Origin: Microbacterium allomyrinae
Lineage (GTDB): Bacteria > Actinomycetota > Actinomycetes > Actinomycetales > Microbacteriaceae
DNA: 64,000 nt
NCBI RefSeq assembly: GCF_020682705.1
Contig: NZ_JAGTTN010000001.1
Span: 992,001-1,056,000 of the forward strand
Reading direction: 5' to 3'
Of this stretch, positions 1-64,000 are shown piece after piece. The notes beneath the pieces were generated by a model, which ran no database searches, was not told where the DNA came from, and saw only the letters and a list, made by a program, of their open reading frames with translations. Position numbers and translations under genes: made by a program. Positions within the stretch are counted from its first letter, which is position 1, and every line of letters begins with the position of its first letter.

Positions 1-1
1 C

Positions 2-1228
2 GAGTGGGGCCGCAAGTACTTCCAGGACGACGTGCCCGTGCGAGAGGCGAAGGTTCTGCGGGGTCACGCCGTGCGCGCGAACTATCTCGCGGCGGGCGCC
101 GTGGATGTCGCGGTGGACGCCGGCGACAGCGAGCTGCTGAACGCTCTGCGCCGCCAGTGGGACCGCACCATCGCCCGGCGCACCTACGTCACCGGCGGTC
201 AAGGGTCGCATCATCAGGACGAGGCGTTCGGCGACGACTGGGAGCTGCCGCCGGACCGGGCGTACTCCGAGACGTGCGCGGGCATCGGGTCGATCATGTT
301 CTCGTGGCGACTCCTGCTCGCCGGCGCCGACCCGCGTCACGCCGATCTGATCGAGCGCACGCTGTACAACGTGCTCGCCACCTCGCCGGCGCCGGATGGA
401 CGCTCGTTCTACTATGCGAACACCCTGCATCAGCGTGTGCCGGGCATCCCCGCGGATCCTGCCGGCACCTCGCCACGCGCGTCATCGTCGTTGCGCGCTC
501 CGTGGTTCGACGTCTCGTGCTGTCCGCCCAACGTGGCCCGCACTCTCGCGAGCCTGGACGCCTACATCGCGACCGCCGACTCCGACGGCGTACAGCTGCA
601 TCAGTACGCACCGGCCACCGTGCGCACGACGCTCGACGACGGGCGTCGGGTCGAATTCGACGTGGACACGGCCTACCCGGCGGACGGCCGCGTGATCGTG
701 ACGCACACCACGGATGCCGCAGCGCCATGGACCCTCACGCTCCGCGTGCCGTCGTGGGCGACCGGCGCGACCCTGCGCATCGTCACGGCCGACTTCGTCC
801 AGCAGCGACCGGTGGAGCCCGGCGTGGTGGAGATCCGCCACTCGTTCCGCGTCGGCGATGTCGTGCAGCTCGATCTGCCGATGGCTCCGCGCGTGTCGAC
901 CCCCGACGATCGGATCGACGCCGTGCGCGGCTGCGTCGCCATCGAGCGCGGCCCCGAGGTGCTCGCGCTCGAGTCGGTCGATCTCGCTGCGGCGGGGATC
1001 GACGACGTCGGACAGGTCGCGATCGTCGCCGGCACCGAGCCCGTCGAGCGCGACGGACGCGTCTGGGTGACCTTGGCGCGTCTGCCGCTCGAGGACCGAC
1101 GCTGGCCGTACGGCGCACCGGCACCCGAGACCGGCGCCGCACTCGCAGAAGTGGCCCTCGTTCCGTACCACGAGTGGGCCGAGCGGGGTCCGTCGACGAT
1201 GCGCGTGTGGATCCCCGAGACGCCCTGA
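2..1228 (+). CDS. GH127 beta-L-arabinofuranosidase, 5'-truncated
   Basis: The reading frame is open from base 2, so the N-terminal part lies outside the window; 408 C-terminal residues are visible. Motifs match GH127 (family type HypBA1 of Bifidobacterium longum): DEAFG with the general acid/base Glu, SETCAG supplying Glu and Cys ligands of the zinc site, and SCCPPN with the nucleophilic Cys and its neighbour. The spacing between the DEAFG and SETCAG glutamates equals that between Glu322 and Glu338 of HypBA1. The family releases L-arabinofuranose from beta-1,2-linked arabinooligosaccharides. No signal peptide can be judged because the start is missing; relatives are usually cytoplasmic. A hairpin series follows the stop, and the gene converges on a secreted GH43 gene. 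Family call is firm; the exact substrate is inferred. Confidence 0.9.
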   Translation, partial: EWGRKYFQDDVPVREAKVLRGHAVRANYLAAGAVDVAVDAGDSELLNALRRQWDRTIARRTYVTGGQGSHHQDEAFGDDWELPPDRAYSETCAGIGSIMFSWRLLLAGADPRHADLIERTLYNVLATSPAPDGRSFYYANTLHQRVPGIPADPAGTSPRASSSLRAPWFDVSCCPPNVARTLASLDAYIATADSDGVQLHQYAPATVRTTLDDGRRVEFDVDTAYPADGRVIVTHTTDAAAPWTLTLRVPSWATGATLRIVTADFVQQRPVEPGVVEIRHSFRVGDVVQLDLPMAPRVSTPDDRIDAVRGCVAIERGPEVLALESVDLAAAGIDDVGQVAIVAGTEPVERDGRVWVTLARLPLEDRRWPYGAPAPETGAALAEVALVPYHEWAERGPSTMRVWIPETP

Positions 1229-1248
1229 CGCGCACCCACTCGAAGGAC

Positions 1249-1277
1249 ATGGCCTCCCGGCATCCCCGGGAGGCCAT
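1249..1277 (+). terminator. Hairpin after the GH127 gene
   Basis: A perfect 12-bp stem (ATGGCCTCCCGG with its complement) and 5-nt loop start 20 nt after the GH127 stop and are followed by a pyrimidine-rich stretch. It is probably the rho-independent-like terminator of the plus-strand gene, without a long U tract, as is common in high-GC genomes. Confidence 0.65.
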
Positions 1278-1321
1278 CCTCGTCTCCGGCCCGTTCGCCT
1301 CCCCGTTCGCCGACCCCGTCC

Positions 1322-1351
1322 CCCTCCCGATCCGCGTGCGGCTCGGGAGGG
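1322..1351. terminator. Middle hairpin of a convergent terminator region
   Basis: Arms CCCTCCCGA and TCGGGAGGG enclose 12 nt. It is the second of three consecutive stem-loops separating two convergent genes and could act in either direction. It has weaker support than its neighbours. Confidence 0.4.
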
Positions 1352-1358
1352 CGCGAAC

Positions 1359-1400
1359 GCGTTCGTGCCCGGGGCGATCCTCCGCCCCGGGCACGAACGC
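1359..1400 (-). terminator. Long perfect hairpin after the GH43 gene
   Basis: A perfect 18-bp stem beginning GCGTTCGTGCCCGGGGCG with a 6-nt loop lies 8 nt downstream of the minus-strand GH43 stop. Stem length and position make it a strong terminator candidate for that gene. Confidence 0.75.
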
Positions 1401-1408
1401 CTTGCAGG

Positions 1409-4400
1409 TCAGCAGGTGAGCGCGTCGTACTCGACGCTGTCCTCCTGCGTCACGGTCTGCCCATCGACGACGCCGGTCACCACGGCACCCACCTCGCCGG
1501 GTGGCACCGTCGCCTGGCGCGTCGAGAAGGCCTGGCTGCTGCGCTTGCCGGGCGCGAGGTCCGCGACCGTCTTCGCGCCGTACGGCGACTGCAGCACGAC
1601 GGTCACGGGGACGTCGCTGCCGTTGGCCGCCACCACCACGAGCGTCGCCTTGCCCGCCACGCATCGGCCGGCGACCGTGACGTCGACGTCCAGCGTCGGC
1701 GCGGCCGCCTCGGCGGCCCACGCCTCGAACTCCAGGATGCCGCTCGATCCACCACCGCTCGCCGCGCCCCACGCCTGCATGACCGCGCGCAGCTTCGTGG
1801 TGGTGACCGCAGCGAACCCGACCTCGTTGATGGCGGTCGATGACCGCCCGTAGGCGCCGGCGGCCGCGACATCCAGCCACTGCCCGTCGGCCAGGTTCAT
1901 GTACTGCAGCTTCCACTCCCGCGGCGGGATCATTCCCGCATTCGATGCGTCGGTCGAGTCGCGGAAGAACAGCACGCCGGCGCGGTCGATCGTGACCACC
2001 CGGTCCCATTCCAGCTGCACCCACTGCTCGCCGATGTTGGGCCAGGTGCCCCACGAGGCCCCGGTGAGAGCCCCGTCGTTCACCGCCGTCACCGAGTTCC
2101 ACCCCGACGTGTACGACGCGGTGGGTGTCGCGATCGGGGCGATGTTGCCCTCGAGCGGCGCGTCCGGCGACAGCGGAACGGTCACGGTCGACAGCGCCGA
2201 GACGTTGCCCGCGGCATCCTTCGACCGCAGGTATACGACGTGACGCTGATCGTCGACGCCGAACGCCGCGCTGTAGGCCTGCCACCCCGTCGGCGCATCG
2301 ATCGCGTACTCGATGCCCGCGACGCCCGATCCCGCATCCGCGGCCGTCGCGCTCACGGTGCGCGACGCGATGTCGAGAGTCCCCGTGACGCTGGGCCTCG
2401 TCGCGTCGATGCGGACGGCGAGCGATGCCTCCTCCGACGTGTTGCCGCCGGCGTCGGTCGCCCGTGCCTTCACTGTGTGCTGGCCGTCTCCCGAGACGGT
2501 GGCGTCGGCCGAACGGACGTTCTCCGCGACCTGCCACGCTCCCCCGTCCACCGCGAGCTCGATACGGGTGCGCACGTCGCGGTCATCGGTCGCCGTCGCC
2601 CGCACGGTCACCGTCGAGAGGTGCCAGCCGTTGGCGCCTTCGACACCCGTGGCCGCGAGCGACACTTCGGGCGCCGCGGCGTCGAGCGTCTCGCCGAAGA
2701 CCTCGAGCTCGCCGAGACCGACACCCGCGTGGCCGTCGCCGTCGGACTGCGCGGTCAGCACCACACGGATCCCCGTGGTCGTCACCGGATCGAAGGTCGC
2801 CGCATTCGGAGTGCCGGAGTCGGTCGGGTAGCCGTCCGCACCCGTCACATCCCGCCACTCGTCATCGACGAGGACCTGAACGCTCCACGCCTGCGCAACC
2901 GCGACACCGTCGCCGGCATCCGGCCCGGATCCGTCGCTCCAGAAGTGCGCGGTGACGCCGTCTACGCGAACGGGTTCGGCCCACGTGTAGCCCGCCCAGC
3001 GGGCCGCGGCGTCGCCGCCCGCAGTCGTCCACACCGGATGCTCGGCACCCGTGTAGGCGATCACGGTGTCATTTAGCGCGTCGACCGTCGAGCCGCCCGC
3101 GGTCGCCTCGGCGGCCGGGGCGCCGGTGGGTGCGAGGTTCGTCCGCCAGGGCGACTGACCGAGGACAGCGACGGTCGCCGTCACACGTCCCGCGGCATAG
3201 CCTTCGACGAAGCCGCCGACGGTGAACTCGCCGGCGGCGGCGAGATCGGCCGGATCGACCGCATCCCACCGGACCGGTGCCGCGACGGCGTCGGCGCCGT
3301 ACTGCAGCGACACCGTCTCGGGGAGTTCGGGGGGTGTGCCGACGACCGTCTGGACGGCGACGGGCTCGACGCTGTCGGGCTGCGCGGCGTGCACCTCCCA
3401 CTCCTCGACGGCGAGCGCCGAGTACTGCGGCGGGGTGGCCGAGTTGGGCGCAGCGTTGAGCACGGCGCGCAGGCGCGAGGTCGTGACCGCGCCGAACGTC
3501 ACCTGGTGCACGGCGGTGGTGGTCGTCGGGTAGCCGCTCGGGTTCGGGACGTCCTTCCACTCACCGGCGTCCCAGAACTGCAGCACCCACGACGACGGGT
3601 CCGAGACGCCGTTGCCGGTGCCGGGAGCGGCGTCGCGCCAGAACTTGATGCGGGCGCGATCCACGCGCACCGGGGCATCCCAGTCGTACTGGATCCACTG
3701 CTGCGCGGGCCGCGTGCCGGTCCAGCTGCCCCACATGTCCGGCGGCAGCGGGTTGGGCCGGATGAGCTCGTCGTTGAGGGATCTGATCCAGTACTGCGTC
3801 GGGATCGGCTCGTTCGAAGCGGATGCCGTGGCCCACGGGGCGACGTTGGACCGAGGCGTCAGATCCACGCTGCGCTCCGGCGTCGTCACGACGGGCAGGA
3901 TGCGCGCGGGGGTCTGGGCGTCGTCCCACTCGACCTTGTCGATGGCGACCGAGCGGCGGAAGTGGTTGCCGCCCACCGCGTCAGCGGTGTGATAGGCCAT
4001 GTACCACTCGCCCTGGAACTCCGCGATCGCCGGGTGGCTCGTCGTCGACGACACCGGGGCGAGGATGCGCCCGCGATACGTCCACGGCCCGAGCGGGCTC
4101 GTCGCCGTCGAGTACGCGATGCACGCGTGGTAATTCGCAGGGGTGCAGGTGCTCGTCGGCCCCGCATTGTTCGCGGCGTACGCGAGGTAGTAGGTGTCGT
4201 TGCGCTCGAACAGCCACGCGGCCTCGAAGAAGCCCGTCACGCCGCCGGAGACGCTGGTCGGCGAACCGATCCGGGTCTTCATGTCGGTCTGGAGCTCGGT
4301 AGCCATGAGACGGCCGAAACTGCCCCAGTACATCCACACGCGGCCGTCGTCGACGAGCACCGTCGGGTCGATGTTGTGGGCGTCGTTGCCGAGGATCGTC

Positions 4401-4900
4401 TGCGAGACGATCGGTCCGCCGGCGTGATCCGTCCAGGGTCCCAGCGGAGTGTCGGAGACCGCGACGCCGATGCCGAACTTGTCGGGAGCGGTGCTCGCCG
4501 CCTCGTTCACCGGCACGTACCAGTAGAAGCGCCCGTCGATGCCCTTCACGACCTGACCCGCATAGGCGCGCCCCGGGGTCGCCCAGTCGAACACGGTCTC
4601 GGGCCGCATGAGAGAGGGGTGGTGCTGCCACGCGCCGCCGTCGGCATCCGTCGTCGAGAAGGCCTGCCACTCGTTCATGATGAAGTCGTTCGTGGTGGTG
4701 CCGGCCTCATCGCGCCCGGCATGGATGTACAGCGTTTCGCCGTCGGCCAGCAGCGACGGGTCGGCGGAGTACACACTGCCGTCGCCGATGATGGGGTTCT
4801 CGGTCGCCGCCATCGCGGGCGCCTGCGCCAGCGAGGCGAGCAGAATGCCCACCGCGGCAGCGGCGATGCCGGATCTCAGGGTGCTCGGTTTCCAGACCAC
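1409..4900 (-). CDS. Secreted multidomain GH43 glycosidase
   Basis: The 1163-residue protein starts at GTG behind GAGGAG and has a signal peptide cleaved after about residue 31 (AMA-ATENP). The GH43 five-bladed propeller spans about 35-345, with base Asp47 in SADPSL, the pKa-modulating Asp in HNIDPTVL and the acid Glu in GFFEAAW. Downstream are an F5/8-type discoidin-like domain (about 350-500), a Big_4 Ig-like domain (510-575), a second discoidin-like domain (590-730), two OmpL47-like Ig segments (735-870), a third discoidin-like domain (880-1060) and a terminal two-cysteine module (1070-1163) shared with three other proteins here. GH43 enzymes are mainly alpha-L-arabinofuranosidases or beta-xylosidases. 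The gene follows another secreted glycosidase 100 nt upstream, separated by a hairpin, so both probably belong to one transcription unit. Family call is secure; substrate is not. Confidence 0.9.
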   Translation of the reverse strand: MVWKPSTLRSGIAAAAVGILLASLAQAPAMAATENPIIGDGSVYSADPSLLADGETLYIHAGRDEAGTTTNDFIMNEWQAFSTTDADGGAWQHHPSLMRPETVFDWATPGRAYAGQVVKGIDGRFYWYVPVNEAASTAPDKFGIGVAVSDTPLGPWTDHAGGPIVSQTILGNDAHNIDPTVLVDDGRVWMYWGSFGRLMATELQTDMKTRIGSPTSVSGGVTGFFEAAWLFERNDTYYLAYAANNAGPTSTCTPANYHACIAYSTATSPLGPWTYRGRILAPVSSTTSHPAIAEFQGEWYMAYHTADAVGGNHFRRSVAIDKVEWDDAQTPARILPVVTTPERSVDLTPRSNVAPWATASASNEPIPTQYWIRSLNDELIRPNPLPPDMWGSWTGTRPAQQWIQYDWDAPVRVDRARIKFWRDAAPGTGNGVSDPSSWVLQFWDAGEWKDVPNPSGYPTTTTAVHQVTFGAVTTSRLRAVLNAAPNSATPPQYSALAVEEWEVHAAQPDSVEPVAVQTVVGTPPELPETVSLQYGADAVAAPVRWDAVDPADLAAAGEFTVGGFVEGYAAGRVTATVAVLGQSPWRTNLAPTGAPAAEATAGGSTVDALNDTVIAYTGAEHPVWTTAGGDAAARWAGYTWAEPVRVDGVTAHFWSDGSGPDAGDGVAVAQAWSVQVLVDDEWRDVTGADGYPTDSGTPNAATFDPVTTTGIRVVLTAQSDGDGHAGVGLGELEVFGETLDAAAPEVSLAATGVEGANGWHLSTVTVRATATDDRDVRTRIELAVDGGAWQVAENVRSADATVSGDGQHTVKARATDAGGNTSEEASLAVRIDATRPSVTGTLDIASRTVSATAADAGSGVAGIEYAIDAPTGWQAYSAAFGVDDQRHVVYLRSKDAAGNVSALSTVTVPLSPDAPLEGNIAPIATPTASYTSGWNSVTAVNDGALTGASWGTWPNIGEQWVQLEWDRVVTIDRAGVLFFRDSTDASNAGMIPPREWKLQYMNLADGQWLDVAAAGAYGRSSTAINEVGFAAVTTTKLRAVMQAWGAASGGGSSGILEFEAWAAEAAAPTLDVDVTVAGRCVAGKATLVVVAANGSDVPVTVVLQSPYGAKTVADLAPGKRSSQAFSTRQATVPPGEVGAVVTGVVDGQTVTQEDSVEYDALTC

Positions 4901-4958
4901 GTTGTCTCCTCATCGGGGGTGCCGCCTCGACGGGCGGCAGGATCGGTGGATCGGGTGC

Positions 4959-4990
4959 GGAGGCGGCGACGGATGACCGTCGCCGCCTCC
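4959..4990 (-). terminator. Intergenic stem-loop between two secreted glycosidase genes
   Basis: A perfect 14-bp stem (GGAGGCGGCGACGG and complement) with a 4-nt loop sits 10 nt after the stop of the upstream gene and before the GH43 ribosome-binding site. There is no U tract. It may terminate partly, or protect the upstream mRNA end and so lower GH43 expression relative to its neighbour. Confidence 0.55.
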
Positions 4991-5000
4991 GGCCTGCGGA

Positions 5001-8000
5001 TCAGCCGCAGGACTTCGCCGCGTAGGACGCGTCCACCGTCTTGGTGGAGCCGTCCGCGGCGGTGGCGGTCACCGACACGTCGCCGGCTACGACCGACGTG
5101 GCGCGGACCGCGAAGGCCTGGCTCGTCGACTTGCCTGCTTCGACGCCCGTGACCTGCTTCGTGCCGTATTCCGATGCCAGCGCGAGCGTGACAGGACCGT
5201 CGTGCTCGTTGGTCGCCTTCACGACCAGCTGGATCTTGCCGGCGACGCAGCGCGTGTCGACCGTCGCCGAGACGTTCGGCCCCGGCGCGACCCCGTCGCC
5301 GACCGTCAGTGTCAGCGTCGTCGACGTGGTGCCGGCGGTGCTGACGTACGACGGAAGCACGAGGTTCCCGGTGATCGTGTACACGCCGGGCACGTCGACG
5401 ATCGATTCGTCGAAGTCCCACTCGACGCCGATCGCGCGGTTGTCCCGCGAACCGTCGTTGTACGACACCGCGACCCGCTCCGGCAGCCACGGCAGCTCGC
5501 CGACCTCGACGGCCTGCTCGAACTGCTGCGCTCCCTGGATCGAGATCCCGCCCTGCGAGTTCTCGGGCCGGACGTAGATCTGCGCCTCGGCGATGAGACC
5601 GTACGCGGTGTTCGTGCCATAGACGACGAACGGCTCCACGTTGGTCTCAGCCACCTGTTCGGCCGTGATCTCCTGCCAGACGAACGGCACGCTGCCTCGT
5701 GAGCCGCTCGCGAACACGACGTCCAGCTCGGCCGGCAGCTCCGGGATCTCGCCGACGACGGTCCGGATGACCACGGGGGCATCGAGCCCCTCGACCGTCT
5801 CGCCGTTCACACGCCACCGGAGAACTCCGGTTCCGGCGCCGCTTCCCTGCACACCGGTGATGCGGATGCGCAGCTGGCTGGCTTCGACCGGCTCGAACTC
5901 GAGGCGGTTGTACGCGTTGCGGGTGAGCGCCGCCGCATACGTCGAGCCGTTCGTGAGGGTGACCGGCGTCCAGGTGGTGCCATCGTTGGAGTACTCGATG
6001 ACATAGGTGTCGGCGCGCGGAGCCCGCGTGCCGCCGTTGTCGTCGTACCAGTAGATCTCCGTCGATCCCACGCGCACCGGCGACTGCCAGGTGTAGCGCA
6101 GCCACGCGGCGCTGGCCGGCGAGGTGCCGCTGGCCGCCTGACCCCACGTCCCCCAGCCGTTGCCCGAGCCAGGCGCGGAACTGGCCGGCGTGGTCGCCTC
6201 GTTGACGCGGTTCTGGTTCTCCCAGGACGCGCTGCCGCTCGAGGTGATGGCCGCCACGGCGCCGTACTCCTCGGACGTGGCCTTCTCGGTCAGATCGACC
6301 TGCACATCGCGCTGCGACGTGAGCTCGCCGTCACTCGCCTCGAGACGGAAGACGTACGCTCCCGCCACGGTGCCCGTCACGGCGGTGCGCAGCGCCTCGT
6401 CGTCGGCGAAGATGACGCCGGCGCCCTCGGGTGCCGACACCGTCGACCAGCGGTGACTCAGCGACCCCGTCTCCGGGATGCCGTCGTCGCTCACGGTGCC
6501 CACGAGCGTCGTCGACAGGTTGCCGTCGCTGCTGCGGTCGGCCGTGGCGGTGACGATCGGCGCGTCGTTCACGACCGCCGGCACCTCGCGACCCGAGTCG
6601 AAGACCTGGATCTCGGAGATGGCCGTGTAGTACGACGGTGTGTTCGTGAACGCCACGCGGACCTTGCTCGCGGTGACGGGCTCGAACAGCGCCTCGTTGA
6701 ACTTCGGGCCGGGGATCTTCGGAGCCTTGAACGCATCGGGCATGCTGACCCACTCGCCGGCGCCGTTCTGCACCTGGATCGAATAGCCCTGCGGCTCGCG
6801 GTATCCACCCGCCTGCCGGTCGCTGACGAACCACAGCTTGACGTTGTCGAACCGCCGCGGCGTGCCGAAGTCGATGTCGATGTAGCCGTTCGCCTCGGTC
6901 GTGCCGTAGTTGCCCCAGTAGGGCTCGTTCACGGTGGTCCCGTCGGTCACCGCATTCAGCGAGACCGGACGCTCGGTCTCCTTGATGGCACCCGGCGTGT
7001 AGTTCATCGAGCCGGTCCCCCAGCCGGGGGTGTGGAAGTTGCGCCACGGCGTCGGACGCACACCCTGCTGCGTGTACGACGACGCGAGCGCGGCGTCGGC
7101 CGCCAGGTTGCCGGCATCCTCCTCGAGGTCGATGCCCGCCGTCTTCAGGTACGACACGACGCGAGCATCGTCGATCGGAGTGTCGACGGCGCTGGGCACG
7201 TCGGCACCCTCCTCCGACACGACATCCACGTTCAGGCCCTCGTCCGACTCCACGACCTCGTTGGCGGCGGGGTCGTAGACGAACCGGCCGAGAGCGTCGG
7301 CGGTCGCCTTGCGCTCACCGTCGATGAACAGGCTGTACCCGGCGCCCAGACCGTACTCCGAGCCGTCCTCGTCCCAGACGATCGTGAGGTCCTTGCCGTG
7401 ATAGCGGAGGTTGTTGACCATGAAGTTCTCGTAGCCGAGGTCGATCGGCCACAGCTCGATCTTGTCGTCCGCGCGAGGACGGATGCCGCCCATGTCCTCC
7501 ACGTAGATGTAGTTCATGTTGCCGAGCATCACGTGGTTGGGGTTGTTGCGGTTGTAGGTCTTGGCCGCCTGGTTCCAGTTCGAGTAGTACTCGGCCTGGT
7601 TGGCCACGCGCGCGTCACCGTTCGGGTAGATGCTCCACGCCATCCAGTCCAGAAGCCGCGCCGCGTACTCGGGAGTGATGTACTTCTGCTCCGGGTCGTA
7701 GTCGCGAAGCGCTGCCCGCACCGCGCGGTACTGGACGGTGAAGTTGATGTTCGAGAAGTTGTTGGACCCTCCGATTCCGAACTTCGCCCGGTCGTACTGG
7801 TTGGCGGTGTAGAACGGGAAGATCGGGAAGTTGTCGCCGTACCGCAGGAACCGGTAGCCGTCGACATACGTCTCGGCGTCCTCCTTCGGGATGAGACCCT
7901 CCGCGTAGATGTCGTAGAGGTTGGACTCCTTCGCGGGGATGAGGTCCCGCTCGGCCGCGCTCAGCGGGTTGGTGCCGGTACCCGAGGAGGGCGCCGACTG

Positions 8001-9719
8001 AGCCCCGTGCGACGTCCCGGCGAGGAACATCCGCGTCTCGCCGCTCCAGAGCCGGTCCAGGACCGCGGTCTGGATCTGGTCGGCGGTGGTGGCCATCTCG
8101 TCCACCTTCGCCTCGTCGGCCCCGGCCTGCGCGTAGAGCTGGCGGGCGGCGTCGAAGGCGCCCCACACGTACGCCGACTCGGGACGCTCGATCGTGCGTG
8201 CACCGGGAGCCGATGCGTTCGAGCGCGGATAGCCGAAGGTGATCGCGTCCGAGTCGTTGCCCGGCATGTAGTTGGTGTCGTACGCGATCAGCATGTCGTC
8301 GTTGCCGTCGTAGTGCTCGAGCTGACCCTTGCCGTCGCCCTCGAAGTAGGTGGCGAACCGCTCGGCGATCTCGGGTCCGCCGCCGTAGACGTTGTAGGCC
8401 TCCAGGCCCGCGGTCCCCATGTACTGCGAGTAGTGGTTGTTCCAGCTCGTGTGTCCGGGGCTGTCGAGGAACGCCGACGATCCCGACAACTCTCCGACGT
8501 TGAGGATCTGCCCGTATGCGAGATAGGGATTGCGGATCCACTTGGTGTCCTGCAGATGCATCGGCTGCGTCAGCACGACCGAGTTCTGGTAGAGGTTCAC
8601 CCCCTCGATCGTGGTGGGGTACTGGTACACGTAGCCCGACTCGTTGGTGTCGAGCGAGTTGTAGCGCTCTCCCCACCAGCGGTAGACGAGCGCCTTCTCG
8701 ATCGCGGCATCCGGCACGTCGATGTAGGGGATGTCCTGCGCCCAGCGCTGGTTGAACTCGGTGACGCCTTCGCGGAAGGCATCGGCCGGCGTCCGCGCGG
8801 CATAGGCGCGGGCCTGCTCGAGACCGGCGGGCATGTCGTCGCTGTAGAGCGCTCCGATGACCGAGAGCTCGACGGTGCCCCCGGCGGCAACGGTGATCTC
8901 TCGATCGAGGTTCGAGCCGGATCGCACGAATCCGGGCGCCTTCAGCGCGATGTCGACCTCTGCCCAGGGCGTGTCGTTGAGACCGTTGTTGGAGCCGCTC
9001 GTGATCGTGCGCGTGCCGATGAGCTCATCGCCCTCGTCACCGGCGCCCGTGGCGAGCGGCGACGAGGTGCGCACGGTGAACGTCTGCGCGGTGGCACCGG
9101 GGTTCTCGAACGCGACCGTGGTCACGGCGACGTTGTCGTAGGTGATGAACTTGCGCATGTCGGCGACGACGCCGGTGGTGCCGATCGTGTAGCGCGACGA
9201 GGCATGGCTGGGCGCGTTGAAGCGCTCGGCACCCACTTCGGCGATGGTCTGGCCGGGCACGAACACCGAGTAGAGCGATCCGAGGTTGTTCGGGCCGCCG
9301 GTGAAGGCGGACCCCGCGAAACCCATGACGTTCCACGAGCTCCCCCCGCGCAGGTACAGCGAGCGACCGCGCGTCTGCAGGACGGTGTTGTTGGCGGTTC
9401 CCGCCACCCCGAGGATGCGGTCGAGGTAGTAGTCCGTCCCGCCCGCGGCAAGATCCTTCTGGAAGATCGCGTCGTGCATGCTGTCGGCGGTCCAGTCGAC
9501 ACCGGGCAGGAGCTTCTGCTCCACCTCCGCCAGGTTCGTGTACGTCGGGTCGCCGATGTCCATCGAGTCGGTCTCGCCGTTCGTATAGACGCCGACGTCC
9601 GATTCGTTGCCGGGCACGGGAGCCCCGAACGCGCTCGTCGGCACGAACGCGAGCGTGGCCGCGGTCAGTGCGCATGCGGTCGCCGCAGCGACCGCCCTTT
9701 TCCTTCTCATAGGCGACAT
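5001..9719 (-). CDS. Large secreted six-hairpin glycoside hydrolase with binding and Ig domains
   Basis: The product has 1572 residues from ATG 9719, which follows GAGAGG at good spacing; a GTG at 9767 would only lengthen the signal peptide. The signal peptide ends near SAFGA. Residues about 40-830 look like an (alpha/alpha)6 glycosidase of the MGH1/GH63-like superfamily, closing with the segment IELWPIDLGYENFMVNNL. It is followed by a discoidin-like domain (860-1010), an Ig/cadherin-like domain (1020-1110), a second discoidin-like domain (1120-1260), two Big_4 domains (1270-1430) and the shared two-cysteine C-terminal module ending SYAAKSCG. The GH127 and GH43 neighbours suggest arabinose-rich glycan breakdown. 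By analogy with the B. longum hypAA-hypBA2-hypBA1 cluster it could be a GH121 beta-L-arabinobiosidase, or a GH142-like enzyme. The exact family cannot be fixed by eye. Confidence 0.8.
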   Translation of the reverse strand: MSPMRRKRAVAAATACALTAATLAFVPTSAFGAPVPGNESDVGVYTNGETDSMDIGDPTYTNLAEVEQKLLPGVDWTADSMHDAIFQKDLAAGGTDYYLDRILGVAGTANNTVLQTRGRSLYLRGGSSWNVMGFAGSAFTGGPNNLGSLYSVFVPGQTIAEVGAERFNAPSHASSRYTIGTTGVVADMRKFITYDNVAVTTVAFENPGATAQTFTVRTSSPLATGAGDEGDELIGTRTITSGSNNGLNDTPWAEVDIALKAPGFVRSGSNLDREITVAAGGTVELSVIGALYSDDMPAGLEQARAYAARTPADAFREGVTEFNQRWAQDIPYIDVPDAAIEKALVYRWWGERYNSLDTNESGYVYQYPTTIEGVNLYQNSVVLTQPMHLQDTKWIRNPYLAYGQILNVGELSGSSAFLDSPGHTSWNNHYSQYMGTAGLEAYNVYGGGPEIAERFATYFEGDGKGQLEHYDGNDDMLIAYDTNYMPGNDSDAITFGYPRSNASAPGARTIERPESAYVWGAFDAARQLYAQAGADEAKVDEMATTADQIQTAVLDRLWSGETRMFLAGTSHGAQSAPSSGTGTNPLSAAERDLIPAKESNLYDIYAEGLIPKEDAETYVDGYRFLRYGDNFPIFPFYTANQYDRAKFGIGGSNNFSNINFTVQYRAVRAALRDYDPEQKYITPEYAARLLDWMAWSIYPNGDARVANQAEYYSNWNQAAKTYNRNNPNHVMLGNMNYIYVEDMGGIRPRADDKIELWPIDLGYENFMVNNLRYHGKDLTIVWDEDGSEYGLGAGYSLFIDGERKATADALGRFVYDPAANEVVESDEGLNVDVVSEEGADVPSAVDTPIDDARVVSYLKTAGIDLEEDAGNLAADAALASSYTQQGVRPTPWRNFHTPGWGTGSMNYTPGAIKETERPVSLNAVTDGTTVNEPYWGNYGTTEANGYIDIDFGTPRRFDNVKLWFVSDRQAGGYREPQGYSIQVQNGAGEWVSMPDAFKAPKIPGPKFNEALFEPVTASKVRVAFTNTPSYYTAISEIQVFDSGREVPAVVNDAPIVTATADRSSDGNLSTTLVGTVSDDGIPETGSLSHRWSTVSAPEGAGVIFADDEALRTAVTGTVAGAYVFRLEASDGELTSQRDVQVDLTEKATSEEYGAVAAITSSGSASWENQNRVNEATTPASSAPGSGNGWGTWGQAASGTSPASAAWLRYTWQSPVRVGSTEIYWYDDNGGTRAPRADTYVIEYSNDGTTWTPVTLTNGSTYAAALTRNAYNRLEFEPVEASQLRIRITGVQGSGAGTGVLRWRVNGETVEGLDAPVVIRTVVGEIPELPAELDVVFASGSRGSVPFVWQEITAEQVAETNVEPFVVYGTNTAYGLIAEAQIYVRPENSQGGISIQGAQQFEQAVEVGELPWLPERVAVSYNDGSRDNRAIGVEWDFDESIVDVPGVYTITGNLVLPSYVSTAGTTSTTLTLTVGDGVAPGPNVSATVDTRCVAGKIQLVVKATNEHDGPVTLALASEYGTKQVTGVEAGKSTSQAFAVRATSVVAGDVSVTATAADGSTKTVDASYAAKSCG

Positions 9720-9796
9720 CGCCCATCCTCTCCATCGAGAAACGGATGACTCGGCGGCGCCGCTCACGGAGGGTCGGGGCGAGGCGAGTCGGCGCC

Positions 9797-9856
9797 AGTA
9801 AATCAGCGGACGACTCGGAACGCAATGGTTTTCGAAGTTTTCGTGATACCGGTAAC
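9797..9856 (-). promoter_or_regulatory. Possible promoter and LacI-type site upstream of the secreted glycosidase
   Basis: Reading on the minus strand, TTGCGT (9820-9825) and TTTACT (9797-9802) are 17 bp apart, giving a plausible sigma-70 promoter with a leader of about 70 nt. Further upstream, 9843-9856 holds GTGATACCGGTAAC, whose core TACCGGTA is a perfect 8-bp palindrome with the central CG typical of LacI-family operators. The rest of the roughly 180-bp gap shows nothing recognisable. Confidence 0.35.
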
Positions 9857-9899
9857 GCTCCGCGACGGCGGGGCGCGCTCCCCCAAGGGCAACGGCGGG

Positions 9900-10190
9900 T
9901 CAGGGATTCGGGTTCGTCGCCTTGCCGTCGAGCCAGAGCATGTTCGACGAATCCGCGTGCGTCGTTCCCGTGCCGACGTGCTTGTCGCTGATCTGCGGCC
10001 CCTTCGTGATCACATGGACCATCGCCATGGCGTGGCCCCGCCCGAGTCCGTAGTCGGCAGCGAGCCATTCGACGATGGGTGCGGCCTTGGTCTGCTCGTC
10101 GAAACCCTTCTCGTGGGCGAGGTCGACGATCTGGCGCGGCGTGAGGCCGGTCTTGGTCTCGACGGCGTCGAGGTATGCCTGGAACGACAT
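9900..10190 (-). CDS. DUF4287 domain protein
   Basis: This 96-residue soluble protein (MSFQAYLDAVETKTGLTPRQ...) begins at an ATG preceded by AAGGAG. The sequence matches the small DUF4287 family: N-terminal helix, TGLTPRQ turn, then a helical stretch with GLGRGHAMAMVHV. These proteins occur widely in actinobacteria, alone or fused to DUF5655, and have no established activity. No signal peptide or membrane segment is present. It diverges from the MFS transporter gene with about 160 bp between starts, but nothing links their functions. Confidence 0.85.
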   Translation of the reverse strand: MSFQAYLDAVETKTGLTPRQIVDLAHEKGFDEQTKAAPIVEWLAADYGLGRGHAMAMVHVITKGPQISDKHVGTGTTHADSSNMLWLDGKATNPNP

Positions 10191-10353
10191 GTGATGCTCC
10201 TTGCGCGATTCGTGTGTCTGCCCGATGCCCGGGGTTCGTTCAGGCACCGGCGGTAGACTAACGGGGCCCATCCTCGATGTGTATCTACCTGGCCGTGCGC
10301 GGACCAAGGCGACACGACCCGCCGCGATCCGCGGCTGACGCCAGGAGACATAC

Positions 10354-11583
10354 ATGCACACGACGATCGCCGATACGCGGCGCACCAGAGCGCCCAGCCT
10401 CATCCGCGAAGCAGGCCTCGGCTACTTCCCGATCGCGCTCGTCGCCCGTCTTCCCTTCGCGATGATGGTGGTCGGCATCCTGACCCTCGTCGTCTCGGCG
10501 CGCGGATCCCTCGCCCTCGCCGGCGTGACCTCGGCGATGACCGGCCTCGGCACGGCCCTCATCGGCCCCCTTCTCGGGGCCGCCGCCGACCGCTTCGGGC
10601 AGCGGCGCGTGCTGCTCGTCTCGGGCACGGTGAACAGCCTCATGCTGCTGGCGATCGCGTGGCTCGCGTTCGCGACGGTTCCGGATGCCGCACTGCTCGT
10701 CGTCGCGTTCCTCATCGGCGCGTCGATGCCGCAGGTGTCGCCGCTGTCGCGCAGCCGGCTCGTGGGCATCATCGGCCGCACCTACCCGGCCGACCGCCGC
10801 ACCACCACGGTGAACGGGACGATGGCGTACGAGTCCGCGGCGGACGAGATCGTCTTCGTCTTCGGTCCGGTGATCGTGGGGCTGCTCGCGACCACCCTGA
10901 GTCCGGCGGCGCCGGTCATCGGCGCAGCCGTGCTCGCCCTGGTGTTCGTGAGCGCATTCGCGCTGCATCCGACCGCATCCGCCCCCGCCGCATCGTCCGC
11001 GTCGCCTGCGTCTCAGGCTCCTGCGCGCGAGCTCTTCCGGGCTCGGGTGATCGCACCGGTCGCGGGCGCCCTGGGCATGGGTCTGTTCTTCGGATCCATG
11101 CTCACCTCGCTCACCGCGTTCATGGCCGAGCGGGGCATTCCCGAGCAGGCGGGCCTGGTCTACGGTGCGATGGGCCTCGGTTCAGCGGCGCTGGCGCTCG
11201 GCGTCGCGCTCTTCCCCGCCCGCTTCACCCTCACCGCGCGCTGGCTGACGTTCGCGGCGGTGCTGGTCGGCGGCACGCTCGCGCTGCCGTTCGTCGACTC
11301 GGTCGGCGCGATCGCCGTGTGCCTGCTCGTCATCGGAGTCGGCATCGGCCCGACGCTCGTCTCTCAGTACAGCCTCGCGGCCGCGTTCAGCCCGAAGGGC
11401 CGCTCTGCGACGGTGATGACGATGCTGGGCTCGGCCGTCGTCGTCGGCCAGTCCGCGGCATCCGCCGTCACCGGTCTGGTCGCCGAATCCTCGGGAGCCG
11501 CGGCCGCGCTCATCGCGCCGGCCGTCGCGGCGTCCGTCGTGCTGGCTGCGGGAATCGCGAACGCGATCGCCTCGCGCCGCTGA
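10354..11583 (+). CDS. MFS transporter
   Basis: This 409-residue integral membrane protein begins at an ATG after AGGAGA. It is almost entirely hydrophobic helices, consistent with 12 transmembrane segments, and has the MFS motif between TM2 and TM3 (GAAADRFGQRRVL). Residues 205-230 form an Ala/Pro/Ser-rich central cytoplasmic loop. Such proteins are commonly drug or metabolite exporters driven by the proton gradient; the substrate cannot be read from sequence. A possible minus-10 TAGACT lies near 10253, about 95 nt upstream of the start. The gene ends 27 nt before the convergent small gene. Confidence 0.85.
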   Translation: MHTTIADTRRTRAPSLIREAGLGYFPIALVARLPFAMMVVGILTLVVSARGSLALAGVTSAMTGLGTALIGPLLGAAADRFGQRRVLLVSGTVNSLMLLAIAWLAFATVPDAALLVVAFLIGASMPQVSPLSRSRLVGIIGRTYPADRRTTTVNGTMAYESAADEIVFVFGPVIVGLLATTLSPAAPVIGAAVLALVFVSAFALHPTASAPAASSASPASQAPARELFRARVIAPVAGALGMGLFFGSMLTSLTAFMAERGIPEQAGLVYGAMGLGSAALALGVALFPARFTLTARWLTFAAVLVGGTLALPFVDSVGAIAVCLLVIGVGIGPTLVSQYSLAAAFSPKGRSATVMTMLGSAVVVGQSAASAVTGLVAESSGAAAALIAPAVAASVVLAAGIANAIASRR

Positions 11584-11610
11584 TCCGCCCGGTCTGCCCG
11601 CGCGTACGTG

Positions 11611-11829
11611 TCAGAGAGCAGCGATGCGCGTGGTGAGCTGTGCGACCGTGTCGGGCGGCAGCTGACCGGCCGCGAGCTTCAGCACCGCAGCGGCAGGCAT
11701 GCCCTTCGCGAATCCGATCATCGGGTGATCCGGCAGTTCGGGGACGAGTTCGACGATGATGGCGCGCGCATCAGGGTCATCGAGCAGCCGGCCGAGCGTC
11801 GTGGTCTCGAGGTCGTACCTGCCGGCCAT
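11611..11829 (-). CDS. Small helical protein, 72 residues, function unknown
   Basis: ATG 11829 is preceded by a strong AGGAGG. The protein MAGRYDLETTTLGRLLDDPD... is predicted to be all helical, with PDARAIIVELVPELPDHPM and a LPPDTVAQLTTRIAAL tail. It resembles the short helical segment found at the C-terminus of some actinobacterial GH3 and other glycosidases (pattern LL-DP-AR ... P-L ... G-P ... L-P-L). This is a remembered resemblance, not a tested one. A stand-alone copy is unusual. It lies between the MFS gene, which converges on it, and the potassium channel gene. Confidence 0.65.
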   Translation of the reverse strand: MAGRYDLETTTLGRLLDDPDARAIIVELVPELPDHPMIGFAKGMPAAAVLKLAAGQLPPDTVAQLTTRIAAL

Positions 11830-11995
11830 GGTGTCTCCTCCTGCACCGGCCCCGTCGACCGCGCTGGGGTCAAGGATGACAGACCTCACTGCGGTGCGCG
11901 ACACTCCTCGGCGGCGCGGATCGCCGCAGGCGAGCAGCCGATCGGTGTCGCCGAGCACCCCGAGTCCGGTGCACTCCGCGACTCCTTCGAGCCGG

Positions 11996-13021
11996 TCAGG
12001 GCGAGACGCCCGCGACGAGGCGCCGGATCTCGGCCAGCGTCGTCTCGGACTGTGTGAGCAGAGCCTGCAGGTGCGCGTCGCGATCCGCGTCCGCGTCCGC
12101 TGCGGCGGGAGCGTCGGCGTCTGTGGTGGCGGGTGCGGCGGCAGGAGTGGTCCGGACGCCGGCCGAGCCGCCCTTCGCCGCCTGGCCCGAGGCGGCTGCC
12201 GCCGCGACCCCCTTGGCCACGGCCCCGGAGGCGGCTCCCGCCGCCACCCCCTTGGCGGCGGCATGCGACACGGCCGATGTGGTCGAGTCGCTCGCAGCGG
12301 GCGCGGCGACGGCGGTCGCGGCATCCGTCTCTTCGTCGGGTGCGTCGATCTTCTTGCCGGGACCGAGGAACAGGTTCGCGAGGTAGCCGGTGAACGTGCC
12401 GAAGATGCCGACGCCGACGATGATGATCATCGCGCCGACGAGCCGGCCGGCGTTGGTCACGGGGAACTGATCGCCGTAGCCGACGGTCGAGATCGTGACG
12501 ATGGTGTACCAGAGCGCGTCGGAGGCGGACGTGATGTTCGCGCCTTCGGCATTCTCCTCGATCGCGAGGATCGTGATGCTGCCGTACTGGAGGACGAGCA
12601 CGCCCATCAGAAGCAGCGTCATCAGCGCGCTGTTCGCGCGATCGTGGACGAGGGTCGTCCAGATCGTGCGCGGTCCGAGGTCGCGCATCAGCCGGTACAC
12701 GCGCAGCAGCCGGAACAGGCGCAGGATCTTCAGCTGCGGGAATGGCAGGCTGGCCAGCAGATCCGCCCATCCGTAGCCGAGGAGGAAGTATCGCCATGCC
12801 GATGGCGCGGTGGAGATGCGGTAGATGAAATCGCCCAGGAAGATGAGGCTGAACAGGCCGTTCATCACCGACAGGATCATCTGCAGGGAGGGGTCGTCGA
12901 CGAACGCGTAGACCATCACGAGGTTGGCGATCGACATGATCGACAGGATGCCGATGAAGATCTCGTAGGCGGTGTTCTTCAACTCCGCCCGGGCTGCCGC
13001 CCGTTCGCGTGCTCTGGCCAT
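11996..13021 (-). CDS. Voltage-gated-type potassium channel
   Basis: The product has 341 residues. Its N-terminal part holds a voltage-sensor-like four-helix region whose S4-like segment is RLFRLLRVYRLMRDLGPR, with regularly spaced arginines. A pore domain follows with selectivity filter TVGYGD in TIVTISTVGYGDQFPV and a final helix. From about residue 225 the tail is cytoplasmic and low-complexity: imperfect Ala/Gly/Lys repeats (AAKGVAAGAASGAVAKG and variants), then a short amphipathic helix ending RRLVAGVSP. No RCK or cyclic-nucleotide domain is present. Family relatives are tetrameric K+ channels of the plasma membrane. It is transcribed divergently from the XRE regulator. Confidence 0.88.
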   Translation of the reverse strand: MARARERAAARAELKNTAYEIFIGILSIMSIANLVMVYAFVDDPSLQMILSVMNGLFSLIFLGDFIYRISTAPSAWRYFLLGYGWADLLASLPFPQLKILRLFRLLRVYRLMRDLGPRTIWTTLVHDRANSALMTLLLMGVLVLQYGSITILAIEENAEGANITSASDALWYTIVTISTVGYGDQFPVTNAGRLVGAMIIIVGVGIFGTFTGYLANLFLGPGKKIDAPDEETDAATAVAAPAASDSTTSAVSHAAAKGVAAGAASGAVAKGVAAAAASGQAAKGGSAGVRTTPAAAPATTDADAPAAADADADRDAHLQALLTQSETTLAEIRRLVAGVSP

Positions 13022-13111
13022 GGACGACTCCTCGGACTCGGGCCGCTGACGAGCGGCCGCGGCACCATTGTGGAGCCTTTCCGGGTAACGGCGGTACCTG
13101 CCTCACGCACC

Positions 13112-13134
13112 GGGATCGGCGTAGCGTCGATCCC
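13112..13134. promoter_or_regulatory. Near-perfect inverted repeat directly before the XRE regulator start
   Basis: The 23-bp element GGGATCGGC-GTAGC-GTCGATCCC is palindromic except for one arm position and ends immediately before the GTG start of the regulator. The position fits an autoregulatory operator of a possibly leaderless transcript. Regulator binding is inferred. Confidence 0.4.
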
Positions 13135-14058
13135 GTGGACCACGACAGCACCCCGAACCCGCCGGCGGCGGCGGCTGATCCGCGCGCCGAGGTGCGAGAG
13201 TTCCTCACGAGCCGGCGAGCGCGCCTGACCCCCGATCGCGCCGGACTTCCGGCCTACGGTGGCAATCGCCGCGTCGCGGGGCTCCGCCGCGAGGAGGTCG
13301 CAATGCTGTCGGGCATGAGCGTCGACTACTACACGCGTCTGGAGCGCGGCAACCTGGCCGGGGCATCGGACGCCGTACTCGATGCGCTCGCCCGTGCCCT
13401 CCAGCTCGACGAGGCCGAGACCGCGCACCTGTTCGACCTCGCCCGCGCCGCGAACACCGGACCCGTGCCCCGTCGAGCACCGCGGCGGACGACGACTCTG
13501 CGCCCGAGCATCCAACGACTCCTGGACGCCATCACCGAGGCGCCCGCGATCGTACGGACCGACCACTTCGACTTCATCGCCGCGAACCGCCTCGGACGCG
13601 CACTCTATGCACCGCTGTTCGCGAGCGCGTCGCCCAACAGCGCCCGCTTCGTGTTCCTCGACCCCGCGTCGCAGGAGTTCTACCCCGACTGGGATCGCGT
13701 CTCGCGCGAGATGGTCGCCGCGATGCGCGGGGAAGCCGGGCGCCATCCGTTCGACAGGCGGCTCACCGACCTCGTAGGTGAGCTGTCGACGCGGTCCGAG
13801 AGGTTCCGCACGCTCTGGGCCACCCACAACGTGCGCTACCACCGCACCGGCGACAAGCGCATCCACCATCCCGTCGTGGGCGATCTCGAGCTCGTGTACG
13901 AGGCGTTCGACCTGCCCGCCGACCCGGGCCTGTCGATGTCGACCTACACCGCCGAGCCCGGCACCGCGTCGGCGGATGCGTTGAAGGTGCTCGCGAGCTG
14001 GGCCGCGACATCCGACTCCGCCGACCTGCGCCCCCGGACGCGCGTGACCGACGAGTGA
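13135..14058 (+). CDS. XRE-family regulator with MmyB-like ligand domain
   Basis: The 307-residue protein is taken from GTG 13135, because the family begins shortly before the HTH; an upstream ATG would add an unrelated leader reading into the divergent gene. An HTH_31/XRE domain occupies about 25-80 (REEVAMLSGMSVDYYTRLERG), and a MmyB-like ligand-binding domain, probably PAS-like, covers about 105-270, including RTDHFDFIAANRLGRALY and NVRYHRTGDKRIHHPVVG. Proteins of this type often control neighbouring oxidoreductase or exporter genes; the adjacent gene here is a K+ channel. No Shine-Dalgarno sequence precedes the GTG, so translation may be leaderless. Confidence 0.88.
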   Translation: MDHDSTPNPPAAAADPRAEVREFLTSRRARLTPDRAGLPAYGGNRRVAGLRREEVAMLSGMSVDYYTRLERGNLAGASDAVLDALARALQLDEAETAHLFDLARAANTGPVPRRAPRRTTTLRPSIQRLLDAITEAPAIVRTDHFDFIAANRLGRALYAPLFASASPNSARFVFLDPASQEFYPDWDRVSREMVAAMRGEAGRHPFDRRLTDLVGELSTRSERFRTLWATHNVRYHRTGDKRIHHPVVGDLELVYEAFDLPADPGLSMSTYTAEPGTASADALKVLASWAATSDSADLRPRTRVTDE

Positions 14059-14084
14059 GCGTGGAGGCCGGCGGCCTCGCGTGA

Positions 14085-14120
14085 TACATTGCACCTCTAG
14101 GTACATTGTGGATCTATGTA
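14085..14120 (+). promoter_or_regulatory. Probable PadR operator region
   Basis: Upstream of the PadR start there are two direct copies of TACATTG (14085-14091 and 14102-14108), and the second forms an inverted repeat TACAT-N9-ATGTA (14102-14120). PadR repressors bind AT-rich dyads such as ATGT/ACAT and typically repress their own operon. This is one of the few AT-rich stretches in the region. Confidence 0.5.
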
Positions 14121-14147
14121 TATGGATCCTCTACGTATGGAGGACGC

Positions 14148-14510
14148 GTGAAGATCGGCAAAGACCTCGTGGCCGCCGCGGCGACGCCCATGGTGCTCGG
14201 CATCCTCGCCGAAGGCGAGTCCTACGGCTACGCGATCCTGCAGCGGGTGAGCGAGCTGTCCCACGGCGAGCTCGAGTGGAGCGACGGCATGCTGTACCCG
14301 CTGCTGCACCGGCTCGAGCGCCTCGGGCACGTCGAAGCGGCGTGGGGTGCGTCGCCGACCGGGCGCCCGCGCAAGCACTACCGGCTGAGCGCCACCGGCC
14401 GCGCTGCATTCGCCGAGCAGCGCCGCCAGTGGACGGTCGTGAGTCAGGCGCTGCAGCAGGTGTGGGCCGACCGCGACGGCGGCAGCCAGTTCGCCCTCGG
14501 GGGTGCGTGA
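14148..14510 (+). CDS. PadR-family transcriptional repressor
   Basis: GTG 14148 is chosen because GGAGG lies 5 nt upstream; an ATG at 14106 lies inside the likely operator. The 120-residue protein carries the PadR winged helix: MVLGILAEGESYGYAILQRV, then ELEWSDGMLYPLLHRLERLG, the wing RPRKHYRLSATG and a C-terminal dimerisation helix. It is followed one base after its stop by a HAAS-type membrane protein, the usual partner of small PadR proteins in Firmicutes and Actinobacteria. The pair is presumably one autoregulated operon responding to membrane stress or an unknown ligand. Confidence 0.9.
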   Translation: MKIGKDLVAAAATPMVLGILAEGESYGYAILQRVSELSHGELEWSDGMLYPLLHRLERLGHVEAAWGASPTGRPRKHYRLSATGRAAFAEQRRQWTVVSQALQQVWADRDGGSQFALGGA

Positions 14511-14511
14511 G

Positions 14512-15915
14512 ATGGCCGACGGCACCGATCCCGCCCCCGCACCGTCCGCCGACAAGCGGGTCGAAGAGCAGATCGCAGCCTGGCGCGAGTACGTGTCGCG
14601 GCGCGAGGCGATCGCGTCACGCGACGTCGACGAGCTGGAAGACCACCTGCGCGGCGAGATCGACCGGCTCGAGGCATCCGGTCTCGCCGCCGACGAGGCG
14701 TTTCTCGTCGCCGTGAAGCGGCTGGGTGCCCTCGACTCCCTCTCGCGGGAGTTCGCCCGCGAGCACTCCGACCGGCTGTGGAAGCAGCTCATGTTCGCCG
14801 ACGCCCCCCGCGAGTCGCGCACCAACGCCCTCGCTCTGGCGGTAGGGCTCGCGGTCGGGTCGGCGCTCGCGGTGAAGGTGCCGGCGCTGTTCGGCATCGG
14901 ATTCGGCGAGGACGGCGACTTCTACGGCCGCTACTTCGCCCTGCTCGTGCTGCCGTTCCTGGCCGCGTACTTCCTCGTGCGCCGTCGTTCCGCGCTCACC
15001 ACGATCGGCGTGGTCGCGGCGCCCTTCGCTCTCGCGACGCTGGTGCTGACGCTCTATCCGTTCGCTCCGGATGCCGCGACGCTCGTCCTCGCGGCGATCC
15101 ACACCGTCGTAGCCCTGTGGCTCGTGACGGGAATCGCGTATGCGAACGGAGCGGTGCGCTCACCGCGCGCGCGCATGGACTTCATCCGGTTCACCGGCGA
15201 GTGGTTCGTGTACTTCGTGCTCATCGCCCTCGGCGGCGGAGTCCTCATCGCCCTCACGATGGGGGTGTTCGGCGCGATCGGCCTGGACGTTTCATGGTTC
15301 GTCTCGGAGTGGCTCGTGCCGTGCGGCATCGCGGGGGCGGTCGTCATCGCGGCATGGCTGGTCGAAGCGAAGCAGGCCGTCATCGAGAACATCGCGCCCG
15401 TCCTGACGAAGCTGTTCACCCCGCTGTTCACCCTGCTGCTGCTCGCCTTCATCGTGGCCGGATTCGTGCAGGGAAACCTCGTCGACCCAGGCGACGGGCC
15501 CGAGGTGTTCGGCCAGCGGGACCTGCTGATCATCTTCGACGTCGTGCTCGTGGTGGTGCTCGCACTGCTGCTGTATGCACTGTCGGCCCGCGACCCGATG
15601 GCGCCGGCGACCTGGTTCGACCGCATCCAGCTGGTGATGGTGCTCGCGGCGCTCGTCGTCGATGTCATGGTGCTCGTGGCGATGATCGGCCGCATCGCGG
15701 AGTGGGGGGCAAGTCCCAACAAGCTCGCGTCGCTGGGGCTCAACCTCATCCTGCTCGTCAACCTCGCCGGGGCCGCGTGGCTGCAGCTGCGCTTCTCGCT
15801 CGGCAGGACGCCGTTCGGGCGTCTCGAGCGCTGGCAGACCGGCTACGTGCCGGTCTACCTGGCGTGGTCCGCGGTCGTGGTGATCGTGTTCCCGCCGCTC
15901 TTCGCCTACGCGTGA
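14512..15915 (+). CDS. HAAS/permease-prefix multi-pass membrane protein, PadR partner
   Basis: The 467-residue protein is counted from ATG 14512; a GTG at 14503 overlapping padR is an alternative. The first 90 residues are soluble and helical (VEEQIAAWREYVSRREAIA, DEAFLVAVKRLG) and match the HAAS or permease-prefix domain found next to PadR genes. The remainder contains about ten hydrophobic segments with no recognised catalytic motif. The role is unknown; in other bacteria such pairs act in envelope stress or membrane-protein quality control. It ends 13 nt before the convergent nanE. Confidence 0.75.
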   Translation: MADGTDPAPAPSADKRVEEQIAAWREYVSRREAIASRDVDELEDHLRGEIDRLEASGLAADEAFLVAVKRLGALDSLSREFAREHSDRLWKQLMFADAPRESRTNALALAVGLAVGSALAVKVPALFGIGFGEDGDFYGRYFALLVLPFLAAYFLVRRRSALTTIGVVAAPFALATLVLTLYPFAPDAATLVLAAIHTVVALWLVTGIAYANGAVRSPRARMDFIRFTGEWFVYFVLIALGGGVLIALTMGVFGAIGLDVSWFVSEWLVPCGIAGAVVIAAWLVEAKQAVIENIAPVLTKLFTPLFTLLLLAFIVAGFVQGNLVDPGDGPEVFGQRDLLIIFDVVLVVVLALLLYALSARDPMAPATWFDRIQLVMVLAALVVDVMVLVAMIGRIAEWGASPNKLASLGLNLILLVNLAGAAWLQLRFSLGRTPFGRLERWQTGYVPVYLAWSAVVVIVFPPLFAYA

Positions 15916-15928
15916 GCCGTGAACGCGG

Positions 15929-16621
15929 TCATCCCGCCGCGCGCACCGCGGCGTCGAACCACGACGTGATCGTGGCGGGGTGGGTGATGGCGGTGCCGAC
16001 GCAGACGGCGAAGGCGCCCGCGGCGCGGGCGGCGGCGGCGTGCGCGGGGGTGTGGATGCGCCCTTCCGCGACGATCGGACGCGTGCAGGCCGCGGCGATC
16101 TGAGCGATGAGCTCGAGGTCCGGCCCGGTGCTCTTCGGCCGCTCGGACGTGTAGCCCGACAGCGTCGTGCCCAGGATGTCGGCGCCGGCGGCTTCTGCGG
16201 CGATCGCGTCGTCGAGCGACCCGCAGTCCGCCATGACCAGCACGTCGTGCGTCTCGCGCAGGCCCGCGATCGTCTCGGCGAGGGTGAGGCCGTCCGGGCG
16301 CGCTCGGCGCGTGCCGTCGAGCGCGACGATGTCGGCGCCGGCATCGGCGACGGCGCGGGCGTGCTCGAGCGTCGGCGTGATGAACACGTCGCCGCCGCCG
16401 TCCTTCCACAGGCCCACCACCGGCACGTCGAGGTCGGCGACCGCACGGATGTCGGCGATGCCCTGCAGCCGTACGCCCGCCGCCCCGCCGACGACGGCCG
16501 CATGCGCCACCTGCGCCATCGTGCGCGGGTCGCGCATCGCCTCGCCGGGGTACGCCTGACACGACACGACCAGGCCGCCCGCGAGGCGGCCGAGGATCTT
16601 CTCGAAGTCTGCAGCTGTCAT
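15929..16621 (-). CDS. nanE: N-acetylmannosamine-6-phosphate 2-epimerase
   Basis: NanE converts ManNAc-6-P to GlcNAc-6-P in sialic acid breakdown. The 230-residue TIM barrel (MTAADFEKILGRLAGGLVVS) shows the family features: GLWKDGGGDVFITPTLEHA, the IVALDGTRRARPDG signature, ADCGSLDDAIAAEAAGADI, GTTLSGYTSE and a phosphate loop around VAEGRIHTPAHA. Length is normal. Its ATG overlaps the stop of the upstream kinase (ATGA), so it is the last gene of the operon. Start codon and family are clear. Confidence 0.92.
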   Translation of the reverse strand: MTAADFEKILGRLAGGLVVSCQAYPGEAMRDPRTMAQVAHAAVVGGAAGVRLQGIADIRAVADLDVPVVGLWKDGGGDVFITPTLEHARAVADAGADIVALDGTRRARPDGLTLAETIAGLRETHDVLVMADCGSLDDAIAAEAAGADILGTTLSGYTSERPKSTGPDLELIAQIAAACTRPIVAEGRIHTPAHAAAARAAGAFAVCVGTAITHPATITSWFDAAVRAAG

Positions 16622-17565
16622 CGGATCTCTCCCACCAGTTCCCACGCGGATGCCGCCGCGCCGATCAGCGGAGCCCGCCCGCCGAGTACGCCGGGCACGA
16701 TCGGCACGTCATCGAGCGCGTCGATCACCTCGGCCCGGAAGGTGCGCTCCATCGGCTGCCACCAGACGTCGCCGATCTGGGCCACTCCCCCGGTGACGAC
16801 CACGCGCTCCGGGTCGATGAGGGTGACGGCGGCGGCCAGCGCCCGCCCGACCGCGGCGGCGGAGTCCTCGAGCGCCCGTCCGGCGATCGGATCGCCGTCC
16901 AGAGCGAGAGCAGCGATGCCGCGGGCGTCCGCGACGGCCGGCGAGCCTCCGAGCGACAGGTAGTGGCGGTGCATGCCGATGCCCGAGCCGAGTGCCTCGA
17001 GGTGCCCGGCCCTCCCGCAGGGGCAGCGGAGGTGCTCGGCGCCGGGGGTGGGGATGTGGGCGATCTCTCCCGCCACATGCCGGGCTCCGCGCAGTGGCGC
17101 CCCGCCGAGGATGATGCCGGCGCCGACGCCGGTGCCCACGGCGACCACGAGGGCGCTGCGCGCGCCGACAGCCGCGCCGCGGCGCAGCTCGCCGAGCGCG
17201 TGCGCGTCGACGTCGTTCTGCACGTGCACGAGCCCGTTCACGCCGATCACGCCTGCCAGCTCTTCGCGCAGGCGTGCGGCGAGGGGCGTTCCCGCCCAGT
17301 TCGCCAGGGTGTCGGTCGCCGAGACGATCGCTCCGCACCCGACGTCCACGACGCCCGCGGTGCCGACGCCGAGAGCGCGGATGTCGTCATCCGACCGCCC
17401 CGCGAGCGCCGAGACGAGTCCGACGACCGTGCCGATGATCGCGTCGGGACCGTCGGGCCCCGGCGTCGGCGCGACGAGGGTGTCGATGATCCGCTCGTCG
17501 CGGTCGATCACCGCCACCGCCGTCTTGGTGCCGCCGATGTCGACGGCGATCACGGCGTCGGTCAT
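16618..17565 (-). CDS. nanK: ROK-family sugar kinase, probable N-acetylmannosamine kinase
   Basis: The product has 315 residues. The ATP phosphate-binding motif VIAVDIGGTKTAVAVID is at the N-terminus, and the ROK signature region includes VAVGTGVGAGIILGG and the metal motif around RCPCGRAGHLEALGSG. The third cysteine of the usual CxCGxxGCxE zinc motif is His here (GHLE). The gene lies between nanE and a nanA-like lyase, overlapping both (ATGA downstream, TGATG upstream). That context makes ManNAc phosphorylation the best assignment, although sequence alone would fit glucokinase or a general ROK kinase. Confidence 0.8.
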   Translation of the reverse strand: MTDAVIAVDIGGTKTAVAVIDRDERIIDTLVAPTPGPDGPDAIIGTVVGLVSALAGRSDDDIRALGVGTAGVVDVGCGAIVSATDTLANWAGTPLAARLREELAGVIGVNGLVHVQNDVDAHALGELRRGAAVGARSALVVAVGTGVGAGIILGGAPLRGARHVAGEIAHIPTPGAEHLRCPCGRAGHLEALGSGIGMHRHYLSLGGSPAVADARGIAALALDGDPIAGRALEDSAAAVGRALAAAVTLIDPERVVVTGGVAQIGDVWWQPMERTFRAEVIDALDDVPIVPGVLGGRAPLIGAAASAWELVGEIR

Positions 17566-18539
17566 CACGCCTGCGACTCGGAAGCCGCCTTCGGCAGCAG
17601 GTCGAGGTCGGCGAGGATCGCGCGGATGCGTGCCACGGCCTCGTCCCCGATGGGCTGGACGGTCGATGCCATCGTGTCGTGATCGATGATCCCGCGCGCC
17701 TTCATGGCGGCCTTGAACGCACCGACGCCCGTCGCGTCGCCCGAGAGTCCCCGCGGCTGGAAGACGATCTCGAACAGACGGTTGAGCCGCTCCTGCTCGG
17801 CGCGGGCGGTGTCCCAGTCGCCGCGGGTCGCGGCATCCCACAGGCGCACGTAGCCGGCGGCCTCGACATTCGCGAGCCCGGGGACCACGCCGTCGGCGCC
17901 GGCGAGCGCGATGGCGTCCACGACGACCTCGTGGCCGGTGAGCAGCTGCAGCGGACGCCCGGCGGCGTCGTTCGCTGCGACCAGGCGGCGGAACCCGACG
18001 TCGTCGCCCGAGGAGTCCTTGACGCCGTGGATCACGCCGTCGCGGCCGAGCTCGATGAGCAGATCGAGCGAGAGCTTCGAGTGCACGCGCACGGGCACGT
18101 CATACGCCCACAGCGGTGCGTCGATGCCGGCGGCGATCGCGCGGAAGTGCGCCGCGACCTCGGTGGGCGAGTTGAGCGTGTACAGGGGCGCGGTCGTCAC
18201 GATCGCATCCACACCGGTCGCGGTCAGGCGCTGCGCCGTCTCGATGACGCGTCGCGAGGTGAGTTCGATCGCCCCGGCGATAACCGGCACGCGGCCGGCC
18301 GAGGCGCCGACGATGGTGCGCGCGATATCGACGCGCTGGCCGTCGGTGAAGTAGGCGGTCTCACCGGTCGACCCCAGCGCGAACAGTCCCGACACCCCCT
18401 CGTTCACGAGGTGGTCGACGAGGCGCTCGAGACCGGCGAAGTCGATCTCGCCGTCGGGCAGGAGGGGCGTGGCGACAGGCGGCACGACGCCGGCGAATCG
18501 GACGGTGGCGGGCAGCGGGGCCTGGGAGGCAGTGAGCAT
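17565..18539 (-). CDS. nanA: DHDPS/NAL-family aldolase, probable N-acetylneuraminate lyase
   Basis: This 324-residue TIM-barrel lyase starts at ATG behind AGGA. It contains the carboxylate-binding loop GSTGE, the catalytic Tyr region WAYDVPVRVHSK and the Schiff-base lysine in HGVKDSSGD. The family includes dihydrodipicolinate synthase, KDG aldolase and N-acetylneuraminate lyase. Adjacent nanK and nanE and the importer argue for sialic acid or a related keto-sugar acid, giving ManNAc and pyruvate. It is 23 nt downstream of the ATPase gene, in the same operon. Substrate assignment rests on context. Confidence 0.78.
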   Translation of the reverse strand: MLTASQAPLPATVRFAGVVPPVATPLLPDGEIDFAGLERLVDHLVNEGVSGLFALGSTGETAYFTDGQRVDIARTIVGASAGRVPVIAGAIELTSRRVIETAQRLTATGVDAIVTTAPLYTLNSPTEVAAHFRAIAAGIDAPLWAYDVPVRVHSKLSLDLLIELGRDGVIHGVKDSSGDDVGFRRLVAANDAAGRPLQLLTGHEVVVDAIALAGADGVVPGLANVEAAGYVRLWDAATRGDWDTARAEQERLNRLFEIVFQPRGLSGDATGVGAFKAAMKARGIIDHDTMASTVQPIGDEAVARIRAILADLDLLPKAASESQA

Positions 18540-18562
18540 GGTGGTGTCCTGTGTGAGGTGGT

Positions 18563-19369
18563 TCAAGCGTGGTTGTGGGGTTCGAGCAGCGAGGGCGCGG
18601 CGCCCAGCAGCGTGCGGGTGTACTCGTCGGTGGGGTGATCGAAGATCTGGGCGGCGTCGCCGTACTCGACGATGCGCCCCTTGTTCATGACGGCGATCTC
18701 GTCGGACAGGTAGCGAACGGTCTGGATGTCGTGCGAGATGAAGACCATGCCGAGGCCCAGCTCGTTCTTCAGATCGGTCAGCAGATTGAGGATCTGCGCG
18801 CGGACCGAGACATCCAGCGCCGACGTGGGCTCGTCGGCCACGATCACCTGCGGGTCCAGGGCCAGGGCGCGCGCGATCGCGACACGTTGACGCTGGCCGC
18901 CCGAGAGCTGGCCGGGCAGCGCGTCGAGCGCCGACTGCGGGAGACCGACGAGGCCGATGAGCTCGCGCACGCGCCGGTCGCGCGAGGCGGCGGACCCGAT
19001 GCGATGGACCTGCATCGGATCCATCAGAGCGTCGCGGATCGTCATGCGCGAGTTCAGGGCCGTGGCCGGATCCTGGAACACGACGGACAGGATCCGCCCC
19101 AGCCGGTTGCGCACGGCGCCGGTGAACGTGGTCACCGTCTCGCCGGCGATCACCACCTCGCCCGAGGTGGGCTGCTCCAGTCCGACGAGCACCTTCGCAG
19201 CCGTGGATTTTCCCGAGCCCGACTCTCCGACGATCCCCAGCGTCCGGCCGCGCTCGACCGTGAACGAGACCCCCGCGAGCGCGTCGACGTAGGACTTCTG
19301 GAACAGTCCGGACGTGCGCGTCTTGAATCGGACGTGGACATCCCTCAGCTCGATGATCGGCTCGGTCAT
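18563..19369 (-). CDS. Peptide-family ABC transporter ATPase (DppF/OppF-like)
   Basis: This 268-residue ATPase has Walker A GESGSGKST near residue 50, Q-loop VVFQDPATALNSRM, signature LSGGQRQR near 158, Walker B VIVADEPTSALD and a switch His in FISHD. It is the second ATPase of a nickel/peptide/opine-type importer. Its ATG overlaps the stop of the permease-ATPase fusion (ATGA). The predicted cargo is sialic acid, as in the peptide-type importers SatABCD of Haemophilus ducreyi and SiaEFGI of Corynebacterium glutamicum. Function as an ABC ATPase is certain; cargo is inferred. Confidence 0.88.
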   Translation of the reverse strand: MTEPIIELRDVHVRFKTRTSGLFQKSYVDALAGVSFTVERGRTLGIVGESGSGKSTAAKVLVGLEQPTSGEVVIAGETVTTFTGAVRNRLGRILSVVFQDPATALNSRMTIRDALMDPMQVHRIGSAASRDRRVRELIGLVGLPQSALDALPGQLSGGQRQRVAIARALALDPQVIVADEPTSALDVSVRAQILNLLTDLKNELGLGMVFISHDIQTVRYLSDEIAVMNKGRIVEYGDAAQIFDHPTDEYTRTLLGAAPSLLEPHNHA

Positions 19370-21435
19370 CGTGCACCCCCGATCGGCTGGACGGGCGCAT
19401 CCTCGGGATGCGCGTTGTAGTAGTGCTCGGTCCCCTCGATCCGGCGACGGACCGGGACGACGCCCGCGTTGCGCTGCGGATTCGAGGATCTCGGCGCGAA
19501 GCGGTCTCCCGACGGGAAGTCCTTGGGCGACGGCACGGTGCCGGGAACCTGGTGGAGGCGATCGGATCCGGACTCGATCGACAGCACCGCGCCCAGCAGG
19601 CCCCGCGTGTACTCGTGCAGCGGCTGGGTGAGCAGCTCGCGCGTGGTGCCCTGTTCGACGACCTGGCCGGCGTACATGACCGTGATGCGGTGGGCGAGCT
19701 CGGCGACCAGGGCGAGATCGTGCGAGACGAAGAGCATGGCGAAGCCGAGCTCTTCGCGCAGCGAGTTCAGCAGGTCGATCACCTGCGCCTGCACCGTCAC
19801 GTCCAGCGCGGTCGTGGGCTCGTCGGCGATCACCAGCCGCGGATTGCGGGTGAGGGCCATCGCGATGAGGACGCGCTGCCGCTGGCCGCCGGACAGCTCG
19901 TGCGGGTACGCGCTGAGCGTGCGCTGCGGGTCGAGGCCGACGAGGGTCAGCAGGTCCTCGGCGGTGCGGGTGCCGCCGCGCGAGGTGAGCTGCTTCATCT
20001 GGGCGCGGATCGGCATCGCCGGATTCAGCGAGCTGAGCGCATCCTGGTAGATCATCGCGATGTCGTTGCCGCGCAGGCCGTTGCGCTCGGACTGCGGCAT
20101 CTGCAGCAGATCCTTGCCGTCGAACATGATCCTGCCGCTGATCTTCGCGCTCGGATCGAGCAGTCCCATCACTGCGAGCGAGGTGATCGACTTGCCGCAG
20201 CCGGACTCGCCGACCAGAGCCATGGTCTCGCCCGGGCGCACCGTGAAATTGACGCCGTCGACGACGGCGACGTCGCCGTGGCGCGGGAACGAGATCGACA
20301 GGTCCTGCACCTCCAGCAGGGGTGCGGCGTCGCCCGTGTACACGAGGCGATCCGTCCGGCGGAGCTCGACCTCGCGCAGCGTCGCGAGACGCTCCTCGAG
20401 GGGAACGACCGCGGTCGTCGCCTCGATGATGGCGCTGGCCTCGGTGACGATGGGCACCTCGGCGCGGTCGAACGCGCGGCCGTCGGCGATCTCGGCCGCG
20501 GAGATGTCGTCGCCGGTGGGCGCCTGCGCCTCTTCGAGGACAGCGGTCGCCTCCTCCATCGACGCGGCATCCGTGGTCACCTTGCGCGCCCGGGGGGCGA
20601 CAATGGCGTCGGTCATGCTGTCGGAGAGGATGTTCAGGCACAGCACCGTGACCATGATCAGCAGACCCGGGAAGAACGTCGCCCACCAGGCGCCGCTCAT
20701 CAGCAGGTTGCGACCGGCGGCGATCACATTGCCCCAGGACGGTTCGGGGTCCGGCACCCCTGCCTGCAGGAATGACAGCGATGCCTCGAAGATGATCGCG
20801 TCGGCGACCAGCACCGTCGCGAAGACGAGCACGGGCGCCATGGTGTTGCGTGCGACGTGCTTGACGATGATCCGGAACGTGGAGGCGCCCATGACGCGCA
20901 CGGCCGACACGTAGTCCTCGCCGTATTGATCGAGGATGTTCGCACGGACGATGCGGGTCAGCTGCGGCACGTAGAGGAAGGCGATGGTGAGGATGAGCAC
21001 CGGCAGGGACTTGCCGAACACCGCGACGAACACGGCGGCCAACGCGATGCCGGGGAACGACATGATGACGTCCATGATGCGCATCAGCGTCTCGGAGATC
21101 CACTTCGGCGCGGTCGCCGCGATCGTGCCGAGCGCGGCGGCGGCGAGGAGCGCGATGATCGTCGCGCCGAGGCCGATCGAGAGCGAGTAGCGGCCGCCGT
21201 AGACCAGGCGCGAGAAGATGTCACGCCCCTGACGGTCGGTGCCGAACCAGTGCTCGGGGCTGGGCGGCTGCACCGGGGGTCCGGAGGCCAGCGGGCTGTA
21301 GGGAGCCACGAAGGGCGCGAAGATCGCGGCCAGCGTGATGATGGCGAGGATCGTCAGGCAGATGATCGATCCGAGAGACAGTCCTCCCAGCCGCAGGCCG
21401 GGGACGGAGAGTCGTTCAGTCAGTTTGCGTCGCAT
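19366..21435 (-). CDS. Fused ABC permease and ATPase (DppC-DppD type)
   Basis: The 689-residue protein joins two subunits that are usually separate. Residues 1-285 are a DppC-like permease with an N-terminal helix, the PEHWFGTDRQGRDIFSRL loop and a binding-protein-dependent transport core. Residues 285-370 are an acidic Ala/Glu-rich linker. Residues 370-620 are an ATPase with Walker A GESGCGKS near 413, LSGGQRQR near 515 and Walker B LVIADEPTTALD near 535. The final 70 residues carry the oligopeptide/dipeptide C-terminal extension (QPLHEYTRGLLGAVLSI). The frame is continuous and both halves keep their motifs, so this is a real fusion. I recall the same arrangement in the C. glutamicum sialic acid importer. 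Confidence 0.9.
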   Translation of the reverse strand: MRRKLTERLSVPGLRLGGLSLGSIICLTILAIITLAAIFAPFVAPYSPLASGPPVQPPSPEHWFGTDRQGRDIFSRLVYGGRYSLSIGLGATIIALLAAAALGTIAATAPKWISETLMRIMDVIMSFPGIALAAVFVAVFGKSLPVLILTIAFLYVPQLTRIVRANILDQYGEDYVSAVRVMGASTFRIIVKHVARNTMAPVLVFATVLVADAIIFEASLSFLQAGVPDPEPSWGNVIAAGRNLLMSGAWWATFFPGLLIMVTVLCLNILSDSMTDAIVAPRARKVTTDAASMEEATAVLEEAQAPTGDDISAAEIADGRAFDRAEVPIVTEASAIIEATTAVVPLEERLATLREVELRRTDRLVYTGDAAPLLEVQDLSISFPRHGDVAVVDGVNFTVRPGETMALVGESGCGKSITSLAVMGLLDPSAKISGRIMFDGKDLLQMPQSERNGLRGNDIAMIYQDALSSLNPAMPIRAQMKQLTSRGGTRTAEDLLTLVGLDPQRTLSAYPHELSGGQRQRVLIAMALTRNPRLVIADEPTTALDVTVQAQVIDLLNSLREELGFAMLFVSHDLALVAELAHRITVMYAGQVVEQGTTRELLTQPLHEYTRGLLGAVLSIESGSDRLHQVPGTVPSPKDFPSGDRFAPRSSNPQRNAGVVPVRRRIEGTEHYYNAHPEDAPVQPIGGAR

Positions 21436-21439
21436 GGTG

Positions 21440-22396
21440 TCACACCGCCCGGATTCGGGGATTGATGAGCACGTACAGGAGATCGACGATGATGTTGATC
21501 ACGACGAACGCCAGTGAGACCACCAGCGTCACGCCCTGCACGAGGTTGGGTTCGTTGTTGGTCACGCCGTTGAGGATCAGGGTTCCCATGCCGGGGATCG
21601 CGAAGATGACCTCGATCACCACCGCTCCGCCGAGCAGGTAGCCGATGCGCAGTCCGAGGACGGTGACCGGGGTGATGAGCGCGTTGCGGAGCACGTTGCG
21701 GGCGACCACCACGACACGGGGGACGCCGCCGCCCAGTGCCGTGCGCACGAAGTCGCGATCCAGCTCCTCGACCATCGAGGAGCGGACGACGCGCGACAGC
21801 TGTCCGATGACAGGGATGGCGAGCGCCAAGGCGGGCAGGGTCATGCGGGCGAGCCACCCGGCGGGATCCTCGGAGAACGGCGGCAGCGGGCCGGAGGCGG
21901 GAAGCAGTCCCAGCTGCAGGGTGAAGAGCTGGATCAGCAGGATCGCGAGCCAGAACGACGGCGTCGACAGCGACGCGACGCCCAGGATGCGGATGGCCTT
22001 GTCGGGCCAGCGGTCGCGGTAGACCGCAGCGAGCACTCCCAGGATGAAGGCGAAGAAGACGGCGATCAGCAAGCCGAGGAATGTCAGGGAGAGCGTGATC
22101 GGGAAGGCGCGGGCCACCTCGTCTGCGACCGGAAGGCTGCGAGCGGAGTAGGTTCCGAGGTCGCCCTGGAACAACCCGGCGAGGAAGTCGAGGTAGCGCA
22201 CGATCAAGGGGCTGTTCAGCCCGTTCGCCTCACGGTAGGCCTCGAGCGCCTCGGGCGATGCGGTCTCGCCGAGCGCGGTGCGCGCCGGGTCGACCGGTGA
22301 GAAGGACATCACGAAGAACACGAGGAACGTGATGCCCAGGATCATCAGCGGCAGCTGAAGCAGCCGTCGGCCGATGAGACGGAGCGTGTTCGACAC
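21440..22396 (-). CDS. Peptide-family ABC permease (DppB-like)
   Basis: The protein has 318 residues from GTG 22396 behind AGGAAGG. An N-terminal transmembrane helix, the periplasmic DPARTALGETASPEAL region typical of DppB, then five further helices with the EAA-like loop RTALGGGVPRVVVVARNVLRNALITP are visible. It partners the fused permease-ATPase gene, 4 nt downstream, to form the membrane channel. It is separated from the substrate-binding protein gene by a strong stem-loop, which may lower its expression relative to the binding protein. Confidence 0.9.
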   Translation of the reverse strand: MSNTLRLIGRRLLQLPLMILGITFLVFFVMSFSPVDPARTALGETASPEALEAYREANGLNSPLIVRYLDFLAGLFQGDLGTYSARSLPVADEVARAFPITLSLTFLGLLIAVFFAFILGVLAAVYRDRWPDKAIRILGVASLSTPSFWLAILLIQLFTLQLGLLPASGPLPPFSEDPAGWLARMTLPALALAIPVIGQLSRVVRSSMVEELDRDFVRTALGGGVPRVVVVARNVLRNALITPVTVLGLRIGYLLGGAVVIEVIFAIPGMGTLILNGVTNNEPNLVQGVTLVVSLAFVVINIIVDLLYVLINPRIRAV

Positions 22397-22435
22397 GGGC
22401 CGTTCCTTCCTGGGGATGGGTCCGGGGGGGGTGGT

Positions 22436-22467
22436 CCCGGGAGGTGCGCCTCAGCGCACCCCCCGGG
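22436..22467 (-). other. Intergenic stem-loop between binding-protein and permease genes
   Basis: Two 14-nt arms (CCCGGGAGGTGCGC and GCGCACCCCCCGGG) pair perfectly except for one position, which is a G-U pair in the RNA, with a 4-nt loop. It lies 16 nt after the binding-protein stop and has no U tract. Its likely role is partial termination or mRNA protection, giving excess binding protein. Confidence 0.55.
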
Positions 22468-22483
22468 TGCATTGCGGGTCGAG

Positions 22484-24082
22484 CTACTCGGCGGCGACGC
22501 CGACGTCGAGGAACGAGAGGCCCGTGGTGGGGACCGGCTCGAATCCGACGAGCTCCTGGCTGCTCCACGCGGTGGGGAGCTTGCGGTGGAACAGCGGGTA
22601 GAGGACTGCTTCATCGGAGAGCAGGTCGAATGCCTGGTTCCAGGTCTCCTGCTGCGCGTCGCCGTCCTCCTGGACTGCGGTGTCGATCAGTTCGCGCAGC
22701 TGCGCGTACTCTTCGGTGTCGGCCCAGTTCGTGCGGGTGTTCGGCCACACGTTGTCGCCGTACCACCAGTTCATCAGCAGGTCGGGGTCGGTTCCGAAGA
22801 CCGACGGGTCACCGGGAGCGACCATGACGGTGTAGTCGCCGGAGTCGACCTTCGCGTACTGCGCCGCGGACTGGGCGACGTCGAGCGTCACGTCCACACC
22901 GATGGCATCCAGCGACTCCTTGATGAGCGGAGCGACTTCCTTCACCCAACCGGTGTCGGTGGTCAGCAGCGTGATCGACAGGTCCGAGACGCCGGCCTCG
23001 TCGAGCAGCTCCTCGGCCTTGTCGGGGTCGTACGTGTAGACGGTGGACGCCTCGTTGTAGTTCGGGTAGGTCTCCGGCAGGAACGAGGTCGCCGCGGTCG
23101 CATTGCCGAGCATGCCCGTCTCGATGATCTTGTCCATGTCGAGCGCGTAGAAGAACGCCTGACGCACACGGGCGTCGTCGAACGGCGCGGCATCCGTGTT
23201 GAACATCATGAACAGCAGGCCGAACGACTGCACGCTCTCGACGTCGACGGTCGACGCGAGCGTGTCGACGTCGATGTACGGGACATCCTCCATTGCCTGG
23301 ATCGTGCCGGACGACATCGCCGTGACGCGCGCGGCCGAGTCGGCGAGCAGGTTCCAGTTCATGCCGGCCGCCTGCGCGGGGCGCGGGCCGTTGTAGTCCG
23401 CGTACGCCTCGAAGACGAGCTTGTCCTCGGGGACGGCCGAGACGAGCGAGTACGGTCCCGACCCGATCGGGTTGGCACCGAAGGCTTCGGCATCGGCCTC
23501 GACGACCGACTGCGGAACGATCTTGACGACCCCGAGACGCTCGTCGAGCAGCGAGAAGGGGTAGTCCGTCGTGATCTGCACCGTGTCGTCGTCGACCGCG
23601 GTGACGGTGTCGATGAAGCTGATGTAGGGGGTGAACAGCGAGCCGCTGGCCGGGTCCAGCACACGCTCGTAGCTGAACACGATGTCCTCGGCGGTGACCG
23701 GATCGCCGTTCTGGAAGGTCGCGCCCTCGCGGATGTCGATCTCGTACGTGGTGTCGTCGATCTGCGTCGGCATGTCGGCCGCAAGCGCCGCGTACGGCTC
23801 CTTCGTAACCGGGTCGAGGTCTACGAGACCCTCGAAGATGTGCCAGTTCGCAGAGACGGTGACCGCGCCCGATGCGATCATCGGGTCGAAGCTGCCGCTC
23901 AGGGCGTAGGAGATACCGGCTTCGATGATGCCGTCGGGGTCGACTGCGGCTGCCGGCGCGCTGTCTTCGGCGGTCGGCGTCGCGGACGAGCCGCAGCCCG
24001 CCAGCACGAGCGCAGTGGCCACGGTGCCCGCCGCTACGACCGCGAGACGCCCCGCGCGGCGGCGGGAAGTGGATCGGTTCAT
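22484..24082 (-). CDS. Substrate-binding lipoprotein of peptide-family ABC importer
   Basis: The 532-residue SBP_bac_5 protein starts at ATG 24082 after GGAG. Its lipoprotein signal has an Arg-rich start and lipobox LAGC (TALVLAGCGSS), so it is tethered outside the membrane. The mature chain has the usual landmarks of the family: WHIFEGLVDLDP, DPVTAEDIVFSYERVLDP, GSGPYSLV and DDARVRQAFFYALDMDKI. It heads the operon with importer subunits and nan genes and is the likely sialic-acid-binding protein, comparable to SiaE of C. glutamicum. The ligand is inferred from neighbours. Confidence 0.88.
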   Translation of the reverse strand: MNRSTSRRRAGRLAVVAAGTVATALVLAGCGSSATPTAEDSAPAAAVDPDGIIEAGISYALSGSFDPMIASGAVTVSANWHIFEGLVDLDPVTKEPYAALAADMPTQIDDTTYEIDIREGATFQNGDPVTAEDIVFSYERVLDPASGSLFTPYISFIDTVTAVDDDTVQITTDYPFSLLDERLGVVKIVPQSVVEADAEAFGANPIGSGPYSLVSAVPEDKLVFEAYADYNGPRPAQAAGMNWNLLADSAARVTAMSSGTIQAMEDVPYIDVDTLASTVDVESVQSFGLLFMMFNTDAAPFDDARVRQAFFYALDMDKIIETGMLGNATAATSFLPETYPNYNEASTVYTYDPDKAEELLDEAGVSDLSITLLTTDTGWVKEVAPLIKESLDAIGVDVTLDVAQSAAQYAKVDSGDYTVMVAPGDPSVFGTDPDLLMNWWYGDNVWPNTRTNWADTEEYAQLRELIDTAVQEDGDAQQETWNQAFDLLSDEAVLYPLFHRKLPTAWSSQELVGFEPVPTTGLSFLDVGVAAE

Positions 24083-24109
24083 GAGTGCTCCAGATGGTGT
24101 CGGGATGAC

Positions 24110-24166
24110 GTCTTGAAGACATCTGACGTCTGACGTACTATAAACACACGTTCCCGACCTGCACAA
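24110..24166 (-). promoter_or_regulatory. Promoter and probable GntR operator of the sialic-acid type operon
   Basis: On the minus strand TTGTGC (24161-24166) and TATAGT (24137-24142) are 18 bp apart. Around and after the expected start are a perfect palindrome GTCTTGAAGAC (24110-24120), an imperfect dyad AGAC-N7-GTCT (24117-24131) and a tandem ACGTCAG repeat. The overlap with the start region suggests repression by the divergent GntR protein. Confidence 0.5.
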
Positions 24167-24197
24167 TGGGCGAAACGAACTTGTTACTTGAGAACGG

Positions 24198-24923
24198 ATG
24201 GGCCGTATGTCCTTGATCGACAACCGCGGATCCCGCATGCGCCGGGTCACGACAGCTGATCAGATCAAGCAGCTCATCCTCACCCGGAACCTGCGAACGG
24301 GCGACCCCCTGCCGACCGAAGCGGAGCTGTGCGAGACGCTCGACGTCTCGCGATCTTCCGTCCGCGAGGCCATCCGCACCCTCTCGACGCTCGACATCGT
24401 CGACGTCCGCCATGGGCACGGCACCTACGTCGGCGGGATGTCGCTCGACCCCATGGTGCAGGCACTGGTCTTCCGCGGCGTCCTCTCGCCCGACGGCTCG
24501 CTCGACGCCCTGCGCGAGGTCGTCGAGGTGCGCCTCGCGCTCGACCTGTCGATGGCGGACAAGGTCGTGGCCGCGATGGAGGGCACCGACGTCGAGGAGC
24601 TCACCGAGATGGTGAGCGAGATGGTCGAGAAGGCCGACCGCGGCGAAGTCTTCCTCGAGGCCGACCGCGCGTTCCACACCACGCTGTTCGCCGCGACCGG
24701 CAACCGGCTCGCGGAGCAGCTCGTAGGTGCATTCTGGGATGTCCACACCGCCGTGCTCCCACAGCTGAGCGTGGCGATGCCCGCGGACATGCAGACCACC
24801 GCCCACGCCCACGGCGACATGCTGAGCGCGGCGCGCGCCGGCGACGTCGAGGCCTATCGGCGCGCAGTGGTCGAGCACTACCTGCCGCTGCAACGCGCTC
24901 TCGGTGTCACGGTCGACCGTTAG
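24198..24923 (+). CDS. GntR/FadR-family regulator, probable NanR
   Basis: The 241-residue protein has a winged helix at about 18-80 (DPLPTEAELCETLDVSRSSV, HGHGTYVGG) and an all-helical FCD effector domain at 95-235. The metal/ligand residues are visible: the Asp/His pair in EADRAFHTTLF, and histidines in AHAHGD and VVEHY. It diverges from the binding-protein gene, so it most likely represses the nan/ABC operon and is relieved by a sugar intermediate. ATG 24198 is used; ATG 24207 is equally possible and neither has a convincing ribosome-binding site. Confidence 0.85.
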   Translation: MGRMSLIDNRGSRMRRVTTADQIKQLILTRNLRTGDPLPTEAELCETLDVSRSSVREAIRTLSTLDIVDVRHGHGTYVGGMSLDPMVQALVFRGVLSPDGSLDALREVVEVRLALDLSMADKVVAAMEGTDVEELTEMVSEMVEKADRGEVFLEADRAFHTTLFAATGNRLAEQLVGAFWDVHTAVLPQLSVAMPADMQTTAHAHGDMLSAARAGDVEAYRRAVVEHYLPLQRALGVTVDR

Positions 24924-24973
24924 GCAATAGCTGTACCCAGTGCAAGAATTGGCACCGAGCGTTACGCCGGTGT

Positions 24974-25002
24974 TTGACAGACGACCAGCCTCCTCCTTTA
25001 AG
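24974..25002 (+). promoter_or_regulatory. Promoter of the siderophore operon
   Basis: TTGACA at 24974-24979 is a perfect minus-35 element, and TTTAAG at 24997-25002 is a minus-10 with exactly 17 bp between them. The iron box begins on the next base, so a bound repressor would occlude RNA polymerase. Confidence 0.7.
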
Positions 25003-25021
25003 TTAGGTTAGCCAAACCTAA
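25003..25021 (+). promoter_or_regulatory. DtxR/IdeR-type iron box
   Basis: The 19-bp sequence TTAGGTTAGCCAAACCTAA has perfect 7-bp arms and matches the known DtxR/IdeR/DmdR consensus at nearly every position. It overlaps the transcription start region and precedes the ribosome-binding site of the first siderophore gene. The operon should be repressed by Fe(II)-loaded DtxR homologue. Confidence 0.93.
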
Positions 25022-25035
25022 TTGGAGGTCGCTTG

Positions 25036-26532
25036 ATGTCTGAAATGCTGACGCGTTCCACCGCCGATCGCTATCGCCTGCTCGTCGCCGAGACCACCGC
25101 GCTGGTGGCGCACCGCCTGGCCGGCGCGACCCAGCCGTTCTCGGGCGCCTCGCGCTCCGAGCTGCAGCGGCTGGTCGACGATTCCGCGCTCGACGGACCG
25201 GGCGTCGGCACGTCGGCCGCGATCGCCGAGATCGACGACGTGTTCCTCGAGCACGCCGTCTGGTTCCACCACCCCGCCTACGCCGCGCACCTCAACTGCC
25301 CGGTCGCGCTGCCCGCGGTCGCCGCCGAGGCGGTGCTCGCGGCGGTGAACACCTCGGTCGACACCTACGATCAGTCCACCGTCGGCACGCTCATGGAGCG
25401 CAAGGTCGTCTCGTGGACCGCCGAGCGCATCGGCTTCGCCCACGGTGATGGCGTCTTCACCTCCGGAGGCACGCAGTCCAACATGCACGCGCTCTTCCTG
25501 GCGCGCGAGGCCGCGGTCGCCCGTGCCGGAGCGCCGCGCGCCGAGACGCTTCCCCGCCTCGTCGTGCTCGCGACGGCATCCAGCCACTTCAGCGTGGGCA
25601 AGTCCGCCCTCCTGCTCGGCCTCTCGGACGATGCGGTCGTGATCGTCGCAGACGACGGGGAGGGACGCATGGATCCGGATGCCCTCGACGTGGCGCTGCA
25701 GCGGGCCGCGGCATCCGGTCTCCTGCCGATGGCGGTCGTGGCCACCGGCGGCACCACCGATCGCGGCGTCATCGATCCGGTCGCCTCGCTCGCGGCCGTA
25801 TGCGACGAACGCGGAGTCTGGCTGCACGTCGACGCCGCCTACGGCTGCGGGCTGCTGGTGTCGCGCCGACGCCGTCATCTGCTCGCGGGCATCGAGCGGG
25901 CGCGGTCGGTGACGGTCGACTTCCACAAGAGCTTCTTCCAGCCGGTGTCGTCGAGCGCGCTGATCGTGCGCGAGCCGCGCGATCTCGCGGCCGGAGCCTG
26001 GCACGCCGACTATCTCAACCCGCTCGAGAACGCCGAGCCCAATCAGGTCGACAAGTCGCTGCAGACCACGCGGCGCTTCGACGCGCTGAAGCTGTGGGTG
26101 ACCCTGCGCGCGCTCGGCCCCGACCGGATCGGCGAGATGTTCGACACCGTCGTGGATCTTGCGGCGGACGTCGCCGATGCTGTCGATGCGGATCCCGACC
26201 TGGAGCTGGTCGGCCGGTCGCAGCTGAGCACCGTGCTCTTCCGCGTGCGCCCCGACGGCACCGACGACGCGGACCAGGACGCCCTGGTCGCGGGCGTGCG
26301 CCGCGTGCTGTTCGAATCGGGTCGCGCCCTGGTGGCGAAGACCGTCATCGACGGCCGGCCGTGCCTGAAGCTCACGCTCCTCAACCCCGAGACGACGCTC
26401 GACGACGTCCGAGCCGTGCTCTCGATGGTGAAGGATGCCGCGACCGCCCTCGCCGGGATCGCGCCGGATCTCGATTCCGAGCTGGCATCCGAACTCGTCG
26501 CCGGGCTCGTGGGCGCGGAGGTCTCGGCGTGA
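25036..26532 (+). CDS. desA: PLP-dependent amino acid decarboxylase of siderophore pathway (DesA-like)
   Basis: The 498-residue group II decarboxylase starts at ATG 25036 behind GGAGG; a TTG one codon earlier is unlikely. The PLP lysine is in VDFHKSFFQPVSS, the cofactor-binding Asp/His region in LHVDAAYGCGLL, and the substrate loop in FTSGGTQSNMHALF. In hydroxamate pathways this enzyme decarboxylates lysine to cadaverine, or a diaminobutyrate/ornithine analogue. Its position as first of four overlapping genes in the order decarboxylase, N-hydroxylase, acyltransferase, NIS synthetase is that of desABCD. Its stop overlaps the next start (GTGA). Confidence 0.88.
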   Translation: MSEMLTRSTADRYRLLVAETTALVAHRLAGATQPFSGASRSELQRLVDDSALDGPGVGTSAAIAEIDDVFLEHAVWFHHPAYAAHLNCPVALPAVAAEAVLAAVNTSVDTYDQSTVGTLMERKVVSWTAERIGFAHGDGVFTSGGTQSNMHALFLAREAAVARAGAPRAETLPRLVVLATASSHFSVGKSALLLGLSDDAVVIVADDGEGRMDPDALDVALQRAAASGLLPMAVVATGGTTDRGVIDPVASLAAVCDERGVWLHVDAAYGCGLLVSRRRRHLLAGIERARSVTVDFHKSFFQPVSSSALIVREPRDLAAGAWHADYLNPLENAEPNQVDKSLQTTRRFDALKLWVTLRALGPDRIGEMFDTVVDLAADVADAVDADPDLELVGRSQLSTVLFRVRPDGTDDADQDALVAGVRRVLFESGRALVAKTVIDGRPCLKLTLLNPETTLDDVRAVLSMVKDAATALAGIAPDLDSELASELVAGLVGAEVSA

Positions 26533-27848
26533 GCGGGCACGTGCACGACCTGGTCGGCGTCGGCGTCGGCCCGTTCAATCTGGGGCTTGCGTGCCTGGCC
26601 GAGCCGCTCGGGCTCGATGCGGTGTTCCTGGATCGCGCCGACGGGTTCCGCTGGCACCACGGCATGATGATCGAGGGCGCCACCATCCAGGTCCCCTTCC
26701 TCGCCGACCTCGTCACGATGGCCGACCCGACGAGCGAGTTCTCGTTCCTCAACTGGCTCAAGCACACCGGCCGCCTGTACCCGTTCTACATCCGCGAGAA
26801 CGTCTATCCGCTGCGCGCCGAGTACGACGCGTACTGCCGGTGGGCGGCGGCGCGGCTGACGAGCCTGCACTGGAACCACGAGGTCGTCGCCATCGAGCAC
26901 GACGTCGAGGACGACGTGTACATCGTGCGCGCCATGCGCACCGACACCGGCGAGCAGCGCGAAGTGCGCGCGCGCCACGTCGTGGTCGGCGTCGGCACCC
27001 GCCCGACCATGCCCCAGTCGCTGCGGCGGCTCGGCGGTCCGGTGATCCACAGCTCGGAGTACGTGCAGAACCGCGAAGCGCTGCGCTCAGCCGGATCGGT
27101 CACCGTCGTCGGCAGCGGGCAATCGGCCGCCGAGATCTACCGCGACCTGCTCGACGGCATCCGTGAAGGCGGGTACCGCGTGGACTGGGTGACCCGCTCG
27201 CCGCGGTTCTTCCCCATGGAGTACACCAAGCTCACCCTCGAGATGACCTCGCCCGAGTACACCGATCATTTTCACGCCTTGCCATTGGGTCTGCGACAGC
27301 ACCTCGGCCGCGAGCAGCGCGGGCTCTACAAGGGCATTTCGGGCGAGCTGATCGACGACATCTACGACACGCTCTACCGGCTGAGCGTCGACGGCCCGGT
27401 ACCCACGACCCTGCTCACCGACACCGAGGTCCTCGCCGCGGAGTGGAACGGCGAGCGCTATCGACTGCGGCTGCGTCACGGGCAGCTCGACCGAGAGCAC
27501 GAGCGCGAGACCGAGGCGCTGGTGCTCGCCACCGGGTACGCCGCCGAGACCCCGCCGTTCCTTGCACCGATCGCCGATCTGCTCGACTGGGACGGCCTCG
27601 GCCGACTCGCCGTCGCACGCGACTACAGCGTCGACGGCGGGCGCGGGCGCGTCTTCGTGCAGAACGGCGAAGAGCACACTCACGGGCTGACCGCGCCCGA
27701 TCTGGGCTTCGGCGCGTGGCGCAACTCCTCCATCCTGGCCGCGGTCACCGGTCGTGAGGTGTATCCGATCGAGCGGCGCATCGCCTTCCAGCACTTCGGC
27801 GTCCCCGACGATGCGCTCGCACCTGCCGCGATCGGAGTCGCGCGATGA
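26529..27848 (+). CDS. desB: FAD-dependent diamine N-monooxygenase (DesB-like)
   Basis: This 439-residue member of the lysine/ornithine N-monooxygenase family has the FAD motif GVGVGPFNLGLACLAEP at the N-terminus, the NADPH motif VVGSGQSAAEIYRDLL mid-chain, and the C-terminal ATGY motif (VLATGYAAETP). It hydroxylates the terminal amine of cadaverine (or another diamine) to give the N-hydroxy group later acylated to a hydroxamate. Start GTG overlaps the decarboxylase stop. The family is certain and the substrate is inferred from desABCD order. Confidence 0.9.
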   Translation: MSGHVHDLVGVGVGPFNLGLACLAEPLGLDAVFLDRADGFRWHHGMMIEGATIQVPFLADLVTMADPTSEFSFLNWLKHTGRLYPFYIRENVYPLRAEYDAYCRWAAARLTSLHWNHEVVAIEHDVEDDVYIVRAMRTDTGEQREVRARHVVVGVGTRPTMPQSLRRLGGPVIHSSEYVQNREALRSAGSVTVVGSGQSAAEIYRDLLDGIREGGYRVDWVTRSPRFFPMEYTKLTLEMTSPEYTDHFHALPLGLRQHLGREQRGLYKGISGELIDDIYDTLYRLSVDGPVPTTLLTDTEVLAAEWNGERYRLRLRHGQLDREHERETEALVLATGYAAETPPFLAPIADLLDWDGLGRLAVARDYSVDGGRGRVFVQNGEEHTHGLTAPDLGFGAWRNSSILAAVTGREVYPIERRIAFQHFGVPDDALAPAAIGVAR

Positions 27849-28441
27849 GCGTCCTGGCGGGGCTCGACGTGTCGATCATCGGTGCGGATCCGCGGCGCGA
27901 CGCCCCGACGCTGCAGCGATGGCTGGCCGATCCGCACGGTGCGTTCTGGGGCATGGACGGGCTCGACGTCGACGCCGTGAGCGACTATCTCACCGGCGTG
28001 GTGACGGATCCGCATCAGGATGCCTGGCTCGGACTGGTCGACGCGGTTCCGACCTTCTTCGCCGAGACGTACGACCCGGCGACCGTGCTGCTGCGAGGCA
28101 TCCACGATCCTGTTCCCGGCGACCTCGGCATGCACGTGCTCATCGCTCCGCCCGGACCGCACCCGGTTCACGGCCTCACCGACGCCGTGTTCGACGCGGT
28201 CATGAGGTGGTGCTTCGACGAGTTGGGCGCGGCGCGCATCGTGGTCGAGCCGGATGCCCGCAACGACCGCATCCGCCGCAAGAACCTCCGCGCCGGCTTC
28301 ACCGAGCTGCGCTACGTCGCGATCGACGACGGTGCGCACACCAAGACCGCGGTCCTGTCGGTCTGCACCCGCGACGACTTCGCCGGCTCCGAGCTGGCAC
28401 GAGCCGAGCGAGATCTGCTCGCACCGGGAGGACGCGCATGA
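27845..28441 (+). CDS. desC: GNAT acyltransferase for hydroxamate formation (DesC-like)
   Basis: The 198-residue protein belongs to the IucB/RhbD-type GNAT group, recognisable by WLADPHGAFWGMDGL near the N-terminus and by VVEPDARNDRIRRKNLRAGF in the acyl-CoA binding segment. It should transfer acetyl, succinyl or other acyl groups from CoA to the N-hydroxydiamine. Its ATG overlaps the monooxygenase stop, and its own stop overlaps the NIS synthetase start. A paralogue lies at the end of the same operon. Confidence 0.88.
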   Translation: MSVLAGLDVSIIGADPRRDAPTLQRWLADPHGAFWGMDGLDVDAVSDYLTGVVTDPHQDAWLGLVDAVPTFFAETYDPATVLLRGIHDPVPGDLGMHVLIAPPGPHPVHGLTDAVFDAVMRWCFDELGAARIVVEPDARNDRIRRKNLRAGFTELRYVAIDDGAHTKTAVLSVCTRDDFAGSELARAERDLLAPGGRA

Positions 28442-30219
28442 TCGCGCCTGCATCGCACCTGACAGCCGAGAACCTCGAGGCGGCGCAGCGTCATCTCGTG
28501 GCCAAGGCGATCGCCGAATTCAGCCACGAGCGGCTGCTCTCGCCCGAGCCCTTCGACGACGGCTGGCGCGTCCGCGCACCGCACGCAGGAACCGAATACC
28601 GTTTCACCGCCACCAGGACCGCGCTCGAGCACTGGATCGTCGACGAGGCGGGCTTGACCCGTCTCGTCGACGGCGTCCCGGCCCCGCTCGACGCACAGGA
28701 GCTGATCCTCGAACTGCAGCCGGTGCTGGGCCTGTCGGACGCGCTCCTGCCGATCTACCTCGAGGAGATCGCCTCGACGCTCGCCGCTGCAGCGTTCAAG
28801 ATCGCACAGGGCGGCCCGTCGGCCGACGAACTGACGCGCGCCGACTTCCCCACGATCGAGTCGGCCATGACCGAGGGGCACCCCGGCTTCGTCGCCAACA
28901 ACGGCCGGATCGGGTTCGGGGTATCGGCCCACGCGGTCTTCGCTCCCGAGGCCGGACGGGAGTTTCGGATGGTGTGGCTCGCAGCGCGGCGATCGGCGTC
29001 GCATCTGGCACTCGGCGAAGGGCTGGACGAGGCATCCCTCCTGTCGGTCGAACTGAGTGCAGAGGAGCGCGAGCGGTTCGCGGCACGGCTGTGCGACGTC
29101 GGCGAGGACCCGCAGGCGTATCACCTGCTGCCGGTGCACCCGTGGCAATGGGACAACCGGATCGCCGTCACCTTCGCGCCCGACATCGCCCGGCGGGATC
29201 TCGTGCTGATCGGCGAGAGCGAGGACGAGTACCGCGCGCAGCAGTCGGTGCGCACGATGCTCAACGTCACGCACCCGAACCGCCACTACGTCAAGACCGC
29301 CCTGTCGGTGCAGAACATGGGCTTCCTCCGCGGACTGTCGCCGGCGTACATGCGGGTGACTCCGGCGATCAATGACTGGGTCGCCGACCTCGTCGCGAGC
29401 GATGAGACGCTGCGCGAGTCGGGGTTCCGCGTGCTGCGCGAACGCGCCTCGATCGGGTACACCGGCGACCCGTACCACCGGACGCCGTCGTCGTCGACCC
29501 ATCGCAAGATGCTCGCCGCACTCTGGCGCGAGAGCCCCGTGCCGCTGGTGTCCGAGAGTGAGCGCCTCGCCACGATGGCGTCGCTGCTGCACCGCGATCC
29601 GTCGGGAGCGTCGGTGGCGACCGCCCTGATCCGCGCGTCGGGCATCCCGGCCGCCGAGTGGGTGCGCGCGTACCTGCGCGCGTACCTGCGCCCGCTCGTG
29701 CACTGCCTGCTCGCACACGACCTCGCCTTCATGCCCCACGGCGAGAACCTCATCCTCATCCTCGAGGAACACGTGCCGACGGGCGTCTTCATGAAGGACA
29801 TCGGCGAGGAGGTCGCCCTCCTCGCCGAGCGCAGCGTCACCGACGACGTCCGCCGGATCATTTCGCCGGTCGATGATCAGGAGAAGGCTCTCGCGATCTT
29901 CACCGATGTCTTCGACGGCGTGCTGCGCCACCTCGCGGGCATCCTGCACGTGGACGGCACCCTGCCCGAGAGCGAGTTCTGGCGGATCGCGGCCGAGACC
30001 GTCGACGAGCACGCCGCCGAGCATCCGGATCTGGATTCCCTCGTCGATCTGCGCGCCGACACGTTCGCGCACTCGTGCCTCAACCGCCTGCAACTGCGCA
30101 ACACCCTGCAGATGGTCGACCTCACCGACCAGTCCGCGTCGCTGATCTACGCCGGCACGCTCGACAACCCGATCGCGCGCGCCCGCACCCTCGCGGGCGC
30201 CGGGTCCGTGGGAGTCTGA
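28438..30219 (+). CDS. desD: NIS siderophore synthetase, IucA/IucC family (DesD-like)
   Basis: The 593-residue protein is normal for DesD. Landmarks include EGHPGFVANNGRIGFG, HPWQWDN, the ATP-site segment SSSTHRKM, KTALSVQNMGFLRG and MPHGENLILILEEH. Such enzymes use ATP to adenylate carboxylates and condense them with amines, here oligomerising and cyclising hydroxamate monomers to desferrioxamine-type products. ATG 28438 has GGAGG upstream inside desC. A C-terminal FhuF-like reductase domain is not seen. It is followed 4 nt later by an acylase-family gene. Confidence 0.92.
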   Translation: MIAPASHLTAENLEAAQRHLVAKAIAEFSHERLLSPEPFDDGWRVRAPHAGTEYRFTATRTALEHWIVDEAGLTRLVDGVPAPLDAQELILELQPVLGLSDALLPIYLEEIASTLAAAAFKIAQGGPSADELTRADFPTIESAMTEGHPGFVANNGRIGFGVSAHAVFAPEAGREFRMVWLAARRSASHLALGEGLDEASLLSVELSAEERERFAARLCDVGEDPQAYHLLPVHPWQWDNRIAVTFAPDIARRDLVLIGESEDEYRAQQSVRTMLNVTHPNRHYVKTALSVQNMGFLRGLSPAYMRVTPAINDWVADLVASDETLRESGFRVLRERASIGYTGDPYHRTPSSSTHRKMLAALWRESPVPLVSESERLATMASLLHRDPSGASVATALIRASGIPAAEWVRAYLRAYLRPLVHCLLAHDLAFMPHGENLILILEEHVPTGVFMKDIGEEVALLAERSVTDDVRRIISPVDDQEKALAIFTDVFDGVLRHLAGILHVDGTLPESEFWRIAAETVDEHAAEHPDLDSLVDLRADTFAHSCLNRLQLRNTLQMVDLTDQSASLIYAGTLDNPIARARTLAGAGSVGV

Positions 30220-30223
30220 CGGG

Positions 30224-32380
30224 GTGGCAGAGGTCTACCGGGACGACCATGGCATCCCCCACATCCGCGCGACGGATGCCGGGGATCTCGCCGAAGCGCA
30301 GGGAGAGGTCACGGCGCGCGACCGCGGCTGGCAGATCGAGGTCGACCGCCTGCGGGCATCGGGACGCCTCGCCGAGCTCATCGGCGAGTCCGGCGTCTCC
30401 TGGGACGTGTTCGCGCGGCGCGCGCGCCTCGACGACACCGCCCGGCGCGCGTACGACACCCTCGACGCCGAGTCGCGCGAGTTCGTCCGCCGCTACACGG
30501 TGGGTGTGCGCCGAGGCATGAGCCCCGGCCGACGAGATCACGGCGAGGGTGCCGGCGATGTCGACGCGGGTGCCGACGCCGCAGAGTTTCACGAGCTGGA
30601 CCGGGTCTTCGGCGATCCGCGTGCGCTCACGCCGTGGAACGACCACGATCCGCTCGGTGTGCTGCACGTCGCCCACGCCCTGTTCTCGACATTCCCGCTG
30701 CTGCTGTGGCGCGAGCACGTGCGCGTGACGCTCGGCAACGAATGGGTCGACGTCTTCGCCGGGTACGGCGACGAGACGCTGCCCACGTCGGGCAGCAACG
30801 GGTGGGCGCTGCACGGCTCGCGGACCGGCAGCGGGATGCCGCTGCTCGCCGGCGACCCGCACCGCATGTTCGAGCTGCCCGGGGTGTACCAGCAGGTGCG
30901 ACTGGCGTGTGACGAGTTCGACGTGGTCGGCCTCGCCTTTCCCGGCGCGCCGGGTGTGCCGCACTTCGGGCACACGGGCGAGGCGGCCTGGGGCGTCACG
31001 AACGCGATCGCGCACAGCGTGGACGTGTTCCGTGAACGGCTGCGTGCCACGGCCGACGGCTACGACGCCCTCGGGCCCGACGGCTGGCGGCCGGTGGATC
31101 TCGAGCGGTCGGTCGTGCAGGTGCGCGGCGGCACCGATGTCGAGGTCGAGGCGCTCGAGACCGAGCGCGGCACGATCGTCACCGATCTTCACGACGGCGG
31201 GGAGCAGCACGGCGGCGAGCGCGGCGAGTTCGTCGCCTGGAGCATCCGGATGCCGGCCCGTGCGAACTCCGATCTCGGCGGGGCGGCCCTCCTCCCCCTT
31301 CTGCGCGCACGCACCGCCGGCGATGTCGTCGCTGCATTCTCGTCATGGGTCGATCCGGTGAACCGCGTGCTCGCCGCCGACCGCGAGGGAACCGTGCTGT
31401 CTGCGACCGTCGGAGTCACGCCCGACCGCGCACGCGACGAGCGGCGCCTGCCGCTGGCCGCCGAGACCGCGCACCCCGCTGCGGATCGCGGCGTCGTCGA
31501 CGCGATCTCCGTCACGACGGTCGCCGTCGACGCGAACGAGCGTCCGCCGGAGCGCGCCGGCATCGACCTCGGCTGGGCATACCCCTCGTCGCATCGCGCC
31601 GAGCGCATCGGCGAGCTGCTCGAGTCGCTCGGGCCTCGCACCGCCGCCCAGTTCGCGCCCATCTGGGCAGACACCGCCAGCGGTCAGGCAGCGGCGCTGC
31701 GCGGGCTGCTTCCGGCAGACGAGCTCGCACCGGCAGCGTCGAGGGTGCGCGACGCACTCGTCGCGTGGGACGGACGAATGGATGCCTCGTCCGCCGCAGC
31801 CGGGCGGTTCGCCGCCTGGCGCGGCGCGCTCGTGCGGCGCGTCGCCGCGCATCCCGCGCTGACGCCACTGCACCGTCCCCACGGATTCGGCCCCGTGTTC
31901 GACCCGTGGCTCGGCGCGACCGCCCAGGTCGCCGCCGCGCTCGTGCACCTGGTCGTGCACCCCGCGCTGCGTGACGAGATGCCCGCGATCGTCGCGGCCG
32001 CCCTGGAGGATGCGTCCGACGCGCCCCCATGGGGCGCGACGCATCGCCTGCTGCCCCTCCACGTCCTCGCGGGAGTGGACGGAAGCGAGAACCCGGGCGC
32101 CACCCTCGATGTCGACGTCTCGGGCGACGGCGACACCGTGCGCTGCACCGGTTCGACGCCGGGGCTCACCGACCGGGCGTGGCGCGGCTCGGTCGCACGC
32201 TGGGCGTGGGATCTCGCCGATCGCGAGGCGAGCCTGTGGAGCGTGCCGTTCGGCGCGTCCGGCGATCCGACGTCCCCGCATTTCGCCGATCAGCTCCCGG
32301 CGTGGGCCGACGCCCGCCCGACGCGCATAACGACCGACTGGGCGCTGCTGCGCCCCGACACATCCACGGGAGCCGCATGA
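30224..32380 (+). CDS. Penicillin-acylase family Ntn hydrolase in the siderophore operon
   Basis: This 718-residue protein begins with the family motif VYRDDHGIPHIRATDAGDLA. The autoproteolytic nucleophile is Ser191 in TSGSNGWALHGS, followed by GMPLLAGDPHRMFELPGVYQ, so a mature alpha/beta heterodimer is expected. There is no signal peptide, which differs from secreted penicillin G acylases and implies cytoplasmic action. A roughly 30-residue Gly/Asp-rich insertion at 100-130 interrupts the alpha chain. The gene is 4 nt after desD and overlaps a second GNAT gene. I recall extended Streptomyces des clusters with a penicillin-amidase-like gene and an extra acetyltransferase. The role may be acyl exchange or deacylation of hydroxamate siderophores; this is unproven. 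Confidence 0.85.
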   Translation: MAEVYRDDHGIPHIRATDAGDLAEAQGEVTARDRGWQIEVDRLRASGRLAELIGESGVSWDVFARRARLDDTARRAYDTLDAESREFVRRYTVGVRRGMSPGRRDHGEGAGDVDAGADAAEFHELDRVFGDPRALTPWNDHDPLGVLHVAHALFSTFPLLLWREHVRVTLGNEWVDVFAGYGDETLPTSGSNGWALHGSRTGSGMPLLAGDPHRMFELPGVYQQVRLACDEFDVVGLAFPGAPGVPHFGHTGEAAWGVTNAIAHSVDVFRERLRATADGYDALGPDGWRPVDLERSVVQVRGGTDVEVEALETERGTIVTDLHDGGEQHGGERGEFVAWSIRMPARANSDLGGAALLPLLRARTAGDVVAAFSSWVDPVNRVLAADREGTVLSATVGVTPDRARDERRLPLAAETAHPAADRGVVDAISVTTVAVDANERPPERAGIDLGWAYPSSHRAERIGELLESLGPRTAAQFAPIWADTASGQAAALRGLLPADELAPAASRVRDALVAWDGRMDASSAAAGRFAAWRGALVRRVAAHPALTPLHRPHGFGPVFDPWLGATAQVAAALVHLVVHPALRDEMPAIVAAALEDASDAPPWGATHRLLPLHVLAGVDGSENPGATLDVDVSGDGDTVRCTGSTPGLTDRAWRGSVARWAWDLADREASLWSVPFGASGDPTSPHFADQLPAWADARPTRITTDWALLRPDTSTGAA

Positions 32381-32985
32381 CTGCGACACGCACCGCACGG
32401 CTGATCAGCGGACGGGCCGGCGCACTCGTGCACACCGCCGACGATCCCGTCCTCGGGCGGATCGAGGTCGTCGTCCTCGACCCCGATGCCGACCTCGACG
32501 TGATCCACCGCTGGGTCACTGCCCCCGGCGCTGCATTCTGGGGACTCGCCGGGCACTCGCGCGAAGAGCTCCGCGACCTCTACGCCTACGTGGACGAGCT
32601 GCCCAGCCACCACGCGTTCCTCATCCGCCGCGAGAGCGAGCCGGTGGTGCTCCTGCAGACATACGAGCCCGAGAACGACCCTCTCGGCGACGCGTACGAC
32701 ACGCTGCCCGGCGATGTCGGCATCCACTTCCTGCTCGGCGCGCGGGGCGCACCCGTCGCGGGTTTCACGACCCGGATCGGCCACGTGATCGCGAGCTTCG
32801 TGTTCTCGCGGCCCGAGGTCGACCGGATCGTGATCGAGCCCGATGTCGACAACGACCGGGCGCTCGCGCGAGTGCGGCTCTTCGGCTTCGAGCACGGCCC
32901 GCACGTCGACCTGCCCGGCAAGACCGGCCAGCTCGCGTTCCTCACTCGCCAGCGCTGGGAGACGCTGAGCGCCGCGCTGGGGTAG
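32377..32985 (+). CDS. Second siderophore-type GNAT acyltransferase
   Basis: The 202-residue protein is paralogous to the DesC-like enzyme: both have an N-terminal W-x(4)-GAAFWGLAG/GAFWGMDG segment and a C-terminal IEPDVDNDRALARVRLFGF/VEPDARNDRIR segment. Its ATG overlaps the acylase stop (ATGA), so it completes the six-gene operon. Two acyltransferases in one pathway could give mixed acyl hydroxamates, or this copy could act on the substrate processed by the acylase. A short hairpin (CCCGAC and GTCGGG, 32996-33016) follows and may end the transcript. Confidence 0.82.
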   Translation: MTATRTARLISGRAGALVHTADDPVLGRIEVVVLDPDADLDVIHRWVTAPGAAFWGLAGHSREELRDLYAYVDELPSHHAFLIRRESEPVVLLQTYEPENDPLGDAYDTLPGDVGIHFLLGARGAPVAGFTTRIGHVIASFVFSRPEVDRIVIEPDVDNDRALARVRLFGFEHGPHVDLPGKTGQLAFLTRQRWETLSAALG

Positions 32986-33025
32986 CGCCGCTCAGCCCGA
33001 CCGGCACACCGTCGGGGACCCGCAC

Positions 33026-33068
33026 TATCCTCGTCGTCATGCGCAGTCGACGGGGCGTGCGGCGGTGA
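33026..33068 (+). promoter_or_regulatory. Possible leaderless mini-ORF coupled to dinB
   Basis: TATCCT (33026-33031) resembles a minus-10 box placed 7 nt before ATG 33039, so that ATG could be the first base of the transcript. It opens a nine-codon frame (MRSRRGVRR) whose TGA at 33066-33068 overlaps the GTG start of the polymerase as GTGA. This suggests translational coupling. A clear minus-35 is lacking. Confidence 0.35.
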
Positions 33069-34144
33069 GCGGCGAGGCCGCCCGCTGGGTGCTGCACGTC
33101 GACCTCGACCAGTTCATCGCCGCAGTCGAGGTGCTGCGGCATCCGGAGCTTGCAGGCCGGCCCGTGATCGTGGGCGGGCGAGGCGACCCCACCGAGCGCG
33201 CGGTCGTCTCGACGGCGTCGTACGAGGCGCGAGAGTTCGGAGTCGGCTCTGGGATGCCGCTGCGCATCGCCGCGCGGAAGATCCCGGATGCCGTCATCCT
33301 GCCGGTCGACGCCGAGACGTATCTCGCGGCATCCGAGCAGGTCTTCGCGACAGTGCGCGCACAGCCCGGAGCCGTGGTGCAGGTTCTCGGCTGGGACGAG
33401 GCGTTCGTCGGCATCGTGAGCGACGATCCGGAAGGCTACGCGCGGCGACTCCAGCGCGCGGTGCTCGACGAGACCGCGCTGCACTGCAGCGTCGGGATCG
33501 GCGACACCCTCGTGCGCGCCAAGGTCGCGACCGGGTTCGGGAAGCCTCGCGGGGTCTTCCGGCTCACCCGCGGGAACTGGCTCGCCGTGATGGGAGACCG
33601 GCCCACCATCGAGCTGTGGGGCGTGGGCTCGAAGGTGTCGAAGCGACTCGTCGGGCTCGGCATCCGCACGGTCGCCGAACTGGCGAGCGCCGACGAGGCT
33701 GCGCTCGTGACCGAATTCGGGCCGAAGATGGGCCTCTGGTATCGCCAGCTCGGTCGCGGCGACGGATCATCCGAGGTCGACGACACCCCATGGGTGGCGC
33801 GAGGGCACAGCAAGGAGACGACGTTCCAGGTCGACCTCGCCGATCGCGGCGACATCGAGCAGGCGGTGCGCGACCTGCTCGCCCAGGTGCTCGCCGACGT
33901 CGCGTCCGATGACCGGCCCGTCGTCGGACTCGGACTCAAGGTGCGCTACGCACCGTTTCTCACCAAGACGTTCACGAAGCGGATCCCCGCAACCCGCGAC
34001 CACGACGCGGTGCTCGCTCGCGTCATGGAGATGGTCGCCAGGATCGAACCCGACCGTCCGATCCGCCTCCTCGGCATCCGCGCAGAGATGGCGATGCCCG
34101 ATGACGCTCGCGAAGGACATACGCCCACGCGCGGCGGGTGGTGA
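33065..34144 (+). CDS. dinB: DNA polymerase IV, DinB2-type, with non-aromatic steric gate
   Basis: The 359-residue Y-family polymerase starts at GTG 33065; no in-frame start lies closer upstream. Catalytic acidic residues are present: Asp13 in HVDLDQFIAAVE and the DE pair in LGWDEAFVG. Fingers and thumb segments (GVGSKVSKRLVGLGIRTVAEL, little-finger HSKETTF) are normal. The WVLHVDLDQF and GWDEAFV motifs match mycobacterial DinB2 rather than DinB1. The position after DQF that is Phe or Tyr in most family members is Ile18 here and Leu14 in Mycobacterium smegmatis DinB2, an enzyme known to admit ribonucleotides. No clear beta-clamp motif is seen at the short C-terminus. It performs error-prone bypass synthesis; ribonucleotide use is an inference. 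Confidence 0.9.
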   Translation: MSGEAARWVLHVDLDQFIAAVEVLRHPELAGRPVIVGGRGDPTERAVVSTASYEAREFGVGSGMPLRIAARKIPDAVILPVDAETYLAASEQVFATVRAQPGAVVQVLGWDEAFVGIVSDDPEGYARRLQRAVLDETALHCSVGIGDTLVRAKVATGFGKPRGVFRLTRGNWLAVMGDRPTIELWGVGSKVSKRLVGLGIRTVAELASADEAALVTEFGPKMGLWYRQLGRGDGSSEVDDTPWVARGHSKETTFQVDLADRGDIEQAVRDLLAQVLADVASDDRPVVGLGLKVRYAPFLTKTFTKRIPATRDHDAVLARVMEMVARIEPDRPIRLLGIRAEMAMPDDAREGHTPTRGGW

Positions 34145-34244
34145 CGGCAGGCTCCGCGGCGGGCGTCTTCGAGTTGCCCTCGACGTCGGTCACGCTCGCG
34201 CTAAGCGTGTCAGTGCCGGGTGCGAGCGTGCACTCGTCCGTACT
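34140..34244 (-). pseudogene. Relic of a secreted-protein Ig-like domain
   Basis: Translated on the minus strand, this stretch reads CTLAPGTDTLSASVTDVEGN followed by SKTPAAEPAVTT. That closely follows the end of bacterial Ig-like repeats (C-L-PGT-TV-A-ATD-AGN-S-P). There is no start, no signal peptide and no room for the rest of a gene: it overlaps the 3' ends of dinB and the serine hydrolase. It looks like a leftover of a deleted surface or glycosidase gene. Confidence 0.4.
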
Positions 34245-35385
34245 CGCGCAGCGCGACCTGCTCCAGTTCGCGCGAGGGCGCAGACCCCGCACCGCCGATG
34301 TCGCTGCGGTTCACCATCAGCACGAGCGTGGTCCGGTTCACGGAATCGATGACCAGATGGCTGCCCCATGCACCGCTCCAGCCCCAGGCACCCGGCGCCT
34401 TCACGTCGTTTCCGACGACCTCGACGATGACTCCCAGTCCCCACTCGAGACCATGCCCCATCGCTCGGGCACCCGCGGACCGCTCGGCTGACATCGCCTC
34501 GACGCTGGAGCGTTTCAGGATTCGGGTCCCCTCCAGTTCACCGCCGCCGCCGAGCATCCGGGCGAAGCGATCGAAATCCCAGGCCGTGCCGTAGAGCCCG
34601 GCCGCACCGGACGCGAGGCCGACCGGGGTCATCGACAGCGCGTCAGGGGATGCGCTCTCGTCACGCAGCACCCCGTCGACGAGCCCGTACAGCGTGACCA
34701 GACGGCGATGCTGCTCTGCGGTGAGGACGAACGTGGTGTCGGTCATTCCCAACGGGTCCAGGATGCCCGCCCGCAGCGCGCTGTGCAGGTCGACGCCGGT
34801 GCACACCTCGACGACGCGGCCGAGCACGTCGAATCCCACCTGCGGGCTGTAGCCGGCGCTCTCGCCGGGCTGGGCATCCGCCGGGATCGTCGTGTACGCA
34901 TCGACCCGCTCGGCGAGAGTCTGGCCTGGCATGCGGACGGCGTCGATCAGGCCCGCACTGTGCGGGCCGTGCCCCAGACCGCTCGAATGGGTCAGCAGGT
35001 CTCGAATGGTCACGGGGCGGATGGCGTCGACGATGCGCATGCCCGCTCCGGCTTCGGACGGCGACGACCAGTTCGTCGGCACGCCTTCGGCGACCATCGT
35101 CGACGCGTAAGAGGGGATGAAGACTGCGACCGGGTCGTCCAGCCGCACCAGCCCCGTCTCCACGAGCTGCAGGATCGCGACGGCGACAACCGGCTTGGTC
35201 AGGGAGGCCTGGCGGAACACCGATCGAGCGGTGACCTCGCGTCGGCGTTCGATGTCGGCCCAGCCGATCACCGCCTCCTCCACGAGTGCGCCCCGCTGAC
35301 GGAACCGCAGCGCAGCGCCCGCCACCTCCCCTGCGTCGACGAAGCGCCGGAGGGTCGCCGCGAGCGGGCGGTCGTCCGTGTTCAT
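34210..35385 (-). CDS. Serine beta-lactamase-like hydrolase
   Basis: This 391-residue class-C/esterase-type family protein is taken from ATG 35385, which fits family N-termini. The nucleophile motif is S61-L-T-K64 (RQASLTKPVV), the tyrosine motif is YSP in ESAGYSPQVGF, and GWSGAWGSH is near the KTG-equivalent position. No signal peptide is present. It lies 13 nt after the GH78 stop and probably closes the rhamnoside operon, where it could be a carbohydrate esterase or deacetylase-like hydrolase. Beta-lactam resistance is not suggested. Confidence 0.82.
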   Translation of the reverse strand: MNTDDRPLAATLRRFVDAGEVAGAALRFRQRGALVEEAVIGWADIERRREVTARSVFRQASLTKPVVAVAILQLVETGLVRLDDPVAVFIPSYASTMVAEGVPTNWSSPSEAGAGMRIVDAIRPVTIRDLLTHSSGLGHGPHSAGLIDAVRMPGQTLAERVDAYTTIPADAQPGESAGYSPQVGFDVLGRVVEVCTGVDLHSALRAGILDPLGMTDTTFVLTAEQHRRLVTLYGLVDGVLRDESASPDALSMTPVGLASGAAGLYGTAWDFDRFARMLGGGGELEGTRILKRSSVEAMSAERSAGARAMGHGLEWGLGVIVEVVGNDVKAPGAWGWSGAWGSHLVIDSVNRTTLVLMVNRSDIGGAGSAPSRELEQVALREYGRVHARTRH

Positions 35386-35398
35386 CGGCGTCCCGATG

Positions 35399-38035
35399 TC
35401 ATGGAGCCGGCCGGTACGAGAATCGGTGGGTGCCGGAGCCGACCTGCCGCTCCTCACCGGGGAGCACGACGACCGCCCGGGCCGAGAACGGCACCTCGAC
35501 CTCGAGGCTCACCACGCCGTCGACCAGGCTCCACGCGGTGGCGGCTGGTCCGTACGGCGTCGCGACACGGGCGGACGCCGATGTGATGCCCCCGCCGATC
35601 CGCGGGTCCACACGCATCTCGCTCCATCCCGGAGCGGACGCCGAGAGTCCCGCGACGCCGTGGTACAGCCAGCTCGCGACCGCGCCGAGTGCGTAGTGGT
35701 TGTGAGAGGCGAGCGGCCTGCCGTCGGGATCGAACCCGTCCCATCGCTCCCAGATCGTCGTGGCGCCCTTCGCGATCTGCGCCAGCCAGCCGGGCTCGGT
35801 CTCCTGGAGAAGGAGCGCGTAGGCGACATCCGATCGGCCATGGGCGCTGAGTGTCGGCAGCAGCATCTTGGTCGACAGGAACCCGGTTCCCAGATGCATC
35901 CCCGCGGCCTCGATCTTCGCGACGAGCCGGGCCACAGCCGCGGGTTCGTCGCCCGCTTCGAGCAGTCCGAATGCGAGCGCGCGCACGTAGTCGTCCTGCT
36001 CGTCGTCGCCGATCCGCCCGTCGCTCGTCACGAACGCGCGTCGCCAGGCCTGCCTGATCAGCGATGCCTGCTCCTCGTACCGGCGACGGTCATCTTCCTT
36101 GCCGAGCACGCCGGCGATCTGTGCGAGCACCGCCGAGGAGTGCGCGAAGTACGCGGTCGCGACGACGGGGCGACCGAACGTCCAGTTGTGCTCCATCTCT
36201 TCGTCGCCCTCGCCCGGACGCAGCCATTCGCCCCAGTGGAAGCCGCTGTCGACCACCCAGCGCTCGAGCTCGCCTGCGCCCACGACGTCCTGCCGGCTCC
36301 AGTGCCTTCCGTTTCGCGCGAGCGCGTCGAGACTCGCCACCCAGCGCTCCGCCGTCTCGTACTGCCGTTCGAGCACATCCCGGTCGTCGTATGCGAGGTA
36401 GAGATCCCACGGTGTGAGCACCGCCACGTCTCCCCAGCCGACGGCGCTCGAGACCTGGTCGAGGGTGGCGAGCAGCGGGCCGCTGAACGCCGAGGTCTCG
36501 CTCGGAATGTACGGCGGGATGCGCCCGTCGGGCAGCTGCTCCGCACTGACGTTGCGCAGATAGCGGCGGAGGTACGCCTGCACGTCGACGAAGAGCGTCG
36601 CGGTCTCGGCGAAGACCTGGATGTCTCCGGTCCACCCGGCGCGCTCCCGCGTCGGGCAATCGGTGGGCGTATCGGTGAAGTTCGAGCGAAGGCTCCACCG
36701 CACGTTCGACTCGAGCTGCTCCAGCCGCGGGTCGGAGCAGTGGAACTCGCCGGTGTACTCCAGCTCGGTCGAGATGACGACCGCGCGGATGTCGTCGGGC
36801 TCGAGGGGCTGCGCGCCCACGATCTCGACAAAGCGGAAGCCCTGGATGCTGAACCACGGCTGGAAGACGTGCTCGACCCCCGCGAGCACGACGTCGTCGC
36901 GGAAGTAGCGCGGGTTCTCGGGGTCCATGAACATGTACGCGGTCTCGAGCTCGCCCTCCGGACTCACCAGTTCGCTGTACGTGATGCGCACCTCGGGCCC
37001 GGCGTCGGCGTCGAGGCGGATGCGCACGACCCCGGCGAGATTCTGCCCGAAGTCCACGATCTGCGCTCCGCTCGGGGCGATCGTGATCGCCACCGGCGCC
37101 CGCTCGTCCACCTCGATGACGCGCGCCAGCGACTCGGCGACGAGCTCGCCGCGCGGCGCGGGCACGGCCGCAACGGGGGCGAAGCGCTCCGGCATCCCGT
37201 CGGTCAGCCAGTCGTCGAACGGCAGACGCAGATCGCGCCGCTCACCGCGCATCGGATCGGATCGCCGGATCGCGCCTCGTCCGCCGCGCCACGCGCCGTC
37301 GGTCACGACCCGGACGGCGCTTCCGTCCGCGAGGTCGAGTTCGAGCTGGACGAACGCGCCGAGCCTGTCGCCGTAGGTGCGGCGACGGTCGAAGGCGCTC
37401 AGGCCTCCCCGATAGCGGCCGTCGCCGACGGCCATGCCGAGGATGTTGCCGCCGATGCGGAACTCGTCGGTGACGTCGTAGACCTGGTACTCGACGAGGT
37501 GATCCATGGGCGTCCAGCGCGGAACGAGCGAGGTGCCGGTGAGGTCGCGGCCGTTGACGAAGAACTTGTACCAGCCCAGGGCCGAGACGTAGGCGCGCCC
37601 GCGTACGACGTGGGCGGGAAGATCAAGGTCTCGCCGGAACGTCACGACACTGGCGTCATCCTCGGTCGGAGTCTCGTCGAGAGCGATCCAGGTGGCGACC
37701 AGTTCCTCGGCCGCGAGCTTCGCGGTCTCGAATCCCGCCCAGTCGCTCCATTCGCTGAGCGCTCCGGAGTCGTCGCGAACCGCGACCCGCCACCGGTAGG
37801 CCCGCGAAGAGACGAGTGGCTGCCCGGCGTATCGCACTCCGAACGGACGGTGGCCGGCGACCTCGCCGCTGTCCCATACCTCAGTGGCGGATGCCGCGTC
37901 CTCGACCTGGATCCGGTACGCGGACTGGAATCCGCCCGGCGCGGCGTCGACGACACGCCAGTCGAAGCACGGGTGCGCCGTGCCGATGCCGAGGGGCGAA
38001 TCGAGAAGCTCGGTGCGCAGAGCGACCGGTCGCAT
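35399..38035 (-). CDS. GH78 alpha-L-rhamnosidase, cytoplasmic
   Basis: The 878-residue protein lacks a signal peptide. Order: N-terminal Ig-like Bac_rhamnosid_N region (1-130), beta-sandwich (130-330), concanavalin-like linker (330-440), (alpha/alpha)6 catalytic domain (440-780) and C-terminal beta-sandwich. The motif DCPTRERAGWTGD near 460 places Asp, Glu (+5) and Asp (+12) exactly as Asp567, Glu572 and Asp579 in Bacillus RhaB; the base Glu is in TTIWERWDGF. It removes terminal alpha-L-rhamnose from imported oligosaccharides. Start overlaps the GH35 stop (TGATG). Family call is firm. Confidence 0.93.
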   Translation of the reverse strand: MRPVALRTELLDSPLGIGTAHPCFDWRVVDAAPGGFQSAYRIQVEDAASATEVWDSGEVAGHRPFGVRYAGQPLVSSRAYRWRVAVRDDSGALSEWSDWAGFETAKLAAEELVATWIALDETPTEDDASVVTFRRDLDLPAHVVRGRAYVSALGWYKFFVNGRDLTGTSLVPRWTPMDHLVEYQVYDVTDEFRIGGNILGMAVGDGRYRGGLSAFDRRRTYGDRLGAFVQLELDLADGSAVRVVTDGAWRGGRGAIRRSDPMRGERRDLRLPFDDWLTDGMPERFAPVAAVPAPRGELVAESLARVIEVDERAPVAITIAPSGAQIVDFGQNLAGVVRIRLDADAGPEVRITYSELVSPEGELETAYMFMDPENPRYFRDDVVLAGVEHVFQPWFSIQGFRFVEIVGAQPLEPDDIRAVVISTELEYTGEFHCSDPRLEQLESNVRWSLRSNFTDTPTDCPTRERAGWTGDIQVFAETATLFVDVQAYLRRYLRNVSAEQLPDGRIPPYIPSETSAFSGPLLATLDQVSSAVGWGDVAVLTPWDLYLAYDDRDVLERQYETAERWVASLDALARNGRHWSRQDVVGAGELERWVVDSGFHWGEWLRPGEGDEEMEHNWTFGRPVVATAYFAHSSAVLAQIAGVLGKEDDRRRYEEQASLIRQAWRRAFVTSDGRIGDDEQDDYVRALAFGLLEAGDEPAAVARLVAKIEAAGMHLGTGFLSTKMLLPTLSAHGRSDVAYALLLQETEPGWLAQIAKGATTIWERWDGFDPDGRPLASHNHYALGAVASWLYHGVAGLSASAPGWSEMRVDPRIGGGITSASARVATPYGPAATAWSLVDGVVSLEVEVPFSARAVVVLPGEERQVGSGTHRFSYRPAP

Positions 38036-40341
38036 CAGACGCGGGCTCCTGCTGCGATACCCGCGACGACGTCCTCGAGCGTTACCGCGGCACTGACGCG
38101 CTCCGCGAATGCGAGCCCGTCGATGCGCGCCTCGCCCTCGGTCTGCTCCGCGTGGTCGAGCAGGATGCCCTCGTCGTTGGGCACCTCGACGACGGTCGAG
38201 AGCGGCTCGACCCGCAACTGCAGACCTGCGCCGCGCAGGGCCGACTCGAATCGACCGAGCTTCACCCGCCAGGGGATGCCGCGGCTGAAGTCGTCGCCCA
38301 CCAGCAGACCCGTGTCGGCGTCGAACAGTCGGACGAGATCGCCGGTGTAGGCGATATCGAGCCAGAGTTCGCCGATGTCGGCGGCGACGTCATCCACGGT
38401 GAGCAGCACGCGGCTCGGCGAGAGGTGCTCGACCCGCACCGTGGTGTGCGCGACGGTCGGTGCGGGAAGCGTCACGGCGATGTCGTCACCGAATCCCGGA
38501 CGACGAAGCACTGCGTGAAGCGGTGGAGCCTCGAGCGGCCGGATCGCCGAGAGGACGATGTCGTCGCCGATCCAGCTGAGCTCCGCGTCGCTCGTCAGCA
38601 GTCGGCGGCCCGCCGTCGTCGGAACGATGGTGCTGTATTCGGCGTGGGCGGTGGGGATCGTCGTGATCGTGGCCCGCCCCGACCCGCTCGTCACCGTGAA
38701 AGTGGCGGGCGCGTCGGCGCGCACGACGACGGTCGCGCCGTCGGTCTCGTCGAACACCTCTCCATCACCGGCGACGGCCGAGGCATCCACCTCTGCGACC
38801 GTGTACTCCGCCTCCGCGCCCTCGGCGGCGTGGAAGACGAGGAGCGGCTCGTCCGTCGTGCCGAGCCGTGCCAGCGGCTGCGCGGTCGACGACAGCAGAG
38901 TCAGTCCTGCGCCGAGCGAGAGCCCGACCGGGAGTACACCTGTCGCCCCGCTCGCGAGCGCGAGCGTCGACCGGCGGGGGAACGAGACCTCGCGCTCGCT
39001 GAGCGCTACAGAGATGCGCACGTCCGTACGGTCCTCGAGTGCGACGTTGTTGCCGTAATTGGCCAGGAACACGAAGGCGGAGCCGCTCGCGGCCCGCACG
39101 ACGCTTCGCAGTCGTGCGTCCTCGGGGTCGAGCACCGGGTCGCGGGGCTCGATGACCTGGGTGGGGGCGAGATCGGCACCGAACTCGAGCACGAAGCGGT
39201 TGAACGGGAGCGAGCGGTGGAACGACTCGCGGCGCTCGCCGAACTCGCTGACCGGCGCCCAGAAGTCGTACGAGCGCTGCGGGAACGCCGGCTCCTTCGT
39301 CGTCCACCCGAAGCCGTCGCCGCGCACCGGGTTGGTGCCGCCATGGAACAGGTAGTAGCCGAGGAAGAGCGACTCGACCGACGCGAATCGCGTGAGGGCC
39401 GTCGTTGCCATCGAGCCGGCCGGCGTCATGGGGCGATATGCGGCACGCGCGGGAGACCCGGTGCCCAGCTCGCAGAAAGCCGTCGGCAACACCCCGCGGT
39501 ACGGGTACTCGCCACCCTGGAACGTCGTGAGCACATGGTTGCCGCCGGGCTGCGGATGAAGGTCCATGTAGGCGCCGTATGTGGGGAGGTAGCCGAGATC
39601 GGCGACGTCGCCCGGCAGGCCCCACGCCGTCATCGCGAAGAACGGCGGCGTGATGCCCGCCTCCACCGCGCACGCCTGCAGTGCCCGCATGTGCGCGGCG
39701 AACTCGTCGCCGTCCGCGGGTCCGCGGTGGTCGGTGGCGGTGTAGCCGAAGAGCGTGCGCCAGTCATTGGGTGCGTGGGCGAGTTCGTTCTCGAGCTGCA
39801 CCAGCAGGATCGACCCGCCGTCCGACCAGTACAGCCCGTCGAACTCCGCGGCGATGCGCTCGAAGTAGAGACGAACCCGCTCGAGGTAACGCGGGTCGTT
39901 GGACCGTTCGACGAGAGGCATGCCGTACAGCCACGGCGGCAGGCCGCCGAGCAGGTACTCGGAGTTGTTGAACGGGCCGATCCGCGGCGCGAAGAGCAGA
40001 CCGAGCTCGGCGCAGAGCTCGGCCACCCGGCGGATGTCGTTCGGGCCCGTGAAGTCGAATTCGCCCGCGCGCGGCTCGACCAGCCCCCAGAACACATAGG
40101 AGGAGACGACCGAGCAACCGCCGTCGCGCATCGCGAGGAGGGCGTCACGCCACTCGGCTTCGGGGTACCGCTGCGGGATGAACTCCCCCGAGACCACGGG
40201 AAACGGCGCGCCGTCCAGAGTCAGGTGGTAGTTGTTGGCCCCCAGGCGGCGCCCGTGCGCGTCCGTTGCGCCCCACCCCTCCAGAGTGGTGAAGTCCAGA
40301 CCCGCCTCGGCGGCGTCGTAGTCGATGAAGTCGTGCGGCAT
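38035..40341 (-). CDS. GH35-type beta-galactosidase
   Basis: The 768-residue protein begins at ATG 40341 after GAGAGG. The N-terminal GH35 TIM barrel contains YHLTLDGAPFPVVSGEFIPQ, SSYVFWGLVEPRAGEFDFTG and APRIGPFNNSEYLLGGLPPW, all family signatures. The proton donor is in LLVQLENELAH (about 185) and the likely nucleophile in TTFQGGEYPYRG (about 276). Beta-sandwich domains fill the C-terminal 350 residues. No signal peptide is present, so it acts on imported galactosides, together with the two flanking rhamnosidases. Galactose-rhamnose side chains such as those of rhamnogalactan are a plausible substrate, by context only. Confidence 0.9.
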   Translation of the reverse strand: MPHDFIDYDAAEAGLDFTTLEGWGATDAHGRRLGANNYHLTLDGAPFPVVSGEFIPQRYPEAEWRDALLAMRDGGCSVVSSYVFWGLVEPRAGEFDFTGPNDIRRVAELCAELGLLFAPRIGPFNNSEYLLGGLPPWLYGMPLVERSNDPRYLERVRLYFERIAAEFDGLYWSDGGSILLVQLENELAHAPNDWRTLFGYTATDHRGPADGDEFAAHMRALQACAVEAGITPPFFAMTAWGLPGDVADLGYLPTYGAYMDLHPQPGGNHVLTTFQGGEYPYRGVLPTAFCELGTGSPARAAYRPMTPAGSMATTALTRFASVESLFLGYYLFHGGTNPVRGDGFGWTTKEPAFPQRSYDFWAPVSEFGERRESFHRSLPFNRFVLEFGADLAPTQVIEPRDPVLDPEDARLRSVVRAASGSAFVFLANYGNNVALEDRTDVRISVALSEREVSFPRRSTLALASGATGVLPVGLSLGAGLTLLSSTAQPLARLGTTDEPLLVFHAAEGAEAEYTVAEVDASAVAGDGEVFDETDGATVVVRADAPATFTVTSGSGRATITTIPTAHAEYSTIVPTTAGRRLLTSDAELSWIGDDIVLSAIRPLEAPPLHAVLRRPGFGDDIAVTLPAPTVAHTTVRVEHLSPSRVLLTVDDVAADIGELWLDIAYTGDLVRLFDADTGLLVGDDFSRGIPWRVKLGRFESALRGAGLQLRVEPLSTVVEVPNDEGILLDHAEQTEGEARIDGLAFAERVSAAVTLEDVVAGIAAGARV

Positions 40342-40378
40342 CGGTGCCTCTCGTTCTCTGATGTTCTCGACAGGTGCC

Positions 40379-43300
40379 TCACCAGGTGCGGTGGGCCTGA
40401 CTGATCCCGATCTCGCCCAGGTGGAATCCGCCCGGGCTCTCGCCCGCGCCCTGGGGCATGACGTGGTCTTCGGCGGCATCGCCCGGCGGAAGGAGCGATA
40501 CCTCGAGCGCGGCGATCGATGACCGCCCCTGCCACTCCTCGACATCGACGGCGACGCGATTCCAGCCGGCCGGCCAGCTCGTGCCGGCCGCGAGCAGCTG
40601 CGAGCCGTCCGAGGCGATGAGACGGATTGTCGGACGCGAGCCGCGGCTCCACCGGTCGTCGCAGAGGTCCACGAGCGCATAGAGGAAGGTCGCGTCGGAG
40701 GCATCGAGCGGATGCAGGAACTCGATCCGCGCGATCGGGGGGTCTACTGCGCGGCCGGACGTCACCTCGACGACGGCACCGGCAGGCTGCGCGTGAGGTA
40801 TCGGCATGCAGTTGAGGCCCGCCATCGTCTGCAGAGCGCCGAGTCCCTGAGCGTGAAGGGTGCCGTCCGACAGCGCTTCGGCCAGCAGACCGCGAGATCC
40901 GGTGACATCGCCGGCGCGGGGGGCGATCGAGGGCGCCGTCCACTTCTCGGAGTCCGCACCGGGGACGAAGATCTCGCGGCGCAGCGCGGCGACGCGGAAC
41001 TCGTGACGCCCGGCGGCGACTTCGCGCGTCGCGGTGCCGGGCAGGACCACGGTTGCCAGAGACCCCACGGGCACGTCCAGCTCGATCGTGGCGACATCAT
41101 CGACGATCCGGTACGCGATCCGGATCGTGCCGAGCGGTGTCTGCGTCTGGAGGTGCAGGTCGTCGAGACCGGCGACGAACTGCGGCGCGACGGCGAACGT
41201 GCGGTAGCCGGCGGATGTCGGCGCGAGACCTGCCAGCGCGTGCCAGACCCACCCCGCGAACACCCCGCCGAGGCCGACATGGTCGAGCGAGCCGGTGCCG
41301 GTGTTGGTCGGGTCGATCCACCAGCACTCCCAGAACGTCCCCGGCCCGGACGCCAGCATCGCGCCGATGCCGGGTTCGGCGGGCTGCTCGAGCATGTCGG
41401 CGACCACCTGCGATCGCCCCGTCGCCGTGAGTGCGCGCACGATCGTCCTCGTGGTGGCGAAACCGCCCGAGATGCGGTTGCCGCGCGCCCGCACATCCTG
41501 CTCGATGCGCTCTGCGGCCTGTTCGGCGTCGGCTCCGGTGAGGATGCCGGCGTCGATGGCTGCCGCGTACGCGCCCTGCGATCCGTTGGCGAACACCCCG
41601 CGATCGGGATCGTGGAACCGTGCGCGAGCGGCCGCGCGCAGACGTTCCACGTGCTCCCACCATGTCGCCGAGGCGGCGGCATCCCCCACCTCCGCCTCCA
41701 GGCGGCTCAGGGCGAGCAGGCAGTCGATCGCGGCCGCGGTGTGGTGCACTTCGGGAGGGGTCTGCTCCAGGGCGAGCCAGTCGTGACCGTAGCTGATCGG
41801 CGATCGGGCGATGACACCGGTGTCGTCCGCGCAGGACAGCTGGAACGCCGCCCACCGGCGAAGGCCGGGCAGCGCCTCACGCACGAGAAGCTCGTCGCCG
41901 TAGTGCAGCCAGTGCCCCAGCAGCACGCGGTGCAGCGCCGCTCCCCACACCGGGTCGGCGGGCAGCCGCGGAGAGCGGACGTCGGGAGCGATCGCGGGCA
42001 GGCCGCCGTCTGCGGCCTGGCTGGTGAGCAGGTCGCGGATCCACTTGGCGAAGAAGTTCTCGGTGTCGAAGGCCGCGAGCTCGTACTCGGCGACCGACGC
42101 GGTGTCGCCGGTCCAGGCCGACTGCTCCCTGGTCGGGCAGTCCTCGGGCACGCCGTGCACGTTGTTGAGCAGCGTGCGCTCGGCGCGCTCGAGCAGTCGC
42201 TCGATCGTCGGGCTCCCCGTGGTGATCCGGCCGCTCCGCTCGAGGTCCGTGTGGAGGATCCCGGCGGTGGCGTGAACATCCGCATCGTCGGGAAGTCCCT
42301 GCACCTCTACATAGCGGAACCCGTGGTAGGCGAACCAGGCCTCGACCACGTCACCGGGCTCCCCCGTCGCGAGCCATTCGACGACCTGGCGCTCGCGCCC
42401 GTCGTCGAAGGGCATCATCAGGTTCGTCGTGTCGAGACGTCCATCCGCGCCGACGTGCTCGCCGTGTATCGAGCGCACGCGCGTCCCGCGCGGCAGGGCG
42501 CCGAGCACCTCGATCCGGCTGCGGCCGGCGATGTTGGTTCCCGCGTCGTAGAGGCGGATGCCGGCGCTGCGCCCGATCTCGACCAGCGGCACACGGGAGA
42601 CCACGTGCGCCGGCGGCGTCGGATCGGGTTCGACGACCGACGGCGGCAGCGCGGGGTCGTCGGACTCGTCTGCGGGAGCGAGGCGGGCCGACGGCGCGAG
42701 GGGAACCCAGCAGGGGTCGGCCTCGACGGCGGCGTCGTGCCGTTCGACATAGAACGGGTCCTCGAGAGTCACGCGGCTCGCCGATACCACCGCCTCGGTG
42801 TCGGGGACGATCGTGGTGCGCGTTCCGTCCGGATGCCAGATCACCAGTTCGGCGAGCACGCGCGGCTCGAGTCCGGTGCGACTCCATTCGCCCATCGCCA
42901 CCACGAGATCGAGGTCGTTGTGCCCCGCAGCGAGGATGTCGCCCACGTCGTAGCAGCGGTAGAGCGCGCGGCCGGCATCCGTGCGGGTGGGGTCGAGGTG
43001 GCCGGCGTTGACCGCCTCGCCGTTGATCTCCGATCGGACGAGCCCCTGCCCGGTCAGATAGAGGCGGCCGCGCTGAACCGGCTTGCGCAGTTCGAACGAG
43101 CGGCGCAGCCGAGACCGCGCCGGGACGCTGATCCACTCCGCCTGCCAGTCCGCGAGTGTCGATGGACCGGTCTCGAACTCCGAGCGGACCCATGGCGACC
43201 ACCGGCCGTCCCCGCCCTGCAGGCGAACGGCCACGAGGTAGCGTTGACGAGGACTCAGGGTCGTGTCGACCGTGACCGAGGTGCCGGACGACTCCACGCG

Positions 43301-43534
43301 CCCCGTCGACCACACACGATCGCCGTCTTCGTCCGCGACCTCCACCTCGTAGGCTGTTCGGCTCTCGTCGACCCGCCAGGAGAGCCGAGGATGGGAACGG
43401 ATCGCCACGTCGACCCCGCGACTCTCACCTTCGCCTCGATGAGCGCGACCGTCGATGAGGAGCCCGAACGGCGTCGGTGCGCCCGCGTGCACGCCGGCCG
43501 ACGCATCCGTGCGCGGATCGTTCTGAAGTGTCAT
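40379..43534 (-). CDS. GH78 alpha-L-rhamnosidase with extra C-terminal domain
   Basis: The 1051-residue protein starts at ATG 43534 with AGAGG upstream and lacks a signal peptide. Domain order follows GH78, with catalytic motif DCPTREQSAWTGD near 466 (Asp, Glu +5, Asp +12) and base Glu in GTFWECWWIDPTN. Unlike the other GH78 here it carries about 190 additional residues (860-1051), apparently a beta-sandwich ending with GGFHLGEIGISQAH. That segment is unidentified and may bind carbohydrate. It is the first gene of the operon continuing with GH35, GH78 and the hydrolase, and it diverges from the ABC importer operon. Confidence 0.9.
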   Translation of the reverse strand: MTLQNDPRTDASAGVHAGAPTPFGLLIDGRAHRGEGESRGVDVAIRSHPRLSWRVDESRTAYEVEVADEDGDRVWSTGRVESSGTSVTVDTTLSPRQRYLVAVRLQGGDGRWSPWVRSEFETGPSTLADWQAEWISVPARSRLRRSFELRKPVQRGRLYLTGQGLVRSEINGEAVNAGHLDPTRTDAGRALYRCYDVGDILAAGHNDLDLVVAMGEWSRTGLEPRVLAELVIWHPDGTRTTIVPDTEAVVSASRVTLEDPFYVERHDAAVEADPCWVPLAPSARLAPADESDDPALPPSVVEPDPTPPAHVVSRVPLVEIGRSAGIRLYDAGTNIAGRSRIEVLGALPRGTRVRSIHGEHVGADGRLDTTNLMMPFDDGRERQVVEWLATGEPGDVVEAWFAYHGFRYVEVQGLPDDADVHATAGILHTDLERSGRITTGSPTIERLLERAERTLLNNVHGVPEDCPTREQSAWTGDTASVAEYELAAFDTENFFAKWIRDLLTSQAADGGLPAIAPDVRSPRLPADPVWGAALHRVLLGHWLHYGDELLVREALPGLRRWAAFQLSCADDTGVIARSPISYGHDWLALEQTPPEVHHTAAAIDCLLALSRLEAEVGDAAASATWWEHVERLRAAARARFHDPDRGVFANGSQGAYAAAIDAGILTGADAEQAAERIEQDVRARGNRISGGFATTRTIVRALTATGRSQVVADMLEQPAEPGIGAMLASGPGTFWECWWIDPTNTGTGSLDHVGLGGVFAGWVWHALAGLAPTSAGYRTFAVAPQFVAGLDDLHLQTQTPLGTIRIAYRIVDDVATIELDVPVGSLATVVLPGTATREVAAGRHEFRVAALRREIFVPGADSEKWTAPSIAPRAGDVTGSRGLLAEALSDGTLHAQGLGALQTMAGLNCMPIPHAQPAGAVVEVTSGRAVDPPIARIEFLHPLDASDATFLYALVDLCDDRWSRGSRPTIRLIASDGSQLLAAGTSWPAGWNRVAVDVEEWQGRSSIAALEVSLLPPGDAAEDHVMPQGAGESPGGFHLGEIGISQAHRTW

Positions 43535-43570
43535 GCGTCGTTGCCTCTGCAGCTCGGGTTCACGTTTGGT

Positions 43571-43584
43571 GTGAATGCTTTCAC
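43571..43584. promoter_or_regulatory. LacI-type operator before the GH78 gene
   Basis: GTGAATGCTTTCAC is a 14-bp dyad with perfect 5-bp arms and a central GC, resembling catabolite or LacI-family operators. It lies 37 nt upstream of the rhamnosidase start in the divergent intergenic region. The LacI regulator at 47268-48281 is the obvious candidate. Confidence 0.5.
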
Positions 43585-43684
43585 TTCCGGACGCTCGCCG
43601 CAAATGCGTCGGCAAATTCCCGGAAAATCAATGCTGTTTCGACATCCGCTCTCTAGCGTCCCGTCCCCATCGCGAGCGTTCGGC

Positions 43685-43726
43685 TTGACATCTTCGATGA
43701 AAAGGGTCTAAGAATGAATCGATTTA
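43685..43726 (+). promoter_or_regulatory. Promoter with LacI-type operator for the ABC importer operon
   Basis: A perfect TTGACA (43685-43690) is followed after 16 bp by TCTAAG (43707-43712). TGAATCGATTTA (43715-43726), with AATCGATT as perfect palindrome, covers the expected start site. This arrangement is typical of repression by a LacI protein and shows that translation must begin downstream of the ATG at 43714. Confidence 0.6.
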
Positions 43727-43776
43727 CTCGACACGCAACCCAGCGTTCGGATGAAACTCAACGACGAGAGGCCGAT

Positions 43777-44790
43777 GTGACACAGGTGAGGGAACAGCGC
43801 GACACAGAGACGCTGGTCGTCGCGGGAAGTCCCCGGCCCGCGGGGCCCGGAGGACGGGTGCGCCGGCGCCGGATCGGCGGCGGGGTGTATCTCGCGCTCC
43901 TTCCCGTCTTCATCCTGCTGGGACTGTTCCAGTTCTACCCGGCGCTGAGCGGCATCTGGTTCTCCTTCTGGGACTGGCGCCCCTCGGGCGGTTCGACGTT
44001 CACCGGACTCGACAACTACGTCCGGATGCTGGGCGACACGGTGTGGTGGGACTCGTTCAAGAACCTCGGCATCATCTTCGTATTCAACGTGGTGATGTGG
44101 GTCTTCCCGCTGCTGGCCGCAGAACTGCTCATCACGCTCAAGCACGAACGCTCCGCGTTCGTGTATCGCACGCTGCTCATCATCCCGATGGCCTTCCCGG
44201 GCGTCGTGACGGCACTGGTCTGGCAGTTCTTCTACGACCCCAACAACGGCGTGTTCAACGCCGTCCTCGAGGCGGTCGGACTGGGTGCGCTCGCGCAGAA
44301 CTGGACCGGAGACCCCGACACCGCCCTGCTCTCGCTCCTGTTCGTCGGCTTCCCGTTCATCGCGGGTCTGCCGTTCCTGATCATCTACTCCAGCCTGCAG
44401 AACATCCCCAAAGAGATCTTCGAAGCCGCCGCCCTCGACGGCGTCGGCAGGCTCCGCCGGGTCTGGCTGTTCGACCTGCCGCTGATGGCCAGCCAGGTGC
44501 GCATCCTCCTCTTCCTCGGCGTCGTCGGAACCCTGCAGTACGGCTTCACCGCATACGTCCTCACCGGCGGCGGACCCGACAACGCCACGGTCGTGCCCAT
44601 CCTCCGCGTGCTGAACATGGCCTTCCAGGGCGGCCAATGGGGCTACGCCGCCGCACTGTCGACCACCCTGTTCGCCATCACACTCGCCCTCAGCTGCGTC
44701 GTGATGTTCTGGCGCCGACGCGATCCGGTCGATCAACCCATCGATCCCACGCTCGAAGTCGGCGCCGTCGAGATCCGGAGCACACAATGA
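43777..44790 (+). CDS. Carbohydrate ABC importer permease 1 (MalF-like)
   Basis: GTG 43777 is preferred: GAGAGG lies at correct spacing, and the promoter above makes the earlier in-frame ATG 43714 untranscribed. The resulting 337-residue protein has a basic N-terminus (RVRRRRIGGG), then six transmembrane helices and the EAA loop FEAAALDGVGRLRRVWLFDL, which docks the ATPase. It pairs with the next gene, which it overlaps by ATGA. Import of rhamnose- or galactose-containing oligosaccharides is inferred from the divergent glycosidases. Confidence 0.9.
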   Translation: MTQVREQRDTETLVVAGSPRPAGPGGRVRRRRIGGGVYLALLPVFILLGLFQFYPALSGIWFSFWDWRPSGGSTFTGLDNYVRMLGDTVWWDSFKNLGIIFVFNVVMWVFPLLAAELLITLKHERSAFVYRTLLIIPMAFPGVVTALVWQFFYDPNNGVFNAVLEAVGLGALAQNWTGDPDTALLSLLFVGFPFIAGLPFLIIYSSLQNIPKEIFEAAALDGVGRLRRVWLFDLPLMASQVRILLFLGVVGTLQYGFTAYVLTGGGPDNATVVPILRVLNMAFQGGQWGYAAALSTTLFAITLALSCVVMFWRRRDPVDQPIDPTLEVGAVEIRSTQ

Positions 44791-45644
44791 CCACCCTCGT
44801 CCAGCCCACCACAGTCGCCTCCGCTCGCCGCAGCCCCCGCCAATGGGGCGTTCACATCGCCCTGCTGATCTTCGTCGTCCTCAGCCTCGCGCCGTACGTT
44901 TTCATGCTGATCACGTCGCTCAAGACGAACCAGCAGTACAACGAGAGCTTCTGGGCCATCGCGCTGCCCTTCCACTGGGAGAACTTCGGCACGGCCTGGG
45001 TGCAGATCCAGCCCTACCTCATCGCCTCCGTCGCGGTTGCCGCGGCATCCGTGATCGGGATCGTCGCCGTCTCGCTCCTCGCAGGCTTCGTCTTCGCCCG
45101 CTTCACCTTCCGGGGCCGCGGCCTGCTCTACACCCTGATCGCCGCACTCCTGATGGTTCCCAGCATCGCCAGCCTCATTCCGCTGTTCCTGATGATGCGC
45201 GATTTCAACCTGCTCAACACCATGGCGGTGCTGATCATCCCTCAGATCGCCGGCGGCGCCGTGCTCGGCACCATCCTGATGCGCGCCTATATCGAGGGCA
45301 TCCCGCAGACGATCTTCGAGGCCGCCCAGATCGATGGCGCCGGACCCTTCCGCGTGTTCCGCTCGATCATGCTCCCGCTCTCGCTCCCCGTGATCGGAAC
45401 CGTCAGCCTCGTCACCGTCCAAGCCGTGTGGAACGACTTCTTCTGGCCGCTGCTGACCGTCACCGACAACAGCCTGAAGACCGTCTCCGTCGGCCTGCTG
45501 TTCTTCCAGGGCCAATCCGCCACCGCGTTCGGCCCCATGTTCGCCGGCTACTTCCTCGCGAGCATCCCCCTCTTGATCCTCTTCGTCTTCTTCTCCCGGT
45601 ACTTCCTCGCCGGGGTCCAAGGCGGCCTTCCCGGATCGCACTGA
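44787..45644 (+). CDS. Carbohydrate ABC importer permease 2 (MalG-like)
   Basis: The 285-residue protein has six hydrophobic helices and the EAA loop FEAAQIDGAGPFRVFRSIML followed by PLSLPVIGT. It starts within the stop of permease 1 (ATGA). Its binding-protein gene is 60 nt downstream. No ATP-binding subunit is encoded in this operon, so a shared MsiK-type ATPase encoded elsewhere is expected. Confidence 0.92.
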   Translation: MTTLVQPTTVASARRSPRQWGVHIALLIFVVLSLAPYVFMLITSLKTNQQYNESFWAIALPFHWENFGTAWVQIQPYLIASVAVAAASVIGIVAVSLLAGFVFARFTFRGRGLLYTLIAALLMVPSIASLIPLFLMMRDFNLLNTMAVLIIPQIAGGAVLGTILMRAYIEGIPQTIFEAAQIDGAGPFRVFRSIMLPLSLPVIGTVSLVTVQAVWNDFFWPLLTVTDNSLKTVSVGLLFFQGQSATAFGPMFAGYFLASIPLLILFVFFSRYFLAGVQGGLPGSH

Positions 45645-45704
45645 CCCGGCTCACACCGAAGCCGCGGCACCCACCCAGCACCACAGCACGATCAAAGGAG
45701 AGAA

Positions 45705-47147
45705 ATGCTCACACCACACAGGGCGGCGACGAGGCGGACCACTGCGGTCCTGGCCGCTGCGGCCATCACGGGTCTCACGCTCGCGGGCTGCTCCGCCAGC
45801 GGCGAATCGAGCGACAAGGTCGTCATCACCCTCGCCGGGCCGAACCAGTGGAACTCCCAGTCCGACAGTTTCGGACAGGAGTGGGAGGACCTCATCGCCG
45901 CGTTCGAGGAGGCCGAAACCGGCATCGAGGTCAAGACCACGGTGCTGCCCCTCGCCAGCTTCGCAGACACGCTGACGACCCAGCTCGCCGCCGGCACCGC
46001 GCCCGAGCTCATCTTCAACCAGCCGCAGCCGGCGCCCGATCAGGTCGTCGCGCTGGACGACTACCTGGCCGAGCCCAACCCCTACAACGCCGACGCCGAT
46101 TCCTGGCTCGACGAGTTCAACCCGAACGCCTACGGCGACGCACAGCGCGATGCGAAGGGCCAGCTCTACTGGGTTCCCTTCAACCTCGTGATCGCCGGGC
46201 TGTTCTACAACCAGGAAGCACTCGACGACGCCGGGGTCGAGGCGCCGATCGCGAGCATCGGCGACCTGATCGACGCCTGCTCCGCACTCAAAGACGCCGG
46301 ATACACGCCCCTGGCGATGGACAACGGCTCGCTGGGCACCGGCTGGACGTCGGAGACGCTCCTGTCGAGCCTGCTCAACAAGTACGGCGCCGAATGGAAC
46401 GTCTTCGATGCCGCAGGCGAGCCGGGAACCGCGACGAGCGTCACGAACAAGAGCCTCGTCAAGGCGATCCTGACCGGTGAACTCGACGCCACGAAGACCC
46501 CCGAGGTTCGCGAGGCGGTGTCGCTCCTGAAGGAGATCTTCGACAACTGCGCCACCGAGAACTGGTCGGGCGTGGCCGCGTCGGGGCAGTTCGTGGGCGG
46601 TCAGGAGTTCCTCGCGGGCGACGCGGCGATGGCGTGGGGCACCAACTTCGCCATCAGCAACCTCGCCGATGTCGACTGGGAGTGGTCCAGCATGCCGTTC
46701 CCGAGCGTGACCAAGACCGACACTCCGCTCTCGGACGGCAGCGAGGCGCGCTTCGGCGCCGTCGCGGGCGGTACGAGCTACATGATTCCGGCAACGACCA
46801 AGGGCGAGAAGCTCGAGGCCGCGGTCAAGTTCCTCCAGTTCGCCTCGAGCCCGGCCACGAACGGCGACTGGGTGGCAGCGACCGACACGATTCCCGCGAC
46901 GTCGGATGCGTCGACCGCGTCCGAGGGCGTCGGCGGGCTCGTGACGGGCGAGTGGGCGAAGCCGCGCCTGATCAGCATCGGGTCCAACTCCCCGAAGGCG
47001 GACTCCGGCTCTAACCTGTGGGAGGGGTACCTCCTGGGCACCCGCACTCTCGATGAGCAGCTCGCGTACATCCAGACCGGATGGGTGGGCTGGGCCGAAG
47101 AGGCCGTGGCCGAGGCCGGCATCACCGAGGACTGGGCGACCCAGTAA
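45705..47147 (+). CDS. Sugar-binding lipoprotein of the rhamnoside-locus importer
   Basis: This 480-residue SBP_bac_1 protein begins at ATG after a perfect AAAGGAGAG. The lipoprotein signal ends LTLAGC-SAS, giving an anchored extracellular receptor. The mature chain has typical cluster B features such as VVITLAGPNQW, TTQLAAGTAPELIF, LYWVPFNLVIAGLFYNQEAL and GTSYMIPATTKG. It delivers oligosaccharides to the two preceding permeases. Transcription should stop at the 13-bp stem just downstream. Confidence 0.92.
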   Translation: MLTPHRAATRRTTAVLAAAAITGLTLAGCSASGESSDKVVITLAGPNQWNSQSDSFGQEWEDLIAAFEEAETGIEVKTTVLPLASFADTLTTQLAAGTAPELIFNQPQPAPDQVVALDDYLAEPNPYNADADSWLDEFNPNAYGDAQRDAKGQLYWVPFNLVIAGLFYNQEALDDAGVEAPIASIGDLIDACSALKDAGYTPLAMDNGSLGTGWTSETLLSSLLNKYGAEWNVFDAAGEPGTATSVTNKSLVKAILTGELDATKTPEVREAVSLLKEIFDNCATENWSGVAASGQFVGGQEFLAGDAAMAWGTNFAISNLADVDWEWSSMPFPSVTKTDTPLSDGSEARFGAVAGGTSYMIPATTKGEKLEAAVKFLQFASSPATNGDWVAATDTIPATSDASTASEGVGGLVTGEWAKPRLISIGSNSPKADSGSNLWEGYLLGTRTLDEQLAYIQTGWVGWAEEAVAEAGITEDWATQ

Positions 47148-47154
47148 CACCGCG

Positions 47155-47191
47155 GGTGCCCCCGGCGGCCGCTATGGTCGCCGGGGGCACC
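47155..47191 (+). terminator. Terminator after the binding-protein gene
   Basis: A perfect 13-bp stem (GGTGCCCCCGGCG and complement) with an 11-nt loop begins 7 nt after the stop and is followed by TGTCTCTC. It separates the importer operon from the LacI gene. Confidence 0.75.
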
Positions 47192-47267
47192 TGTCTCTCA
47201 CTCGACAATCCGTCGATCGTCGCAGCCGAGTTCTGCGAAGATCGACTACCGCCAACGAAGGAGTCGC

Positions 47268-48281
47268 ATGGCTGTCGGCATCCGCGATGTCGCCGAACTG
47301 GCGAAAGTCTCAGCCGGGACCGTCTCGAAGTATCTGAACACGCCCACGCGCGTGGCGCCGGCGACCTCGAAGCGCATCAAGGACGCGATCGCCGCCCTCG
47401 GATACGTGCGCAACGATGCCGCACGGCAGCTGCGCGCGGGACGAAGCCGCACCGTGGGCCTGCTCGCGTTCGACATCGCCAACCCGTTCTTCATCGACCT
47501 CGCCCACGGCGTCGAGCAGCGAGCCACCACTCACGGCCTCTCGGTGCTCCTCGGCAACAGCGATGAGGACGAGGAACGGGAGGGACGCTACCTCGACCTG
47601 TTCGAAGAGCAGCGCGTGCACGGCGTGCTCGTGTCGCCCATCGGATCGATCGACCACCGCATCGAGCGCTTCCACCGACAGGGCATCCCTGTGGTGCTCC
47701 TCGACAAGATGGGTGATCCCGCACTGAGCCCGTCGGTCTCGATCGACGATGTGGCCGGCGGGTACATGGCGGCTGCGCATCTGGTGTCCCGCGGCCGCAC
47801 GCGCATCGCCTTCGTCGGCGGTCCGGAAGGGCTTCGCCAGGTCGACGACCGGCTCACCGGAGCACGTCGAGCCGTCGCCGACCATCCGGGCGTGACTCTC
47901 GAGGTCATCCCGGTGCACAACCGCGACGTCGAGGAGGGCAGCCGCGTCGGCGAGTCCCTGCTCCTGCGGCCTCCCCATCAGCGTCCCGACGGCATCTTCG
48001 CGATGAACGACCGCCTGGCCTTCGGGCTCCTGCAGACGATCGTCACCGAGGGACGCGTGCGGGTTCCCGACGAGATGGCCATCATCGGCTACGACGACAT
48101 CGAGTTCGCCGCCGCCGCGGTGGTCCCGCTGAGCTCTATCCGGCAGCCGCGCGAGGAGTTCGCCTCCGCAGCGGTCGACCTGCTCGTCTCCGAGGACATG
48201 TCGCTCGACGTCCCCCGGCATCCGCAGATCGTCCTGCAGCCCGCCCTCGTGGTCCGCGCGAGCACGAGTCAGGCACGCTAG
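47268..48281 (+). CDS. LacI-family repressor of the rhamnoside locus
   Basis: The 337-residue protein starts at ATG after AAGGAG. The HTH is at 3-25 (IRDVAELAKVSAGTVSKYLN) with hinge helix around APATSKRIKDAIAALGY. The periplasmic-binding-like effector domain follows, with SFDIANPFF-type and IIGYDDIEFAAAAVVPLSSI segments. It has its own start region after a terminator, directly downstream of the importer genes. The operators at 43571 and 43715 are its likely targets. The inducer is unknown, probably a sugar from the same pathway. Confidence 0.9.
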   Translation: MAVGIRDVAELAKVSAGTVSKYLNTPTRVAPATSKRIKDAIAALGYVRNDAARQLRAGRSRTVGLLAFDIANPFFIDLAHGVEQRATTHGLSVLLGNSDEDEEREGRYLDLFEEQRVHGVLVSPIGSIDHRIERFHRQGIPVVLLDKMGDPALSPSVSIDDVAGGYMAAAHLVSRGRTRIAFVGGPEGLRQVDDRLTGARRAVADHPGVTLEVIPVHNRDVEEGSRVGESLLLRPPHQRPDGIFAMNDRLAFGLLQTIVTEGRVRVPDEMAIIGYDDIEFAAAAVVPLSSIRQPREEFASAAVDLLVSEDMSLDVPRHPQIVLQPALVVRASTSQAR

Positions 48282-48320
48282 GTCTGCCCGCCCCGGGACG
48301 GCATCTCTCCAGGACGCGCA

Positions 48321-48358
48321 GAAGGGGCGGGCAGGCGCACGCGCTTGCCCGCCCCTTC
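48321..48358. terminator. Bidirectional terminator between lacI and hxlA
   Basis: A perfect 13-bp stem (GAAGGGGCGGGCA and complement) with a 12-nt loop lies midway between the convergent genes. The outer A/T-containing ends allow it to work for both strands. Confidence 0.75.
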
Positions 48359-48369
48359 ACGTCATTGCG

Positions 48370-48996
48370 TCAGACGACGATTGCGTCGCGCAGGAGCGCG
48401 GCGGCGGCACCCACGTCGGAGGCGCTGTAGATCGCGCTGCCGGCGACCGCGATGCGGGCGCCCGAACTCTGCACGGCGCCGATGCTCGACGCGTTCACGC
48501 CCCCGGCGACGGAGAACGGCACACCGGATGCCTCGCCGTCGCGCAGCAGGGTCTCGAACGTGAAGCCCTCCTCGGCCTGCTCGTCGAGACCGGCGTGCAT
48601 CTCGACGAACTCGGCGCCGAGCGCGACGACCTCCTTGGCACGGGCGGGCTTGTCGGCGACCCCGATGAGGTCGACGACGACGCCCTTGCCGTGCTTCGTG
48701 GCGGCCTTGACGGCGCCCACGATCGTGCTGTCGCCGGCAGTGCCGAGCACTGTGACGAGGTCGGCGCCGGCGGCGAATGCGATCTCGGCCTCGAGCTCAC
48801 CGGCATCCATCGTCTTGAGGTCGGCGAAGACGATCTTGTCGGGGTGGGCGTTCTTGATCGCGGTGACGGCCGAGAGCCCCTCGCTCTTGATGAGCGGGGT
48901 GCCGAGCTCGAGGATGTCGACGTGCGGCGCCGCTGCGGCGGCGAGCGCGAGCGCGTGCTCGGTGGTCAGGGTGTCGATGGCGAACTGCAGCTTCAT
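48370..48996 (-). CDS. hxlA: 3-hexulose-6-phosphate synthase
   Basis: The 208-residue protein starts at ATG 48996 behind AAGGAA. The orotidine-decarboxylase-like barrel has all HPS landmarks: MKLQFAIDTL, ILELGTPLIKSEGL, VFADLKTMDAGELEAEIAFA, GADLVTVLGTA and FVEMHAGLDEQAEEG. HPS condenses formaldehyde with ribulose 5-phosphate, or runs in reverse to supply ribulose 5-phosphate. It is paired with phosphohexuloisomerase 46 nt upstream, the usual ribulose monophosphate unit for formaldehyde detoxification or pentose balance. Confidence 0.93.
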   Translation of the reverse strand: MKLQFAIDTLTTEHALALAAAAAPHVDILELGTPLIKSEGLSAVTAIKNAHPDKIVFADLKTMDAGELEAEIAFAAGADLVTVLGTAGDSTIVGAVKAATKHGKGVVVDLIGVADKPARAKEVVALGAEFVEMHAGLDEQAEEGFTFETLLRDGEASGVPFSVAGGVNASSIGAVQSSGARIAVAGSAIYSASDVGAAAALLRDAIVV

Positions 48997-49042
48997 ACTG
49001 TTCCTTCTGTTGTGGCGGGGTATTCGAAGGGGTGGGGAGGAG

Positions 49043-49624
49043 TCACTCGATGTTCGCGTGGCGGGGCCACAGGTCGTCCGCATCGAGCCCGCTCCGGCGC
49101 CAGAGCGCGTGGAAGATGCCGTCGCCGATCACGACGACCGCCTGCTCGAACAGGCTTCCCGCGTACTGGCCCGATACGCTCGCCGATCGGTCGAGCTTGG
49201 CCGCCGCGGGCACCACGATGGTCGCCCGGCCCGCGAGCTGCGCCAACGGAGAAGCGGGATCGGTGGTGATCGCGGCGACCCGTGCTCCCGCGGCCACCGC
49301 GGTGGTCGCGGCGCGCACGATGCCGCCCGTCGTTCCCGATCCGCTCGCGGTGAGCAGCAGGTCGCCGGCGGAAATCGCCGGTGTGGTGACCTCTCCGACG
49401 ACATGCACGTCGAGCCCGAGGTGCATGAGGCGCATCGCGGTCATCCGCAGCGCCAGGCCCGACCGGCCTGCACCGAGCACGAACACGCGGGGCGAATCCG
49501 AGACCAGGTCGGCGACGCGCGCGAGCGCCAGCGGGTCGTCGTGGACGACGCGGTCGACGACAGCGCCGAGTTCGTCCGAGATACGGGTGAGCGAGTACCC
49601 GACGCCTGCTTCGAGAACATCCAT
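49043..49624 (-). CDS. hxlB: 6-phospho-3-hexuloisomerase
   Basis: The protein has 193 residues from ATG 49624. It has a SIS fold with VFVLGAGRSGLALRMTAMRL, the VGEVTTPAISAGDLLLTASG segment and SGSGTTGG loop, and a Gln/Tyr-rich stretch SVSGQYAGSLFEQ, as in other PHI enzymes. It isomerises hexulose 6-phosphate to fructose 6-phosphate. It is the first gene of the hxlBA unit and diverges from a HATPase-LuxR regulator with 91 bp between starts. Confidence 0.9.
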   Translation of the reverse strand: MDVLEAGVGYSLTRISDELGAVVDRVVHDDPLALARVADLVSDSPRVFVLGAGRSGLALRMTAMRLMHLGLDVHVVGEVTTPAISAGDLLLTASGSGTTGGIVRAATTAVAAGARVAAITTDPASPLAQLAGRATIVVPAAAKLDRSASVSGQYAGSLFEQAVVVIGDGIFHALWRRSGLDADDLWPRHANIE

Positions 49625-49711
49625 GGCCCCATCGTGCCCGTGCGGGTGCGCTGACGTGCGCACCTGACCGAGGAGTCCTGCCTGCCCTTACGGGTAGGGA
49701 GGGCATGATGG

Positions 49712-49726
49712 GTAGGTGCCACCTAC
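49712..49726. promoter_or_regulatory. 15-bp palindrome over the regulator start codon
   Basis: GTAGGTGCCACCTAC is a perfect odd-centred palindrome that includes the GTG start of the HATPase-LuxR gene. A related GGGTAGG also occurs at 49692-49698. Its place in the divergent hxlB-regulator region suggests an operator for that regulator. Confidence 0.4.
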
Positions 49727-50597
49727 TCGCTCCGCCACCGACCTCCCCGACGCCGATCTGCCCGACGCCGACCTCCCCTCTTCCGGCATCCCCTCGCCGG
49801 GCACGCGCCGGATGCTGCGCGATCATGCCCGCACCGTCGCCGAGCAGTCCGATCGCCACGCGGTCGTGCTCGAGTCGCTCCTGGCGATCCTCCGCTCCTC
49901 GCGGCTCGACGACAGAGCCGCACGCACGATGGCCATCGACGCCGCGGTCGCATCGCTGGTGCGGCTGCGAATGGAGACGGACGAGCAGCGCAGCACGATG
50001 CTGGAGCCCGTCGTGGGCGCGTTCGCGCGCTTGCGGACCGACCTTCGGCCGCTGGAGCGATTCGGCGACCTCGATGTGCAGTTCATCGAGCCTCCGACCT
50101 CGGGCCGGGCGCTGCCGGGCGAGGTCGCGCACGCGGCGCGCGCGATCGTGCGCAATGCGGTGCTCGCGCTCGTCGACGACGGCGACGCGCGGCGCGTGCG
50201 CATCCAGTGGGACTGCGACGGGCTGAATCTGCTGATCGCGATCCGGGACGACGGCCGAGGAGACCTCTCGGTCCACGACGACGCGCTCCGCCCGATCGGG
50301 GAGCGCGTGAGCGCCCTCAACGGCGAGTTCCACGTGGAGTCCACGACGGGGTGGGGATCCTCGCTCGAGGTGCGCCTGCCCCTCGATCCGCCGAACGATC
50401 CCGAACCGCTCGTCGACGTGGTGTCGCTGTCCGCCCGCGAGCGCGAGGTGCTCCGGCTCGTCGCCACGGGGGCGCGCAATCAGGAGGTCGCGTCGAGCCT
50501 GGGCATCAGCGGCAACACCGTGAAGTTCCACGTGTCGAATCTGCTGCGCAAGACCGGAGCGCGCACGCGTTCCGAACTCGGCTCGCTCGCACGCTGA
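49716..50597 (+). CDS. HATPase-like domain fused to LuxR/NarL DNA-binding domain
   Basis: The 293-residue protein starts at GTG 49716. The first 120 residues are helical with acidic low-complexity DLPDADLPDADLP at the N-terminus. Residues about 130-225 look like a GHKL ATPase: N-box-like AARAIVRNAVLALV, G1 box IRDDGRGD and G2 GWGSSLEVRLPL. Residues 230-293 are a NarL-type HTH (SAREREVLRLVATGARNQEV and GISGNTVKFHVSNLLRKTG). No phosphoacceptor His helix, receiver or membrane sensor is visible. It diverges from hxlBA and is the likely regulator of the formaldehyde genes. The fusion of a sensor-kinase type ATPase to a response-regulator output is unusual. Confidence 0.85.
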   Translation: MPPTRSATDLPDADLPDADLPSSGIPSPGTRRMLRDHARTVAEQSDRHAVVLESLLAILRSSRLDDRAARTMAIDAAVASLVRLRMETDEQRSTMLEPVVGAFARLRTDLRPLERFGDLDVQFIEPPTSGRALPGEVAHAARAIVRNAVLALVDDGDARRVRIQWDCDGLNLLIAIRDDGRGDLSVHDDALRPIGERVSALNGEFHVESTTGWGSSLEVRLPLDPPNDPEPLVDVVSLSAREREVLRLVATGARNQEVASSLGISGNTVKFHVSNLLRKTGARTRSELGSLAR

Positions 50598-50822
50598 GGG
50601 CGCAGCGTGCAGGCGCCGGCTGATGGGTCGCGGGGACTGAAGCGGGCACCGCTGGAGTCGCCCCTCATCGAGCACCGCGCCTTCGTAACCCGCCGCAACG
50701 GCGCCGTCTCCCCCGGCGACGGCGCAGTTCATGCGACTCGCGCACCGGATCCTGCAGCGCATCACCGGAGACGCGCCGCTCGAGCAGGGCGATGCGGCGG
50801 CGGCGCACTCACTCGGCGCGGA
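50598..50822. other. Gene-free stretch with one small hairpin
   Basis: Between the convergent regulator and GH43 genes no convincing gene is seen. GCGCCGTC and GACGGCGC (50701-50725) can form an 8-bp hairpin. A 47-codon plus-strand frame from 50731 has no ribosome-binding site or recognisable product. Confidence 0.4.
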
Positions 50823-50858
50823 CATCCGGGGGGCCGATCGAGACCGGCCGCCCGGATG
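50823..50858 (-). terminator. Hairpin after the GH43/CBM gene
   Basis: Two 14-nt arms (CATCCGGGGGGCCG and CGGCCGCCCGGATG) pair with one mismatch around an 8-nt loop, 12 nt after the GH43 stop on the minus strand. It is a likely terminator of the two-gene GH43 unit. Confidence 0.6.
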
Positions 50859-50870
50859 CATGCGGAGGCA

Positions 50871-53807
50871 CTAGCCGCAGGGCTGCGCCGCGTACTCCGC
50901 TTCGACGACCTGCTCGACGGTCTCGCCGCCGATGCGGGCGCTCGCCACGACTTCCGCCGTGCCCGCAGGTGTGGACGCGACCCTCGTCGTGAACACGGAC
51001 GTTGCCGACTTGCCGGCCGCGATCGACGCCACGGTCTTGGAGCCGTATGCGGTCGAGATCGATGACGCGATCGCGACGTCGTCCTCATTCGTGACCTTGA
51101 CGGTCAGGACCGATTTGCCGGCCACGCACCGCGCACTCGCCGTCGCTGAGAACTCGACCGCGGGCGCAGCATCCTCCACCAGCACCGCCAGTTCCGCGAT
51201 CTGGCGTTCCAGCGCTCGGGCGGGAGCCTCGACCTGGTTGTGAGTGGAGAGCGCTTGCGCGGCTGCTGCCGAACGCGCCTTGTCGAGCGCGGACTCGAAC
51301 CCGGCCCACGCCTCAGCCGGGTAGTCCGCCTCCTCCAGCACCTCCGCGACCTCGATCGCGGAGTCGAGTCGCTCGCTCGTCACGGGCACGTCGTCGGCGG
51401 TGAGGACCTTGCTCAGACTGTAGTAGTCGAAGTCGACGGTGCCACCGGCGGACTGGGTCGCGTAGTTGAAGAGCCCCACGCGGTAGCCCATGAAGTGCGA
51501 CAGGCTCCAGTCCATGGTGAGCGGGCCGGTGCGCTGACCCAGCTGCGTCCACTGCCGCCCGTCGAGGCTGTAGTAGTAGCGGATCCATAGTTGGCCCGAC
51601 GTGGAGGCGAAGTCGAGGTCTGCCTTCAGGTGAACCACGCGGTTCGCGCCGAGCGACACCGTAGAGCCCGGCACGAAGCTCTCCACTGCTGCCTGGTCGA
51701 TCGCCGCGGCGAACGGCTGCCCGCGGTAGACGAGTCCGAGCGTGTACTCGCCGGCCACCTTCTTGACGCCGGCGTAGGCGAAACTCCGGCCGTACGTCGC
51801 GAGGCCCGCGACGTCCCCGTCCTTCATGTCCGTCACGTCGATCTTGGTCTCCGCCGACTGCGTGGGACCGAACGTGCGCTGCGACAGGGTGTTGCGCGCC
51901 TCCTCGAGCCACGTCAGCTCATCCTTGGTCGACAGCTTGGCGAACTGGTAGGTCCCCGTGACGACCTTTCCGGTCGTCAGGCTCAGCCATCCTTCCCGAT
52001 CCGTCAGCGACCAGTACCGATTGTCGGGAGCGTGGTTCCACTCCCACGCTGCATCGAGCCTCGATCCGTTGAACGCGATCTCGTCGGGACTCGGCGCTTC
52101 GGTCGAGATCGGCCGACCCTTGAGCGAGACGTCGTCGATCGTGAAGTCCATCAGATGTGTGTCGGGCGCAGCCTGCGCCGAAGCGTTGCTCGTCCACGGT
52201 GTCTCGAAGAAGATCCGCGTCGACGCGAGCGCCTGGGTGTCGGGCACCGTGAAGATGCCCGAGATCTTGGCCCACTGCCCCTTGGTGGCGGTGACGTTCG
52301 CCAGGTTCGTGTACGTGCTCGACCCGTAGCGCGCGGTCATGATGAACTGCTTGGTCGCGGGGCTCGCGGCATTGTCGTACTTCACCCATGCAGACAGGTC
52401 ATAGGTGACCCCGTGCTGCACCTTGCCCGTCAGGTCCTGGGCGGCGCCCGATCCGGTGGTGGTGCGCCCGGTCACCTGCACCGCGCCGGCACCGCCGTGA
52501 GAGCCGGATGTCGAGATCAGCGTCGCCGAATCGTTGACGATCCAGCTGGCGGTCCCGCTCTCGAAACCAGGGTTCGCGAAGAGTTCGACACCGAGCAGAG
52601 ACTCGTCGATGTCGGGAGCGTTCGGGATGGCCCATTCCTCGTCCATCCACGCCTTGTGCGGCGCATCGTTGTCGAAGTCGTCGGACGCGACGATCGACTT
52701 CTGGCGTTCGAGCGCCTCCTGCGCGTCGGTCAACTCGATCGGCTTGTCGAAGCTGCCGCCGTAGGGGACCGAGCCGTTGACTCCGAACGTCGGCCATCCG
52801 TCGGTCCACACGGCGGGGATCAACGCCGGGATGCGGCCGATCGGATACGTGTCGCGGAAGAAGAAGCCGTACCAGTCGGACGCGGCGCCCTCGCGAGTGA
52901 TCTCGACGAGCCCGCCCTGGGCGAAGCCGTTGGAATTCAGCGCGCTCCGCGCCTCGTACGTGTTGGCGCCACCCGGCGCCTGATGCCGCCCCAGAAGATG
53001 CGGAGAGCGGAATACGACCTCTTGGCGGCCCTGACCGCTCGGCCACGTGATGATGAAGATGTAGTAGTAGTCGCCGATCTTGTAGACCTGTGCGCCCTCG
53101 AAGAGGCCGCCGATGTACGGCTGACCGGCGTAGTCGCCGGAGGTGAAGATGTTCGGGAACTCGGCGACGATCTGGGTGAGGTCCTCACTCAGCTGCACCG
53201 CGCTCGTGGCCCCCGACCCGTAGAAGATGTAGGGCGTGCCGCCGTTGGCGTCGTCGAAGAAGAGCGACGGATCGTGGAAGCCGCGGCCGTACGCGGTCTT
53301 GTCCCACGAACCGTTGTCGATGTCGTCGGTGGTGTAGAGATACGCGCCACCGAGGTTGTTGGTGTTGAACAGCACATAGAACTTGCCGTCGTGGAAGCGG
53401 ATCGACGACGCCCACTGCCCCTGACCGTAGGACTCCTTGCCGTTGCGCAGCGACGACGCGTCCGAGATGCTGATCCGGTCGTAGACGTAGTTGACCGTCT
53501 CCCAGTTGACCATGTCGTACGACTTCATGATCGGTGCGCCCGGGCTCAGATGCATGGTCGTGGAGATCATGTAGTAGATGTCACGCCCCTCATCGTTCTC
53601 GGTCGCGGGCACGAGGGTGACGCTCACGTCGGGAACGTCGGAGTTCAGCACGGGCACCGTATACGTGCCGTCGCCACTGTCGGTCGAGGTGTAGGAGCCG
53701 TCGGGCGGGGTATACACCTCTGCGGTGGCGGTGTTCGCACCGGCCACGAGTCCTACGGCGAGCAGCGCGGTGGCCGTGACCATCGAAAGCGCACGTCTGG
53801 TCTTCAT
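50871..53807 (-). CDS. Secreted GH43 glycosidase with CBM inserted before the C-terminal sandwich
   Basis: The 978-residue protein starts at ATG 53807 after AGAGGAAA. Signal peptide runs to about residue 29 (ANTATA). GH43 propeller follows: base Asp in LNSDVPDVSV, second Asp in GFHDPSLFFDD and acid Glu in GGLFEGAQVY; YYMISTTMHLSPGAPI is typical of GH43_12 beta-xylosidases. At about 410-570 a CBM4/22-like sandwich (LFANPGFESGTASW to DDVSLKG) is inserted before the concanavalin-like GH43_C2 domain, recognised by WEWNHAPDNRYWSLTDR. A FIVAR-like helical stretch and the shared two-cysteine module ending AAQPCG complete it. Xylan or arabinoxylan is the probable target. Confidence 0.9.
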   Translation of the reverse strand: MKTRRALSMVTATALLAVGLVAGANTATAEVYTPPDGSYTSTDSGDGTYTVPVLNSDVPDVSVTLVPATENDEGRDIYYMISTTMHLSPGAPIMKSYDMVNWETVNYVYDRISISDASSLRNGKESYGQGQWASSIRFHDGKFYVLFNTNNLGGAYLYTTDDIDNGSWDKTAYGRGFHDPSLFFDDANGGTPYIFYGSGATSAVQLSEDLTQIVAEFPNIFTSGDYAGQPYIGGLFEGAQVYKIGDYYYIFIITWPSGQGRQEVVFRSPHLLGRHQAPGGANTYEARSALNSNGFAQGGLVEITREGAASDWYGFFFRDTYPIGRIPALIPAVWTDGWPTFGVNGSVPYGGSFDKPIELTDAQEALERQKSIVASDDFDNDAPHKAWMDEEWAIPNAPDIDESLLGVELFANPGFESGTASWIVNDSATLISTSGSHGGAGAVQVTGRTTTGSGAAQDLTGKVQHGVTYDLSAWVKYDNAASPATKQFIMTARYGSSTYTNLANVTATKGQWAKISGIFTVPDTQALASTRIFFETPWTSNASAQAAPDTHLMDFTIDDVSLKGRPISTEAPSPDEIAFNGSRLDAAWEWNHAPDNRYWSLTDREGWLSLTTGKVVTGTYQFAKLSTKDELTWLEEARNTLSQRTFGPTQSAETKIDVTDMKDGDVAGLATYGRSFAYAGVKKVAGEYTLGLVYRGQPFAAAIDQAAVESFVPGSTVSLGANRVVHLKADLDFASTSGQLWIRYYYSLDGRQWTQLGQRTGPLTMDWSLSHFMGYRVGLFNYATQSAGGTVDFDYYSLSKVLTADDVPVTSERLDSAIEVAEVLEEADYPAEAWAGFESALDKARSAAAAQALSTHNQVEAPARALERQIAELAVLVEDAAPAVEFSATASARCVAGKSVLTVKVTNEDDVAIASSISTAYGSKTVASIAAGKSATSVFTTRVASTPAGTAEVVASARIGGETVEQVVEAEYAAQPCG

Positions 53808-53857
53808 CTGTTTCCTCTTCGTCGAAAGGGTCGAGCGCTCCGGCGCGCGACACGGAT

Positions 53858-53893
53858 GGGTGGCGGCCGCCGGCCGATCGGCGGCCGCCACCC
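53858..53893 (-). terminator. Stem-loop between the two secreted GH43 genes
   Basis: A perfect 14-bp stem (GGGTGGCGGCCGCC and complement) with an 8-nt loop lies 9 nt after the stop of the upstream GH43 gene. Like the loops at 4959 and 22436 it may cause partial termination inside an operon. Confidence 0.6.
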
Positions 53894-53902
53894 GGTCTCT
53901 CA

Positions 53903-56326
53903 TCAGCCGCAGCTGTGTGCCGCGTAGGGCGCCTCGACCGTGGTCGAGACCGGCTGTCCCTGGACGGTGGCTGTGACGATCACTTCCGCGATCCCGGCGG
54001 TGGTGGCCGCCAGACGTGTCGTGAACGCGTACGACGACGACTTGCCCACCGCGATCGAGGCGACGGCCTTCGACCCGAAGGCCGTCGCGACGGTCGCCGC
54101 CACCGCGACCTCGTCCTCATTCGTCACCTTCACCGTCAGAACCGACTTGCCGGCGACGCAGCGCGAGGTCGCGTCGACGGATACATCGAGCGACGGAACG
54201 GCGGTCGCCTCGGCGAACGACCACGTGTCCAGTTCGAACAGGTCGCCGCTGCCACCGGTGTAGGTGAAGAAGACGTCCTGCGCTCCCGCCGCACCCGACA
54301 GCTCGGCCGTCAGCTCGGTCCACTCGCCTACGGCACCCGTCACCGGGAGCGTGCCGATGACGGCGCCGGTCTCACTGCCGGTGCGGATCTGGATCGCGCC
54401 GCCGGCCTGCAGCGGCTTGACCTTCACTGTCAGCGACTCGGCGCCCGGCTCTCCGAAGGCGACCGACGACAGGGCCGTCCAGTCACCGGCGTCGATGTCC
54501 TTCACGACGAGGTTGGGTGAGGAGGATCCGAACTGCGCCGACCCGCCGTCGACCTTCGCGGTGGCGATGCCCTTGCTCCAGCCGAAGGTCTCGGCCTCGA
54601 ACACGCGGTACGGATCGAAGTCCCGCACCTGGTCGACACCGGCGTACGTTCCCACCACCTGCTGGATGGCGCCGTCCGCATTGAACGTCATCTCCTGGAT
54701 GTGCGGGCTGCGGTATCCCTGTGTGGTGTTGCCGTTGATCCGCTTGTTCAGGGTCGGCGCGTGGTAGGTGAAGTAGTACTTGCCCTCGAACTCGAACGCG
54801 GACTGGTGGTTGTTGCCGCCGGTGCCCGTGCCGAAGAACTGCGACTGGTTCGGGAACAGAACGCCGGCGTACTTCTCCTTGGGGAAGTCGGTCGGGCTGT
54901 CGGAGATCATGTATCCGATCACACCGCCGCCGGGATAGCCGGGCACCGGCGTCTGTGCGCCGCCGAAGTCGGCGCCGCCGAAGTGCGACGAGTACGAGAG
55001 GTAGTACTTGCCCTCGCGCTCGAAAACGTGGCCGGCCTCGAACGAGACGGGGGTGTCGACGACCATCGCCGAGCCCTTCGTGGTGACCATGTCATCCTCG
55101 AGCTCGATCACGCGGATGTTCTTCGGGTTGTTGTAGCGCTCCGCCGCCGGCATGCTCGTCGACGCGGGTCCGCCTCCGAAGTAGAGGTAGGACTTCCCGT
55201 CCTTGTCCACCAGCGGCGCCGGGTCGAACTTCCATGCCACGTCTTCAGCACCCGGCGTCGTGCCGTTGATCAGCGTGCTGCTTCGCTCGCTCTCCCAGGG
55301 CCCCAGCGGGCTCGCACCGGTGACCACGTTGCTCGAGCCGCCGCCGTTGGCGTAGTAGAGGAAGTACTTCTCCTCGCCGTTGACGATCTTCTTGGTGAAG
55401 CCGGGCGCCCACGAGTTGCTCGTGAACGGCGCGATCCCCTGAGGGCCTGCGACCTGGATCTCACCGTGATCGGTCCAGTTCACGAGGTCCTCGGAGGAGA
55501 TCAGCGTGATCTGGTTGATGTTGCCGTAGTTGATCGCAGGCGAAATCCCGGTGACGGGGTCGGGCGCGTAGCCCTGCGTGTCGTTCGTCATGTACATGTA
55601 CACACGGCCGTCTTCGGCATAGCCGAAGCCGTCCGCGCCGAACTTGTGGCCGATGAGGGGGTTGTGCTCGCCCGGCAGTTTGCCGACGACCTCGATGGTC
55701 TTCGAGGGCGGCGGGGGCGGGGGTGCGCCCACGAGCGACACGTCGTCGACCGTGATGTCCATCAAGTGGGTGTCGGGCGCCCCGGTCGCCGTCGCGGCAT
55801 TCACCCACGGCGTTTCGATGAAGATGCGGGTGGTCGCGGCGCTCTGGCTGGCCGGGATCGTGAACGTGGTGTTCACGTAGCCCCACTGGCCCCTGGCAGG
55901 AGTCACGGTGCCGAGGTTGGTGTAGGTCGAGCCCCCGTAGTGCATGGTGACGAAGAACTGCTTGGTGGCGGGGGCATTCGGATTGTCGTACTTGATACGG
56001 GCCTTCAGCGCGTATGTGGATCCGGACTGCAGCTTTCCGCTCAGGTCCTGCATCGGGCCCGCCTGGGTTCCGGTGCGGCCGGTCGAGATCACCGCGCTCG
56101 AGCCGGCATATGCGTCTGTCGTGGTGGCAAGCGTGGTCGTCCCATTGGCGAACCAGCCCTCCATCCCGTTCTCGAACCCTCCGTTGACGATGAGCTCTTC
56201 GTCGGCCGCGGTCGCCGGAACGGCGACGCCGCTGACGATGAGCGCGGTCGCGGCGAACGCGACTCCGATCGCCGCGGTGAGCCGCCTCCGGCGGCTCACA
56301 TCTTGTTGGGGCAGTTGCCTCGTCAC
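53903..56326 (-). CDS. Secreted GH43 glycosidase with N-terminal CBM and C-terminal CBM6
   Basis: The 807-residue protein starts at GTG 56326, four bases after AAGGAGG. Signal peptide ends near VPATAA. Order: CBM4/22-like domain (about 36-180: IVNGGFENGMEGWF to DDVSLVG), a proline linker PPPPPPS, GH43 propeller (200-520; HNPLIGHKFGADGF, WKFDPAPLVDKDG, SFEAGHVFEREGKYY), CBM6 (about 535-690; YRVFEAETFGWSKG to FELDTWSF) and the shared two-cysteine module ending YAAHSCG. The GADGF segment replaces the usual GADPxA of GH43_1 relatives. It precedes a second GH43 gene and has a LacI-like operator overlapping its leader. Confidence 0.9.
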   Translation of the reverse strand: MTRQLPQQDVSRRRRLTAAIGVAFAATALIVSGVAVPATAADEELIVNGGFENGMEGWFANGTTTLATTTDAYAGSSAVISTGRTGTQAGPMQDLSGKLQSGSTYALKARIKYDNPNAPATKQFFVTMHYGGSTYTNLGTVTPARGQWGYVNTTFTIPASQSAATTRIFIETPWVNAATATGAPDTHLMDITVDDVSLVGAPPPPPPSKTIEVVGKLPGEHNPLIGHKFGADGFGYAEDGRVYMYMTNDTQGYAPDPVTGISPAINYGNINQITLISSEDLVNWTDHGEIQVAGPQGIAPFTSNSWAPGFTKKIVNGEEKYFLYYANGGGSSNVVTGASPLGPWESERSSTLINGTTPGAEDVAWKFDPAPLVDKDGKSYLYFGGGPASTSMPAAERYNNPKNIRVIELEDDMVTTKGSAMVVDTPVSFEAGHVFEREGKYYLSYSSHFGGADFGGAQTPVPGYPGGGVIGYMISDSPTDFPKEKYAGVLFPNQSQFFGTGTGGNNHQSAFEFEGKYYFTYHAPTLNKRINGNTTQGYRSPHIQEMTFNADGAIQQVVGTYAGVDQVRDFDPYRVFEAETFGWSKGIATAKVDGGSAQFGSSSPNLVVKDIDAGDWTALSSVAFGEPGAESLTVKVKPLQAGGAIQIRTGSETGAVIGTLPVTGAVGEWTELTAELSGAAGAQDVFFTYTGGSGDLFELDTWSFAEATAVPSLDVSVDATSRCVAGKSVLTVKVTNEDEVAVAATVATAFGSKAVASIAVGKSSSYAFTTRLAATTAGIAEVIVTATVQGQPVSTTVEAPYAAHSCG

Positions 56327-56335
56327 GAATCCTCC

Positions 56336-56349
56336 TTGATCGATAAACC
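56336..56349. promoter_or_regulatory. LacI-type operator before the GH43/CBM6 gene
   Basis: TTGATCGATAAACC lies directly upstream of the GH43 ribosome-binding site. Its 14 bases recur in opposite orientation at 59868-59883, with ATCGAT as palindromic core. LacI genes at 59878 and 61090 are candidate binders. Confidence 0.6.
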
Positions 56350-56696
56350 TTCTCCACCGAACGAACCGCGGCGAGGCGGTTGGGATGGAGACCGCGAGGG
56401 CGTCATTTGTCGGAGACATCTGTCGAGCACTGCTTCGTGCGCTCGGCCTCATCGTCGGTGGGCCTGATGTTAGCGGTCACAGGCGCCACGGTGCAAGCAT
56501 CCTTCCCGCACCACCCCGGAGCGACCTCCGATCAGGGATCGTGCAAGCGCTCTCCCGCCCACCGTGGATCAGGCTCGGAGATCGGCTGGGGACATCCGCA
56601 ATTGTTCGCGGTATCAGGATGGGGCATGATCGGGGCGGAGCGACTCGGATCCCTGGCAGCGGGGACGGTCACTTCGCGATGCGCAAAGGAGCGTGG
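56350..56696. promoter_or_regulatory. Divergent control region with paired GTGCAAGC repeats
   Basis: This roughly 350-bp stretch between divergent GH43 and importer genes has no gene. It contains two copies of GTGCAAGC (56491-56498 and 56541-56548), 50 bp apart in the same orientation. The second, GTGCAAGCGCT, is half of the LacI-type dyad TGCAAGCGCTTGCA. A clear sigma-70 promoter is not evident. Confidence 0.4.
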
Positions 56697-58067
56697 ATGA
56701 GAGCGGCTGCAGTCACCGACCCGACGCCGACCCGGTGGCCGGCGGGCGAGATCGACTCGTCCCGTCCCCCTCGATCGGGGCATCGGAGCCGGGCGGGCCT
56801 CCGCACCCGGCGGAGAACGCCGCCCCGTGTGGCACTCGCGATCTGCGCGCTCGCCGCGACAGGACTCACCGCGTGCGCTCCCGCCGACGACTCGACCGGG
56901 CCGGTGCGCTTCTGGGCCTTCAGCGGCATCGAGCAGGTGAGCCAGGTCGAGAAGTACCTCGACGAGAACCCCGGCGTCGCGATCGAGCTCGCCGAACAGG
57001 GCACATCGGCCGAGACGGCGGATGCCCTGACCGCCGCCTTGGCCGCGGGCGCTCCCCCCGATCTCGTCCTGATCCAGGCGGACGACATGCCGCGGTTCCT
57101 GGCTTCCCCAGAGCGATTCACCGATCTGCGTTCTCTCGGCGCGGACGCGAACTCGGGAGACTACCTTCCCTGGGCCTGGGAGGCGGGACTGGGGCCAGCC
57201 GGCGAGGTGATCGGCATCCCGACAGACGTGGGCGGCATGTCGATCGCCTACCGTGCCGACCTGTTCGAAGCCGCCGACCTCCCCACGGACCCCGAGGCGG
57301 TGGCCGCGCTGTGGCCGACCTGGCAGGACTTCATCCACGTCGGCGAACGGTTCACCGAGGCCACCGGCATCCCCTTCGTCGACAACGTCAGCACCACGCT
57401 CTTCGCCAACGCGTCGAATCAGCTCGCGACGAAGTTCTACTCGCCCGATGGGAAGCCGGTGCACGACGCGAATCCCGATCTGGAGGAGTCGTTCGATCTG
57501 GCCCTCCAGGCCCATGGCGCGGGAATCAGCGCGGGCATGGAGTCGTTCTCGGCCGGCTGGTCGGCCGGACTCGCCCGAGGGGCGTTCGCCGTGGTCGCCG
57601 CGCCGTCATGGATGCTCCGAGTCATCACGGCCGCCGCTCCCGACACCGAGGGGCTGTGGAGGATCGCCGCTGTTCCCGGGGTCGCGGGCAACTGGGGCGG
57701 GAGCTACCTCGCGATCCCCGCGACATCCGATCACCAGACGCAGGCCTGGGACTACATCGCCCAGACCCAGACGCCTGATGCACAGCTCGCGCTTTTCGAA
57801 TCGGGCGGGCCGCTGCCGGCCGCACGCGCTCCCTACGAAGACGACGTGCTCGCCTCGTTCGCCGATCCGTTCTTCGGGCAGTCCCGGGTCGGGGCGGTGC
57901 TCACCGAGGCGCTGACTCGGATGCCGGTGGTCGCGCAAGGACCGGCATCGACGCTGATGAACACCGCATTCACGCAGTCGCTGATGGCGGTCGAACAGGG
58001 ATCGCTGTCGGCCGAAGTCGCATGGGACTCGGCGATCGAATCGATAGACCTCTCGCTCGATCGCTGA
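56697..58067 (+). CDS. Sugar-binding lipoprotein of the second importer
   Basis: The 456-residue SBP_bac_1 protein starts at ATG 56697 after AAAGGAG. The lipobox LTAC places the anchored Cys at residue 60, so the basic n-region is unusually long (about 45 residues, rich in Arg, Pro and Ser). The mature protein begins APADDSTGPVRFWAFSG and contains ALAAGAPPDLVLIQADDMPR, GIPTDVGGMSIAYRADLF and GGSYLAIPATSDHQ, as in ABC sugar receptors. It heads an operon with two permeases. Cargo is presumably an oligosaccharide released by the divergent GH43 enzymes. Confidence 0.9.
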   Translation: MRAAAVTDPTPTRWPAGEIDSSRPPRSGHRSRAGLRTRRRTPPRVALAICALAATGLTACAPADDSTGPVRFWAFSGIEQVSQVEKYLDENPGVAIELAEQGTSAETADALTAALAAGAPPDLVLIQADDMPRFLASPERFTDLRSLGADANSGDYLPWAWEAGLGPAGEVIGIPTDVGGMSIAYRADLFEAADLPTDPEAVAALWPTWQDFIHVGERFTEATGIPFVDNVSTTLFANASNQLATKFYSPDGKPVHDANPDLEESFDLALQAHGAGISAGMESFSAGWSAGLARGAFAVVAAPSWMLRVITAAAPDTEGLWRIAAVPGVAGNWGGSYLAIPATSDHQTQAWDYIAQTQTPDAQLALFESGGPLPAARAPYEDDVLASFADPFFGQSRVGAVLTEALTRMPVVAQGPASTLMNTAFTQSLMAVEQGSLSAEVAWDSAIESIDLSLDR

Positions 58068-58088
58068 ACGCGCGCAGAGGATTCCGAG

Positions 58089-58985
58089 ATGACACGACGT
58101 ACGGCGCTCCGCGACGCATCCGCGCCGTACCTGATGATCGCCCCCTTCTTCGTGCTGTTCTTCGTGTTCGGGCTCTTTCCCGTGCTCGCGACGTTCTGGC
58201 TGTCGCTGTGGGAGTGGAATCCCATCGGCGAGCAGCGCTGGATCGGCGGCGCGAACTTCGTGCGGATGTCGGCGGACCCGCGGTTCTGGACGGCGATGCG
58301 CAACACCCTCGGGATCTTCGCTCTGGCCACGATTCCGCAGATCGCTCTCGCGCTGGTCCTCGCGCATGCCCTGAACCAGGCGCGCCTGCGGTTCGCGGCG
58401 CTGTTGCGCGTCACCCTCCTCGTGCCGTACGTGACCTCGGCCGCCGCGATCGCCATCGTCGTCGCCCAGGTGGTCGACCGCGACTACGGACTGCTGACGC
58501 GCCTGGTCCAGTCCTTCGGCGGGGACCCGGTCGACGTACTCTCGTCGACGCTCGGGTCGTGGATCACCGTGGCGGCCATGGTGACGTGGCGCTGGTTCGG
58601 ATTCACCACGCTGCTCTTCCTCACGGTGCTCCAGTCTGTCCCGCGCGATGTGTTCGCCGCCGCCGAGGTCGACGGCGCCGGAGCGCTCACGCAGCTGCGA
58701 TATATCTCGGTTCCGCTGCTGGGTCCGGCGATCCTGTTCACCACGGTGACGTCCGTCGTCGGCACGCTTCAGCTGTTCGCCGAGCCGCTCCTCGTGCAGC
58801 CCGGGAGCACGACCTGCGGTCCCGCACGCCAGTGCCAGACGCTCGCTCTGTTCATCTACGAGCTGGGCTTCCGCGAGTTCCAGTCCGGCTACGGCGCTGC
58901 GGTCGCCGTGACGGTCTTCCTGGTCACCGCCGTCCTGGTGGGCGGCGCGGCCGGCCTCTCGTCGCGCGTCCGGCGGCGCTCATGA
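58089..58985 (+). CDS. Carbohydrate ABC importer permease 1 (second system)
   Basis: The 298-residue MalF-like protein starts at ATG 58089 with AGAGG upstream. It has six transmembrane helices and the EAA loop FAAAEVDGAGALTQLRYISV-PLLGP. Its stop overlaps the second permease start (ATGA). It begins 21 nt after the binding-protein stop. The operon has no ATPase gene. Confidence 0.9.
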   Translation: MTRRTALRDASAPYLMIAPFFVLFFVFGLFPVLATFWLSLWEWNPIGEQRWIGGANFVRMSADPRFWTAMRNTLGIFALATIPQIALALVLAHALNQARLRFAALLRVTLLVPYVTSAAAIAIVVAQVVDRDYGLLTRLVQSFGGDPVDVLSSTLGSWITVAAMVTWRWFGFTTLLFLTVLQSVPRDVFAAAEVDGAGALTQLRYISVPLLGPAILFTTVTSVVGTLQLFAEPLLVQPGSTTCGPARQCQTLALFIYELGFREFQSGYGAAVAVTVFLVTAVLVGGAAGLSSRVRRRS

Positions 58986-59818
58986 GCCGCCGGACGCCGC
59001 GACGCCCCCGCTGGCCGTACATCCTGCTCGTCCCCGCGGCGCTGCTGGCCTGGGCACCGATCTACTACATGTTCGTCGTCGCCTCGCGGGATGCCGCGGC
59101 GGCGACCGCGATGCCGCCGCCGATCCTGCCGGGCACGGAGTTCGCGTCGAATGTCGCACAGGTGCTCGAGATCGTGCCGTTCCTTCAGACTGCGGGCAAC
59201 TCGCTCGTCGTGAGCCTGTCGGTCGCGGCAGGTCATGCCGTGCTGTGCGCGCTCGCGGGTTACGCGTTCGCCACCCTCGCGTTCCGCGGGCGGACCGTAC
59301 TCTCCGTCCTGGTGATCGTCGCGCTGACGCTGCCCACTCAGCTCGCCGTGATCCCGAGCTACATGCTCGTCGGCTGGCTGGGATGGCTGGACTCGCTCCA
59401 GGCGCTCATCGTGCCGGGGCTCGTGAGCGCGTTCGGAATCCTGTGGATGCGGGTGCAGATCGGGCTCGCTCTTCCGGGCGAAGTGCTGGACGCGGCGGCG
59501 TTGGACGGATGCGGCCCGTGGCGCACGTTCTGGTTCGTCGCGTTCCCGCTGATCCGCCCGGCGTCGCTGGTGCTCGGTGCCATCGTCTTCGTGTCGACCT
59601 GGAGCGACTTCATGTGGCCGTTCATCGTGCTCCGCTCCCCCGAGGCGCAGACGGTGCAGGTCGCCCTGCGTGCACTGCAGAGCGACCATTGGGTCGACCA
59701 GTCCCTCGCATTCGCGGGCGCGCTGCTGGCCACGCTCCCGATGATCGCGCTCCTGCTCGCGGGCGCGCGCTGGGCGCTCACCCGAGTCTTCGCCAGCCCG
59801 CCGACGAGCGATTCCTGA
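58982..59818 (+). CDS. Carbohydrate ABC importer permease 2 (second system)
   Basis: The 278-residue MalG-like protein has a basic N-terminus (MSRRTPRRPRWPY), six helices and the EAA loop LDAAALDGCGPWRTFWFVAF followed by PLIRP. It completes the three-gene importer and ends 59 nt before the convergent LacI gene. A copy of the LacI-like operator lies in that gap. Confidence 0.9.
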   Translation: MSRRTPRRPRWPYILLVPAALLAWAPIYYMFVVASRDAAAATAMPPPILPGTEFASNVAQVLEIVPFLQTAGNSLVVSLSVAAGHAVLCALAGYAFATLAFRGRTVLSVLVIVALTLPTQLAVIPSYMLVGWLGWLDSLQALIVPGLVSAFGILWMRVQIGLALPGEVLDAAALDGCGPWRTFWFVAFPLIRPASLVLGAIVFVSTWSDFMWPFIVLRSPEAQTVQVALRALQSDHWVDQSLAFAGALLATLPMIALLLAGARWALTRVFASPPTSDS

Positions 59819-59867
59819 CACGGTCGGCTGGCCGCGGCCTTCACGATTCAAACCGGATGCAGCGCTA

Positions 59868-59883
59868 GGTTTATCGATCAACC
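59868..59883. promoter_or_regulatory. Second copy of the LacI-like operator, at convergent gene ends
   Basis: GGTTTATCGATCAACC repeats, in reverse orientation, the 14 bases at 56336-56349 and overlaps the stop codon of the minus-strand LacI gene. Its place behind genes rather than before them suggests an auxiliary operator for DNA looping across the importer operon. Confidence 0.5.
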
Positions 59884-60933
59884 TGGCGCTGCGCGCACGG
59901 CTGTCGACGAACGCACGACCAGGGTGGGCTGCACGGTACGACGAGACGACGGCTGCCGCTCCTCGATGAGATCCGAGAGGTACCTCACCGCGAGTTCTCC
60001 GAGTCCCGCGAAGTCCTGGCGCACCGTGGTCAATGGCGGCAGCACGTGGCGGGCATCCCGCGCGTCGTCGAATCCGACCACGCTGAACTCCTCGGGCACG
60101 CGCACCCCGCGACTCGTCAGGCCGTGGATGAGCCCCGCGGCGACGGAGTCGTTCGACGCGATGACGGCCGTGCGCCCCGTCAGCAGCGACGGATCGGCAC
60201 CGATGAAGCAGCCGAACCCCGAGGTTCCGTCGCCGACGATCGGCGCGTGCGGCACGAGCCCCGCCCGATCCAGGCCGACGCGTCCGGCCTCTGTCCGGCA
60301 ATGGGCATCGACCCATCCCTCGGGACCGACGATCTGCTGGATGTCGCGGTGGCCCAGGGAGACGAGATGCTCCACCGCCAGCGAGATGCCCCTGACCTGA
60401 TCGATGCCCAGAGTGGGCAGATCGATGACAGGTTCCGACGAGAGTGCGACCGTCGGCATCCCCCTCGGCGATCCGCCGATCTGCGCCGACTCCAGCCGCC
60501 ACGGCGCGATCAGGCACAGTCCGTCGACGCCGTGCTGCAGCAGCTGCGCGATGGCACCTCCGACGGATGCCCCACCGCCGTCGCCCACGGCGACGGCGAG
60601 CACGGATGAACCCCGGTTGCGCGCCGCATCCTCGAAGGCGTGCAGAGTGGTCCGCTGCCCGTACTGATCTCCTCCGCCGAGCACGACGCCGAGCCGCATC
60701 AGCCGCTCTCCCGCCGCTACTGCGCTGCGGGCGGCGAGCGCCCGCGCGAACGCGTTCGGCGCGTATCCCATGGCCGATGCGACCGCGACGACGTGCGCCC
60801 GGGTCGCCTCCGTCATTCCCGACCGCCCGCTCAGTGCGCGCGACACCGTGGCGTGCGACACTCCGGCGCGCGCCGCGACGTCGTAGAGATTCGGGCGCCG
60901 CCACGGCCGGTCCGGTGGCGAGTCTGAGGTCAC
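59878..60933 (-). CDS. LacI-family repressor
   Basis: The 351-residue protein is taken from GTG 60933 behind GAAGGGA; longer starts add a leader without homology. HTH at about 15-40: LYDVAARAGVSHATVSRALS, then the hinge region TEATRAHVVAVASAMGYAPN. The effector domain has VDGLCLIAPWRLES, VEHLVSLGHRDIQQIVG and FSVVGFDDARDARHVLPPLT. It lies convergent to the importer and divergent from another LacI gene, and probably controls the GH43/importer genes. The inducer is unknown. Confidence 0.88.
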   Translation of the reverse strand: MTSDSPPDRPWRRPNLYDVAARAGVSHATVSRALSGRSGMTEATRAHVVAVASAMGYAPNAFARALAARSAVAAGERLMRLGVVLGGGDQYGQRTTLHAFEDAARNRGSSVLAVAVGDGGGASVGGAIAQLLQHGVDGLCLIAPWRLESAQIGGSPRGMPTVALSSEPVIDLPTLGIDQVRGISLAVEHLVSLGHRDIQQIVGPEGWVDAHCRTEAGRVGLDRAGLVPHAPIVGDGTSGFGCFIGADPSLLTGRTAVIASNDSVAAGLIHGLTSRGVRVPEEFSVVGFDDARDARHVLPPLTTVRQDFAGLGELAVRYLSDLIEERQPSSRRTVQPTLVVRSSTAVRAAPG

Positions 60934-61089
60934 GGCGGTCCCTTCGCGAGCATGCGTCGGACCGGAGACCCCGGCACCGCTGCTGCATCCGAGGCGATGG
61001 TACATGCCGCTCCGTTCACCCTTCCGGGTCGCCGCACGGCTGGACGCCGATAGAGTCTGCGAGAGAACGCCACCTATCCCACGGACCCG

Positions 61090-62154
61090 ATGCCAGAATC
61101 GCCGACCTCGAAGGCTCGCGCGCACGTCACCATGCAGGACGTCGCGCGCCAGACCGGCGTCTCCGCTCAGACCGTTTCGAACGTGATCAACGGGCGGACC
61201 GATCGCGTCGGCACCGAGACCACGCAGCGCGTCATCGACGCCATCGACGAACTCGGGTACCGCCTGAACCAGAGCGCCCGATCGCTGCGCAAGGGACGGA
61301 CGGGGATGGTCGGCCTCGGGCTTCCCGTCCTCGCCTCCGAGTACTACGGCGAGCTGGCGGAACGGCTGGCGCATCGATTCGCCGACCGGGGCATCCGGCT
61401 GGTGACCGAGAAGACCGGTGGCGCGCTGAGCGCCGAGGTGGAGTCGCTCGCCGCGTCCCACCTCGAGACCTACGACGGCTTCATCCTCGCGATCGCGGCG
61501 AGCGAGTCGACCGACCTGAACAAGATCCTCCCCACCAAGCCGATCGTTCTCTTGGGCGAACGGGCGCTCTCGACCCGGTTCGATCACGTGCTCATGGACA
61601 ACGTCGAGGGAGGGCGCGCCGCCACCGCTCACCTCCTCGATCGCGGCGCCCGATCGATCATCGCGCTCGGCGGCTCCGCCGCCGACGGTGACTCGGTGCA
61701 GACGCTGCGCGCACGCGGCTTCGTTCAGGCGCACCGGGATCGCTCTCTGCCCGCGCCGGACTCCCGCATCGTGGCGAGCGGTCTCGACATCGCCGACGGC
61801 TATCAGACAGTTCGGCGCCTGCTGACTGAGGGGCGCCCCTTCGACGCGATCTTCGCGCTCACCGATTCGTGCGCGTTCGGCGCGATGCGGGCACTGCACG
61901 AGTCCGATCTCCGAGTCCCGGACGACGTGCAGATCGTGGGGTTCGACAACGTGCGAGCCGGCGCCTTCAGCACCCCCAGCCTCACATCGATCGAACCCGG
62001 CAACGACGAGATGGCCGACGCCATCGTCGAGGTGATGATGGCGCGGCTGTCGAGCCCGCTCCGACCTCGGGATCCACAGCGTGTCATGCCGGCGATCACA
62101 CTCGTCGAGCGCGAGACGACGCTCTCGCGCGAGGTCGATTCCGTCGCATCCTGA
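61090..62154 (+). CDS. LacI-family repressor
   Basis: The protein has 354 residues from ATG 61090. The HTH reads VTMQDVARQTGVSAQTVSNV with INGRTDRVGTETTQRVIDAI as hinge. The effector domain includes SEYYGELAERLAHRFADRGI, IIALGGSAADGDSVQTLRAR and VQIVGFDNVRAGAFSTPSLT. TATCCC about 12 nt before the start may be a minus-10, implying a nearly leaderless mRNA. It shares a 156-bp intergenic region with the divergent LacI gene and probably co-regulates the GH43 locus. Effector is unknown. Confidence 0.88.
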   Translation: MPESPTSKARAHVTMQDVARQTGVSAQTVSNVINGRTDRVGTETTQRVIDAIDELGYRLNQSARSLRKGRTGMVGLGLPVLASEYYGELAERLAHRFADRGIRLVTEKTGGALSAEVESLAASHLETYDGFILAIAASESTDLNKILPTKPIVLLGERALSTRFDHVLMDNVEGGRAATAHLLDRGARSIIALGGSAADGDSVQTLRARGFVQAHRDRSLPAPDSRIVASGLDIADGYQTVRRLLTEGRPFDAIFALTDSCAFGAMRALHESDLRVPDDVQIVGFDNVRAGAFSTPSLTSIEPGNDEMADAIVEVMMARLSSPLRPRDPQRVMPAITLVERETTLSREVDSVAS

Positions 62155-62160
62155 ATCGGA

Positions 62161-62187
62161 TGTCACATGCGGCCGCCGGCCGGTGTC
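62161..62187 (+). promoter_or_regulatory. ECF41-type promoter
   Basis: TGTCACA (62161-62167), 16 bp, then TGTC (62184-62187) matches the published ECF41 promoter pattern, TGTCACA at minus-35 and CGTC-like at minus-10. It lies 44 nt before the AhpD-like gene whose neighbour encodes an ECF41 sigma factor, so autoregulation is expected. Confidence 0.75.
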
Positions 62188-62230
62188 TTCATGTCGAAGG
62201 ATCACATCCATCGACGACATCGGAGCAGAC

Positions 62231-62821
62231 ATGACCAGCCAGACCCGCGTTCCCCCGGCCGACGTCACCGGCGTGTACGGCACGCTCGTGAAGTTCGCCG
62301 CCCGCAAGATGGTGGGCCGCGTTCCCGACTCGCTGGGCGTGCTGTGGCACAACCAGCGCGTCATGAAGGACGCCATGGGCATCGGCCGCAAGATCGAACG
62401 CTGGCACGAGCTCGAACCCGACCTCGCCTCGTACGCCGCGATGGCGTCGGCGGCGACGGTCGGCTGCAGCTTCTGCCTCGACCTCAACTACTTCACGGCC
62501 CACAACCACGGCCTCGACGAAGTGAAGGTCCGCGAGGTGCCGCGCTGGCGGGAGTCCTCGGTGTTCAGTCCGCGCGAGCGCAGGGTCATGGAGTACGCCG
62601 AGGCCGCGAGCCAGACACCCCCGGCCGTGACGGACGAGCTCTCGGACGCACTCCTGGCCGATATCGGACCGGCCGCACTCGTCGAGCTCGCCGCCCGCGT
62701 GGCGTTCATGAACATGTCGGCGCGCATGAACGTCGCGCTCGGCATCCGCTCGGAGGAGTTCGCCGCCGCATGCGGCCTGCCTCCGCTCGCCGCACGGTCG
62801 AGCGTCTCCGGGTCCGCGTAG
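62231..62821 (+). CDS. Carboxymuconolactone-decarboxylase/AhpD-like protein, ECF41 partner
   Basis: The 196-residue all-helical protein starts at ATG 62231. The CxxC redox motif is Cys79-SF-Cys82 in ATVGCSFCLDLN, with the downstream His of AhpD-like proteins in YFTAHNHGLDE. Such proteins relay peroxide-reducing electrons or decarboxylate lactones; the CxxC supports a redox role. It is one of the three typical partners (carboxymuconolactone decarboxylase, oxidoreductase or epimerase) of ECF41 sigma factors, whose gene follows 9 nt later. Confidence 0.9.
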   Translation: MTSQTRVPPADVTGVYGTLVKFAARKMVGRVPDSLGVLWHNQRVMKDAMGIGRKIERWHELEPDLASYAAMASAATVGCSFCLDLNYFTAHNHGLDEVKVREVPRWRESSVFSPRERRVMEYAEAASQTPPAVTDELSDALLADIGPAALVELAARVAFMNMSARMNVALGIRSEEFAAACGLPPLAARSSVSGSA

Positions 62822-62830
62822 GCTCGCGCC

Positions 62831-63724
62831 ATGACCAGCGTCGGAGGCGCCGGCGACGATCCGTTCGTCGCCCACCGGGGCCTGCTCTTCACCGTCGCGT
62901 ACGAGATGCTCGGCTCGGCCGCCGACGCGGAGGACGTCCTGCAGGAGTCATGGCTGCGCTGGGCGTCTATCGATCGGTCCGAGATCCGGGAACCCCGCGC
63001 GTACCTCGTGCGCATCGTCACCCGGCAGGCGCTCAATCATCTGCGCACCACGGCGCGCCGACGCGAGGACTACGTCGGCGAGTGGCTTCCGGAGCCCCTG
63101 CTGACCAGCCCCGACGTGGCCGAGGACGTCGAGTTCGCCGAGAACGTGTCGATCGCGATGCTCACGGTGCTCGAGACCCTCGGTCCCGCCGAGCGCGTGG
63201 TGTTCGTCCTGCGCGAGGTGTTCGACGTGCCGTACGAGGAGATCGCGGATGCCGTGGGCAAGTCGCCCGCGGCGGTGCGGCAGATCGCGCATCGCGCGAA
63301 GGAGCACGTCTCGGCGCGCCGTCCGGCGGTGAGTCTCGTCCGATCGGAGCAGGCGGACGTCGTCGAACGGCTGGTGAGCGCCCTCAACTCCGGCGATCTG
63401 CAGGGACTCATCGACGTGCTCGCGCCCGACGTCGTCTCGGTGGCCGATGGTGGCGGCAAGGCGCGCGGCGCGGCGCGGCGTCCGATCATCGGGGCCGAGA
63501 AGCTCGCCCGCTACCTCGTGGGCGGCATGGCGAAGGTCCAGGGCGTGCTGCGCGCGGCGGTGACCTGGATCAACGGCCAGCCGGGCATCCGGATGGAGCT
63601 GGACGGCCGCCTCGTCGGCGTCGTGAGCATCACCGTCGTCGACGGACTCGTGACGCGGATCTACTCGATGGCGAACCCCGACAAGCTCGGCGCACTCGAT
63701 CAGGAGGCGGCGCTCACCCGGTGA
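62831..63724 (+). CDS. ECF41-group RNA polymerase sigma factor (SigJ-like)
   Basis: The 297-residue protein has sigma region 2 (LLFTVAYEMLGSAADAEDVL) and region 4 (YEEIADAVGKSPAAVRQIAH), then a roughly 100-residue SnoaL-like C-terminal extension that replaces a separate anti-sigma factor. All three ECF41 hallmarks are present: WLPEP in the linker, DGGGK in the extension and NPDKL at 282-286. In this group the extension contacts the sigma core and sets activity. It is co-transcribed with the AhpD-like gene from the TGTCACA promoter. The inducing stress is not known. Confidence 0.93.
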   Translation: MTSVGGAGDDPFVAHRGLLFTVAYEMLGSAADAEDVLQESWLRWASIDRSEIREPRAYLVRIVTRQALNHLRTTARRREDYVGEWLPEPLLTSPDVAEDVEFAENVSIAMLTVLETLGPAERVVFVLREVFDVPYEEIADAVGKSPAAVRQIAHRAKEHVSARRPAVSLVRSEQADVVERLVSALNSGDLQGLIDVLAPDVVSVADGGGKARGAARRPIIGAEKLARYLVGGMAKVQGVLRAAVTWINGQPGIRMELDGRLVGVVSITVVDGLVTRIYSMANPDKLGALDQEAALTR

Positions 63725-63737
63725 GGTGCAACGACGA

Positions 63738-64000
63738 TCAGGCGTCGCCGGCGCCCACCGCGTCGAGGGCGTCGAAGAGGCCGGTGCGCCACCACGCGTA
63801 GTCGTGGCCGCCGCGGTAGCGCCGCGCCTCGACGTGCGCCCCACGCGCTCGCACGGCACCCGAGAACGCGTCGGCGAGCTCCCCCATCCCCGATTCCTCG
63901 GTCCCGGCGGTCACGACGAAGCGCGAGCCCGTGATCGACGGCGGCAGCGCGTCGACGAGGTCGCCGGTCTCGCCGCTCGGATGCCGCGGCACGGCTCCGG
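63738..64000 (-). CDS. Alpha/beta-hydrolase esterase, 5'-truncated by window end
   Basis: Only the last 86 residues are visible and the frame is open at the window edge. The segment GSRFVVTAGTEESGMGELAD, then the catalytic-His region YRGGHDYAWWRTGLFDALD, is typical of the C-terminal part of putative esterases (PF00756; enterochelin-esterase/antigen-85-like). It converges on the ECF41 gene with 13 bp between stops. Cellular location and substrate cannot be judged without the N-terminus. Confidence 0.75.
   Translation of the reverse strand, partial: GAVPRHPSGETGDLVDALPPSITGSRFVVTAGTEESGMGELADAFSGAVRARGAHVEARRYRGGHDYAWWRTGLFDALDAVGAGDA

Follow-up and report, generated by a model that had tools for sequence, protein, structure and literature searches.

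The 293-residue protein encoded next to the formaldehyde-fixing gene pair hxlBA of Microbacterium allomyrinae is probably a phosphorylation-independent, formaldehyde-responsive one-component activator of that pair. Its relatives adjoin formaldehyde-removing genes in many actinobacteria, and for this reason we think that it probably represents an undescribed kind of formaldehyde-responsive switch. A first-pass annotation of the DNA analysed here (the window, 64,000 nucleotides of contig NZ_JAGTTN010000001.1) had proposed a one-component switch beside hxlBA and named the divergent interval 49625-49716 for gel shifts. This proposal agrees with what we found: the protein has neither a receiver nor a phosphoacceptor histidine, the named interval contains an operator-like inverted repeat (49681-49698), which makes control of hxlBA from there probable, and the pairing of the regulator with its neighbouring genes is conserved across families. 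The claim rests mainly on the gene neighbourhood and the protein itself, and we therefore keep it at the same strength despite the operator result in one family of relatives (G106) described below.

As annotated at first pass, the two hxl genes are read from the minus strand, hxlB before hxlA, and diverge from the gene for the helix-turn-helix (HTH) regulator. hxlA (48370-48996) encodes a 208-residue 3-hexulose-6-phosphate synthase (Pfam OMPdecase/HUMPS) that scores 244.1 bits against TIGR03128, over the curated NCBIfam cut-off of 200, and hxlB (49043-49624) encodes a 6-phospho-3-hexuloisomerase that scores 222.3 bits against TIGR03127, over a cut-off of 160. The likely start codon of hxlB is the ATG at 49624, which gives 193 residues that begin MDVL; we prefer this codon because an MDVL start is common to relatives such as L044, and regard the upstream GTG at 49663 as the alternative start. 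The intergenic region (49625-49715) is followed by the regulator gene (49716-50597, plus strand), whose product consists of a DHp-like hairpin, a degenerate GHKL (CA) domain and a LuxR/NarL-type HTH. A LacI gene at 47268-48281 was considered as a sugar regulator of the divergent unit and rejected, since it is convergent with hxlA and thus lies outside the unit.

The kinase core of the regulator

The C-terminal GerE/LuxR-type HTH (residues 237-289; 50424-50582, plus strand) matches Pfam PF00196 with 63.8 bits (cut-off 23.5; E 1.1e-17) and the NarL DNA-binding domain 1je8 with E 4.5e-13. The match of the preceding domain (residues 99-225; 50010-50390, plus strand) to HATPase_c is sub-threshold, at 21.2 bits versus a Pfam cut-off of 26.4. 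Despite this, its GHKL fold is clear in the AlphaFold model, for which Foldseek and VIA gave VraS, DesK and DosS as the closest folds to the core. VIA Z scores were 17.1 against the VraS CA domain 4gt8 (rmsd 2.6 over 129 residues), 16.4 against 3ehj_A (rmsd 2.1 over 121 residues) and 15.1 against DosS 3zxo (rmsd 2.6 over 121 residues). The model and hhalign further place a DHp-like hairpin at residues 28-92 (49797-49991, plus strand), with helices at residues 28-60 and 66-92 in the model. In hhalign the regulator matched a set of four HisKA_3 kinases encoded elsewhere in the M. allomyrinae genome with E 1.9e-8; Pfam HisKA_3 itself gave no match up to E 0.1. The GHKL domain and HTH described at first pass are thus both present, but they are not a direct fusion of these two parts alone: a two-helix hairpin precedes the GHKL domain, and the whole kinase core is therefore predicted to be there. 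Up to the same E of 0.1 there was no Pfam match to Response_reg, in keeping with the earlier statement that a receiver is absent, and none to a known sensor domain, the HxlR winged helix or an autoinducer-binding domain.

We then compared the catalytic positions across a set of 164 relatives, that is, 200 regulator-bearing loci minus 34 repeats (last 230 residues identical to another locus) and 2 fragments (L028 and L092). A profile alignment to HisKA_3 kinases put S45 (codon 49848-49850) on the phospho-histidine position, and none of the 164 aligned relatives carries His there, so that the phosphoacceptor is absent, as had been claimed. The same alignment put N147 on the Glu position and A151 on the Asn position of the N-box, and again neither Glu (0/164) nor Asn (0/164) was found among the relatives. 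The G1 motif DxGxG (D178-x-G180-x-G182) is retained, with the Asp in 164 and the two glycines in 163 each of the 164 relatives, and the GWG motif (residues 212-214), R131, R142, R146, R160, R162 and R177 are near-invariant. The 'GHKL ATPase boxes' of the first-pass annotation thus exist as far as G1 and GWG are concerned, but the N-box is gone. Judged by these residues, the kinase core is dead. The suggestion that ATP binding gates the protein is not supported: because the N-box Glu and Asn, which hold Mg-ATP, are lost in all 164 relatives, Mg-ATP binding of the usual kind, and gating by ATP, are unlikely. The short protein of Corynebacterium deserti (L043) is of unsure placement, its branch being very long.

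Cys167 (codon 50214-50216, plus strand) is the sole cysteine of the regulator and lies in a conserved WDCDG hairpin. It is kept in 91/91 short and 65/73 long relatives and is the regulator's best candidate for a formaldehyde-sensing residue. Many other residues are invariant too, however, so its being conserved does little by itself to argue for a sensing role. The long forms (73 of the 164) carry an extra N-terminal domain with a CTGRPxK motif. The family can thus, judging from its longer members, carry an N-terminal input domain, and the earlier description 'without sensor' is right for the regulator and its short-form relatives but not for these 73. We located 72 stretches of this domain and aligned 37. 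Nothing consistent was found in Pfam (best E 0.014, with at most 2 of the 37 members matching any one family), and the one match in the PDB up to E 10, a ribosomal protein fragment at E 0.039, is not meaningful; that the domain is GAF-like is a guess made from its sequence pattern. Every long form has at least one of Cys52 and Cys167, and losses fall mainly in two groups. Exchange of one cysteine for the other was rejected as not significant, because chance predicts no more than about 0.8 long forms lacking both (7 x 8 / 73).

Neighbouring genes and an operator-like repeat

Our genome and locus collections overlap (L072 and G078:C1, for example), so the counts from separate samples are not additive. 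A sample of 99 congeneric genomes yielded 29 copies of the regulator, all of which adjoin a formaldehyde enzyme (hxlBA in 20; fdhA, a glutathione-independent formaldehyde dehydrogenase, in 9), and the best 80 genome-contig relatives have hxlB and/or hxlA in divergent orientation (72), fdhA nearby (4), a contig edge (2) or none of the sought enzymes (2). The arrangement within the genus is far beyond chance. The two loci without such enzymes within 5 kb were L051 and L082, the former of which retains the repeat described below with one mismatch. More distantly, hxlBA was found within 1.5 kb at 23 and fdhA at 1 of the 30 loci fetched for the G106 family (probably Micrococcaceae), and hxlBA at 2 and mscR at 10 of the 30 fetched for the G395 family (probably Mycobacteriales). 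At 24 of these 60 loci none of these enzymes occurred within 1.5 kb, 10 of the 24 being read at 5 kb. Some relatives outside the genus adjoin mscR or pentose-phosphate genes. Plasmids of several genera also carry the module, with hxlBA present in 5/5 plasmid loci read. None of 11 other LuxR-type loci (1.5 kb flanks) had any of these enzymes. One congener (G062) has hxlBA and lacks the regulator, and of the 27 genomes in which fdhA passes the cut-off, 19 lack a regulator next to that gene. The survey of architecture and neighbours called for at first pass thus finds the pairing with hxlBA or fdhA conserved, and across families; the common denominator of the neighbouring enzymes is formaldehyde.

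The intergenic region contains an operator-like inverted repeat, CCTGCCC-TTAC-GGGTAGG (49681-49698), with one mismatch to the consensus CCTACCC-N4-GGGTAGG. Its half-sites are spaced by 11 bp, one helical turn and therefore as expected for a dimer. The repeat was present with at most 2 mismatches of 14 in 79/110 hxl-linked intergenic regions, in 0/9 mscR-linked loci, in 3/13 fdhA-linked loci and in 2/28 loci without these enzymes, and 11 of 26 chosen genomes had a single copy of its strict form, which in 10 of the 11 lay at the regulator. In the G106 family it is found at the regulator only in degenerate form. Among 12 regulator-bearing genomes of that family, near-strict MYTACCCNNNNGGGTARK matched three places (in G106, G507 and G619), none of them at regulator, hxl, fdhA or mscR genes, and the reversed control pattern matched in 5 of the 12. 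The site in G106, upstream of an inositol-3-phosphate synthase-like gene (mycothiol supply), was considered as a target and treated as chance, because 0/5 congeners examined have any match. We take the G106-family result to temper the operator claim outside the lineage of M. allomyrinae itself. In the M. allomyrinae genome the relaxed operator matched 31 places and its reversed control 86; the operator is thus not enriched there, and the search points to no further targets.

Measured from the start codon of hxlB, the repeat is centred about 65 bp upstream. This is the usual position for NarL/LuxR-type activators, and it suggests activation. Part of the repeat also falls on what is presumed to be the -35 region for the regulator gene. 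A second half-site, GGGTAGG (49710-49716, plus strand), overlaps the regulator start, and a CATGAT hexamer (49704-49709, plus strand) lies 6 bases before the GTG; both recur in the close relatives L053 and L054, and the hexamer is a possible -10 element of a leaderless regulator transcript.

A proposed switch and its alternatives

In the mechanism that we propose, the kinase core would neither make phosphate nor pass it on. The DHp hairpin would instead dimerise the regulator, and the degenerate GHKL domain would serve as an allosteric body that positions two LuxR-type HTHs. The signal would be a rise in formaldehyde, or in one of its direct adducts (an S-hydroxymethyl thiol, for example), upon which the dimer would bind CCTACCC-N4-GGGTAGG and switch on hxlBA, and formaldehyde would be fixed onto ribulose-5-phosphate. 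The regulator probably limits its own expression as well, since the repeat also overlaps its presumed promoter. Within this scheme we infer formaldehyde as the signal, its direct sensing, dimer binding to the repeat, activation and not repression, and autoregulation. A farther-reaching version, which we offer tentatively and hold to be less likely than not, is that the dead core is both a direct formaldehyde sensor and a portable module for actinobacterial formaldehyde routes. On this joint reading the short form would react with formaldehyde at Cys167 in the WDCDG hairpin, the CTGRPxK motif of the long form could form a Cys-Lys methylene bridge like that of the unrelated HxlR, and the module, with its operator in its own lineages, would have been attached to hxlBA or fdhA, and perhaps to mscR.

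The retained parts of the core could be explained differently. The old ATP pocket might, as suggested at first pass, gate DNA binding through a nucleotide or a metabolite, for example a RuMP sugar phosphate, and the near-invariance of G1, GWG and six arginines is perhaps beyond what a structural remnant needs; because G1 and several of the arginines are so well kept, some other ligand may still occupy the pocket. However, the absence of the N-box residues from every relative makes the usual Mg-ATP binding unlikely, RuMP sugar phosphates are a poor fit for copies that adjoin fdhA or mscR instead of hxlBA, and we consider gating through the pocket unlikely on the whole. A partnered pseudokinase, with its DHp hairpin bound to a genuine HisKA_3 kinase and its HTH moved according to the signal state of that kinase, would account for a hairpin that is complete although its phospho-histidine is lost. 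Such pairing has precedent in RetS and GacS, the RetS-GacS structure is among the structure matches of the regulator, and the M. allomyrinae genome has nine HisKA_3 matches over cut-off. Yet the annotations of the plasmid loci L039, L041, L042 and L043 name no histidine kinase (an ATP-binding protein without a name lies at the edge of L042), and a module that occurs on plasmids in several genera is less easily reconciled with a fixed partner on the chromosome, so that we regard this pairing as highly improbable.

The promoter features bear on a third alternative, in which the protein simply represses hxlBA and its own gene until formaldehyde releases it. A repeat over the regulator's presumed -35 region and a half-site over its start are what such a protein might use, but the distance of the repeat from the hxlB start is that of a NarL/LuxR-type activator, and we find repression doubtful.

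If the regulator is indeed a formaldehyde-responsive activator of hxlBA, its family would fill a gap in actinobacteria: Bacillus and proteobacteria have known formaldehyde regulators, and the family would add a phosphorylation-free switch made of a single gene, together with a candidate operator. Possible uses are a formaldehyde biosensor and the engineering of methanol use in actinobacteria. Among the open-access literature matches listed, there was no formaldehyde regulator of this kind in actinobacteria; an earlier paper reportedly dealt with rmpAB of Mycobacterium gastri. The family also appears to present a histidine-kinase core that stayed under strong constraint after catalysis was lost and is joined to a DNA-binding domain, which would open the conversion of a two-component into a one-component system to direct test.

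Comparison with known systems

The regulator is like the HisKA_3 kinases VraS, DesK and DosS (DevS) in its predicted DHp and CA fold. It differs from them in having no phospho-histidine or N-box, and in being fused to an HTH instead of working with a response-regulator partner. With the NarL/LuxR-type response regulators it has the C-terminal GerE HTH in common, but a dead kinase core stands in place of their receiver.

Among formaldehyde regulators, FrmR, AdhR and TtmR belong to fold families other than that of our protein. Table 5 of a review lists these three as formaldehyde-linked regulators along with FlhRS, which is a working two-component pair, unlike the regulator; the term 'LuxR' is absent from the main text of that review (PMC8879981). 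HxlR, a member of the MarR/DUF24 family, is described in passages of two papers as controlling hxlAB in Bacillus (PMC8879981, PMC7835342) and in one of them as sensing formaldehyde through a Cys11-Lys13 methylene bridge (PMC7835342). It would share its job with the regulator but not its protein family: the first-pass annotation was correct that the regulator is not of the HxlR type, with no HxlR match up to E 0.1. A survey of multi-domain LuxR regulators in Actinobacteria, whose main text does not contain the term 'HATPase', covers PAS-, AAA-, HDc-, FHA-LuxR and other proteins, and one of its figure legends names the domains REC, PAS, HDc, AAA, CHD, FHA, PKc, TPR and CSP (PMC3466318). As described in that survey, the multi-domain regulators resemble the protein studied here in joining a LuxR HTH to an extra domain with no receiver (PMC3466318).

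Domain architecture of the regulator

A Pfam search of the 293-residue regulator detected a LuxR-type HTH at residues 237–289 (E = 1.1e-17), a weak match to HATPase_c that stays under the cut-off (21.2 bits vs 26.4), and neither a receiver nor a known sensor domain, in agreement with the first-pass annotation, which had noted the absence of both. The AlphaFold model, calculated from the protein and 51 relatives (mean pLDDT 78.9, pTM 0.55), predicts a two-helix hairpin (residues 28–60 and 66–92), a GHKL-type alpha/beta domain (99–222) and a four-helix HTH (240–292). Compared with solved structures, the core of this model resembles HisKA_3-type kinases: the CA domain of VraS (Z 17.1, rmsd 2.6, 129 residues), DesK (3ehj_A; Z 16.4, rmsd 2.1, 121 residues) and DosS (Z 15.1, rmsd 2.6, 121 residues). 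An independent profile search recovered NarL (E 4.5e-13) as well as the CA part of DosS (3zxo, E 1.4e-4). The protein is accordingly an entire kinase core joined to an HTH. The earlier reading of a GHKL domain joined directly to a NarL-type HTH was thus right about the HTH, while the lone ATPase domain gives way to a whole kinase core of hairpin plus GHKL.

We aligned the regulator profile by hhalign (E 1.9e-8) to four HisKA_3 kinases of its own genome, which has nine HisKA_3 matches. This placed S45 at the phospho-histidine, N147 at the N-box Glu and A151 at the N-box Asn, and among 164 distinct relatives none has His, Glu or Asn at the respective column. The proposed absence of a histidine phosphoacceptor was therefore confirmed, which rules out the usual route of phosphotransfer throughout the aligned family. 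The GHKL ATPase boxes seen earlier were found only in part: the G1 motif DxGxG is kept (D178 in 164/164; G180 and G182 in 163/164 each) but the N-box residues are gone, which makes Mg-ATP binding of the ordinary kind unlikely and speaks against ATP as the gate of DNA binding. W213 is present in all 164 relatives, and R131, P134, R142, R146, R160, R162, W165, D168 and R177 are nearly invariant. Although the core is dead, the degenerate GHKL domain is strongly constrained; the old ATP pocket may hold another ligand or serve structure only.

Formaldehyde enzymes beside the regulator

The regulator gene (49716–50597, plus strand) is divergent from hxlB (49043–49624) and hxlA (48370–48996), both on the minus strand of this 4.02-Mb genome. 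Both products pass their NCBIfam cut-offs (HxlA, 244.1 bits vs 200; HxlB, 222.3 vs 160). Around this formaldehyde-fixing pair lies a plant cell-wall sugar island (34210–47147 and 50871–58985), whose genes encode two alpha-L-rhamnosidases, one GH35 and two GH43 proteins, the latter bearing carbohydrate-binding modules, as well as sugar ABC transporters; as a guess, pectin methyl groups could yield methanol and then formaldehyde here.

Among 99 congeneric genomes we found 29 strong regulator matches in 26 genomes, all of at least 235 bits, the next best match scoring 45.6. All 29 adjoin a formaldehyde enzyme, so that the survey of neighbours upholds the pairing with hxlBA: 20 are divergent from hxl genes (the second copy in G053 assigned from hxlA and its distance alone) and nine adjoin fdhA, the glutathione-independent formaldehyde dehydrogenase gene. 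The latter was identified by TIGR02819 (733 bits vs a cut-off of 637); the G090 fdhA falls under the cut-off and has an internal stop. From the enzyme side, the regulator adjoins 20 of the 21 cut-off-passing hxlA genes, the exception being in G062 (L250, G062:C37:235805-236410), where hxlB follows a gene that, read by eye, is glutamate dehydrogenase-like. No regulator stands beside fdhA in 19 of the 27 congeneric genomes with a cut-off-passing fdhA. The 1.5-kb flanks of eleven other LuxR-type loci (seven from the same genome, four from congeners) contained no hxl, fdhA or mscR (mycothiol-dependent formaldehyde dehydrogenase) gene.

Relatives in the named genome collection are mainly Microbacteriaceae, with Microbacterium frequent. 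Among the best 80 of the 353 found, divergent hxlB and hxlA accompany 68, hxlB only (at a contig end) one, hxlA only three and fdhA four; two end at a contig edge, and for the other two, L051 and L082, no enzyme of those sought lies within 5 kb. The L082 regulator adjoins putative phosphonate-family genes (HpnZ, PhnX-like and HpnW), with a PurU-like protein, read by eye, upstream.

A relative occurs in 39 of 197 genomes of the G106 family, probably Micrococcaceae judging by likeness to Arthrobacter plasmid loci. Within 1.5 kb, the best 30 of 42 matches have hxlBA in 23 cases, fdhA in one and nothing in six. At 5 kb, read for four of these six, pentose-phosphate genes were found: gnd, opcA or zwf by BLAST at L203, L204 and L205, and at L209 from the resemblance of two of its proteins to L203 proteins. 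Transaldolase, transketolase, ribose-5-phosphate isomerase, ribulose-phosphate epimerase and phosphogluconate dehydrogenase at L203 each pass at least one family-model cut-off. Pentose-phosphate enzymes of this kind regenerate the formaldehyde acceptor. The regulator is present twice in each of the genomes G665 and G594.

In the G395 family, probably Mycobacteriales, a relative was found in 66 of 251 genomes, and the best 30 of 74 matches have hxlBA (2), mscR (10) or nothing (18) within 1.5 kb; at L169 hxlBA lies downstream of the regulator rather than divergent. When six of the 18 were followed out to 5 kb, each proved to have mscR. All five plasmid loci read carry hxlBA, and those of Streptomyces cellulosae (L039), Arthrobacter (L040) and Corynebacterium deserti (L043) also carry mscR and an MBL-fold hydrolase. 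In the L039 and L043 clusters an FdhA-like dehydrogenase (537.8 bits at L039, below the cut-off of 637) joins the regulator, hxlBA, mscR and hydrolase, and transposase or recombinase genes lie nearby; these clusters are possibly portable formaldehyde-resistance modules.

An operator-like inverted repeat

The gap between the divergent genes contains a candidate operator, CCTGCCC-TTAC-GGGTAGG (49681–49698), with one mismatch to the consensus CCTACCC-N4-GGGTAGG, and a further GGGTAGG half-site over the regulator start (49710–49716). In 110 distinct regulator–hxlB intergenic regions, CCTACCC on either strand was found in 90 and the dyad ACCC-N4-GGGT in 48, against 4.0 and 1.1, respectively, in shuffles, figures that flatter the repeat because the consensus was learned from the same, related loci. 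With up to two mismatches in 14, the full repeat occurs in 79 regions, and with spacers of 2 to 7 also in 79 (60/84 beside short and 19/26 beside long forms of the regulator). In windows on the regulator start, it was present at 78 of the 108 hxl-only loci (0.10 expected), 3 of 13 fdhA loci, 0 of 9 mscR loci and 2 of 28 loci without these enzymes.

A stronger test than the shuffles is the genome-wide scan with the strict form MCTACCCN4GGGTAGK in 26 chosen regulator-bearing genomes, most of which also contributed to the motif definition. Eleven have one site each (reversed control, 3/26), and ten of the eleven sites adjoin the regulator, within its gap to the divergent enzyme gene or on the border of that gap (nine hxlB, one fdhA); congeners, of which 21 were tested, account for nine of the ten. 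A slightly looser pattern hit three places in 12 G106-family genomes, none at the regulator (reversed pattern, five genomes), and a relaxed pattern was not enriched in the source genome (31 places vs 86 for the reversed control). One perfect copy (L236, G106:C1:839632-839649) lies upstream of a gene named by eye as inositol-3-phosphate synthase-like, whose product would feed mycothiol; a related pattern had no match in the whole genomes of five G106 congeners. The 3 kb fetched around two other operator-like sites (L238, G507:C33:13050-13067; L239, G619:C1:681316-681333) contained no regulator, hxl, fdhA or mscR.

Spacing between the half-sites is 11 bp, one DNA turn, as a regulator dimer bound to the repeat would need. 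Centred ~65 bp before the hxlB start codon, the repeat also covers part of the presumed −35 element of the regulator gene, a position suggesting that the regulator activates hxlBA and controls its own gene.

Candidate signal and known formaldehyde regulators

Removal of formaldehyde is what hxlBA, fdhA and mscR have in common; on this ground the probable input is formaldehyde, or else its thiol adduct, and a RuMP sugar phosphate is the less likely signal. The 164 relatives comprise 91 short forms, like the window protein, and 73 long forms (413–422 residues in three annotated plasmid copies), divided by one branch with support of 100 (SH-aLRT, quick method); the root is a drawing aid and sets no direction of gain or loss for the extra N-terminal domain. 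This domain of ~130 residues (e.g. L039:5545-5990) matched no consistent Pfam family and had no meaningful match to a solved structure; in most long forms it contains the motif [IV]FTxxCTGRPxK. The single cysteine of the window regulator, C167 within WDCDG, is kept in 91/91 short and 65/73 long forms, and the N-terminal Cys52 in 66/73 long forms. The seven long forms that lack Cys52 are linked to fdhA; the eight that lack Cys167 all belong to the G395 family, and five have mscR within 1.5 kb on either side.

Among the matches listed for the open-access literature, titles and abstract beginnings named no regulator of this kind, and the main text of a survey of actinobacterial LuxR proteins does not use the word HATPase (PMC3466318). 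The protein is a one-component regulator built of two-component parts, with a probable role linked to formaldehyde. Known formaldehyde regulators include FlhRS, HxlR, TtmR, AdhR and FrmR in a review whose main text does not contain the word LuxR (PMC8879981). HxlR senses formaldehyde through a Cys11–Lys13 methylene bridge (PMC7835342); by analogy, the conserved cysteines and the CTGRPxK of the long form stand first as candidate sensing sites of the regulator.
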